From: a virus
IMG/VR virus record: IMGVR_UViG_3300010885_007370
Span: 1 to 38,841 of that record
Length of the DNA stretch: 38,841 nt
Reading direction: 5' to 3' (one strand)
The notes beneath the pieces were generated by a model. The model was not told the origin of the DNA and did not search any database. It saw only the letters and a list, made by a program, of their open reading frames with translations. Shown here piece by piece: positions 1 through 38,841 of the stretch. How positions within the stretch are numbered: position 1 is the stretch's first letter; every line of letters starts with the position of its first letter. A program made the translations under genes and the position numbers.

Positions 1-87
1 AAGGCTTGGGAGCCTAACGGCGGTCAGCAGACGCAACAGCGCGAGCCAGTACGGGAGCAGGTTGCTCATGACGACATTCCCTTCTAA
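1..87 (+). CDS. ssb: C-terminal end of a probable single-stranded DNA-binding protein (5' cut by window edge)
   Basis: The reading frame is open from base 1 and stops with TAA at 85-87, giving 28 residues. They are Gln/Arg/Glu-rich and end in HDDIPF. A flexible polar tail ending in an acidic DDIPF tip is the hallmark of bacterial and phage SSB proteins, where the tip recruits other replication proteins. Only the tail is visible, so the OB-fold cannot be checked. The gene reads rightward, away from the late genes, and its last 20 bases overlap the start of the next gene. This suggests that the replication module continues to the left of the window. Another replication protein with a similar tail is possible. 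Confidence 0.7.
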   Translation, partial: KAWEPNGGQQTQQREPVREQVAHDDIPF

Positions 88-250
88 TCTCGAAGGGAAG
101 AGTATCGAGGAGTTGATGGAGGCTAGGCAAGCCTTCCTCTTTCAGCTTCTCAACTTCTCTCGTTTTGTGTCCGACACCGTTGAGAATATTAATGCTGTCG
201 ATAGAATGATTGCGTTCCATACCTATGCCGATACAGAAGATAGCGTTTGA
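68..250 (+). CDS. Small hypothetical protein (60 aa) after the SSB-like gene
   Basis: The frame starts with ATG at 68, preceded by GGGAG at 53-57, and overlaps the SSB-like tail by 20 bases. The product is 60 residues, mostly helical in appearance. It has a Glu/Leu/Ala-rich middle (around residues 12-40) and no membrane segment or cysteine. It overlaps the next gene by 26 bases, consistent with a compact rightward operon. An in-frame TTG six bases upstream (62) is less likely because it lies close to the Shine-Dalgarno-like sequence. I do not recognise the family. The choice of strand rests on tight packing between two credible rightward genes; the overlapping leftward frames here have no such context. 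Confidence 0.6.
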   Translation: MTTFPSNLEGKSIEELMEARQAFLFQLLNFSRFVSDTVENINAVDRMIAFHTYADTEDSV

Positions 251-677
251 AGCGATTAAGATAGCCATTCGGCAGGACCGAAATGGTTATGTCCTTAATC
301 TTGCCATCCACCCCCACGAGGTTCCGGAGGACTTGCTCCGATCCCCCGTGGGGACTCGGTACATGGTTGGCATGGCTGAGTTTGAGCAAGCTTCCCTTGA
401 GGCTGAAGCTGACATGATCGCCATCGAAGATTATGGAAAAAAGATAGTCAAAAAGGCAGCGATAATCTGCCGCAGAAAATCTTTTATTAATTGGATTGGG
501 GTTGAGAACGAAGTGCAAGCTTCGGTCTGGCTTAAGTCTGCCCTGAAAATTAACAGCAGGTCTGAGTTAAGGGATAATCTTAAAGCGCAAGCAGCGTTTG
601 TTGAACTCATGGAAGAGTTCGAAGATTCAATTAATGGAGAAGATGATGGCGAAGATGATGGCAAAGAAGCCGGGTAA
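225..677 (+). CDS. Conserved phage hypothetical protein (150 aa), acidic tail
   Basis: The product is about 150 residues. Near residues 23-46 it carries LNLAIHPHEVPEDLL followed by GTRYMVGM. This pattern is familiar from small phage proteins next to replication genes (an N-terminal strand, then HP.(E/D)(V/I)P..LL...GTR). The C-terminus is strongly acidic (EDDGEDDGKE). ATG 225 is preferred over the in-frame TTG at 210. Neither has a convincing Shine-Dalgarno, so translation is probably coupled to the overlapping upstream gene that ends at 250. The function is unknown. The 3' end overlaps the next gene. Confidence 0.75.
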   Translation: MPIQKIAFEAIKIAIRQDRNGYVLNLAIHPHEVPEDLLRSPVGTRYMVGMAEFEQASLEAEADMIAIEDYGKKIVKKAAIICRRKSFINWIGVENEVQASVWLKSALKINSRSELRDNLKAQAAFVELMEEFEDSINGEDDGEDDGKEAG

Positions 678-819
678 GAAGATGACCATGGCTGAATATG
701 AAAAGAGTCCAGCGGACAAGGCTATGGATAAGTCCGGCAAGCATGGCGGCGAAGGTTCTAAAAAGGACATGAAGTTCGATAAGGCCTTGCTTGCTAAGAT
801 GAACAAGGGTAAGAAGTAG
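646..819 (+). CDS. Small basic conserved phage protein (57 aa)
   Basis: The product is a Lys/Met-rich polypeptide of about 57 residues containing MTMAEYEKSPADKAMDK. This resembles small lysine-rich phage proteins with a YEKS..DK..DK core; their role is unknown. ATG 646 is chosen because GGAGA at 636-640 sits at normal Shine-Dalgarno distance. In-frame ATGs at 634 and 643 and a TTG at 598 are alternatives. The gene begins inside the end of the preceding gene and is the last rightward gene before the terminator at 862-901. Its high net positive charge would fit nucleic-acid or membrane contact, but that is inference. Confidence 0.7.
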   Translation: MAKMMAKKPGKKMTMAEYEKSPADKAMDKSGKHGGEGSKKDMKFDKALLAKMNKGKK

Positions 820-861
820 GAATCGGCCTCGGCTGGTTGGCGAGGGGTACACCCCCCAGAG

Positions 862-901
862 AATACCCCCGCTGGAGTTGGGTCCAACGGGGGTATTTTT
901 T
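862..901 (+). terminator. Rho-independent terminator at the convergent gene junction
   Basis: AATACCCCCG (862-871) pairs perfectly with CGGGGGTATT (888-897) and is followed by a T-run on the plus strand. The loop holds a smaller GTTGG/CCAAC stem. It ends the rightward operon 43 bases after its last stop codon. The stop codon of the giant leftward gene lies at 900-902, so the same hairpin also lies directly downstream of that gene on the minus strand. There the following T-tract is weaker, so termination should be strongest rightward. Confidence 0.85.
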
Positions 902-3900
902 ATTCTACATTGTCGTGCGTGATTGTCCCTTGCTTCCACTTTGCAAAGAAATCTTGCTGAGCTTTAACCACCATGGTGCTGTAATCCCTAAGCATTACAA
1001 TCTTTTGCTCTGGCGTTAGGCTACTGCTCTGTTGAATTAATTTTGTTTGCTTACGCTGTCTGCGAACTAATGATTCTACCCTGTCATAATACGGCAGAAG
1101 CATTCTTTCCTTGGGGTGGGAAATATCAATCTTATTTAACAGCTCAGCATCAAAATCAGCCAATGCATTTTGGCGCTGCATTTTATATTCAGCAACATTC
1201 CCAGCAACCTCTTGGAACCTAGCGCCAATATTCTGGTCCTTCAGTTTTCCCACAACCATACCAACTGCTGGGTTGTCGAGAAGTGGGTCTTGCTCCCTGC
1301 CCCCTGTCTTTATTTCCTTAGCCATTTTATTTGCTGGTATTAAATTATATACACTGTCAGCCATGCCGCCATAGAATTTACCAGCAGCACCAACGGTTGC
1401 AGCAATCATATAATCCATATCATCTGGGTAAAATTCAAATGCATCAACTCCAGTCTTGTGCAGCAAGTCAGCCACAGTTAGGCTAAATTCACTGGTTGTT
1501 TTTTTGTGGATTTGACTCTTGTATTCCCCTGCGGCGTTGGCCCTTTTCTTGGTAAATGCCTCGGGCATTGTGGGGTGGATAGGACGCCCCAGCGCATCAG
1601 TATTCCTAGCTAGCTCCTCGCCAGTTCTCAAAAAGCCCGGAGTGATAGCCGAAAGTGGATCGCCAGTAGACGTTGAGGTCCAGTGTGCATTCACGCTCAA
1701 GGCATCATTAAGGGTTAGCATAGCAGCGTGTGATGGCTCCATATCTCCCATCAGCATTCTAACGCTATTGCCACCAGCATTAATAATTACAGTTGGAATT
1801 TTCCAAGGCAACCACCATTTTGCATAGTAATCTTCATCGCCTTTTTCACCATGAATTCCCGGAATCATCCAATTTATTTTTTGTGCATTCGTCACATAGT
1901 CAGGCATCAAGGAATATGGATTGTTTCCAAACTCATCCTTATGGGTTTTGCCAATTGAATAATTCCATAGGGCATTGACTACCCCAAGAGCAAACAGGCT
2001 TGAGGAAAGTTTTATAGTTGCCTTTACCCCACCTCGAAGCATGGCGGTGATCATAGAGTTATCACCCTGAACACCCGCATTAAAGAATGGGTATAGTGCA
2101 TTTAAGGTTGTAGAGAATAGCCCCTTACGCGCATAGTTTCCGGGAAGGTGCTGAGCATACCAAGCGGCCTCCTTAGGGGACGCACCGTTTGCCTTCAAGG
2201 TTTTATAGATTGCAATTCGGTTTGACATATCCACATTGTTTGTGAAAGCCGATCCAGCCCGATCAAGCTGCAATGCCTTATCTTTAAAATAAAGCATGAT
2301 TTCTTTTTTGCTTTTGCCTTCAGCCCAGCTTCTCGAAAATAAATGAGCTAGCTGATCATTAAGATTTTCAACGCTAGACAAGTCAAATATTGGATTGAAG
2401 TGACCACCGTGGCCGCGCATCTCTTCAATCTCCGCCAAGATTGCAGGGTCTTTTTTGGTAATTCCAATCAAAGAAGCACCAGCTTCTTTTGTGGCCATAT
2501 TAGCTAGGGCCTTATCGGTCGTATTAAACTTAGGGCCAAGGCCAATCATATTGATTTTTGTTCCGCCAACCTGTTTGAAGTATAGGCCGACCGAGAACAA
2601 TGGATTAAGACCAATTGTCTTTGAGTGGAATTGCTGGCTCCAAGATTTTAGGAACGAGAATGAATCTAGGGTCTGGCTAAACTTATCAATTGCAGAAATA
2701 AACTTACCAGTCGATCCATCAAAGCCATTAATTGTGACCTGCATTTCTGGGGTTTTGATTTTAGTATAAACCTCTAGGCCATTGACCTTGGTAATAAATG
2801 AGTCTGGCTGGTTCTTATAATCCGATAGCACATATGAAACCTTGCCAGTCGTTGGGTCAACTTGCCGCGTTGGCTGGACGAGTTCGGGCTTTTCAAAATG
2901 GTGCATGATGAATGGATCATTGGCTGCATAACCATCACGGATAAGGTTCAGTAGCTTATTGCCAACTTGATTCCTAACGCCACGAGCGATGGTGTTCTTG
3001 TAGTCCGTGAATAGGTTGGGAATAATTTCACCAGCATATGATCCGCGACCAGTACGCCGGATGTATTCCTTACCCCTAACGCCAGTTGGGTTTTGCATCC
3101 CGCTGAACGCACCCCAGCGTGAGCCATCTGCAATGTTGCCGAACTGGTCCATGATCAAATCATCAAGCGATGTTTTGAGTGGGATATAAAATTTGTAGTT
3201 AGGAAGTTTTTTAAACTGCGTGGCCGTTAAATCAAACTTCTTTTTTATTTCGGCCTTCTTGACGGGATCAAGCTCGGTCTTAAAATCAACCTTCAGCTTT
3301 TTCATTGTGGCCATTAGGTTATTTCTGATCTTATCAAAATCATAACCAATGCCATTTTCAATAGCCGACCTGCGCTGCTCAGATGCCACAAACATTAAAT
3401 AATCATGTGCATCTTTCATAACCTTTTGACGGTCAACAGGAAGATTGTCCACCCAGTTCATTATGGCATTAGCTTCTGCGTCCGACATGCCCGATGCCAT
3501 CTGGTCATAGATGGGCTTGCCATTAGCATCCTTAGCTATCTCAATCTTCAGGACTTGACGGCCATATTTATTATATTCCACCGCATGTTTTGCGTAGGCA
3601 TACGCCTCATGAAGTACCACAGTGATCGGGCGATCTGCGGAAATTTCCTTGTTCACAAAATTGTCTAGATGGCCAAGGGCTTTTAGCTCCGAGTTAAGAT
3701 CATCAAGCCCAACATTGGCCCAGTCCCTTGCCTCAGACATGCGGCGCGTTAGCTCTGGGAACATTTTCTCATTAACCATTCTATGCTCAGCATGAACAGT
3801 TTGTGGGGCCACATTCGCTGCCAGAGTAGGAGTATTGTCTAGGGTCAGCTTTACCTTGTTGCCGACCAGAACGTCACGCTGAAGCAAGTCGATCAAGCTG

Positions 3901-6900
3901 TTTTGGTCAGTGAACAAGGTAGTACCAAACGTGCGGAGTAGGCGCATCGTGTCGGTGTCGGTAAAGCCCATCTTAGATGTGAGGTTGCCAAACTTTGCAA
4001 GCATCCCCTTATTGATTTGCCAGTCAGCCATAAGGGCGGACTCATAAATTTGTTGGGCTATACGAGCATCAGTCAAGCCTCCACCCATTCCGGGAAGGAA
4101 GCCCGGAGTCGAGGCGTTGGTTGGTGGTAGCGTTCCGCCCGGAGACATTTGCGCCATAGTGCCAAGCATGGTTGCTCGCGTAGATGCAAACTTTTCTATT
4201 TCATCCTTGGTAAATGCCCTGTCTGGAAGGTTCTTCTTTGCTGAATTTAATTCTCCATCCTGAGGCCCAAGAAGCATTTCATCCATTTTAGCTTGAGTTT
4301 TGGGGCCAATGGGTGACGTATCCATTCCAAGGCCAGCCTCTCGCCGTAAAGAACTTGGAAGCGCCCTTTCATTAAGAACAAAAATATTAATTGGCGAGTC
4401 TTGTCTGTTATCACCTATTTCTTCACGCATAAAGGTTGCGTCCCAACCCATTGCGTTAATCATATTAATGTCTTCCCATAGTTTCCATCTTCCGCGAGAA
4501 ACTTGATCAAAAAGGTTGGGGTCAATTTGTTCTATTTGTTCATTGGTATAATCGTTAAATTTGCTAAATGATTTTTTTCTTTTATTTATTTTTTCCTTTT
4601 CAGGAACTTGATCAGCGCCCTTTTCTATTGCCTTCATTTTTTCTACATAGGCTTGATAACTTTCTTCAAGCGTTTGCTTATCAATAGGCAAGCTAGCATT
4701 AGACTTTTCAGTTATTAGGTTTTGAATAATTTCATGATACTTGGGACGATTAAAGTCTTCCTTAAGCTGATTAAAATCATTTACAAAATTATTATATGCT
4801 TCATATTTTTGGTCAATCAGCTCAACCTGATAATTATTTAATGGACCAATAACATCGCTTGTAAACTTAACGGCCTGACCATCAAGCTTTTCAGCAATCC
4901 CACGAGAAAGCTCACTAAGGGCCGAAAGCCCATCCGCATGATTGCCACCAAAAAGATCTAAACCAAAATATGGCTTAAGCTTAGGCGCTTGAACCCTCGC
5001 CAAATTCTTTAAGTAGGCTAAAATTTCTTCTAGTCTTTGTTTATCACTATCTATCTTATCAACAGTGCCATCAATTTGATATTTTGAATTTGAACTTGGG
5101 TCTTGTGCTACATCTGATAAAAATTCCTCAAGCATCCTGCTATAAGCCTCTATGCTTTTTTGCGTTCTATAAACCTCTGCCACGTTATTTGTAATTGTTG
5201 AGGCCTCAGCGCCTATGGCAGAATTAACTGGAAGGCCGTTCTCGTCCACCTCACCTAATTTATATCCCAACTCATTTGCGGCAAAATTTATTCTCGTGGA
5301 TTTTGACATAGCTGTGCGCTCAGCAGTTGCTTTTGCTATTCTTTTTTCTATGTCTGCTATCTCAGTTTTTTTTGCAGCATAAGTCTCTAGCAGGAGACGT
5401 GTATCATTACCACCGGGAATGCTTTGAAGTTTTTCAAAATCATCAACTGCCTCTAAGTAATCTGTTTCATTCTTACCACTAAGGGGTTCTGACGACACAG
5501 ATTTAAAGTAATTTAAATAGTCTGAATATTCTACTAAGTTATTTTTTCTATAGTTAAAATTTAAATCAGGATTAAGAAATTCATTAGCTTTTATTTTTTC
5601 GGGATTAAGCGAAACTGCATCATAATCTTGGCCATAATTTGCCGAGTGAAACCCATCACTACCGTCTTGTGGATTTTTTAAGAAGTAGTTGCATACAGCA
5701 TTTACATCCTTTGGATTCCTATAGTCTCCAACTTTATTCGTAAGAACATGAACTGGCATGTAGGACACATGGTTCTTATTTCCAGTAAAGACTTCAAGCC
5801 ATCGCTGGTCAGAGGATAGTGATATGCCGCCATACGCAGATTTGTTAGTATCCCAATTTCTAATAAAGCCCTCATAGGTCTCTAGTTGCTCATTGGTCAT
5901 GCCCTCTGGCTTTGAGACGGCATGGTAAAACGTGAATGGGGTACGGTCATCGCTTGCCTTACCGCCAGCCATATAACTAACGGTAAGCTTATTCTTTTTA
6001 ATTAATTCTGCATCTTTTTTAAGATTTTTGTAATACTCGGCAAACTTTTTACCCATCAGACCCGAAGTACCGGACGGCATAATCTCCCCTACACTCAGGT
6101 GGCGATCATGAAAAATAACCAACATCTTGGTTCTGTCTTCTTCAGGCATACCCGGACTGCGGCTGTGATCGTCATTATATTTTAATCCGGGCACACCTGC
6201 CGCATCAAAGGCCTCAGAGACCATCTTGTTTCCAAGATTGATACGTTGCTGAAAAGAAGTTGTGTGAATGAGATTTGATTTTTGAAATGCCCTACTAGCA
6301 CCCTGATAAATATCAGCTCCAGTAAGAGCCTCAGGATTTTGAATTAAAGTATTATGAATGAACGAAATACCCCTTGCCAATTCCTCACTTGTATTTGGGG
6401 CATGTACTATCTCAGCCAAGGAGTTGAGAATTTTCCTCTGAACATCTGGGCTGGACTTTGAAAATGGCCTGTCCCAATCTAGAAGAACATCAAACTCTGG
6501 AGCATTTACCGTATAAAGATTTTTACGTCCATGTCGGGCTAATGTTTTTAAGTAATGCAACCCGCCACCCTTGGTCTGACTAAGGTAAAACCCATGGCCA
6601 TAGTCTTGGTTGCCTTCGCCAGTTCCAATTTTTGTTATGTCAAACTTTCTAAAATAATGTGGCGTACCATGCCACACCATCATCTTGCGCTCTTCACCGC
6701 CGCGACTTACGCCACGTTCACGCTTGCCAATCTCGCCCCTGTAGATGGCAGACATTAATCTGTCCGCCCCAGAGATTTTCATGGCCCGATAGATTTTAAC
6801 CATTCCATTAATGATTCGATTGAGCAAACCATTCTGAATGCTATTGATCTTCCTGTCGCCAGCAGAAAAATCAGAACCCATGTTAGCCACGGCTTCTTCT

Positions 6901-9900
6901 TCGATCTTTCGTAGCAGGTCACTAACTTCCTTGGCGTCCATTTTCTGCCAAGAAACATCATTGCCAAATTCATCTTTTGGCCAGTAGTTTAAGTGTGCAT
7001 CTTCTAGGTATGTTAGCTTGGAGCCCTTAGGCTTTCTAATGCCAGCTTCCTTACCAAGGATTTGAAATTCTGCATCTGAAATTAATTCAAGATCACGAAG
7101 GGCGTGAATGACCTCATGGTCCAGAGTCCGACCCATGGCCTCAATGATTTGAGCCTCTGTCATCCGGGGATGGATACCGTGGGCTAGGCGCACCAGTACC
7201 TTTGCGGGATTATAAGAGCCGCTGATCAAGTCGCGTGGATCACTATTCCACATGGCGTACTCAAGCTTTAGCGCCACATCCTTAAGGCCAAGGGCCTCTA
7301 GTCGTGCGCGAAGGGTGTTAAATATTCTGGATGCAGAGAAGCCCTCACCCAGAGCAAGCGGCTTACCCGCTAGTTCCGTGGCAATGCTATCTTCTGAAGA
7401 TTTTTTAGTTAGATTTTTCTTGTAGCTAAAAACATCGTTGTCTTCTGGGCTGAGGCCTATCTCAACCTTCTGAGTAGAGGCCAGCGCCTCTGCGCTTTTG
7501 TCCACACCCAGATCGCCAAAGGCAAGCTTCATGCCCTCAAAGGCTCTCTCGCGCAAGCCCTCTCGCGTTATGCCCGGTTCCTGCTTAGTGAGTTCTTGAT
7601 ACTGGTCCTCAGTATCTTGATGCTTAAATTTATCACCTTCAATAGTGAACCGCTCCTCAAGCGGAGTGTCGCTTGGCAACCTCCCAGAGGCAACCTTAGC
7701 GGCATTTTCATCAGCAAGCTTTTGTTGATAAAAATTTTCACGCTCAACTAGCTCTGGATGATCAGCAACTACCTCATTGTTCTCATCAAGGATACCGCGA
7801 TTCTTCAGCTCTGAAATTGCAGCCTCATCGCCTGTATCAATGGCGCTATTTAGCAAGCCCTCTAGTTCATTATTTTTAATTTCTGCTGGAGAAATTTGTG
7901 CCTGTTCCAAAACTGGAGCTGGCTCTTCCTCTATCGTGAACCTTCCCCTTGGCTCAGGAACTTCAGCAGCAAGCTCAGCAATAGGTGCTTCATTTTGAAT
8001 GAGGTCCGTTGGCTGTTCTTCTATATTAAACTTGCCTCTGTAAGGCTCATAAACTGGGGCAGCGGCCTCAGTGATTGGTGCGGCCAATTCATCAGCAGCA
8101 AACTTAATGCCCTCCATGCGCTTTTCTAGCGACTTGCCCTTTGCGGCAGGAAGTTCTTTGGCTGGATCAAGATGAGCATCCACGCCATCAAGGAAATTCT
8201 TTTTTGCCGCAGGGGTCATGCCTTGGGCCTCAGCATGAGCAACGGCCTTATCGCGGATGGAAGTTACGGATGGCTCAAGTGATAGTTCAGCGGGGATTGA
8301 TGCCGCTGCTTTGGCAGTTGTCTCTGCCTTCTCATTAAGGCCAGCAATATTTTCTGCACCAGCATATATATCTAGATGGGCTTGTTTAATTTCTGGATCA
8401 AGATCATTCCACCCCTCCATATAATTTGATGGGTGGTTCTCATCAATATGCTTACCATTTTCAGTCAAAATGTCAGCAGCGGGATTGCTTAAATTCTTTG
8501 CAACCTCAGTAATTTTATTTTCAGGAACAACTACCGTAGGGTCAATTGTGGTTTTTTGCTTCTTGCCTTTTCCCGTTGGCTCAGTTGTCTTGGGTGCAAT
8601 GGCTATGCTCACGGAACCATCGGGATTTACAACCTCAATCCCCTGACCACTCTCATACGCCTCTCTAGCTTGTTGCTGAGTGTAAGCTTGCTCGTCGTAA
8701 ATTGCTTGCTGCTTATTCTTTTTTACATCTTCAAGTTTTTGTTTAATTGGCTTGTACACTTCGCCGTGCAGCGCATGTGCGCCAGCGAACCCAGCACCCA
8801 TGAGGAATGACTCCGGTACACCTTCCATCAGAGAAATGTTTGGGTCAACCGTGGCCTTGGTCAGTACGTTACCAGCGCCAGTTAGGCCCGCAAAGCCAGC
8901 GCCTTCCGCAACCATGTTGGCTCCAGTCCTGCCAATTGCGGCTGCAATTGCGGCAAGGCCAGCCTTGGGTATCTCGCGTGATTTTATAAATAAGGCTACC
9001 ATCTCAGGGCTAATACCCTTAAGCGCCTCTTGCTCAATCTCGGTAATTGGGATTCTGCTAGCCACCTTAGACAAGGCAGACTCAATGGCCGGACCAAGTA
9101 CTGGAAGCTTGGAGAGGGCCTTAACGCCAAGCCCGGAAAGGGGAATTAATCCCATAGCCGCCCCAAGCGCCGTTTGGCCTACAACATTTAAATTGCCACG
9201 GGCCGTTCCCTCTTGACCCACCTCAGCATTCTTCTGTCTAGCGGCGGTCTCTCCACTACCGGCCATAGCAATAGCTGGCCCACCCGGAATAACGCCAGAT
9301 GCAATTATGGGCGCAAGTCCACCCATAAACCCAGCAACTTTTTCCACTGCGTTTGGATTTTGTACCCTATATCTTTCTTCAATATCCGCAGCTATGGCTA
9401 ACCTAGCATCCCGCTCTTGATTTTGAAGCTGCCAATTTCTTTCAGCCTCAGCTTGCTGCTGGGGATTCCTGAACATTTTATTAATGCCCAAGTTTGGATT
9501 ATCTGAGGCGCGGATAATATCTCCAACGCCCTCTATCGCCCGATTTCCCTCACTCAGCGCGGCGGTACCAAATTGTTTGAACCCGCCCACAAAAGACTCT
9601 GGACTAAAGATATTATGCTTGGGAACTTCGCCAGTGATTAGCTGTGAGAGCGAACCTTCTGCCTTGCCTTTTGGTTTTTGAGCAACTGGTTGAGGCGCTG
9701 GCTGCTGAATGACTGGTTGAGCTACTGGCCGCTGAGGTACTTGAGCTGGCGCTTGCTGAACAACGGGCTGCTGTTGAACTTGAACAGGCGCGCGGGGCAC
9801 AACGGGTGCGCGAGGTACAACTTGAATTGGCTGAGGATTATTGTCTGGATGTGCTGGATTATATCTGGGGCTATTAAGCACATGGTTTTTAATTTGAGAT

Positions 9901-9962
9901 TCTGTAAGCTTGGTATCGTCATAGGAAACGTATTCGCCATTAGGCGCACGAAAGAAAGCCAT
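900..9962 (-). CDS. Giant polyvalent phage protein (3020 aa): zincin motif, ADP-ribosyltransferase-like domain(s), LPD38-like C-terminus
   Basis: This single frame fills almost a quarter of the window. Visible parts by residue: 40-110, Pro/Gln-rich linker; 200-410, Gly/Ala-rich hydrophobic stretches; 949-953, HEVIH with a glutamate cluster at 1021-1023 (zincin-type metallopeptidase pattern); 1098-1285, HGTPH..F..FD, then GTGEG and YGHGFYLS, ending in LVIFHD (ADP-ribosyltransferase of the polyvalent-protein type). Residues 1347-1865 form a possible second such domain with a long helical insertion. Around 2121-2165 are AYAKHAVEYN and ASGMSDAEA. Residues 2430-2990 resemble LPD38, with NALYPFFNAGVQG near 2622. 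Phage polyvalent proteins are thought to be packaged and injected to counter host defences or modify host targets. ATG 9962 follows AGGTAGG, 15 bases after the preceding stop codon. The gene is last in the late operon, after other internal-virion-type genes. Enzymatic activity is inferred from motifs only. Confidence 0.9.
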   Translation of the reverse strand: MAFFRAPNGEYVSYDDTKLTESQIKNHVLNSPRYNPAHPDNNPQPIQVVPRAPVVPRAPVQVQQQPVVQQAPAQVPQRPVAQPVIQQPAPQPVAQKPKGKAEGSLSQLITGEVPKHNIFSPESFVGGFKQFGTAALSEGNRAIEGVGDIIRASDNPNLGINKMFRNPQQQAEAERNWQLQNQERDARLAIAADIEERYRVQNPNAVEKVAGFMGGLAPIIASGVIPGGPAIAMAGSGETAARQKNAEVGQEGTARGNLNVVGQTALGAAMGLIPLSGLGVKALSKLPVLGPAIESALSKVASRIPITEIEQEALKGISPEMVALFIKSREIPKAGLAAIAAAIGRTGANMVAEGAGFAGLTGAGNVLTKATVDPNISLMEGVPESFLMGAGFAGAHALHGEVYKPIKQKLEDVKKNKQQAIYDEQAYTQQQAREAYESGQGIEVVNPDGSVSIAIAPKTTEPTGKGKKQKTTIDPTVVVPENKITEVAKNLSNPAADILTENGKHIDENHPSNYMEGWNDLDPEIKQAHLDIYAGAENIAGLNEKAETTAKAAASIPAELSLEPSVTSIRDKAVAHAEAQGMTPAAKKNFLDGVDAHLDPAKELPAAKGKSLEKRMEGIKFAADELAAPITEAAAPVYEPYRGKFNIEEQPTDLIQNEAPIAELAAEVPEPRGRFTIEEEPAPVLEQAQISPAEIKNNELEGLLNSAIDTGDEAAISELKNRGILDENNEVVADHPELVERENFYQQKLADENAAKVASGRLPSDTPLEERFTIEGDKFKHQDTEDQYQELTKQEPGITREGLRERAFEGMKLAFGDLGVDKSAEALASTQKVEIGLSPEDNDVFSYKKNLTKKSSEDSIATELAGKPLALGEGFSASRIFNTLRARLEALGLKDVALKLEYAMWNSDPRDLISGSYNPAKVLVRLAHGIHPRMTEAQIIEAMGRTLDHEVIHALRDLELISDAEFQILGKEAGIRKPKGSKLTYLEDAHLNYWPKDEFGNDVSWQKMDAKEVSDLLRKIEEEAVANMGSDFSAGDRKINSIQNGLLNRIINGMVKIYRAMKISGADRLMSAIYRGEIGKRERGVSRGGEERKMMVWHGTPHYFRKFDITKIGTGEGNQDYGHGFYLSQTKGGGLHYLKTLARHGRKNLYTVNAPEFDVLLDWDRPFSKSSPDVQRKILNSLAEIVHAPNTSEELARGISFIHNTLIQNPEALTGADIYQGASRAFQKSNLIHTTSFQQRINLGNKMVSEAFDAAGVPGLKYNDDHSRSPGMPEEDRTKMLVIFHDRHLSVGEIMPSGTSGLMGKKFAEYYKNLKKDAELIKKNKLTVSYMAGGKASDDRTPFTFYHAVSKPEGMTNEQLETYEGFIRNWDTNKSAYGGISLSSDQRWLEVFTGNKNHVSYMPVHVLTNKVGDYRNPKDVNAVCNYFLKNPQDGSDGFHSANYGQDYDAVSLNPEKIKANEFLNPDLNFNYRKNNLVEYSDYLNYFKSVSSEPLSGKNETDYLEAVDDFEKLQSIPGGNDTRLLLETYAAKKTEIADIEKRIAKATAERTAMSKSTRINFAANELGYKLGEVDENGLPVNSAIGAEASTITNNVAEVYRTQKSIEAYSRMLEEFLSDVAQDPSSNSKYQIDGTVDKIDSDKQRLEEILAYLKNLARVQAPKLKPYFGLDLFGGNHADGLSALSELSRGIAEKLDGQAVKFTSDVIGPLNNYQVELIDQKYEAYNNFVNDFNQLKEDFNRPKYHEIIQNLITEKSNASLPIDKQTLEESYQAYVEKMKAIEKGADQVPEKEKINKRKKSFSKFNDYTNEQIEQIDPNLFDQVSRGRWKLWEDINMINAMGWDATFMREEIGDNRQDSPINIFVLNERALPSSLRREAGLGMDTSPIGPKTQAKMDEMLLGPQDGELNSAKKNLPDRAFTKDEIEKFASTRATMLGTMAQMSPGGTLPPTNASTPGFLPGMGGGLTDARIAQQIYESALMADWQINKGMLAKFGNLTSKMGFTDTDTMRLLRTFGTTLFTDQNSLIDLLQRDVLVGNKVKLTLDNTPTLAANVAPQTVHAEHRMVNEKMFPELTRRMSEARDWANVGLDDLNSELKALGHLDNFVNKEISADRPITVVLHEAYAYAKHAVEYNKYGRQVLKIEIAKDANGKPIYDQMASGMSDAEANAIMNWVDNLPVDRQKVMKDAHDYLMFVASEQRRSAIENGIGYDFDKIRNNLMATMKKLKVDFKTELDPVKKAEIKKKFDLTATQFKKLPNYKFYIPLKTSLDDLIMDQFGNIADGSRWGAFSGMQNPTGVRGKEYIRRTGRGSYAGEIIPNLFTDYKNTIARGVRNQVGNKLLNLIRDGYAANDPFIMHHFEKPELVQPTRQVDPTTGKVSYVLSDYKNQPDSFITKVNGLEVYTKIKTPEMQVTINGFDGSTGKFISAIDKFSQTLDSFSFLKSWSQQFHSKTIGLNPLFSVGLYFKQVGGTKINMIGLGPKFNTTDKALANMATKEAGASLIGITKKDPAILAEIEEMRGHGGHFNPIFDLSSVENLNDQLAHLFSRSWAEGKSKKEIMLYFKDKALQLDRAGSAFTNNVDMSNRIAIYKTLKANGASPKEAAWYAQHLPGNYARKGLFSTTLNALYPFFNAGVQGDNSMITAMLRGGVKATIKLSSSLFALGVVNALWNYSIGKTHKDEFGNNPYSLMPDYVTNAQKINWMIPGIHGEKGDEDYYAKWWLPWKIPTVIINAGGNSVRMLMGDMEPSHAAMLTLNDALSVNAHWTSTSTGDPLSAITPGFLRTGEELARNTDALGRPIHPTMPEAFTKKRANAAGEYKSQIHKKTTSEFSLTVADLLHKTGVDAFEFYPDDMDYMIAATVGAAGKFYGGMADSVYNLIPANKMAKEIKTGGREQDPLLDNPAVGMVVGKLKDQNIGARFQEVAGNVAEYKMQRQNALADFDAELLNKIDISHPKERMLLPYYDRVESLVRRQRKQTKLIQQSSSLTPEQKIVMLRDYSTMVVKAQQDFFAKWKQGTITHDNVE

Positions 9963-9977
9963 ATTAAAACCTACCTA

Positions 9978-11441
9978 TTAATCAAAAGTTAGGGCGTTTA
10001 CTATGCCGAGATAAGTATTATTGTCTTTGGTTCCGCCCTTCCCATCTGGAATTACGGAATTAATTCCAGCTCGCTCAAGCGCACTTCTGACATATCCGCC
10101 AGCAAGCCTTTTAGCATTTGCACTAGCCCTGAGATGTGCGCCAGCCATAAATTTATCAATTGCCAATTGCGTGTCGGCATCGGCCATCATACCCGGCTGC
10201 ACTGGGAACATTCGTGCTGCCATTTGTCCAGCCCTTTGCATATCGTTATCATATGCCTTAGCGTAAACTTCAGTTGCCTGAGCTGGGATTGCTGCTTGGT
10301 ATCCAGTAAGCGCACGACTCGTCGCACCCGTTTCCTGAAGTTTTGCCGTAGCCATCTGCGTCTGCCGCCCGAGAGCAGCATCATTAGATTGCCTTGCATT
10401 AGTGGCATTAGTCTGTCCAACGCTCAGCATGTTAGCGGCCTCTTGCCCAGCTAGTGTACGCCCGGTGTTGTATTGACTGAAGTCGCCTTGGCGTTCACGG
10501 GAACCAATATCCATAGATTGCATACGGCCTTGAAGGCCAGCTTGGCTCTGTCTTAATTGAAGGTCGGCCATACGATCTTGAAGGCCGCGCTGCTCTAGCT
10601 GCGCCTTCTGATAGCCAGACAATCCAGCACCCAAGCCCACACCAATGCCAGACAGCAATGATCCATTAGGTGCATTCATCATAGCTGCACCAGCTTGGAT
10701 AAGCGCCTGAGATGTTGGGTTCATCATGCCGGATATTTGTTTTTGGGCAGATTCAATTGGGGCTTCAAATGGTTTTGTAAAAGCACCAATGCCGCCAAAT
10801 TGATTTAGTATATTGGATTGATATGTCCCCAAATCTTCTGGCCGGGGATTATCCCTATTTAAGAAGGAGCTTGTCGATGTAAGATTTCTTAAATATTCCT
10901 CAGGAGTCATGGCTCCAAATTTATCAGCAGTACCAGCGGCTAATGTAGGAATACCGCTTGGTGTTCCATCCACATAATGAGGAATAGCACCACCATTAGC
11001 AAAGCCCTGAGCGCCAGCCATTTGAGCAGCCCCAGCAATACCCGCCGCTGGAGGTGCGCCCTGCGGCATCTGTGGCATAGAAGCCATTTGCGGAGCGCCC
11101 TGAGGCATTCTCTGAGGCATTGGAGGCATTCCCTGCGGCATACCCGGCATGCCCTGTGGAGCCATCCCACGAGCTTGCATCATTCCTGCAATTGCGGCTG
11201 GATCAATTTGTGGCAATGGCATCTCTGGCTGACGCATTTCAGCGCCTTGCAGCATCTGATCACGCACCGTTCCCTTGGGGGCAGTGCCGCCCATAGCATT
11301 GCGGATAGAGTCCCGCTTCTGCATCTCAGCCATAACCAAATAGGTCGGGGCTGAGCCAGAGGGAGTCTTTACTTCCTTGACAAGTTGGTCATCGCTAAGC
11401 TTGCTAACAAGGCCCTGTTGAGCTTGGATATTATCTTGCAT
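9978..11441 (-). CDS. Probable internal virion protein (487 aa), Met/Pro/Gln-rich
   Basis: The N-terminus (residues 12-55) has the pattern LSDDQLVKEV...PSGSAPTYLVMAEMQKRDSIR, which I associate with podovirus virion or ejection proteins. Residues 65-140 are Met/Pro/Gln-rich low complexity. GFANGGAIPHYVDG follows, part of a short motif shared with two other genes in this window. The remainder is Gly/Ala/Gln-rich and probably helical. There is no signal peptide or catalytic motif. The gene ends 15 bases before the giant protein and starts just after the 362-aa gene. By position and composition it is probably carried inside the capsid, but its biochemical role is unknown. Confidence 0.75.
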   Translation of the reverse strand: MQDNIQAQQGLVSKLSDDQLVKEVKTPSGSAPTYLVMAEMQKRDSIRNAMGGTAPKGTVRDQMLQGAEMRQPEMPLPQIDPAAIAGMMQARGMAPQGMPGMPQGMPPMPQRMPQGAPQMASMPQMPQGAPPAAGIAGAAQMAGAQGFANGGAIPHYVDGTPSGIPTLAAGTADKFGAMTPEEYLRNLTSTSSFLNRDNPRPEDLGTYQSNILNQFGGIGAFTKPFEAPIESAQKQISGMMNPTSQALIQAGAAMMNAPNGSLLSGIGVGLGAGLSGYQKAQLEQRGLQDRMADLQLRQSQAGLQGRMQSMDIGSRERQGDFSQYNTGRTLAGQEAANMLSVGQTNATNARQSNDAALGRQTQMATAKLQETGATSRALTGYQAAIPAQATEVYAKAYDNDMQRAGQMAARMFPVQPGMMADADTQLAIDKFMAGAHLRASANAKRLAGGYVRSALERAGINSVIPDGKGGTKDNNTYLGIVNALTFD

Positions 11442-11443
11442 GA

Positions 11444-12532
11444 TTAACCCTTACCTGCATTAGCAAGGCCAGCCGCACTAGTGATACCACCAACCAATTG
11501 CGTAACTGGGTTAGAGAATGTGCTTTGAACCGCACCAGTCTGAACTGGCTGCACGTTAAAGCCATGCAGCAACCCACTCATCATGTTCAGTTTGTTTTGC
11601 GGGTCTTCTTGTTGCCTCAAGTAATCCTGATAACCAACATCCAAACCAGCCTGTTGCTTGGCTTCCTGAGATTGACCAGCGGCGTATTGAGCATTGAGCG
11701 CAGCCCCGGCCATGGCTTGGCGTTGCTGTGCCAGTTGTGCCTGTTGAGAAGCAATTTGATTCTGTAGGCCAGCAGCGTTAATCTGATTGGAAATGCCAGT
11801 GTTGTAATTTTGAGCATTAAGGCCCTGCGTAGTCAGGCCAGCTTCAAGATTCTTCTGACCAACCGTGAGGCCAGCTTGTTGATTGCCTTGAGCAGCGGCT
11901 ATGCGCCGCGCTGCATCAGTTTGGTATGCGCCTAGGCCAGTGCTATATGCGCCTGACAGAGCATCAGAGATCATTTTATTTTGGGTCAGGTTGTAGTCTC
12001 GCTGAGCCACTTGATTAAGAAGCGCAGCGCGATCACCGCCAAATGCCCCGGCCTGAACAGCTTGAGCATTTCGTTGATTTGTTTGCTGGCCATATTGATC
12101 TTGCGCTAGGGCTAGCTGGCTTTGAATAACATTCTGAATATATGGATTCATGTAGGCCGCAGCTTGGCCCGGATCGGTAAAGGCTCCCGTTGTAACATCA
12201 GCCACACCAGCCATCTGAGGGGCGGCTAGGCGAGCTTGCATGGCCTGAGCAGCAGCTTGTTGCGCTCCAGTCATACCGCTACCGTAACCTTGAGAGGCAG
12301 AGCTTAGATCGCCCTGACCAACATCGCCCATTTGACCAGCAAGTTTGTATGCATTAGCCGTGGCTGCGGAAGTGTCAGCTAGCCTTTGGTTGAGGTACGG
12401 AGTATACCCCTGATTGGCCAAGGCCTCGCCTTGGTTAAGAACATCCATGGCATATGGGGCAAGCTCTGGTGGGAAGTTGCTTTGATATACCGTTTGTGTT
12501 TGTGGTGTTGAGCTTTTGCTACCTTTACCCAT
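11444..12532 (-). CDS. Probable internal virion/ejection protein (362 aa), Ala/Gln-rich helical
   Basis: The protein is rich in Ala, Gln, Gly and Asn. Around residues 125-175 it has YMNPYIQNVIQSQ, then NAQAVQAGAFGGDRAAL, a signature I recall from uncharacterised phage proteins of internal-virion or tail regions. Long Gln/Ala stretches (around 215-310) suggest helical bundles or coiled coil. The first 40 residues are polar and Ser/Thr/Pro-rich. Its start overlaps the end of the 145-aa gene by 8 bases, and its end lies 2 bases before the next gene, so the operon is tight. No enzyme motif is seen. The structural assignment rests on context and composition. Confidence 0.75.
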   Translation of the reverse strand: MGKGSKSSTPQTQTVYQSNFPPELAPYAMDVLNQGEALANQGYTPYLNQRLADTSAATANAYKLAGQMGDVGQGDLSSASQGYGSGMTGAQQAAAQAMQARLAAPQMAGVADVTTGAFTDPGQAAAYMNPYIQNVIQSQLALAQDQYGQQTNQRNAQAVQAGAFGGDRAALLNQVAQRDYNLTQNKMISDALSGAYSTGLGAYQTDAARRIAAAQGNQQAGLTVGQKNLEAGLTTQGLNAQNYNTGISNQINAAGLQNQIASQQAQLAQQRQAMAGAALNAQYAAGQSQEAKQQAGLDVGYQDYLRQQEDPQNKLNMMSGLLHGFNVQPVQTGAVQSTFSNPVTQLVGGITSAAGLANAGKG

Positions 12533-12962
12533 TTTGTTCCTCGAATAATAATTGACAAGTTGAGAAGCGTTCTTTCCAGTGCAACCGGGAAAGCTTCTTT
12601 ACCCATCCCCGGCGTCCGATGAGTTCAAGGCCAGCGCATTGATAGTGCTTGGCGCATATGATCAGTAATTCATTTGCCTGATCTATCCATTCGTCAAAAT
12701 CTTCACCTGCCAATTGCTCAACGGTGAGGAGCTTAATCTTTGGATACTGATTAATTTTTACTACTAACGCCCCAACGACTTGAAGCGTGGATTCGTCATA
12801 GACAACCCATAATGAAGCTAAATCTTTTATTACACTATTAAGGGTTTCCGCAGGAGTGGAGCGACCATCTGTTATGTCGCAGACTTGCTGAAGAAACCCC
12901 TCGACCTTTGGCCACACATCTGGAATTAGGTGAGGCTCAACGATACTAATCTTGTATTTCAT
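12525..12962 (-). CDS. GNAT-like virion-associated protein (145 aa), T7 gp13-like by position
   Basis: The compact 145-residue protein has an alpha/beta pattern. LWVVYDESTLQVVGALVVKI (residues 51-70) resembles the central strands of GNAT acetyltransferases, and a later GLELIGRRGWVKKL...F segment resembles the C-terminal part of GNAT-like proteins common in podoviruses. The canonical acetyl-CoA loop (Q/R-x-x-G-x-G/A) is not evident, so it may be an inactive structural relative. The start has GGAG nearby. It lies between internal-virion-type genes, the position of T7 gene 13, which supports a role in virion morphogenesis. The fold is inferred and activity is doubtful. Confidence 0.6.
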   Translation of the reverse strand: MKYKISIVEPHLIPDVWPKVEGFLQQVCDITDGRSTPAETLNSVIKDLASLWVVYDESTLQVVGALVVKINQYPKIKLLTVEQLAGEDFDEWIDQANELLIICAKHYQCAGLELIGRRGWVKKLSRLHWKERFSTCQLLFEEQNG

Positions 12963-12978
12963 AATAGCTCCATGAGCC

Positions 12979-15042
12979 TTATGCGGGCATCATTCTTTCT
13001 GGATTAATACGCTTGGGAAGACTTTGCTTGCCAGTCTTCTTGACCCGTACCTTTTTTACCATGTTTCGCAGCTTCTTATGACCCACGGCACTAGAGCCAT
13101 TTCCAAGGTGAGCCACAACATCAGCGGGGATCACATGCTCATCAGCCGATAGGAGGGCCGGAGCCTTGCCGTCGATTGTTGCGGGAATGGAATCAGAGGA
13201 ACCATCACCAGCCACAGGAGGAACAATCATGTCGCCACCGGGCATACCGGGCATACCGCCCATCATACCCATTGCGCTCATTGGGGGAGTTGCGCCGCCA
13301 TCGGCAAAGGCCATCTTAAGCCCCGGACGATTGTCAGCAGCACTACCACCGAATGGCATACCCATGCCATTGCCCTTCATCCCGCCACCTTCTCTGTCAT
13401 GATGACTGAAGAAGGGATTGCCGCCAGCGAATGGACCGCGATCATAGCCACCATTATATTGAGCCATTAGCATTGCTGGGCTGAAGCCAGTTTGCTTTAC
13501 CCCGGTAAGATTCAATCCGGGACGGGCGCTAACGCCAGCCATTGGAACTTGTCCACCATCAGCAAAGCCCGCTTGTGGCGTGGACTGCTGTGGCTGACCC
13601 ATTTGCTGACCCATTTGCTGCTGACTAAAAGCTTGCTGTGCGGCAAAATCCTGTTGCGGCATACCATTCATTTGTTGGGGGCTATTGGGGCCATTGCCAT
13701 AGACTTGGCCACTAAATGGACCATGAGTATATCCAGCCTGTTGCATCATTTGCTGAAATTTCTGCGATTGACCATGGCCCTTCATGGCGGGCTGGAGCGC
13801 ATCCATAGCGCCCAAAGTTATTCCCCTCATCATGGGATTGCCGCCCTGACCCTTGCCAGCCGGACCCATTTGCTGATTAGGCTGCGGCATACCCTGACCC
13901 ATCTGCATGGGGTTATTAAAACCTTGTCCACCACCCGGACCCTGCATACTTTGGCCAGCTTGACCCATTGGTCTGCCCGACTTAGCTGCTTGCATACCGG
14001 ATTGATTTTGTGGTTGAATATTATTTCCAAAGCTCCGTTGCTCGTTTTGGCCAGTGATGCCCAAAGCACGGTCTTGGTCGTATCTGCGGCCCAATTGATT
14101 TGGCTGTTGGCCCAAGTTGTTGACTGATGGGTCTGGCATATTGCGTGTGCCATCGGCCAGCCTGACAACATTACCGTCAGCATAACCGGGAACCTCACCA
14201 CCATCTGCGAATGTAGCGGCGGGTTTAAAATACAATTGTTCAGGGTCATAGCCGGGACGATAGCCGGGAGTATAGCCACCAGCTTCGCGTAGCTTATAGG
14301 GCGTTAGGCCGGGTGATGTGTAGGTAGGGGCCACATAGGGAGCTAGCTCTGGCTGGCTCATGCTAATGCCGGGAAGGGCAATTTCACCAGCCTTCATGAG
14401 GCCCTTCATGCCGCCGATCCCGCCAAGGGTATCCTTGAATCCCTGACCTAAGTTCAGGCCAGTATTGGTAGCTAAGGTTGGCGCACCACTTGCTCCAACT
14501 CTAGCAATACTAGCTGGAAGATTTGCAGAAATGTTGCTCATACCTGCATTACTAATACTTGCTGGTAAGTTCGCACCAATATTACCGAGCGCATCTGCAC
14601 CTTGAAGCGCAGCTTGTTGAGCGGCATTTTGAGCAACCGCCCCTTCTGCACCACCAATACCAGCGGCCTTAAGGGCTTGTGTAGAATTTGATAGTGCATT
14701 GCCGCCAGTTACCCCAAGAGCATCTGCCCCCGCCGCGCTAGATGCGCCAGCAGCAGCTCCAGCAGCAGCAGCCTGAGCAGCAGCCTTTTCAGCCTCTACG
14801 GCAGCAGAACCAAGACCACCACCAAAGCCGCCAAGCGCACCGCCAGTAAGGAACCCAAGAGCGCCACTCTCCAGCGCCTTCGTTGGGTCGCCTGTAGCCG
14901 CTAGTGTGCCAAGGCCTGAGCCAATGGACCCAGCCAGAAGCTGCCCCGTAATGCCCGACATGCCCGCACCAAGCAAGCCAGCACTCGCCGCAGTACCCCC
15001 CGCAAGAGAGCCTAATAGTGGAACGAGTGCTGCTAGAGCCAT
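12979..15042 (-). CDS. Probable internal virion protein (687 aa) with C-terminal PADVV..LGNGS motif
   Basis: The N-terminus (residues 1-150) is extremely Ala/Gly-rich and hydrophobic, like membrane-active ejection proteins. A middle region of about 300 residues is Gly/Met/Gln/Pro-rich low complexity. It contains three FADGG units plus a GYADG. The C-terminus has ALLSADEHVIPADVVAHLG and then NGSS, followed by a basic tail. It matches a recurring phage virion pattern (P..LS.GE.V.PADVV..LGNGS). AGAAGGAAA precedes the ATG. Upstream is an 87-base gap that could hold a weak promoter. This is probably a packaged or tail-associated protein; its molecular role is unknown. Confidence 0.75.
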   Translation of the reverse strand: MALAALVPLLGSLAGGTAASAGLLGAGMSGITGQLLAGSIGSGLGTLAATGDPTKALESGALGFLTGGALGGFGGGLGSAAVEAEKAAAQAAAAGAAAGASSAAGADALGVTGGNALSNSTQALKAAGIGGAEGAVAQNAAQQAALQGADALGNIGANLPASISNAGMSNISANLPASIARVGASGAPTLATNTGLNLGQGFKDTLGGIGGMKGLMKAGEIALPGISMSQPELAPYVAPTYTSPGLTPYKLREAGGYTPGYRPGYDPEQLYFKPAATFADGGEVPGYADGNVVRLADGTRNMPDPSVNNLGQQPNQLGRRYDQDRALGITGQNEQRSFGNNIQPQNQSGMQAAKSGRPMGQAGQSMQGPGGGQGFNNPMQMGQGMPQPNQQMGPAGKGQGGNPMMRGITLGAMDALQPAMKGHGQSQKFQQMMQQAGYTHGPFSGQVYGNGPNSPQQMNGMPQQDFAAQQAFSQQQMGQQMGQPQQSTPQAGFADGGQVPMAGVSARPGLNLTGVKQTGFSPAMLMAQYNGGYDRGPFAGGNPFFSHHDREGGGMKGNGMGMPFGGSAADNRPGLKMAFADGGATPPMSAMGMMGGMPGMPGGDMIVPPVAGDGSSDSIPATIDGKAPALLSADEHVIPADVVAHLGNGSSAVGHKKLRNMVKKVRVKKTGKQSLPKRINPERMMPA

Positions 15043-15130
15043 AAGTGTTTCCTTCTAATTATTTTATTGCAAGTTGAATTGAGTTTGGCATTGCCATGTG
15101 TATATTTTATAGCATCTTTAGTGTTGCGTA
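15043..15130 (-). promoter_or_regulatory. Short AT-rich leader before the internal-virion genes; weak promoter candidate
   Basis: On the minus strand this gap contains TGCTATAAAAT, which resembles an extended -10 element (TGnTATAAT), but no convincing -35 lies at the right distance. The Shine-Dalgarno AGAAGGAAA for the 687-aa gene is at its downstream end. It is one of the few breaks in the tightly packed left half of the late region, so a secondary promoter here is plausible but unproven. Confidence 0.25.
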
Positions 15131-15604
15131 TTAATTGCTCTCATATGAGCCACTAATAACATATGTGTGGCCATTTATAATTGCATCAACTCCAGCATAA
15201 TCTTTTATTGTCACACCCGAGGCTAACGTAGAATAATAGGAACTAAGTGAATGTTCATTTGTGGTATCTATTCCAGAGCAGGAAAATGCATAGGTCGGAA
15301 CTGTTGGGAGGGTGAGCAGTATTGCACTTGCTCCACCAGTGTTTGTATTAACGGTAAATGAAACATTAAACGTAACGGTTCTGTTTAATCTTGACCATCT
15401 GGCATAATTTAACGTGTATGTAAATGTTGCCTTGGACGGTGCTGTAATGGTTGGGACATATGAACTCCACCTATTTACGACACCAAGAACATTAGCAATA
15501 GTTGTAAAGTTTTGATCTATAGCTCTAATGCGACTTGACTCATGTGTTTGGTTGTATTCTTCCCGCGATGCGGGCATTGGTTGGTATTGAATAAATGTAG
15601 CCAT
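15131..15604 (-). CDS. Short tail-fibre/adhesin-like protein (157 aa)
   Basis: Residues 1-40 are polar and helical (SREEYNQTHESSRIRAID). They lead into a Thr/Ser/Asn-rich, beta-strand-like region from about residue 45 to the end, with alternating hydrophobic residues typical of trimeric fibre tips. There is no catalytic motif. The ATG overlaps the stop of the gp10-like gene as TAATG, so translation is probably coupled. Position just after a gp10-like tail protein suggests a small tail appendage or receptor-contact protein. Other beta-rich virion proteins cannot be excluded. Confidence 0.6.
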   Translation of the reverse strand: MATFIQYQPMPASREEYNQTHESSRIRAIDQNFTTIANVLGVVNRWSSYVPTITAPSKATFTYTLNYARWSRLNRTVTFNVSFTVNTNTGGASAILLTLPTVPTYAFSCSGIDTTNEHSLSSYYSTLASGVTIKDYAGVDAIINGHTYVISGSYESN

Positions 15605-17472
15605 TATCTTTGACCATCACTTCTTGCGCTAAACCTTTGCTTGCCAAGCCTCCACCAAACACCAGCCTGACCAGAGCTTTCAACCCGGAATACAAAGTGA
15701 CGACCGCGTATTCTTACGGGAAGATATTGAGTAAATTGCTCTACCGTTATGCTAGTGACCTTGGTCACTGGAAGGGCATCGGAATTAAAATAAGGCCCGC
15801 CGGGATAATCCTTTGGCGTTACGGTATATACCACACTGGGATATTGAGTTGTGGATTCGGAGAATGTTATGTCTGGAATAATGCGGCTAACAAATATAAA
15901 CTTATCCCCATCCTCAAGCTCAATTGGCCCGCTTTCTATATAGGCATCTATTGGTGATGGCGGGCTTGTTGATCCATCATCCAGTCCGGTCTCGTGGTAA
16001 TACAAATACCCATCAGTGGAATATGCAGTTGGATAAGTTTCCGTTCCATTATCCGCCCAAGCTGTTCGGTTCAAAGTTCCGGTGAACCAAACATCATCCA
16101 CATAATTATAGACAACATAGCTATCATTTTCAGTTGCCATGTTAGACGGATAGAAGAACCACACTTCCCGATATAGGGAATTGGTTGATGCATAAACCTT
16201 GTATGATTGATCTAGGTTAATATTGCCAAATACCTTTTCCCGCACTGAGCATGGCATTGTCTTAAGCGTACCATCGTAGAGATAGAAATTTTCCCTACCC
16301 ATCCACATGGCAAAGTTACCAAATGTTGTTGCGGCATTTGGGCTGATAATATCAATATTTGGACTCAGCACATTTTGGCCATACCCAAGATCGCCGCCCA
16401 CATAAAGAAGGGCGTGAAGGGATGATTCAGTCCAAACTAGAATTTGTCCCGTGGCAATCTTGGCGCAAAATATTTCGCTTCCTAGGGATAGCCTTAGCGA
16501 CCCGGCGGCATTTGTGATTGATCCTGTCCAATTGGTTGCAGATTCAAAATCTGACCAGCGGATAAGTAATGGGTCTTGGGTAGCCGAGCCAAGAGGATTC
16601 GCGCCGAAAGCGAACACCTGCCGCGACTGCGGGCCAATAAGTACCCAGTTTGCAACTGTTGGAGCATTAGATGCACCAGAGATAGAAGACAACGCAACCC
16701 CACGCCCATCAGCGCGATAGGCATTTGTGTTGCTCCAATAATAGATATTGCCCTGACGTTGGCAGAAGATTAAATCTTCACCAAAGTTATCCGATGACCA
16801 CATTCTAATTTGTGGCCCTAAAGTTGTGGTTGATGCAGGACCGCCATATGGCCCATCACCATATGAGCCAGCACCATAACCTGCGCTTGTTACCCGTGTG
16901 GCAAGGCCTACTGGATTCTCATATGCCGCTACTACTGCCGATCCGCCACCGGAGGCATTAGACGTAGCGGTGGTTGGAATTACAATTGAATAACTATTGG
17001 CATTTATATAAGTGATCTGCCAGTTACCATTGAGCGTTGTTCCCGTCACACCACCAAACACTGTGGCCGTAACACCGGAGAATGTTACATAGTCCCCAGT
17101 CTGCGCGCCATGGCTAACGGCAGTAACTGTAATAACATTTGTTCCAACGGCGGTTGCAAATGGATTGGTTCCAAGGGTTACTGTAACCCGAATTGGAGTC
17201 ACATCTGCTGGCGTACCACCATTAGACATTACATAATTTTTAATATTTGTATTGATTCCAGATTGCCGATTGCCCGCAACTGTAGTCCAGCTATGGAGAT
17301 TTCTGGCCAAACCAAGCATGGCAACTGGAGAATACTTTACCCATCCTTTAATTTTTTCTGGAAATAAAGAGCGAAACCTTACCTTGTCACCAGTGTACCA
17401 CCGCCCCTTGGCTGCATAGTTAGTGCCGTCATTCACCATTCCGGGCGGAGGATTGAACGATGAATATGTCAT
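15604..17472 (-). CDS. P22 gp10-like tail/DNA-stabilisation protein (622 aa) with an inserted beta domain
   Basis: The C-terminal two-thirds has beta-propeller-like repeats and the signature LLIRWSDFESATNW...AGSLRLSLGSEI. This is familiar from P22 gp10 and related stabilisation proteins that plug the tail after packaging. Late segments such as FYLYDGTLKTMPC and VWFFYPS fit the same family. Residues around 105-175 (ITVTAVSHGAQTGDYVTFSG, LNGNWQITYINANSYSI) form a small FCCH-like beta domain seen in other phage tail proteins, apparently inserted near the N-terminus. The start overlaps the Rz stop as TAATG. It probably works with the gp4-like connectors encoded further upstream. Family assignment is from recognition; the insertion boundaries are approximate. 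Confidence 0.8.
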   Translation of the reverse strand: MTYSSFNPPPGMVNDGTNYAAKGRWYTGDKVRFRSLFPEKIKGWVKYSPVAMLGLARNLHSWTTVAGNRQSGINTNIKNYVMSNGGTPADVTPIRVTVTLGTNPFATAVGTNVITVTAVSHGAQTGDYVTFSGVTATVFGGVTGTTLNGNWQITYINANSYSIVIPTTATSNASGGGSAVVAAYENPVGLATRVTSAGYGAGSYGDGPYGGPASTTTLGPQIRMWSSDNFGEDLIFCQRQGNIYYWSNTNAYRADGRGVALSSISGASNAPTVANWVLIGPQSRQVFAFGANPLGSATQDPLLIRWSDFESATNWTGSITNAAGSLRLSLGSEIFCAKIATGQILVWTESSLHALLYVGGDLGYGQNVLSPNIDIISPNAATTFGNFAMWMGRENFYLYDGTLKTMPCSVREKVFGNINLDQSYKVYASTNSLYREVWFFYPSNMATENDSYVVYNYVDDVWFTGTLNRTAWADNGTETYPTAYSTDGYLYYHETGLDDGSTSPPSPIDAYIESGPIELEDGDKFIFVSRIIPDITFSESTTQYPSVVYTVTPKDYPGGPYFNSDALPVTKVTSITVEQFTQYLPVRIRGRHFVFRVESSGQAGVWWRLGKQRFSARSDGQR

Positions 17473-17948
17473 TACTTTATTGCACCCTGCTCTTTAACCC
17501 AGATTTGTAGGTCTTCTAATTGTTTGGCGTTGGCTTGGCAGGAGGAGTAGTTGCCAATGATTGTGGTGATTGCTTGATCGGGCTTAACGTCTGAGGTGCT
17601 AGCATCAGGCTCGGGGGCGGGGATGGAAAGGTCGGACAAGACTGAATAGTCGTGCAACTGCACAAAGCCAGCAGGAAGATAGGCACTAGTATCTTTAATG
17701 TAGATCGGAACATCTTTGATTATTTCCTGATAATGATTTCTAATGATTGTTTTTTGATTTATGTCTGACGCTTCAATTTTATCATTAATGCTTTGTTGTT
17801 TTTTTGTAATTTCAATATTATGCTTAAGTGCTTTGACTTCAGCATTATGCATTAAAATATTATGAACACGCCAAGAACTAATAGTTCCAGCAAGAAGGCC
17901 AAGAATGAAAGCCGCAATTGCCACATAAGTGGTAAATCTTATTGACAC
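17472..17948 (-). CDS. Rz: Inner-membrane spanin (Rz-like, 158 aa)
   Basis: A single N-terminal hydrophobic segment (about residues 7-23) is followed by a charged helical, probably coiled-coil region (about 36-65) and a periplasmic tail. This is the architecture of i-spanins, which link to an outer-membrane lipoprotein and fuse the two membranes in the last step of lysis. The gene overlaps the endolysin stop by 10 bases. It contains a complete Rz1-like lipoprotein frame in a different reading frame, the classic lambda arrangement. Sequence identity to known Rz cannot be judged because spanins diverge strongly, but the nested partner makes the call robust. Confidence 0.85.
   Translation of the reverse strand: MSIRFTTYVAIAAFILGLLAGTISSWRVHNILMHNAEVKALKHNIEITKKQQSINDKIEASDINQKTIIRNHYQEIIKDVPIYIKDTSAYLPAGFVQLHDYSVLSDLSIPAPEPDASTSDVKPDQAITTIIGNYSSCQANAKQLEDLQIWVKEQGAIK
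17516..17713 (-). CDS. Rz1: Outer-membrane spanin lipoprotein (Rz1-like, 65 aa), nested inside Rz
   Basis: ATG 17713 follows AGGAAA at normal spacing. Residues 1-17 form a signal sequence (basic start, then a hydrophobic core) leading to cysteines at 18 and 20, a lipobox-like site (LLALC or LCSC). Both candidate sites deviate from the consensus at one position. The mature part is short and Pro/Ser-rich (CPTFPSPPPSLMLAP), typical of o-spanins. The frame lies wholly within the Rz gene in another frame. Together they would bridge the periplasm and fuse the membranes, which requires a Gram-negative envelope. Confidence 0.85.
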   Translation of the reverse strand: MFRSTLKILVPIFLLALCSCTTIQSCPTFPSPPPSLMLAPQTLSPIKQSPQSLATTPPAKPTPNN

Positions 17949-18565
17949 CAGATTTGCTCACACTTAACTAACCAAGCACGGCGACCATCAATCCCCTCAA
18001 GGGCTGGATTAATTCTAGCCGTCACGGCTTCAAGGTCATCTTCATCAGCAAAGTGATTACAGGCATGAAAGTCCCAGTACTTAGCTGCTGCCTTGGCTGC
18101 AATGATTGGGTCTTCTAGCATTTCAGGATGATGCTCTAGGTCCATGCCAATCTGGCGGCCAATTGTTTTATAATTATAGCGGCCAGTAATTTGCAGAAAC
18201 CCACGGCCTCTAAATTTATATCCATCGCCAGATGCCTCATCACCATTTCCAATCTTTCCCGCATAGACACGATTTCCAATCGCCACCGGCCCAGCGGCAA
18301 TTAATGCCCTAGCATCTGGAACATTGTGGATGCGGCTTGGAAAAGTATTGAGTAGATGAACTGCATCTTTATAGAAGAGAACTTCAGTTAGGTGCAGGAA
18401 TCCCCAAGTCTCTTGAGCGCATTGCGCTACGAAATGAGCAAGCCTCTTTGGTGTATTAATTTTCCCATCTTCCAAGCAGCTAGCTATAGCTTTTGCAACT
18501 ACATCAGCCTTTTCTGGCTTTATGTATGGGGATAGAATTTTAATTTGTACGCCGTTAATTTCCAT
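17939..18565 (-). CDS. Endolysin, GH19 (chitinase-like) family (208 aa)
   Basis: Residues 42-66 (LAHFVAQCAQETWGFLHLTE) carry the paired glutamates E52 and E61 expected for GH19 muramidase/chitinase-like endolysins. YKFRGRGFLQITGRYNY (117-133) is the conserved substrate-cleft segment of the family. There is no signal peptide or transmembrane segment, so release would need a holin. The start is preceded by AATAGGTAGAT. Almost the same leader (TTAATAGGTAG) precedes the giant gene. The stop overlaps Rz. No holin is adjacent; the candidates lie about 6 kb upstream in the same operon. Confidence 0.9.
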   Translation of the reverse strand: MEINGVQIKILSPYIKPEKADVVAKAIASCLEDGKINTPKRLAHFVAQCAQETWGFLHLTEVLFYKDAVHLLNTFPSRIHNVPDARALIAAGPVAIGNRVYAGKIGNGDEASGDGYKFRGRGFLQITGRYNYKTIGRQIGMDLEHHPEMLEDPIIAAKAAAKYWDFHACNHFADEDDLEAVTARINPALEGIDGRRAWLVKCEQIWCQ

Positions 18566-18577
18566 TTTATCTACCTA

Positions 18578-19567
18578 TTAAAACATCATAAACATGCTGC
18601 TGGGGGCCTTGACTGTGTAGGTGATAATTACCGCGCCTTGAGCGCCAGCACCACCAGTCCTATTGGTGCTGCTACTGCCTATCCCGCCACCGCCGCCGCC
18701 ATAAATGCCACCAGATGCACCATTAGCACTAGGCACAGAGCCAGCGTATGAATAACCAGAGCCACCCGCCCCACCGCCAGAACCTGCCGTGCCGCCAGCC
18801 GTGATGGTATATTCCGTACCAGCTCCCCCAGCACCGCCAATTACACCAGCCGTACCGCCAACAGTACCGGAGCCACCGCCGCCGCCGCCCGCGCCATTTG
18901 TTCCAGCCGTTCCGGCAACAGGTGATGCACCATCATTGGCTCCACCTGCCCCACCTGCGCCGCCAGAATAGCTAAGCCCACCAGCCCCCGGCCCGCCAGC
19001 ACCACTTGCTCCAGCCCCACCAGTACCACCACCACCGCCCGCGCCAGTACTGCTTAAAAATGTAGAGTAGCCACCAGCACCGCCAACACCTAGGCTTGAT
19101 CCAGCCGATCCACCACCCCCACCGGGATTGGTATCACCACCACCGCCAGCGCCACCACTATTTTTTGTTGTTCCAAAACCACTTGCAGCAGCCCCACCAG
19201 CGCCCCCAGCAGTAGCCGCACCACCGCCGCCACCCTTAGCAAGAACTCCGGTAGCATTAGATGTTGGGGCTGTGTTGCTGGAAGTTGTTCCATTCCAATT
19301 TAGCCAAGTATCACTGCCTGTGGACCCAGAGGACGATGGCCCGCCAGTAGTAATGGCTGCAACACTTACAAAGACAGAGGCCCCAGCAGGGAATGTTAGG
19401 GAGCTAGAGGAATAGCCACCGCCCCCACCACCGCCACTTGGGCTTGATCCACCAGCTCCAGCACCGCCAGCGCCAATGCACCTAACAGTTGCCCCGATGG
19501 ATGGATCAATATCCGCTGGAACAGTCCATGTAGAAGAGGACGTTATGAGTACGGTTTTAGTGGCCAT
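18578..19567 (-). CDS. Glycine-rich adhesin/tail-fibre protein (329 aa)
   Basis: Residues 1-30 form a beta-like N-terminal cap (VLITSSSTWTVPADIDPSIG). About 270 residues of dense glycine-rich repeats follow (runs such as GGAGGAG and GGGGGGG), then an end of GAQGAVIITYTV. Gly-rich domains of this kind form polyglycine-II-like sandwiches in phage adhesins such as S16 gp38, with receptor-contacting loops between the Gly blocks. The exact fold here is inferred. It lies between a fibre gene set and the endolysin. Its ATG overlaps the previous stop as TAATG. Receptor binding is a reasonable but unproved role. Confidence 0.75.
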   Translation of the reverse strand: MATKTVLITSSSTWTVPADIDPSIGATVRCIGAGGAGAGGSSPSGGGGGGGYSSSSLTFPAGASVFVSVAAITTGGPSSSGSTGSDTWLNWNGTTSSNTAPTSNATGVLAKGGGGGAATAGGAGGAAASGFGTTKNSGGAGGGGDTNPGGGGGSAGSSLGVGGAGGYSTFLSSTGAGGGGGTGGAGASGAGGPGAGGLSYSGGAGGAGGANDGASPVAGTAGTNGAGGGGGGSGTVGGTAGVIGGAGGAGTEYTITAGGTAGSGGGAGGSGYSYAGSVPSANGASGGIYGGGGGGIGSSSTNRTGGAGAQGAVIITYTVKAPSSMFMMF

Positions 19568-19764
19568 TAGATAGCCTCACTCACCGTTGGAATAAATGAT
19601 TGACCATCCCAATGCCACCCAAGTTGACATTCCTGACCAGCCATTACCTCAACTAATTCACACTCTTCAGGTGCTGGGTAAGAAGAGTCTGCAATAATTA
19701 TGCTAATAATTAATCCATCAGACAGTCTGCAAACTGCACATATTCTGTCAACAAAATCAGCCAT
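19567..19764 (-). CDS. Small tail-associated protein (65 aa)
   Basis: The short acidic protein ends in CQLGWHWDGQSFIPT, a Gly-Trp-x-(Y/W)-(D/N)-G pattern found in small proteins encoded beside phage tail fibres. Four cysteines are present (8, 11, 35 and 46 approximately), but they do not form an obvious zinc site. It lies one base past the stop of the large fibre gene and overlaps the glycine-rich gene as TAATG, so it is firmly embedded in the fibre operon. It may be a fibre chaperone or a minor tail component; the sequence alone does not decide. Confidence 0.6.
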   Translation of the reverse strand: MADFVDRICAVCRLSDGLIISIIIADSSYPAPEECELVEVMAGQECQLGWHWDGQSFIPTVSEAI

Positions 19765-19765
19765 G

Positions 19766-21145
19766 TTATGCCTCTTGCGTTACAGCAACAACGTCCCAGA
19801 AGGAATCGGCAGCATTATAAATGCAACCTACATAGATAAGTTTACTAATTACTGTAGTAGTTGGCAGTGTTGTACCAACAATCCGATAGCCACCAGAAGA
19901 GGTAGTCCAAGTTAATGCCCTAGCCGTACCATTGTCTTTAATTCTGATCATGAGCTTTTGACCATTAACTGGCGTTCCACTTGGAACTGCAAAGTTTGTG
20001 CCAACTGCCAAGGCCGTTACATTATATTGATCAGATGCATCCGCAGTTGGAGTAATAGTAGCTGCTGATGCAACCGTACCAATGCGTGGATTAATGCGTG
20101 TTGAGCTGATATTTGTATTGGCGACAAGGGTGGTGAATGTACCTGCTGCCGCAGCCGTGCCGCCAATAGCGGGTGGTGACGCCAGATAGGTGCTGAACCC
20201 TGCGCCGCTCACTGTGCTAGAAGCTGATAGGGTTGTAAACGCACCAGTATTTGGCGTGGTGGCCCCAACCGATCCATTCACAGCACCAGTCACAGCGCCA
20301 GTCACAGCACCAGTTAGAGCGCCAACAAAGCCAGTGCTTGCCGATACGTTACCCGTGACTTCAAGTTTATATGTGCCAGATGGGGTATTGCCAATTCCAA
20401 CATTTCCGCTTGAGTCAATCCTCATCCGCTCAACATTGTTTGTGAGGAATGTGGTGGGCAGTGATGCTGAGAAATTATTAAACTGCCAAGCAGTTGTGTC
20501 AAACATGATCCGGCCAACCTCTGTACCGGAGCTATTATAAATAGTATATCCACCGCCGGACGTACCGCCCTGAACAGTTACAAATTTATAATTAGTGGCC
20601 GCTGCTGGAGTGGCTGTGCCGAACCCAACATTACCTCCGGCATCCTTGTAGATTTGGTTTGTACCAATTGTGATCACGCCCGTACCACCAGTCAGCGTAC
20701 CAGTGTACGTCAGATTGGTTAGCGTGAGGGACGAGAAGCTGTTGGTGGACTCGTAGAAGTTTGTACCATCGGACCACACTGTAATTGTGTTCCCGTTAGG
20801 AATGGTAATGCCAGTGCTTCCGCCAGCAGTAGTTTTAATCGTAATGCCAAATCCACCAGTTGTGGAATTTTTAATTACATAAACCTTACTAACCGCTGGG
20901 GCAAAAATGTTTCTTGCCGCAGATAATGTCCCCGTGAAGGTTAAAATGGCATTACGAGATTGATCAGATGCGCCATTAACGCTGGTAAGCGTATAGTCTG
21001 CATCGGACATAGTAATGCTAGTATAGCCAGCAACACCCTGATCGGTCAGTGCAATAACAGATGTATTAAGAACACTACCCCAAGTATTTGTATAAGAGCC
21101 AGTGTCAGCCTGAATTAATCTAAGGCTGTTTGTATAAGTAACCAT
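19766..21145 (-). CDS. Tail fibre protein (459 aa)
   Basis: The whole protein is Thr/Ser/Gly/Asn-rich and beta-predicted. The N-terminal RLIQADTGSYTNTWGSVLN is a recurrent phage-fibre opening. In the middle are fibre segments of the kind GNVGFGTATPAA and ERMRIDSSGNVGIGNTPSG, which occur in collagen-like and trimeric fibre proteins. A short repeat (GALTGAVTGAVTGAVNGSVG, around residues 282-301) precedes the C-terminal third. There is no enzymatic motif. The start overlaps the previous stop as TAATG. It probably forms a trimeric side or tail fibre recognising the host surface. Confidence 0.8.
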   Translation of the reverse strand: MVTYTNSLRLIQADTGSYTNTWGSVLNTSVIALTDQGVAGYTSITMSDADYTLTSVNGASDQSRNAILTFTGTLSAARNIFAPAVSKVYVIKNSTTGGFGITIKTTAGGSTGITIPNGNTITVWSDGTNFYESTNSFSSLTLTNLTYTGTLTGGTGVITIGTNQIYKDAGGNVGFGTATPAAATNYKFVTVQGGTSGGGYTIYNSSGTEVGRIMFDTTAWQFNNFSASLPTTFLTNNVERMRIDSSGNVGIGNTPSGTYKLEVTGNVSASTGFVGALTGAVTGAVTGAVNGSVGATTPNTGAFTTLSASSTVSGAGFSTYLASPPAIGGTAAAAGTFTTLVANTNISSTRINPRIGTVASAATITPTADASDQYNVTALAVGTNFAVPSGTPVNGQKLMIRIKDNGTARALTWTTSSGGYRIVGTTLPTTTVISKLIYVGCIYNAADSFWDVVAVTQEA

Positions 21146-21573
21146 TAAGCGAGCCTTATAATTGCATTGTTGATTGGGTCATACGGATACTGGAGGGTGA
21201 ACACTCCGCTGCTATTTGGATACCGTGTAGTACCAAAGTTAAGCACCGCAATTGATTTATTAGATTTGGAAGAGTTATAAATTAATGCGCCATCAATACC
21301 GGGCAAGAGCGGAAGCACCCAGACCGGAGCGGTCCATACCACATAGCCAACCCCATCAGAACCAAGCACCGTGACACCAGTTAGGCTGATGCCACCAGAT
21401 GTATATCCCGTGGATGATATCTCACCCGTAGATGTGTATGCGGTTGTTTGTGGCGTTATGGTTGCAGAAGATGCGCTATACAAAGCTATCTTAATTGTAT
21501 CCGTGCCAAATGCATGGGTTCCGGATAGAAGCTCTGTACGGAATGAGTCGCAAGTACCTTGAATGATGGCCAT
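21145..21573 (-). CDS. Phage virion structural protein (142 aa)
   Basis: The small beta-rich protein begins GTCDSFRTELLSGTHAF and continues IKIALYSASSATITPQTTAY, then EISSTGYTSGG. I recognise this as a common phage tail or virion protein pattern (F..ELL.G.H.F..D..KIALY). No function is established. It lies between the adaptor-like gene and the large fibre gene, with a 3-base gap on one side and a TAATG overlap on the other. It is probably a minor tail or neck component. Confidence 0.65.
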   Translation of the reverse strand: MAIIQGTCDSFRTELLSGTHAFGTDTIKIALYSASSATITPQTTAYTSTGEISSTGYTSGGISLTGVTVLGSDGVGYVVWTAPVWVLPLLPGIDGALIYNSSKSNKSIAVLNFGTTRYPNSSGVFTLQYPYDPINNAIIRLA

Positions 21574-21576
21574 TTA

Positions 21577-22227
21577 TTATGGTGTACCTTGAGGAAGATT
21601 GCGCGGTGGTGGAGTGCGGTAGGAATCGGAGCGATCCGCCGCCTCACCAAGCTCCTTGGCCGTCTTGAGGGATTCATCATAAAGCATCTTGTAGTGGGCA
21701 AGCAGTTCCTGATCACCCTTCATGTACAAATATGCCTGAACCAGCGTTCCGTAGAGTAATGGATTTTGAGCATTATCGCCAAGCCAAGTGCCGGTAGCGC
21801 CCGCATCAACAATAGATGTTGGAACACTTACATACTGATAGGACATTGTGTATGCCTTGTCAGGAGTTGGTCCAATAACTATAGTATATGCATCACGAAG
21901 GTTATAATGCTGTGGTATTGCTCTGTATGAAGGATTGCTCCATACTTGATAAATATAATCAACTTCTTTATTGAGAAGAATATTATATTTTCCATCATCT
22001 CCAAATACATTAACATATTCAAAGTTTAAAAAATCGCTTGGCATTGTTACTGTGTTTACGCCAGCGACAAGCGTAGCCGATCCCACCCTCGATTGAAGGG
22101 GGAAGTTTGCCTTACGGTAAATATCCTCCTCCGCCAATCTGACGAAGAAGGGAATATTTGCAAGGAAGCTTGCCTCAGTATATTCAGTAAAATCCTGAAC
22201 GGCCTGATAGAGATCGGTGTAAAGCAT
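21577..22227 (-). CDS. Head-tail connector/adaptor, T7 gp11-like (216 aa)
   Basis: It starts MLYTDLYQAVQDFTEYTE and has FFVRLAEEDIYRKANF near residue 27. A later AYLYMKGDQELLAHYKMLYDE segment has the helical C-terminal pattern of phage adaptor or tail-tubular-A-like proteins. The middle is beta-rich with a TYTM.Y type strand. These proteins assemble as a ring under the portal. Together with the 226-aa gp4/gp11-like gene it may build the neck. A weak AAGG precedes the ATG; the region upstream contains TAAGGCCTTA. Family-level call, moderate certainty. Confidence 0.65.
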   Translation of the reverse strand: MLYTDLYQAVQDFTEYTEASFLANIPFFVRLAEEDIYRKANFPLQSRVGSATLVAGVNTVTMPSDFLNFEYVNVFGDDGKYNILLNKEVDYIYQVWSNPSYRAIPQHYNLRDAYTIVIGPTPDKAYTMSYQYVSVPTSIVDAGATGTWLGDNAQNPLLYGTLVQAYLYMKGDQELLAHYKMLYDESLKTAKELGEAADRSDSYRTPPPRNLPQGTP

Positions 22228-22247
22228 TGGTTTTAAACCTTAAGGCC

Positions 22248-22424
22248 TTAGATTACCTTGAAGTCATAGCCCTTGATAGCCTTGCCCGCACCGCGAGCCT
22301 TGCCCTTTTCCATTGGCGGAATGGAAACTGAACCACCGTCAGCATAGGCATTCATTTCTTTATTCTTCTTAACGCCGGGAAGACCGGGGACGCCGCCATT
22401 GGGGACGCTAGGTGCATTAGCCAT
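22248..22424 (-). CDS. Small conserved phage protein (58 aa) with YADGG motif
   Basis: This gene was found by reading the gap. ATG 22424 follows AAGGAG at about 8 bases and the frame ends with TAA at 22248-22250. The 58 residues open MANAPSVPNGGVPGLPGVKK, carry AYADGGSVSIPP in the middle and end GAGKAIKGYDFKVI. The basic, Gly-rich ending is familiar from very small virion-region phage proteins. The AYADGG unit matches motifs in the 687- and 487-aa proteins. Its Shine-Dalgarno overlaps the previous gene's stop. Possible decoration or assembly factor; function unknown. Confidence 0.7.
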   Translation of the reverse strand: MANAPSVPNGGVPGLPGVKKNKEMNAYADGGSVSIPPMEKGKARGAGKAIKGYDFKVI

Positions 22425-22436
22425 TTGTAGTTCTCC

Positions 22437-22781
22437 TTATTCTGGGACTCTGTAAGCAATGCTATTGCTCACGAATTTTGGACCTTCCACGGATTGTGGA
22501 TAGGCTATCATTGAGAGGCCGGGGCCTCCAATTGGGTTCCAACCAAAACCACCGCGACTAACTTCAAAGTTAATATCTGGGCGGGGTTCATAAATTGGAT
22601 TTGGGTCAGTCACTTTAATGCGACCAACAAGCAATTGTGGATTATCTAAGTCCCAGCAATCTGGGCAACATAGTACCTTGGTTGACTTTGCAGCTATTAC
22701 TTGGTATCGAAGTTCCCTTCTGTACCATTTTTGGCCACAAACATCACAGATACTTGGGTTGTCTCTAGTATTACCCCTCAT
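22437..22781 (-). CDS. Zinc-ribbon phage protein (114 aa)
   Basis: Residues 12-15 are CDVC and residues 39-42 are CPDC, the two CxxC knuckles of a zinc ribbon (spacing about 24). The 114-residue protein continues with a DNPQLLV segment and a long polar, Pro/Gly-rich tail. Similar small CxxC proteins with a CPDCW..(D/R)NPQ pattern occur in phage connector regions; their role is not established. The gene is flanked by small virion-region genes, and the next gene's Shine-Dalgarno overlaps its stop codon. Zinc binding is inferred from the motif. Confidence 0.7.
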   Translation of the reverse strand: MRGNTRDNPSICDVCGQKWYRRELRYQVIAAKSTKVLCCPDCWDLDNPQLLVGRIKVTDPNPIYEPRPDINFEVSRGGFGWNPIGGPGLSMIAYPQSVEGPKFVSNSIAYRVPE

Positions 22782-22796
22782 ATCATTACACCAACA

Positions 22797-23477
22797 TTAC
22801 CACATTCCAACGTCTGGTGTAAACAATACCGATCCACGGTCACGGTCTTCATCAGATGCATATTGCCAAGCCTCATCATACATGGACTTAAGCGCCATTG
22901 TACGATTCATATCTTGGTTCTTCTTGACGGCGATATGGTATGCAAGCCCAGCAACCAAAGCTGGGACAAAGCGGAATGGAATGTCTGGCGTATTGGTGGC
23001 CCCGCCAGCGTCCTGTAAGCGCCGTAGACGCCAGTACACAAATGTGTAGGCTTGGTCAGGCACTGGCCATAGATTGATCACAGGGGCATCCACAAGGCGC
23101 TGTACCCATATGTTAATCGGCCTACCAGAGGAGAGCTTGTTTGGAATCTGTGCCCAGTGACTCACGCTCACCTTTTCCACAAACAAATCGGTCTGACCGC
23201 CAGAGCCAGAAGGAAGGCGAATCTGATGCTCAATCGTATCAATGGTATCGGCTGGCAGGGTATATGTGGCAGTACCTGCAACAAGAGCAATTGTCTGCTG
23301 ATCAATAGACCATAGGTTTAAGCCCCTATTGGCCCACTCCATAATAAGAAAATTAAGAGAGCGAATAGCCGTGCGGAATTCATAGCCAGAGCGAATTTCA
23401 TACCCAGCACGTTCATAAGCTTCCTCAATTATCTCATTGATCTGTGGACTAACCGCAGTCGTGCCGGAGGTTGTCAT
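22797..23477 (-). CDS. Neck/tail accessory factor, P22 gp4- or T7 gp11-like (226 aa)
   Basis: The N-terminus has EIIEEAYERAGYE followed by RSLNFLIMEWANRGLNLW (residues 15-55), a helical signature typical of phage connector proteins. A beta-rich core (TYTLPADTIDTIEHQIRLP) and a YWRLRRLQ segment follow. Family members form a ring between portal and tail. The start overlaps the stop of the 59-aa gene as TAATG. With the 216-aa gene it likely provides both connector layers of a short-tailed phage. The exact family (P22 gp4 or T7 gp11) cannot be separated by eye. Confidence 0.75.
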   Translation of the reverse strand: MTTSGTTAVSPQINEIIEEAYERAGYEIRSGYEFRTAIRSLNFLIMEWANRGLNLWSIDQQTIALVAGTATYTLPADTIDTIEHQIRLPSGSGGQTDLFVEKVSVSHWAQIPNKLSSGRPINIWVQRLVDAPVINLWPVPDQAYTFVYWRLRRLQDAGGATNTPDIPFRFVPALVAGLAYHIAVKKNQDMNRTMALKSMYDEAWQYASDEDRDRGSVLFTPDVGMW

Positions 23478-23656
23478 TACTTCTTAAAGCCTCTTAGGGT
23501 TTTGGCCAGATTGGCTTGCTTACCCAATGTGCCCCCGGCCTTAGCGGCCTTATTCAATTTCTTAGCTGGAATTTTTTCTCCAGCAGGAACGCCTAGCGCC
23601 TTATGCAGAGCGCCCTTATTTTTGGTAGCTTCTGCAATCCAATTTTTTCCAGCCAT
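23477..23656 (-). CDS. Small basic conserved phage protein (59 aa)
   Basis: This gene was found by reading the gap. ATG 23656 directly follows the previous stop and sits 6 bases after GGAGG. The product opens AGKNWIAEATKNKGALHKAL and then GVPAGEKIPAKKL. This is a pattern I know from tiny basic phage proteins (NWI..A.KNKG.LH..LGVP.G.KIP..K). It is about 30 percent Lys/Arg by eye in its second half and has no cysteine. The stop overlaps the next start as TAATG. Its function is unknown; charge and place suggest a DNA- or capsid-associated role. Confidence 0.8.
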   Translation of the reverse strand: MAGKNWIAEATKNKGALHKALGVPAGEKIPAKKLNKAAKAGGTLGKQANLAKTLRGFKK

Positions 23657-23920
23657 TTATACCTCCGTTAAACCCAGTGAGTGATCCATGATGATTCGCT
23701 CCATAGCCTTCGCCATCCATAGCGCAGACCGAAGATCAACACTTGAGGAACCCCAAGCGATGCGACCATCCTTATTGACTCCAACAATCAAAAGCTCATC
23801 AAACAATTCTTGATCCTTAGAGAAACTTTCAAGAATTACTTTGATGTTTTCTTGTTCGTTTTCTGAATCGGCATCTGTAGAGTAAGTAGGCTCAGAACCG
23901 GGAAACTGAATGACACTCAT
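23657..23920 (-). CDS. Hypothetical protein (87 aa), acidic
   Basis: The acidic N-terminal half (DSENEQENIKVILESFSKDQ) is followed by LLIVGVNKDGRIAWGSSSVD and a helical RSALWMAKAMERIIMDHS end. The alternation of strand and helix suggests a small alpha/beta fold. I do not recognise the family. Both ends are tightly coupled: TAATG with the 41-aa gene before it, and direct abutment to the 59-aa gene after it. The gene is therefore very likely translated, but no role can be assigned. Confidence 0.7.
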   Translation of the reverse strand: MSVIQFPGSEPTYSTDADSENEQENIKVILESFSKDQELFDELLIVGVNKDGRIAWGSSSVDLRSALWMAKAMERIIMDHSLGLTEV

Positions 23921-24045
23921 TATTTCTTCCTTGGCTTGATGGTCTTGGGCTTCTTCATTTTAGTACCCAAGGGGATTCCGGTTAGCTTTGGAGCCTTTCC
24001 GGTAGAGGCGATTTGTTTGCCTTGATTGGAATTCATCATAGCCAT
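23920..24045 (-). CDS. Very small basic protein (41 aa)
   Basis: This gene was found by reading the gap: ATG at 24045 overlaps the stop of the 103-aa gene as TAATG, and its own stop overlaps the next ATG in the same way. The product begins MAMMNSNQGK, continues KAPKLTGIPLGTKMKKPK and ends PRKK. The second half is rich in Lys/Arg and Pro, with no hydrophobic segment. Coupled overlaps on both sides argue that it is real despite its size. It could be a DNA- or capsid-binding peptide; unknown. Confidence 0.65.
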   Translation of the reverse strand: MAMMNSNQGKQIASTGKAPKLTGIPLGTKMKKPKTIKPRKK

Positions 24046-24356
24046 TAGTGATCATCCCTTGAAGTCAGGCGAGCATGGCCATCAAGAAGGTTCTTCACAT
24101 CGCGGCCCAGCTCAGTGATGCGATCCAATACCATACCCATCTGGGTCATTAGGATAGCCACGCTGACCTTATGGTCCTCCATGGCCTTCATGCGAGATTC
24201 TATGTCCAGCATTTCTGAATTTAAATTCTCAATGCTTTTTTGAGCATCATTAATTTTTGCATTCGCGCTTGATAGCCAAAATAATCCACTTAACAAAGCT
24301 CCAAGGAAAACAACGATTCCTCCAATATTTCCTATGAATGTACCAATATCGGGCAT
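24045..24356 (-). CDS. Membrane protein with one TM segment and coiled coil (103 aa); holin-accessory candidate
   Basis: Residues about 8-28 (IGNIGGIVVFLGALLSGLFW) are a strong transmembrane segment near the N-terminus. They are followed by a charged helical, likely coiled-coil region (about 32-65) and a polar C-terminus ending in DDH. This shape fits single-pass holins, antiholins or other lysis accessory proteins. It directly follows the two-TM gene with a TAATG overlap, suggesting a functional pair. The endolysin and spanins are about 6 kb away in the same operon. The holin label is inferred from topology only. Confidence 0.55.
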   Translation of the reverse strand: MPDIGTFIGNIGGIVVFLGALLSGLFWLSSANAKINDAQKSIENLNSEMLDIESRMKAMEDHKVSVAILMTQMGMVLDRITELGRDVKNLLDGHARLTSRDDH

Positions 24357-24649
24357 TATTCTTTATCGCTATTTGGGGTTAAAATTGGCTGGATTTGGGC
24401 AGGTTCAGTTGGGGCCGTAACCCTAATTAGTGCCACAATTCCAGCTACTGAGGATGGAATATAAATAGAGAGCGATGTTAGCAGTGCAGACCAGATCGCC
24501 CAGCTTGCACCTTGCAGAAGAAGGCTACCAATTATAACTGCTGGAAAAATCGTGAGCGCATTTATAAACAAAAATGCTGCTAAATATCTCCCTATAGCAG
24601 GGGTTACATTATCAGCCCCGGACATTAGTCTTTGCATAAAATCGTTCAT
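24356..24649 (-). CDS. Small membrane protein with two TM segments (97 aa); holin candidate
   Basis: Two hydrophobic segments are visible: about residues 19-44 (RYLAAFLFINALTIFPAVII) and about 50-73 (WAIWSALLTSLSIYIPSSVA). The short polar ends would leave both on the same side, resembling class II holins. The start comes a few bases after the spike gene stop. No other convincing holin exists in the window, and the phage encodes an endolysin without a signal peptide, so one is expected. The pair with the following single-TM gene could be a holin and its partner. No sequence family is recognised. Confidence 0.55.
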   Translation of the reverse strand: MNDFMQRLMSGADNVTPAIGRYLAAFLFINALTIFPAVIIGSLLLQGASWAIWSALLTSLSIYIPSSVAGIVALIRVTAPTEPAQIQPILTPNSDKE

Positions 24650-24650
24650 A

Positions 24651-26813
24651 TTACACCGTCAAAGTTTTTAGCACGGAGTCGGACAGGCGTGTATTGTAGT
24701 AGGATAGTGATTGAATATGGGCCGACACATAGTTACCAGCCGCGCCTCGGTCATCGCCACCAATGTTTAACTGCGTAAGCCCAACTGGTAGCGCACCAGT
24801 GTTGCTTGTTGCTGAAGAACCATTGTTGCGGGAAGCAACAAGATTACTTACTGCATAGGCTGTGCCAATTTTGGTTGATGCACCAATCGTGCCAATGGAG
24901 TCTAGTCCGAGAGCGGCCTGTTCTGCTGAGCCTGAATAATAAACAGCTCGCTGAATGCCAGTGTCATTATCCAGATGTATAGAGTTCTGGATAATAGAAC
25001 CATTGGATGCAGACATATAAGTTGCAAATCCATTTGGTGAAGTCTCAGCAGAAAGGATAAATGTTCCGCTGCCCGGATTGAACCAATTCGTAAAGTTATT
25101 ATTAGCCATAGTCACAATATCAGCCGAACGAGTAACGGTTGCCGCAGCAGTGGGAATGTACGATGTTGCAAACCCACCAGCCTCTAGCTGAGCATTTGAT
25201 ACCGTACCAGTTACCGTAAGCGTTAATGCGCCAGCCGTGGCCGTAAAGGTAAGGCTTACGCGATTGGGAAATACCCCAGTTCCGGTTAGCGTTCCCGTTG
25301 CTGTGCCAGCAAAAACAATTGTTCCGGTCCCGTAGAATGAAAGCGTGTAGCTCTGGGCTGTAGTTGTAACAATTTGTGTGGATAGAGTTGCGCTGTTGAG
25401 CAGCAAATTTGTCCGCGCTTCTTCGATCAGCAAGCCCAATGGCGCTAATGTGACCGGATTGTAATCAAACCGTGGGCCATAATAGGCCGCAGAGGCTATA
25501 ACCGCGCTACCGCCATTATACACATATGGGTCCACAGTTCCACTATCGGACAGTTGTGCGCCCCAAAGATAAATGCCGGAAGTTCCATCGCCCTGATAGG
25601 AGTTTCCCGCGCCTGTAGTAAGCGCGCTAGATATGCGAATTTGTAAACCGGATGATGCGCTAGCCGTAGCTGTTGCTGTTATAGAGCAGCGATACCAGCC
25701 GTCACCCACAGCCGTAATTGATGATGTTATGGAACCAGCACCTACAGCAGTGACTCCATTCACAAGGTCAAATGCACCGACTAGCGTTGAACCAAATGAT
25801 GCAGTTGTCCATATCATTTGCATGTATCGCCTTTCGGCAGCTTTTGCATAGACGCTCAGCGTGTACCTCGTACCTATAATGTAGGCATTGGTTTGAGAAA
25901 CAAGGTGTCCAGAAAGGGCAGTATCTTCAATGATTTTATCTGCATTTGGAATTCCGTTTGGATTGATTGCCGCTTGTGGCGCGACTGAAGACCCTGTTTT
26001 TGCCCACCCGCCAGTATCAAACTCTTCCGTTCTGGCAAGTAAGTTTTTTACAGTGGTTCCGGTATAGCCTCGTGGGGCAGTTTCATAAGTTATAGCGCCA
26101 AATTGAGCGCCCCAAATGTATAGGCCATCTACACCATTGCCAGTAAAGGTAGGGCTATTGGCCTTTGCAAGGCGAATTTGCATATTGGCAGTGGCTGTAG
26201 AAGTAGCTGTTGCGCCAACACCAACTCGATACCAACCATCACCAACCAAACTGATGTTAGTCCAGAGCGGCGTCCCCGTGGTCGCCACAACCGAAACAGT
26301 TGAAATATCAAAAACAGCTTGAATTGTTCCAAATGCTGTACCGGAGTAAGTTAATGCAATTTGTGTAAGCTCTGCCGCTTTTACATATACAGAAAATGCA
26401 TAATTAACTGCATTTTGAGCCGATATGGTTTGGGTTACAGAGTGAACTGCTGTAGCGGTTGAATCACTTACTAGCTTATCTGCCGTAAATGTGCCGTCTG
26501 GCGCAGCAATTACGTTTGATGTAATTGTAGATAATACCTTGGCCCAACCTGAAGTTGTAACAGTAAAGCTTTCACTGTTAAGAAACATGTTGCTTGGCGC
26601 AAAGGTAAGCTTGCCAGTGCTATCAATCAGCGTGGCATTAGTGCCGCGAGAGAATGTAATGCGAGTATCAAGGCTGGTCGAGCTTAAAAAATTAAGGGCT
26701 AGACCTAATGATCCGCCTAGCCCTTGAGCAGTAATAGATGTGCCAATAGTAACCCCCCTGACCGTGGTCACGGAGGTTAATTCTTTTACACTCGTAAATA
26801 CTGAGATTGGCAT
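24651..26813 (-). CDS. Spike/fibre protein with tandem carbohydrate-binding-like domains (720 aa)
   Basis: Residues 50-70 (RITFSRGTNATLIDSTGKLT) and about 470-490 (FDYNPVTLAPLGLLIEEART) are two halves of a pattern common in phage spikes. Between them sit two parallel units, about 76-245 and 257-435. Each has a GWAK tryptophan (W90, W270), then YV/YAKAAE, GDGWYR and G(L/I)YLWGAQ-like segments, matching jelly-roll binding modules. The last 150 residues look like a concanavalin-like end. AAGAAGGG precedes the ATG. It probably binds host surface polysaccharide; no hydrolase motif is seen. Confidence 0.75.
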   Translation of the reverse strand: MPISVFTSVKELTSVTTVRGVTIGTSITAQGLGGSLGLALNFLSSTSLDTRITFSRGTNATLIDSTGKLTFAPSNMFLNSESFTVTTSGWAKVLSTITSNVIAAPDGTFTADKLVSDSTATAVHSVTQTISAQNAVNYAFSVYVKAAELTQIALTYSGTAFGTIQAVFDISTVSVVATTGTPLWTNISLVGDGWYRVGVGATATSTATANMQIRLAKANSPTFTGNGVDGLYIWGAQFGAITYETAPRGYTGTTVKNLLARTEEFDTGGWAKTGSSVAPQAAINPNGIPNADKIIEDTALSGHLVSQTNAYIIGTRYTLSVYAKAAERRYMQMIWTTASFGSTLVGAFDLVNGVTAVGAGSITSSITAVGDGWYRCSITATATASASSGLQIRISSALTTGAGNSYQGDGTSGIYLWGAQLSDSGTVDPYVYNGGSAVIASAAYYGPRFDYNPVTLAPLGLLIEEARTNLLLNSATLSTQIVTTTAQSYTLSFYGTGTIVFAGTATGTLTGTGVFPNRVSLTFTATAGALTLTVTGTVSNAQLEAGGFATSYIPTAAATVTRSADIVTMANNNFTNWFNPGSGTFILSAETSPNGFATYMSASNGSIIQNSIHLDNDTGIQRAVYYSGSAEQAALGLDSIGTIGASTKIGTAYAVSNLVASRNNGSSATSNTGALPVGLTQLNIGGDDRGAAGNYVSAHIQSLSYYNTRLSDSVLKTLTV

Positions 26814-26831
26814 ATTAAGCCCTTCTTAGGG

Positions 26832-27155
26832 TTAAATATTAACGCCGGACTGAATAAACTTGGTCACAACAGAACCGCTACCAGCCGAGCTTGTCACCCT
26901 AATTCCAGCAATTGGGAATGCATAATTCCCGTCTTGGCTGGAGGTTTGGTTGAAAACATAAACATGGTTGAACCATGTGGGACTGGCTACAGTGAGCGGG
27001 TCATCAAATGTGTGCTGGACAGAGTAGGTGATCGTGCCTGTAACCACGCACCCGAACCCGATATTAAACGGATTCAGGTGGCGGTCAGGGACGAACACAG
27101 TCGAGGAAATGGTCGAGCCGTTCGCTACAACCGTTAGTGCTACTGGCTTCCCCAT
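26832..27155 (-). CDS. Small beta-rich virion protein (107 aa)
   Basis: The 107-residue protein alternates strands (VALTVVANGSTISS, ITYSVQHTFDDPL, IAGIRVTSSAGSGSVVTKF), consistent with a small beta-sandwich capsid-decoration or neck protein. ATG 27155 follows GAGGGAG at good spacing. It lies between another beta-rich small protein and the spike gene. I recall similar short proteins in uncultured phage structural regions, but no function is known. There are no cysteines, signal peptide or membrane segment. Confidence 0.6.
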   Translation of the reverse strand: MGKPVALTVVANGSTISSTVFVPDRHLNPFNIGFGCVVTGTITYSVQHTFDDPLTVASPTWFNHVYVFNQTSSQDGNYAFPIAGIRVTSSAGSGSVVTKFIQSGVNI

Positions 27156-27178
27156 TGGGAACTCCCTCTAATTAGTTA

Positions 27179-27622
27179 TTAGGAATAAGTGCCAATGCCG
27201 ATTGTGGTCAGCGAGGCCGTAGTAGCGGAGGTGAAGGTGACAACAAAATCACGCCATGTGTTCTGCGCCACAGTCATTGTGCCGTTGAGCGTCCAACCAG
27301 TATTGGTCGTAACCGTCCAAGAGAATGCACCGGAGCTAGAATTAATAACTCGCAAGACATATGAGTCGGTATTACCAAAAGATTGGATAGTGGCAAGATC
27401 AGTAACAAGCGGTAGCGTCACGTTTGCGCCAGCGGCCAGTGTACCTGTCATATTAACAACGGCCAGTGTACAGTTTTGGTCAGCAGCACCAGCAACCGAT
27501 AGGGCGGTTAGGGTAGTAGCGGATGTTGCAGTATTGGCCACATAGCCAGCGTGAACAACAGGGCCACCAGTTTGAAAGCCGTTGGCCGAAATAACTGGCC
27601 CAGAAAAGTGCGATGCACCCAT
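27179..27622 (-). CDS. Beta-rich virion protein (147 aa)
   Basis: ATG 27622 is preferred over an in-frame upstream ATG at 27643. The reasons are that GGAAGGA lies about 9 bases before it and that the product then begins MGASHFSGPVISANGF, a recurrent start of phage structural proteins. The rest is Thr/Ala/Val-rich strands with SAGAANV/VTLP-like segments. It is the first gene after the hairpin-rich gap and terminator, so it probably heads a new transcript. The likely role is a head-surface or neck protein; not proven. Confidence 0.65.
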   Translation of the reverse strand: MGASHFSGPVISANGFQTGGPVVHAGYVANTATSATTLTALSVAGAADQNCTLAVVNMTGTLAAGANVTLPLVTDLATIQSFGNTDSYVLRVINSSSGAFSWTVTTNTGWTLNGTMTVAQNTWRDFVVTFTSATTASLTTIGIGTYS

Positions 27623-27645
27623 AATTTTAGTCCTTCCTAGCAAGT

Positions 27646-27697
27646 AAATCCATAGTCTGCGTAGGCGTCTAGAGGGGGTTCTCTAGTCTATGGATTT
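27646..27697. repeat. Nested inverted repeat (stem-loop) before the 147-aa gene
   Basis: AAATCCATAG (27646-27655) pairs perfectly with CTATGGATTT (27688-27697). Inside, CTAGAG (27669-27674) pairs with CTCTAG (27681-27686) around a 6-base loop, leaving a 13-base bulge on one side. On the minus strand it would lie in the leader of the 147-aa gene, about 24 bases before its ATG. It could be an RNA processing or regulatory structure, or a protein-binding site. Confidence 0.6.
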
Positions 27698-27718
27698 GGG
27701 TTAACCCCAAAAGAATAT

Positions 27719-27748
27719 GGCCCGGAGGAGCCATGCTCACTCCGGGCC
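27719..27748. repeat. GC-rich hairpin in the gap after the capsid genes
   Basis: GGCCCGGAG (27719-27727) pairs with CTCCGGGCC (27740-27748). The stem continues through GAGC/GCTC around a CAT loop with one bulged A. Neither side is followed by a clear T-run, so it is not a standard intrinsic terminator. It may act as a transcript-stability element or protein-binding site. Confidence 0.65.
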
Positions 27749-27834
27749 GGATGAGGAAGTTTTCAACTCATCAAAGCGACCAAGCGGCGCACACTATTAA
27801 TATCACCTATTGCATAGGGTGTTAATTGCACAAT

Positions 27835-27864
27835 AAAAAAGGGGAGAGCATTCCTGCCCTCCCC
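27835..27864 (-). terminator. Rho-independent terminator after the capsid operon segment
   Basis: On the minus strand GGGGAGGGC, a 6-base loop and GCTCTCCCC (27841-27864) form a stem with one wobble pair, followed by TTTTTT. It lies 26 bases after the stop of the 84-aa basic gene. The other strand also ends in T-rich sequence, so it could work both ways. Late transcripts from the capsid genes are probably reduced here, giving high capsid expression relative to later genes. Confidence 0.85.
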
Positions 27865-27889
27865 AATTATTTATTTATTTAATTTTAGC

Positions 27890-28144
27890 CTAACATTTCC
27901 AAGCTCTGAGGCTTTTATTAATGCGGCTATTTGGATCATTAGCGGTTTTAGCACTAGTGAGTTTCTTCTTCATGCCACCCATTCTGGCGCAGAAAGAATC
28001 CTTTCTTGATCCACCTTCGGGTTGCGGGGCCTTCAGACCGGGCTTCCCCGGATTGGCCTTGTTATATGAGGCGCGGCCCTTGGCGTTTAGTCCGCCTTTT
28101 GGGTTCTTGCCTTCTTTACGAGTCCAAGCTGGGGAAGTGGCCAT
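27890..28144 (-). CDS. Small basic conserved phage protein, DUF6321-like (84 aa)
   Basis: ATG 28144 follows AAGGAG at about 8 bases, with the Shine-Dalgarno overlapping the capsid gene stop. A longer in-frame start (28180) would lie inside the capsid gene and is less likely. The product starts MATSPAWTRKEGKNPKGGLN and has a SFCARMGGMKKKL segment before ending in WKC. This is a recognised small basic phage family, which I recall as DUF6321. Its high Lys/Arg/Gly content suggests contact with nucleic acid or capsid. Function unknown. Confidence 0.85.
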   Translation of the reverse strand: MATSPAWTRKEGKNPKGGLNAKGRASYNKANPGKPGLKAPQPEGGSRKDSFCARMGGMKKKLTSAKTANDPNSRINKSLRAWKC

Positions 28145-28155
28145 CAGTCTGCTCC

Positions 28156-29064
28156 TTAGGTAGCGGGGTTCGTGCCCCAAATGCCCAAGGGATCGGAAAC
28201 GCCGAAGCTATACCGTTCGCGGGCCTTGTAGAGGTAGTTGGTCGTCACGAAATCTTCTTCGTCAGAAGTCTTCATAGGCGAACGCTCGAAGTGCTTCAGA
28301 CCATCTGGCACATCCGTCTTGGCAAACCATGTATATGGACCAGTCAGGAAGTGGTTGACGGCATAGCCTTCTGGGATCGTGTTCATCGACACCATTGCGG
28401 AAATGTCATTATCCGAAGTGGTTGTGCGATAACGGCTCTTAACCAGACGCTCGGCAACAAACATGAGGTTAGGCGGAATGATCAGCTTCTGTGGCTTTGC
28501 AGCGATAAGCAGACCACGCTCGTCAACCCAAGCGGCGATCTGAATGGTCATGGCTTCAATAGAAGTCTCATTCAGGTCTACCGGAATAGCTGCTGCGTTG
28601 GAGTTGGTGAGGCCAGAGACGGTGGGGTGAGCAGTATTGAACAGCGTGACGCCATCACCAGTGTTGTAGGTGGTGAAGCCGTTGTTCAGGATAGTCGCAC
28701 CCTTAACGTCCTTGGTGTAGGCCATGGAGCGAGCCAGAGCCTTGGTATAGCGAGTGGAGAGCGAATCATACAGATTGTCTTCCATAGCTTCTTCCGTGAT
28801 GGAGAAGCCAAGGGCAACAGTTTCGTGAGTATAACGAGCGGTCCAGACTTCTTGGCCGTTATCGAACGAGACGGACGAACCTTCGTTCTTAGTACGGGCA
28901 AGACCGAAGCCAGACAACTTTTGCTCTTCTTCAAAAGCACGTTCCGAGGATTCAGTGTCGAAAATTTCAGCCCATTCTTGAGGATACCGATTATACTCAA
29001 GACCGAACAGAGCGTTCAGACCGGGAACCAGTTCCTTAAGGAGCTGTGCGCGTGAAATAGCCAT
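28156..29064 (-). CDS. Major capsid protein, HK97-fold, Mu gpT-like (302 aa)
   Basis: The 302-residue protein begins with a helical segment (QLLKELVPGLNALFGLEYNR), continues to EIFDTESSERAFEEE and contains a long helix with KDVKGATILNNGF. Later GLLIAAKPQKLIIPPNLMF and the C-terminal YSFGVSDPLGIW complete a pattern I associate with gpT-like HK97-fold major head proteins. A strong AAGGAG precedes the ATG. It follows the scaffold and decoration-like genes and precedes a terminator, as expected for a highly expressed capsid gene. No separate protease gene is visible; whether the N-terminus is cleaved is unknown. Confidence 0.85.
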   Translation of the reverse strand: MAISRAQLLKELVPGLNALFGLEYNRYPQEWAEIFDTESSERAFEEEQKLSGFGLARTKNEGSSVSFDNGQEVWTARYTHETVALGFSITEEAMEDNLYDSLSTRYTKALARSMAYTKDVKGATILNNGFTTYNTGDGVTLFNTAHPTVSGLTNSNAAAIPVDLNETSIEAMTIQIAAWVDERGLLIAAKPQKLIIPPNLMFVAERLVKSRYRTTTSDNDISAMVSMNTIPEGYAVNHFLTGPYTWFAKTDVPDGLKHFERSPMKTSDEEDFVTTNYLYKARERYSFGVSDPLGIWGTNPAT

Positions 29065-29077
29065 TGTTTAATTCTCC

Positions 29078-29932
29078 TTACAAGGCTTTACGGAAGTGAT
29101 GTGCGGCTTGCTGAGCAACCACATACACATCCACATAACCAACAGCGTTTACGTTGTCGGGGGTTTGGGCAATATCGACAACTTTATAGGGAGAGGTCGA
29201 GCTAGTAGCCGTACCGTTAGCCAAGGAAATCGTAGAATCCTTGGTCAAAAGGTTATAGGGGGTTGCTGGAATGGTCACGCCGAACGAAGTACCAACAGCG
29301 CCAAGGGCGTCGAAGTTAATTGTACCAGCTTGGATTTGGAAGACTGCATCTGGATCATCGACAACATAACCAATCATACCAGTGCTATTGACGCTACCGG
29401 GATAATATTGGTCCCACTGAGGTTGACCATTTTGAGCATTGGTATATTGAGCGCCAACAAGGACGCCAATGTACCTATCACCAAGGGAGTTGAAGCCGCC
29501 GTTCGTAGGCAGGGACAGATAACCCGCGCCGCCAACAACGACGGAAGTACCAGCAACCGTACCAGTGATGGTCGTGGCGGCAGGAACAACAAACGTGAAG
29601 ACCGTACCAGCCGCACCAGTTGCTAGAACCCAAGTACCATTGACGGCAGTAGCGCCAGTGATACCGGAAAGCGTGATGGGCATACCAGCATAAAGGGTCG
29701 TAACCGCAGACGCAAAGGTGAGCGTGACAGTCTGGCCGGAATATGTGACGGTACAAGCGTTACTGGTGGTGTAGGTAACTGGGGCGGTCAGGACAACGGG
29801 CGAACCGTTGGGAATAACGCCGGAATAGTTTTGACTGATACGATATTGATTGGTGGGTAGAGCGCCGCCAACATAGCGGTTGCCAATCATACGCACAGGC
29901 TTTAGCCCGTAGGGGGCTGAAGTGGTAGCCAT
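29078..29932 (-). CDS. Capsid-associated/decoration-like protein (284 aa) with inserted beta domain
   Basis: The opening APYGLKPVRMIGNRYVGGA and a later DRYIGVLVGAQYTN and GYVVDDPDAVFQIQAG are typical of a phage head protein that neighbours the capsid gene. Residues about 46-130 (VTYTTSNACTVTYSGQTVTL, GMPITLSGITGATAVNGTWV) look like an inserted FCCH-like beta domain, related in pattern to one in the gp10-like tail protein. GGAG precedes the ATG. It is likely a decoration or minor head protein; recognition is by pattern only. Confidence 0.7.
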   Translation of the reverse strand: MATTSAPYGLKPVRMIGNRYVGGALPTNQYRISQNYSGVIPNGSPVVLTAPVTYTTSNACTVTYSGQTVTLTFASAVTTLYAGMPITLSGITGATAVNGTWVLATGAAGTVFTFVVPAATTITGTVAGTSVVVGGAGYLSLPTNGGFNSLGDRYIGVLVGAQYTNAQNGQPQWDQYYPGSVNSTGMIGYVVDDPDAVFQIQAGTINFDALGAVGTSFGVTIPATPYNLLTKDSTISLANGTATSSTSPYKVVDIAQTPDNVNAVGYVDVYVVAQQAAHHFRKAL

Positions 29933-29967
29933 GATTTTCTCCTATTGAATGAAGGCGGCGCTAACCA

Positions 29968-30414
29968 TTAACGCAACCTTCCGTTAGTTACAGATGAATG
30001 TTCCCGATACAGAGGCATCCTCTTGTCTTCTTGACTGAATAGAGAGTTATTGATGCCATCCACTTGGGAATCGCTTTTTTGCTGATAATAATCTTGCATT
30101 TGCTTCCAGAGTTCTACTGGAATCTTAACAAGCACTAGACCGCCGAATTCGATCATATCGTCTCGGTGGCTATCACATTCGGCAGCTAGGTCTGGCATAT
30201 CCTTTGGCGTAACCATTTCCCAACCTTCACGGCGAGCCGCGCTCATGGAGCGAACGTCAACTTCACCTAGGGTGGACATACGGAGCCAGCGGAACTTCCA
30301 GCCGGGTACTTCTTGTGGCATTGGGAGTTGGTCTGCGGGTCGCCATTGGCGGGCGCGAGTATCGGTCTCCCTAACTTCAGTCTCGCGGGTGGTCTTTTCA
30401 GCGCGGGTATTCAT
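29968..30414 (-). CDS. Conserved phage head-region protein (148 aa)
   Basis: The charged N-terminus (Arg/Glu/Thr-rich, residues 1-28) is followed by a Trp-rich core (GWKFRWLRMSTLGEVDVRSM, then REGWEMVTPKD). Next is GGLVLVKIPVELWKQMQDYY and a polar end with KRMPLYREHSSVTNGRLR. I recall this layout from uncharacterised proteins found just upstream of phage capsid genes. The start lies in the end of the scaffold region (stop TAA, one base, ATG). It may be a head assembly factor or minor capsid protein; its function is unknown. Confidence 0.7.
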   Translation of the reverse strand: MNTRAEKTTRETEVRETDTRARQWRPADQLPMPQEVPGWKFRWLRMSTLGEVDVRSMSAARREGWEMVTPKDMPDLAAECDSHRDDMIEFGGLVLVKIPVELWKQMQDYYQQKSDSQVDGINNSLFSQEDKRMPLYREHSSVTNGRLR

Positions 30415-30415
30415 C

Positions 30416-31342
30416 TTACTTCTTGTCCTTCAGGAGTTGAGCCGCGTATTGTTGCGGAGTAATGCCAAGTCGCTTACACAACTTGATCTGGCTCTCCGAT
30501 AGCGTCACACTAGCGCGGGGGTTTTTTCCGGTTCCGCGATTGACCGGGGCCACACCAGCTTGGTTTGGCCTGTTTGGGGTTGTCCCAGAATTGTTTCTTC
30601 CGAAACGATCTTCTGGAAATTGTTGACGCATCATGGTGTCAACAAATTCGTAATATTCGTCAGTGCCCACTAGGTGCGGAACGGTCTGACGAACGTGAGC
30701 GTCGATGGCAAGGGCGCGTTCAGTCATTTCAGCATCCGTGTTTAGCCACGGATTTTCCTGAATAAACTTAGTCTGACGCCTCAACTCATCCGGGCTGATA
30801 GCAGCGTTCGGATTAGCTTGCTGCTGCGCTGGCTGAGCATATTGTTGATACGGGATTTCCTGAGGCGGTACATAATTCTCATACTGTACCTTTTCATTTT
30901 CAGCCCTGAACAAAGCCTTTTGGGCCTCGATCATCTTTCGCGTATCACCCTCAACCATAGCATCGGCATAATCTTGAGAGGCCTTCTCAACCTGAGCTTC
31001 AGCGGCTTGATATGCCTTAGCGACATAGCCTTGCTCATATTGATTAGACTTGCGATTCAGATTCTGCGCTGTTTCAAGAGCTTGGCGGGCAAAGGCTACA
31101 GCCTCGTCCCGTTCTCGAACGGCAGATTCCTTAGCGCGGCGTTCTGCGTGGAGCTTTGCAGTCTCCTTCGCAATACGCCGCCGTACCCGGTCGCTATACT
31201 CTTCTTCTGATTCAGTATCATCTGGATCATCTGAGGAATCATCTGGCGCGACATAACGGCCACGGTCTTTTTCTGGAGTATCATCCTCGACGGTAATGTC
31301 GAAGTCATACTCTTCTTCTTCCATATTGTGCGGCTGGGGCAT
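30416..31342 (-). CDS. Probable capsid scaffolding protein (308 aa)
   Basis: The N-terminal 50 residues are strongly acidic (EEEEYDFDITVEDDTPEKD, DDPDDTESEEE). A long charged helical, coiled-coil-like region follows (about 52-150), then a Gln/Pro-rich linker and a Gly/Asn/Arg-rich part. The basic helical end is QIKLCKRLGITPQQYAAQLL. Acidic front, coiled-coil middle and basic capsid-binding tail are the standard scaffold architecture. It lies between the GroES-like gene (TAATG overlap) and the capsid genes, the usual position. No protease motif is seen. The scaffold would guide procapsid assembly and then leave. Confidence 0.8.
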   Translation of the reverse strand: MPQPHNMEEEEYDFDITVEDDTPEKDRGRYVAPDDSSDDPDDTESEEEYSDRVRRRIAKETAKLHAERRAKESAVRERDEAVAFARQALETAQNLNRKSNQYEQGYVAKAYQAAEAQVEKASQDYADAMVEGDTRKMIEAQKALFRAENEKVQYENYVPPQEIPYQQYAQPAQQQANPNAAISPDELRRQTKFIQENPWLNTDAEMTERALAIDAHVRQTVPHLVGTDEYYEFVDTMMRQQFPEDRFGRNNSGTTPNRPNQAGVAPVNRGTGKNPRASVTLSESQIKLCKRLGITPQQYAAQLLKDKK

Positions 31343-31719
31343 TAGACGGCCCTCTCAACTTTGCGAGGATCAGCTACAGTAGCTTCAACCACATCATCAT
31401 TAACAAGGCGGAATTCTTGGTCCTGACCAACGATCTTCAATCGTGTGCCAGCGTAAGAGCGGATGACCACATGATCACCAATCTTGCACCAAGCCCCATT
31501 GGGAAACTTGTCCTTATCGCTGTAGGCATCGGGGCCAGCAGCAATCACGGTTCCAATAATTGAAGCCGTATGTTCTCGTTTACCAGTGTCTCCGGGAATA
31601 AAAATGTTCCCGATCTTCTGAATTTCCTCTGGCATTGCAATTAGCAACTTGTATCCAGTAGGCTTAAACAGTTCTAGCGCATCGGCTGTAGCAGCCGTAA
31701 CAGAAGTAGTGTCGTACAT
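31342..31719 (-). CDS. GroES-like co-chaperonin (125 aa)
   Basis: Core Cpn10 landmarks are present: GTVIAAGPDAY (about 56-66), CKIGDHVVIRSYAGTRLKI (about 78-96) and FRLVNDDVVEATV (about 103-115). The mobile-loop region is EEIQKIGNIFIPGDTGK (31-47), with GNIFIP in place of the usual GGI(V/F)LP. At 125 residues it is longer than bacterial GroES (about 97), with extra residues at both ends. Phage versions such as T4 gp31 replace or modify host GroES so that GroEL can fold the capsid protein. It sits just before scaffold and capsid genes, which supports that role. Confidence 0.85.
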   Translation of the reverse strand: MYDTTSVTAATADALELFKPTGYKLLIAMPEEIQKIGNIFIPGDTGKREHTASIIGTVIAAGPDAYSDKDKFPNGAWCKIGDHVVIRSYAGTRLKIVGQDQEFRLVNDDVVEATVADPRKVERAV

Positions 31720-31764
31720 ACTTAGTCCTAAGCAGGGGAACCGCCCTGTGCGGAAAGCAGCGTT

Positions 31765-31959
31765 TTAGTCGCTGTATTCTGAGCTAGACATTCGTTCCTG
31801 AAGGTCTAGTAATTCTCGCTCGGCCAAGGCCAAGCCGGAAATTTGTCCAACTAATTCTTTGTAGTGAGGGAAGTCAATCGCCCCGCCACCAGCAATATCG
31901 TCAGCAATGTTGTTCATAGCTTCGCGCAATTTCTTGCGTAGTAAATCAAGTTCGGTCAA
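31765..31959 (-). CDS. Small helical phage protein after portal (64 aa, TTG start)
   Basis: The frame begins with TTG directly after the portal stop codon; no in-frame ATG gives a sensible start, and GAGAG/GAAG lies a few bases upstream. The 64-residue product is helical and charged. It has IDFPHYKELVGQISGLALAE, a pattern I recall from short proteins encoded just after portal genes in uncultured phages. Function is unknown. The unusual start codon and immediate junction suggest translation by reinitiation after the portal. Confidence 0.65.
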   Translation of the reverse strand: MTELDLLRKKLREAMNNIADDIAGGGAIDFPHYKELVGQISGLALAERELLDLQERMSSSEYSD

Positions 31960-34623
31960 TTAGTCTTCACTCTCTGAATGAGCAATTTTAACTTCTTGCA
32001 ACGGCATCTTACCAGCTAAGTCCATTGCCTTTGAAGAGAGCTTAATCATTCTTTCTTTTTCGGCCTGTTGATCATCATGAGCAAGGTCGGCTTTCTTCTT
32101 TGCGCCATCAAGCATCATGCGATTTACCTCTAGGGTAGCACGGTCAACTGACTGCCCATGCTGGGATGCAATATTCATTAATTGAATTTTTGCATTCTGG
32201 TCGGCAATGGATGTATCAAGAATAATCTGGGCAGCAGCTTCGCCTCGCTGAGCAGCTATGCGCTCATTAGATTGGGCCTTCTGCGACATGATCTGGGCCA
32301 TTTGAATCTTGGCGCTCTGGTCAGACTTATGTGCATCAAGAACAATCTTGGCCGCAGCCTCACCCTTCTTGGCCTCAATAGCTGCTTCCTTAATATCAAG
32401 CTCACGCTGCTGAAGCTGAATGATTGGGTCCTTAGCGGCCTCTTCAGCTTTGTCAGACGCAACCTTGTTCTTGCTTTGTTCCAGCACCTGAGCGGCAGCA
32501 GTGGCCACAAGGGAAGACAAGTGATTCTCAACATCAGGCGGCAATTGCTCACCCAAGGGCGGCAACTGAACACCAAGCTGCTTCTCAATATCGTTGCGAT
32601 ACTTAAAGGCCATATGCTCAGCAATGTGAGCCATCATAGCACCCTGTGCCTGAGCGGCCTGTGGCGTTTGGCTAATGAACTGCTTAATGGCAGGGTCATT
32701 GACCATCGACATATGGACTTGGATATGTGCCTCATGATCCTGCTCTTGGAATGCCTTAGCGGCGCTTCCTTTTAGCAGGTTCATATTTTCTGTGATTGGG
32801 TCGGCCATCTTAACTTGGCTTGGGTCTGGGATAAGAGCCTGAGCATCTTTAATCCCCAACACATTAAGCATGTCTAGGTTCAAGCGCCGCATGTCGTAGA
32901 TTTGTGGGTTCTGCGAGGCAAGCTGAATTACGGCTTGGTACTGGACAACTCTCTGCGACATTGTAGTTGCACCGGGGTCAGAAACCGGAACAATATTAAC
33001 AGAACTAAAATCTTGTGTGCGGTTAGCATCAGGGGCAGAGTTATAGACATATTGTGGCCCCATGAAGTTTTTGACCACATCACCAATCAGGCGTAGTTCC
33101 TGTTGGAGCGAGGAGTGGCAACGAGCTTGGATTGCGCTCATAACCTTCATGGCCCGCTCCATAAGAGCAAGCGTGGTTCCCACGGGCGCTTCTTGCTTCA
33201 TGTCACCGACATTCATGTCAGCGATAGAACCTACGCGCCGCGCTTCATCCACAAGATTACCGAGCAATTGATACAACACATTGCTAGGTTCCTTATAAGG
33301 AAGGAACGTAATGTTCTTTGCAATGTCACCGCCCATCACATCAACGTCTCGGAATTCACCCGGACGGATTGGGGAGTCATCACCCTTGATACGCAAACCA
33401 CGCGACTTAAGGCCGCCCGGCAGGTTGGACAGTGTACCAGCGTCAACTAGCTGGCGCAGAATGCCAGTACCGGACTTAGCTAAGCCACCAATAATATGGA
33501 TAAGGCCAAAGCCGTAGAAGCCTAGGCCCGGAACATACTTGTAATGAACGAAATAATTTTTCTTCTTATAATTTTTATCGCCCTCAGTCCAGTTACGATA
33601 AATTGCAAGAACCTTGCCGGACTCGCGCTCAACATGGATAATATATGGGAGAGCGATTTCGATCTCCTCATCACCTTGAGAATTGCCACTAACATCAATG
33701 TCGTAATCAACGTGGAACTCTAGGATGGAGTAACGATCAGGATTCGAGGTCTGAGGATTAATGCCCGTAAGGTCATTCTCCTTCTTGCGGATTCTATCTA
33801 CAGTTGTGTTTACTGGATCAAGGTCAATGGCGCGATAGAACTTGGAAACCTGTCGGCGCTTAAACTCATTGACTGAGATGTTGTCAATATATGTGACGCG
33901 GCTACAGGTTCGTAGGCTAGTCTCGCCGCTGCTTACGACCAAATCTTCTGCTGGTACGAATTTGGCGCAGGGCAGATTCGTGGCAGGATCATAATACACT
34001 TTGCGGAAAGCAGAGCCAGCAATAGCAAGGCGGAAGAGAAGTGCTTCAGTTTCATCGCGGTAGTCCTCCATCTGGTCTACAAGGATATAGTTAAGTTCAT
34101 TCTTAACACGATCTGCCTGATTCATAAGCTCAGGGGTCTCGTCACCCATGATCTTGGTCTTGGCTGGGCCATTAGGTGGAAATAGTTCCATCATGGTCTG
34201 GGCTTGGAATCTTACCACCGCTTCCATCAGCACGGGGTGATAAACGCCGCAAGCTCCGGGCCATGGCTTAGTGCGGTCTTCAATCTTAACGCCTAGTAGA
34301 TCAAGGCCCTTCTTATATGTTTCTTCCCAAGCCTTGCGGGAATTAAGGTCTTCCTCAAACAAATCTAGAAGATCATTGCCGATGGACTGCAAATCGCTGT
34401 CATCCATGAAGTCAGCAAGATTGTCAGTGAAGGCATTTGTTTCTGGCTCGTCGTCGTCTGGGGTAAAATTAATTGTTAGAGAGCCATCCTCGTTTTCTTC
34501 AAACGTGGGTTCGCCAAGATCACCAATATCCTCCGGTAGCTCAAGCGTATCAACTGACAGGTCAGTTGCTGCGGCCAGCTTTGGAAGATCGAATGGCAAA
34601 CCATCCATTGGCTTATCTATCAT
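31960..34623 (-). CDS. Portal protein (887 aa), podovirus/P22-type
   Basis: After an acidic N-terminal region (about 1-95) comes WEETYKKGLDLLGVK, then WPGACGVYHPVLMEAVVRFQ and MELFPPNGPAKTKIMG. These match large podovirus portals that dock terminase and form the DNA channel. The middle has YVPGLGFYGFGLIHIIGG and FLPYKEPS. The C-terminal 250 residues are helical. They include a 40-residue tandem repeat (about 752-791 and 792-831) and end acidic. GGAG precedes the ATG. The gene directly follows terL, the usual order. The long helical C-terminus may form an extended barrel, an inference from P22. Confidence 0.9.
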   Translation of the reverse strand: MIDKPMDGLPFDLPKLAAATDLSVDTLELPEDIGDLGEPTFEENEDGSLTINFTPDDDEPETNAFTDNLADFMDDSDLQSIGNDLLDLFEEDLNSRKAWEETYKKGLDLLGVKIEDRTKPWPGACGVYHPVLMEAVVRFQAQTMMELFPPNGPAKTKIMGDETPELMNQADRVKNELNYILVDQMEDYRDETEALLFRLAIAGSAFRKVYYDPATNLPCAKFVPAEDLVVSSGETSLRTCSRVTYIDNISVNEFKRRQVSKFYRAIDLDPVNTTVDRIRKKENDLTGINPQTSNPDRYSILEFHVDYDIDVSGNSQGDEEIEIALPYIIHVERESGKVLAIYRNWTEGDKNYKKKNYFVHYKYVPGLGFYGFGLIHIIGGLAKSGTGILRQLVDAGTLSNLPGGLKSRGLRIKGDDSPIRPGEFRDVDVMGGDIAKNITFLPYKEPSNVLYQLLGNLVDEARRVGSIADMNVGDMKQEAPVGTTLALMERAMKVMSAIQARCHSSLQQELRLIGDVVKNFMGPQYVYNSAPDANRTQDFSSVNIVPVSDPGATTMSQRVVQYQAVIQLASQNPQIYDMRRLNLDMLNVLGIKDAQALIPDPSQVKMADPITENMNLLKGSAAKAFQEQDHEAHIQVHMSMVNDPAIKQFISQTPQAAQAQGAMMAHIAEHMAFKYRNDIEKQLGVQLPPLGEQLPPDVENHLSSLVATAAAQVLEQSKNKVASDKAEEAAKDPIIQLQQRELDIKEAAIEAKKGEAAAKIVLDAHKSDQSAKIQMAQIMSQKAQSNERIAAQRGEAAAQIILDTSIADQNAKIQLMNIASQHGQSVDRATLEVNRMMLDGAKKKADLAHDDQQAEKERMIKLSSKAMDLAGKMPLQEVKIAHSESED
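32131..32370 (-). repeat. Two-copy 40-residue repeat within the portal C-terminus
   Basis: Residues 752-791 and 792-831 of the portal align with 20 identities in 40 by direct count (for example GEAAAKIVLD versus GEAAAQIILD, and KIQMAQIMSQ versus KIQLMNIASQ). Both are Ala/Gln-rich amphipathic helices. The repeat probably lengthens a coiled-coil or barrel region of the portal. Confidence 0.75.
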
Positions 34624-34637
34624 AGTGTCTCCAATAA

Positions 34638-36173
34638 TTAATAATAATCAGCTTCCTTTGCAAAGTCGGCTTCATCTTCCAAGTCAACTTCATCAGACTC
34701 CAGCGTGATAAAGTTGCCTCTACGAAATCTCGATAGGGCCATGGCAATAGTATCTACAATGTCATCATTCTGTCCCATGGGGAAAGTCTGAGCTTCATCC
34801 AATACTATTGAGGTCCATTCCTTATTTAGTATCCACACAACACCAGAAGCAAAAATATCAGTGACAGCGTTTACTCGCGCCACCTTATCTCCATCTCCAC
34901 GAGTAGGCGTGTAGTCTTCAACATAAAGCCCCATGCGCCTGAATTCGGTAATGAGGGCTTCACCCGCACTCTTTTGCTCAATTACACATGAGTCAGGCTC
35001 CCACTCTTTATACAGTGCTAGAGCTTGTTTCTTTAAGTCTGGAAATTCAAGTTTATCCCGCCAGCAATCTAGCAGGATTATATTAGAACACCCTTGTTCT
35101 TCATTGTGAAACACTCCCCAAGTCGTGCAAACGCTGTAGTTTGACCGCTGTGTGGTGCGCGAGGCCGTATCCCATGCTTGAATAATAAAGTCACAGCGTG
35201 GCAGCGCCCGTTTCTCCCAGAACTTCCACCAATGAGACTTGATTAGTGCGCCTTCTTCCGAGGTTGGGTCTTGCATGTACTGGGCATTCCAGCGCCATAG
35301 GGAACCAGTAGCCACAATAGCGCGTTTAGTGGCTTGAAGTTCCTCAACGGGCCAATATTCCGGCCAGTATGACTCCTCATCCCCAATAAGAGCGGGAATC
35401 TTGATCTCTTTCCACTTATCTGCGCCACGATCCTTGGCATCCGCCAGCAATTGGCCGATAAGGTCGATCTTTGACCACCGTGTGGCGATAATTGCCACTG
35501 CTGCACCGGGCTGAAGGCGCTGTCGTGGGCCAGTTAAGTACCATTCATAGGCTTTATTGAATACATTGGGATCATAAATGCCAGCCACGGCCTCTTGTTC
35601 GTCATGTGGGTCGTCAATCAAGCATAGATCAGCACCGAAACCAGCAATACCAGCACCAACACCAGCAGCTAAGTACGATCCACCCTTGTTTGTACCCCAG
35701 CGGCCAGCCGCTTTGTTGTCAGATTTGAGCGTTACGCCGTCAAATACTTCTAAAAACTTAGGATCGCTGAATAATTCGCGGACTTGACGGCCAAATCCTA
35801 CGGCCAATTCACTTTTGTGGCTGGCTTGCATGATCTTTTTCTCAGGAAACTTACCCAAGTACCATGCCGGGAAGTAAACCGAGGTGAGCATAGACTTACC
35901 AGAGCGCGGGGGAAGCGAGATTGTGACGCGCTTGGCTGAGCCATCGGCAATTTTCTGGAACTCATTGGCCATGAGGATGTGATGAGGGCCACAAATAAAA
36001 CCCGGCCACACATATTTAATGAAATCAAGGAAATTATCCCTGCAATTTTGCAAGGTTCTTTGATGGATAGCTTCCTCTACCAGTGTGGCAATGGCGTCCT
36101 GCTCTTCCTGCGGAAGGGTGGCTAGGTTTGCCAGTGCGGCTGTGAGTTCTGCATCGGATAATGAATCAAACAT
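34638..36173 (-). CDS. terL: Terminase large subunit (511 aa)
   Basis: All motor and nuclease landmarks are visible. They are Walker A PPRSGKS (about 88-94), Walker B CLIDD (184-188), coupling motif TRWSK (231-235), and nuclease acids D335 (AWDTA), E399 (VIEQKSAGE) and D470/D471 (GQNDDIVDT). The enzyme packages DNA into the procapsid and cuts the concatemer. ATG 36173 (MFDSLSD) is chosen over an in-frame ATG 60 bases upstream, which lies on the far side of a terminator-like hairpin. No strong Shine-Dalgarno precedes it. It lies just before the portal gene. Confidence 0.95.
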   Translation of the reverse strand: MFDSLSDAELTAALANLATLPQEEQDAIATLVEEAIHQRTLQNCRDNFLDFIKYVWPGFICGPHHILMANEFQKIADGSAKRVTISLPPRSGKSMLTSVYFPAWYLGKFPEKKIMQASHKSELAVGFGRQVRELFSDPKFLEVFDGVTLKSDNKAAGRWGTNKGGSYLAAGVGAGIAGFGADLCLIDDPHDEQEAVAGIYDPNVFNKAYEWYLTGPRQRLQPGAAVAIIATRWSKIDLIGQLLADAKDRGADKWKEIKIPALIGDEESYWPEYWPVEELQATKRAIVATGSLWRWNAQYMQDPTSEEGALIKSHWWKFWEKRALPRCDFIIQAWDTASRTTQRSNYSVCTTWGVFHNEEQGCSNIILLDCWRDKLEFPDLKKQALALYKEWEPDSCVIEQKSAGEALITEFRRMGLYVEDYTPTRGDGDKVARVNAVTDIFASGVVWILNKEWTSIVLDEAQTFPMGQNDDIVDTIAMALSRFRRGNFITLESDEVDLEDEADFAKEADYY

Positions 36174-36180
36174 AATGACC

Positions 36181-36217
36181 ACAAAATAACCCCCACCCAG
36201 ATAATTCCAGATGGGGG
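36181..36217 (-). terminator. Terminator-like hairpin directly before terL
   Basis: On the minus strand CCCCCATCTGG and CTGGGTGGGGG (36190-36217) form an 11-bp stem that includes wobble pairs, around a 6-base loop, followed by TTATTTT. The hairpin ends only about 15 bases before the terL ATG, so it would reduce transcripts entering terL from upstream. The motif GTTATTTTGTGG flanks it on both sides. It may alternatively control terL translation. Confidence 0.65.
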
Positions 36218-36253
36218 CTATATATTGCCACAAAATAACTTAGTGGTGAAAAA

Positions 36254-36577
36254 TTACTCTTCCAAATCCACAGTGTCATGATCCAAGAGAAGCATCTTGC
36301 ACCTGACTAAAGAATTAATCAGCTTACTAATATCTGGCTCATCTAACCCCACATAAACACCAACCTGATCGCCACTCCATAATCTGAGGGAGACACGGTT
36401 GTATTTATCGTCAGGAAAAAAGCACATGCCGATAGTATGAGAATTGGAAGACTCAAGCGCGGAAACATCCACTTTAGTTTTGGCGGGGAAAGCTTCCACA
36501 ACATTTTTCTTGGTCCTCACTATCTTCGCTATTTCCTGAGACATATCTACCTTGGGGTATTTCTGCTTTCGGGTCAT
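36254..36577 (-). CDS. Hypothetical protein (107 aa)
   Basis: Two starts are possible: ATG 36589 (inside a long hairpin) and ATG 36577 (immediately after it). The latter gives MTRKQKYPKVD and is entered here. The protein has a basic start, a small alpha/beta-looking core (NSHTIGMCFFPDDKYNRVSL, QVGVYVGLDEPD) and an acidic end. It has only isolated cysteines and no membrane segment. I do not recognise it. It lies between the 171-aa gene and terL, separated from terL by a terminator-like hairpin. Confidence 0.65.
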   Translation of the reverse strand: MTRKQKYPKVDMSQEIAKIVRTKKNVVEAFPAKTKVDVSALESSNSHTIGMCFFPDDKYNRVSLRLWSGDQVGVYVGLDEPDISKLINSLVRCKMLLLDHDTVDLEE

Positions 36578-36615
36578 GGCCTCACACATAAATAAAACTA
36601 TTTATACATGAGGCC
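36578..36615. repeat. Long stem-loop between small genes, overlapping a possible start codon
   Basis: GGCCTCA (36578-36584) and TGAGGCC (36609-36615) pair, as do ATAAATA (36588-36594) and TATTTAT (36599-36605). In RNA the three bases between them can form wobble pairs, giving a stem of about 17 bp with a 4-base loop. One possible ATG of the 111/107-aa gene lies inside the stem and another directly after it. There is no T-run, so it is not a normal terminator. RNase III-type processing or translational control are candidates. Confidence 0.7.
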
Positions 36616-36630
36616 AGCCATTCCTATAAC

Positions 36631-37146
36631 CTAGTACCAGAGAGAATCAAAGTACTTAGCAAAGAGCCTACGGCCATTGAGGATGCGCTTGCGGGCCTTG
36701 TCATAGCCCTCCTTATCAAACTTAGCGCGAACCAACTTGCCCTCAACCGAGATTTCATTCTCCTCAGACATATTCTTAAAGAAACCCTCATCCCATGAAT
36801 CATCCACGCTTGTATTAAAAGCCCAGATCATTTCATCAACAGCCCACTTCCAGCCAGCCTCAACCTTGGCATCTTGCTCTGCATTAAATACCCTAAGATG
36901 GCCATCTTCTGCTTCTTCGAGGTGAAGCTCTTCTGGCAGGTCTTCATTGTCCACAATACCAAAATACCTAACCTTATCCCTATAGGCCTTAAGGCATTCA
37001 AGGATCACAAGCCCAAGCGAGGAGTCAAGGCTCCATAGATCGGCCTTAGTGATCTTCACTTCCTTCCTTGCTGGAAGCAACCAAGAGAGCTTCAGCCTAG
37101 AAAGCGTGTAGCTAAGCTCATTGGGGTAAGTAATATTAACCTTCAT
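36631..37146 (-). CDS. Conserved phage hypothetical protein (171 aa)
   Basis: The central WKWAVDEMIWAFN (around residues 99-111) and the C-terminal RRLFAKYFDSLWY match a pattern common in uncharacterised phage proteins (W...L.EMI(W/F)(A/S)F, with an ending like GL.LF.KYF..LW). The N-terminal half is charged and helical. The start is preceded by a good AGGAGAAGAAG. No catalytic motif or membrane segment is seen. It lies in a group of small genes between terS and terL; function unknown. Confidence 0.75.
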   Translation of the reverse strand: MKVNITYPNELSYTLSRLKLSWLLPARKEVKITKADLWSLDSSLGLVILECLKAYRDKVRYFGIVDNEDLPEELHLEEAEDGHLRVFNAEQDAKVEAGWKWAVDEMIWAFNTSVDDSWDEGFFKNMSEENEISVEGKLVRAKFDKEGYDKARKRILNGRRLFAKYFDSLWY

Positions 37147-37155
37147 CTTCTTCTC

Positions 37156-37416
37156 CTAATCGATCTGTCGGGTTGACGGACCATTCAACATTTTTGTGTG
37201 AGCAGTACCAAAGGCAAAAGCCACATGGGCAAACTCACTGTTCTTTCCACCACCGAATGTACGAGACGTTCCATCTTCATGCAAAAAGCATACGGCGACA
37301 GTGGAAATTGGGCCATAGTCCCCTGCATCCATTTCATCCGCTATGAGGCGGAGCATGGTGGCCGGGTCCTTATATGGTGGCGGTGCAATATCTACAAGGC
37401 GAATATTAGTCATCAT
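37156..37416 (-). CDS. Small hypothetical protein (86 aa)
   Basis: The 86-residue protein has PATMLRLIADEMDAGDYGPI followed by STVAVCFLHEDGTSRTFGGG. This helix-then-strand pattern is shared with other small phage proteins (ML..IAD.I..GE...). The start overlaps the end of the 256-aa gene and has GAGGGAAG just before it; two adjacent ATGs are possible. No catalytic residues are clear. Its role is unknown. Confidence 0.65.
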   Translation of the reverse strand: MMTNIRLVDIAPPPYKDPATMLRLIADEMDAGDYGPISTVAVCFLHEDGTSRTFGGGKNSEFAHVAFAFGTAHTKMLNGPSTRQID

Positions 37417-38176
37417 CTTCCCTCATGGATTCTACAGTAAACATTTTAATCATTTGCCGAAAAGCGGATACTGGCATGACCACCCTCTGGTGGTATGACC
37501 TAGGATCACCAAGCTCATCTCCTGTTATAAAGGATACAGTTACATTAGAACCCTCTATAACAACACTCACTACATCTCTAGCATCCATGGTAGCCACATG
37601 ACCCCAGTTATTAGTGGAGACCAAACCTCCATATTGATTGACAGCTTGAGGATGTTGCTGCTGACTAGCCATAGCGGCATGGGCGCGAGCGGCACTTTGC
37701 ATAGAGGCTTGTGCATATGCATTCTGCATACCAGCCATACCAAAGCCATGCCCTGCGTTCTGAGCAGTCTGTGCATTATATGGAGGCATTACATTGATAG
37801 CCGCTTTAACCGCCATATTATCAGTGTAATCATCCTTGCTCACTGTGACCCCGTTCTTATCATAATACTTATCAAGAGCGGGATGATATTTTGCACTGGC
37901 ATAATCAAATGACTTAAGAGATGTACCTATTGCTCCACCAGCCTTTAATCCCAAGTTCTCATCCTTTCGGTTCATCATCCTGCCCCATAATTCCACGACA
38001 GCTCTCCCTAAGGCTCTAAGAGCCTTATTAATAGGATTGGGCATATGTGTCAAGCGCACTCCCTTAAGGCCACCAGCGACTCTCCTAGAGAGTTTATCAT
38101 ATGGGTGAGCCTTCAGTTGTATGTGATGTGGCTTGAAGTCATATGGATAGTCTAGGTTGTATAAATTCAGAGGCAT
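37406..38176 (-). CDS. Hypothetical protein (256 aa)
   Basis: The product has a charged front with PYDFKPH and later HPYDKL, a middle around residues 135-185 rich in Ala/Gln/Met (NAYAQASMQSAARAHAAMAS), and an ordered-looking end (VVSVVIEGSNVTVSFITGD). I recognise no family. The first ATG (38176) has no clear Shine-Dalgarno; an internal ATG (38044) lies about 14 bases after AAGGGAG. It is the first gene after the G-rich gap, so a promoter may lie just upstream. It could be a virion or packaging accessory protein. Confidence 0.65.
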   Translation of the reverse strand: MPLNLYNLDYPYDFKPHHIQLKAHPYDKLSRRVAGGLKGVRLTHMPNPINKALRALGRAVVELWGRMMNRKDENLGLKAGGAIGTSLKSFDYASAKYHPALDKYYDKNGVTVSKDDYTDNMAVKAAINVMPPYNAQTAQNAGHGFGMAGMQNAYAQASMQSAARAHAAMASQQQHPQAVNQYGGLVSTNNWGHVATMDARDVVSVVIEGSNVTVSFITGDELGDPRSYHQRVVMPVSAFRQMIKMFTVESMREDDD

Positions 38177-38223
38177 GGAAATACCGGGGTTTATACCTAC
38201 GCTGGGTAGACTATGGGGGGCTT

Positions 38224-38268
38224 GCGGTGATTAGGGGGGTTAATCACCGCATGGGGTGCGGTAATTAA
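38224..38268. repeat. Three alternating inverted-repeat arms with 17-bp spacing
   Basis: GCGGTGATTA (38224-38233), TAATCACCGC (38241-38250) and GCGGTAATTA (38258-38267) start exactly 17 bp apart and are separated by 7-bp G-rich spacers. The middle arm pairs perfectly with the first and with one wobble to the third, so two alternative hairpins or a multi-site protein-binding array are possible. Confidence 0.8.
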
Positions 38269-38370
38269 AGGGGGGGGTATAAAAGAAGACACCGGGGTGG
38301 GGGGTTGATTGGGGATTTATATTGGGGTATGGGTCATTTGAGTTGCATCGTATGTATCAGGCGGGCGTCA

Positions 38371-38382
38371 CATGACGTCATG
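38371..38382. repeat. 12-bp perfect palindrome
   Basis: CATGACGTCATG is its own reverse complement and lies in the terS downstream gap, near another palindrome. It may be a regulator-binding site; there is no direct evidence. Confidence 0.5.
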
Positions 38383-38391
38383 ACGGGGGGT

Positions 38392-38405
38392 TACCCTATA
38401 GGGTA
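38392..38405. repeat. 14-bp perfect palindrome
   Basis: TACCCTATAGGGTA is its own reverse complement, about 30 bases after the terS stop codon and next to G-runs. Possible operator or cleavage/packaging site; unproven. Confidence 0.5.
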
Positions 38406-38436
38406 GGGGTTCAAGAGAAAGAACGTACAATGTGCA

Positions 38437-38841
38437 TTATGGGAAATGAACAGTGTTTAGATCATCTATAGAATCTTTAATAGAATCAATAGGTTGATTG
38501 ATTAAGAGAGGCTTTGTCATCCCTGCCAATTGCCGAAGCTTTGCTTCTAGGTCTAGTGCAGAGTTAAGCTTAGCTATAGTTGGATCATTATTTGTTGTTT
38601 CAAATAATCCTACCCCCGAGACTTTTCCTAGCAACTCAGCGGCTTTTAGCCGATCAGAGTGCTTTGCTGTCTCGCTCTCAGCGATAGCCATGATAGTTTC
38701 AATAGCTAAACTCCTTAGTTTAGCAGGGTTATAGCTAGAATATCTCTCATGTTTAGCTATGTAATAGCTTATCCTATCTCTAACCTTAGGGTTAGCCTTT
38801 AGCTTTGATGCGTCCGCTGAGATAGAGCTTCTATCTCTAGA
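38437..38841 (-). CDS. terS: Terminase small subunit (partial, 5' end beyond window)
   Basis: The frame is open to the right edge and gives 134 residues. It has SADASKLKANPKVRDRISYY, then RSLAIETIMAIAESE and HSDRLKAAELLGKVSGVGLF. This is a familiar small-terminase pattern (A..L..NPKVR.RI, then a helical domain with RLKAAELLGK). The protein recognises the packaging site and loads terL. The listed ATG at 38691 is internal: the frame continues upstream without a stop. It is separated from terL by four small genes, an unusual gap. Assignment is by pattern. Confidence 0.75.
   Translation of the reverse strand, partial: SRDRSSISADASKLKANPKVRDRISYYIAKHERYSSYNPAKLRSLAIETIMAIAESETAKHSDRLKAAELLGKVSGVGLFETTNNDPTIAKLNSALDLEAKLRQLAGMTKPLLINQPIDSIKDSIDDLNTVHFP

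What the first reader, a model, noticed from the sequence alone, without database searches (positions are those of the whole stretch)
900..9962. 3020-residue polyvalent protein combining zincin, ADP-ribosyltransferase-like and LPD38-like parts
Seen: HEVIH at 949-953 with glutamates 1021-1023, HGTPH and GTGEG...YGHGFYLS from 1098, and a long conserved-looking C-terminal half with NALYPFFN. Known: phage polyvalent proteins (Iyer, Aravind and colleagues) join enzymes and LPD domains and are thought to enter the host with the DNA. Inference: this would be an injected effector acting early in infection, made late and packaged with the neighbouring internal proteins. The combination in a short-tailed phage operon end is worth testing.
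Basis: partly seen in the sequence, partly recalled or inferred. Interest (0 to 1): 0.75.

Follow-up and report, generated by a model that had tools for sequence, protein, structure and literature searches.

The report
Giant phage ejection protein carrying enzymes
An uncultured, probably short-tailed phage makes a 3,020-residue protein that, judged by its relatives, is packed in the virion and shot into the bacterium with the DNA; it carries a peptidase and an ADP-ribosyltransferase-like enzyme on a conserved carrier end, and is a divergent member of an already known class rather than a new kind of system.

Summary
In detail: one intact 3,020-aa ORF (900-9962, minus strand) with every motif at the stated residue. 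The zincin (aa 884-1052) is real: HExxH in 29 of 30 profile-matched rows, trailing glutamate E1023 in all, and a confident zincin-like fold. The ART-like domain (aa ~1094-1300) is real and widespread in phages (H and Y invariant in 89 aligned copies), but the third active-site position, Asn in 69 of 72 scorable copies, is Met1280 here, so activity is doubtful. LPD38 is only the tail of a conserved ~1,036-aa C-terminal module found in at least 507 viral contigs. The gene ends a conserved late cassette: a homologue of the 487-aa neighbour directly precedes the giant gene in 17 viral contigs and one cultured phage. In Burkholderia phage JC1 the corresponding LPD38 giant is virion-associated by mass spectrometry. 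Some relatives in this slot are ~1,390 aa with no detected zincin or ART, so the C-terminal module looks like the constant carrier and the enzymes like exchangeable cargo. Best reading: a late-made, encapsidated, DNA-co-ejected polyvalent protein; a new member of a known kind. Open and more interesting: weak, colinear similarity between this module and the unexplained C2 domain of the N4 virion RNA polymerase.

The parts
900..9962 (-). 3,020-aa polyvalent protein gene, last of the late gene run
9129..9338 (-). two Ala/Gly-rich hydrophobic stretches, peaks starting at aa 209 and 260, candidate membrane-active N-terminal part
   Evidence: Kyte-Doolittle scan; a similar stretch in N4 vRNAP at aa 118; weak evidence
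6807..7313 (-). zincin-like metallopeptidase domain, aa 884-1052
   Evidence: conservation; AF2 pLDDT mostly 83-95; helix, three strands, HExxH helix, Glu helix
7104..7118 (-). HEVIH metal-binding motif, aa 949-953
6894..6902 (-). EEE 1021-1023, likely third metal ligand among them
   Evidence: E1023 in 30 of 30 rows
6063..6683 (-). ADP-ribosyltransferase-like domain, aa ~1094-1300; H1098 and Y1126 conserved, third position M1280
4011..6062 (-). linker region aa ~1301-1984 without detected relatives
   Evidence: no convincing match; low confidence for aa 1350-1520
903..4010 (-). conserved C-terminal module, aa 1985-3020, the proposed constant carrier
1329..1922 (-). Pfam LPD38 match, aa 2681-2878
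   Evidence: E 2.7e-14
9978..11441 (-). 487-aa neighbour directly upstream; family precedes the giant gene in 17 viral contigs and phage Pra-JY27
11444..12532 (-). 362-aa protein, PHROG 4287 'DNA ejection protein'
   Evidence: E 4e-4; homologues E 2.5e-14 and 2.1e-19
12525..12962 (-). 145-aa protein of the cassette
   Evidence: same place and size as the acyltransferase gp65 of BcepIL02, homology to it not found
12979..15042 (-). 687-aa Ala/Gly/Gln-rich protein of the cassette
15604..17472 (-). 622-aa virion structural protein, PHROG 3287
   Evidence: homologue in ctvy9321 annotated as phage stabilization protein

Best explanation
It is a phage-type polyvalent protein of the LPD38 class: a large internal virion protein made late, packaged with the smaller ejection proteins encoded just upstream, and ejected with or ahead of the DNA. 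The ~1,036-residue C-terminal module is the constant part, most likely needed for encapsidation and passage. The zincin and the ART-like domain are cargo inserted before it. After entry the zincin most likely cuts the polypeptide itself, or a host protein, and the ART-like domain acts on a host target. Shown here: the ORF, domain homology, conservation of the zincin site, conserved cassette position. Inferred from relatives: packaging and ejection. Inferred only: cleavage, and what the ART does, if it is active at all.
For: C-terminal module related in at least 507 viral contigs and to 72 predicted viral structures at E<=1e-3, several named 'large polyvalent protein associated domain (38)'. 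Same cassette order 687-145-362-487-giant in relatives; a 487 homologue abuts the giant gene in 17 viral contigs (including one identical locus pair) and in cultured phage Pra-JY27, with ORF-to-ORF gaps of -49 to +14 bp. The 362-aa family matches 'DNA ejection protein'. JC1 gp69, a 4,515-aa LPD38 protein, gave 51 unique virion peptides, and its neighbours gp64 and gp68 were also found in virions (PMC9144972). C-terminal relative P0005 matches the DarB-like family phrog_10089 at 1.5e-28. Zincin conservation and fold. Forms with no detected zincin or ART exist in the same slot (L046 1,390 aa, L055 1,385 aa). One other contig, L142, has the same zincin-ART-C-terminal order. N4 vRNAP, also last of its late gene run after gp52 and gp51, is ejected with two smaller proteins (PMC12633501).
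Against: No virion data for this phage, which is known only from a 38.8-kb record. No N-terminal relatives found. M1280 replaces the Asn of relatives. No solved structure resembles the C-terminal module. Foldseek E-values for the zincin/ART model are weak, best 0.03, and the model's pTM is 0.47.
Confidence: 0.8

Rival explanations
1. The protein is mainly a structural ejection protein that builds or gates the trans-envelope channel; the ART is a decayed passenger and the zincin only matures the protein.
For: M1280 at the third ART position; constant C-terminal module and forms with no detected enzyme domains in the same slot; cassette of ejection-like genes.
Against: H1098 and Y1126 kept and the ART fold intact; some human PARPs with a hydrophobic residue at this position are active mono-ADP-ribosyltransferases (own knowledge); the ART sits in many unrelated phage proteins.
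Confidence: 0.3
2. It is a DarB-like anti-restriction protein that protects incoming DNA.
For: Relatives are annotated DarB-like antirestriction; P0005 C-terminus matches phrog_10089.
Against: The anti-restriction role was shown for P1 DarB (PMC9024508); the shared part is the C-terminal module, and this protein has no detected helicase or methyltransferase domain.
Confidence: 0.15
3. It is a non-virion late protein, for example a lysis-time toxin or superinfection-exclusion factor.
For: It is the last gene of the late run; no proteomics on this phage.
Against: Virion proteomics of JC1 (PMC9144972), cassette conservation, size and architecture matching ejected proteins.
Confidence: 0.05

Closest known systems
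Phage-type polyvalent proteins with LPD38 (Iyer et al. 2017, PMC5512222)
   Same: Very large, multi-enzyme, zincin as hub, ART cargo, LPD38, encoded beside late genes
   Different: Divergent: 21-26% identity to annotated relatives over the C-terminal part; third ART residue lost; LPD38 is only the end of a ~1,036-aa conserved module
DarB-like giant virion proteins of Bcep22-like phages (JC1 gp69, BcepIL02 gp70)
   Same: LPD38 near the C-terminus, last of the virion module, preceded by virion proteins of similar size; virion-associated in JC1
   Different: JC1 gp69 carries LT-like, helicase-like and LPD3 regions; none of these is detected here
N4 virion RNA polymerase (gp50)
   Same: 3,500 aa, last in its late gene run, hydrophobic stretch near the N-terminus, zincin C1 followed by a large helical C2, ejected
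   Different: RNA polymerase as central domain; C2 similarity to this C-terminal module is only suggestive
Phage T4 Alt
   Same: Head-packaged, injected ADP-ribosyltransferase as a model of use
   Different: Single-purpose protein; different ART family; no zincin or LPD38

Membership tests
LPD38 phage polyvalent protein | LPD38 domain above curated cut-off | tested here: met
   54.1 bits against cut-off 27
LPD38 phage polyvalent protein | two or more unrelated domains in one chain | tested here: met
   zincin, ART-like, LPD38 module
LPD38 phage polyvalent protein | encoded beside virion late genes | tested here: met
   terminase, portal, capsid and structural genes on the same strand
LPD38 phage polyvalent protein | packaged and transferred with DNA | not testable with these tools
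   shown as virion-associated only for relatives (PMC9144972)
zincin-like MPTase of polyvalent proteins | HExxH helix plus Glu on a following helix, three-stranded sheet, N-terminal helix | tested here: met
zincin-like MPTase of polyvalent proteins | match to a named peptidase family or solved zincin | tested here: inconclusive
   no significant Pfam or PDB sequence match; one weak top fold match, to an edema factor-containing complex, at E 0.03
ART-PolyVal (PF18760) | score above curated cut-off | tested here: not met
   window 13.6 to 17.7 bits against 31.2; relative L089 reaches 32.1
ART-PolyVal (PF18760) | homology to accepted members through a profile | tested here: met
   the phage ART profile grown here matches the window, best segment 4e-26, and also covers L089
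Tox-ART-HYD2-like ART of polyvalent proteins | H in strand 1 and Y in strand 2 | tested here: met
   H1098, Y1126
Tox-ART-HYD2-like ART of polyvalent proteins | Asp in strand 5 | tested here: not met
   M1280 in strand 5; 69 of 72 scorable copies have Asn, 2 Gly; column assignment is inferred
N4-like virion RNA polymerase | single-subunit RNAP domain | tested here: not met
   no PHROG 2206 match in the window protein
P1 DarB-type antirestriction | protection of DNA from type I restriction | not testable with these tools
   needs a culture

The most novel reading that the evidence does not exclude
The C-terminal module of LPD38 polyvalent and DarB-like proteins is homologous to the C2 domain of the N4 virion RNA polymerase, which a 2025 preprint (PMC12633501) reports as without structural relatives. 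N4 vRNAP would then be one case of a general ejectable carrier in which the cargo happens to be an RNA polymerase and in other phages is an ART, peptidase, methyltransferase or nothing. Profile-profile scores are weak (best local P 0.0026 to 0.017, 0.04 with one changed setting) but beat all column-shuffled controls, and the motif falls at a consistent place. An N4-type zincin also occurs in an LPD38 protein (P0005, E 3e-22).
Probability: 0.35. Interest if true: 0.7.

Novelty: new member of a known kind. Interest (0 to 1): 0.37.

Why it matters
Giant ejected proteins are among the largest phage gene products and mostly uncharacterised. This case separates a constant carrier (the C-terminal module, with LPD38 only at its end) from exchangeable cargo, and shows natural small versions at the same place in the same gene cassette. 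That makes the carrier idea directly testable: which part is enough to be packaged and ejected. If the carrier is shared with N4 vRNAP, one mechanism would cover both classes.

Tried and rejected
A second ART-like domain at aa 1335-1510, suspected by eye, has no support: ART profile score -2.9 bits, no PDB sequence match, low AF2 confidence. Apparent hits of aa 301-550 and 1651-1900 in an iterative search were weak and short on a single pass. First zincin+ART alignment A5 was discarded because MAFFT laid ART rows over the zincin; A7 was checked column by column. Profile match of the C-terminus to influenza HA2 is chance. Viral-contig scans with the whole protein and with the ART piece alone found nothing; alignments were needed. 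The genome-contig scan gave one locus, a Porticoccaceae MAG, so the host stays unknown. Homology of the 145-, 362- and 487-aa neighbours to BcepIL02 genes was not detected: only position and size agree there.

Full report
Observation. The ORF at 900-9962 is on the minus strand, starts with ATG and is open for 3,020 residues. The window is the whole of one virus record of 38,841 bases; it may be a fragment.

Context. On the same strand lie a terminase large subunit, portal, Mu gpT-like major head protein, tail proteins, endolysin and virion structural proteins. No tape-measure protein was recognised among the genes scanned, which suits a short-tailed phage but does not prove it. The giant gene is the last long minus-strand gene. 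Directly upstream are genes of 487, 362, 145 and 687 aa. The 362-aa product matches PHROG 4287, DNA ejection protein (E 4e-4; its homologues 2.5e-14 and 2.1e-19). In relatives the order 687-145-362-487-giant recurs, and a 487 homologue abuts the giant gene in 17 viral contigs (L012 and L014 having identical coordinates) and in the cultured Planktothrix phage Pra-JY27, with ORF-to-ORF gaps of -49 to +14 bp. BcepIL02 shows a similar layout, agreeing by position and size only.

Zincin. A profile grown from aa 880-1060 matches 29 relatives besides the window. HExxH is kept in 29 of 30 rows and E1023 in all 30. AF2 on an alignment of 36 rows gives, for the first ~165 residues of the model (aa 870 onward), block means mostly 83-95, with a helix, three strands, a helix carrying HExxH and a later helix carrying the glutamates, the arrangement described for polyvalent-protein MPTases (PMC5512222). 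No named peptidase family matches significantly.

ART-like domain. A profile started from the window matches proteins in many phages; an alignment-based scan found at least 530 contigs with relatives. H1098 and Y1126 are invariant in 89 aligned copies. Relatives score with Pfam ART-PolyVal, one (L089) above its cut-off; the window itself does not reach it. A profile of six members matches PARP14 at E 0.004 over the H and Y motifs, and Foldseek lists Xre-RES and PARP chains near the top, all with weak E-values. On strand 5 of the model the family has Asn (69 of 72 scorable copies) and the window has Met1280. Iyer et al. give Asp in strand 5 for the prototype. That this column is the third catalytic position is my inference.

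C-terminal module. AF2 of aa 1985-3020 with 58 rows gives pTM 0.72 and mean pLDDT 73.8. Nothing in the PDB matches. BFVD gives 72 matches at E<=1e-3, the best 8.5e-34, several named large polyvalent protein associated domain or LPD38. At least 507 viral contigs carry it. In most of the first 80 loci it is the conserved part, the zincin is in about 30 and the ART in few. In L046 and L055 the protein in this slot is only 1,390 and 1,385 aa, with no zincin or ART detected. In L019, L022 and L023 the ART and C-terminal module are a separate 1,232- or 1,233-aa ORF. These forms suggest carrier plus optional cargo.

Mechanism. Packaging is inferred from relatives: JC1 gp69 (LPD38, 4,515 aa) gave 51 unique peptides in CsCl-purified virions, with gp64 and gp68 also found (PMC9144972); P1 DarB is a head protein (PMC9024508); N4 vRNAP is ejected with gp51 and gp52 (PMC12633501). 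Self-cleavage by the zincin and host modification by the ART remain proposals of Iyer et al. applied to this protein.

N4 link. hhalign of N4-like C2 profiles against this module gave best local P-values between 0.0026 and 0.017, and 0.04 in one run with a changed setting. In the comparisons with column-shuffled controls (5, 40, 30 and 40 shuffles) the real score exceeded every control. In the first of these the best-scoring stretch was not the FFNASVQG region, which came second; with the profiles exchanged the best stretch was a different, implausible one. Direct HMM searches are not significant, though weak hits fall repeatedly just before the FFNASVQG motif; a reversed-sequence run also gave repeated positions among close relatives. 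I call this suggestive only. An N4-type zincin is clearly present in the LPD38 protein of Vibrio phage 1.205.O.

Verdict. The interest lies in the carrier-cargo layout and in the open N4 question.

Noticed in passing
window 31342-31719, minus strand: A GroES/Cpn10-like gene (PF00166, E 1.2e-8) sits between the portal gene and the 308-aa gene next to it in the late run.
   Followed up: no
window 862-897: Read by eye in the output: a 10-bp inverted repeat with a 16-base loop just after the stop of the giant gene, possibly the operon terminator. The terminator scan allows loops of 3-8 only and does not list it.
   Followed up: no
L019 and L022 from the start of the locus to ~8163; L023: The polyvalent protein appears split: a long ORF (2,720-2,721 aa in L019 and L022, open at the locus edge), then ~480 bases, then a 1,232- or 1,233-aa ORF with ART and C-terminal module.
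   Followed up: partly
L046:7109-11278, L055:8108-12262: Short forms (1,390 and 1,385 aa) in the same slot, with the C-terminal module and no detected zincin or ART.
   Followed up: partly
L005 (P0005) aa 1034-1133: An N4-vRNAP-type zincin inside an LPD38 polyvalent protein of Vibrio phage 1.205.O (E 3e-22; PHROG 2206 1.2e-13). The same type is in L087 and L111, whose long ORFs also carry the ART.
   Followed up: partly
window 24651-26813, minus strand: 720-aa protein matching tail protein PHROG 5939 in four separate stretches, perhaps repeated units.
   Followed up: no
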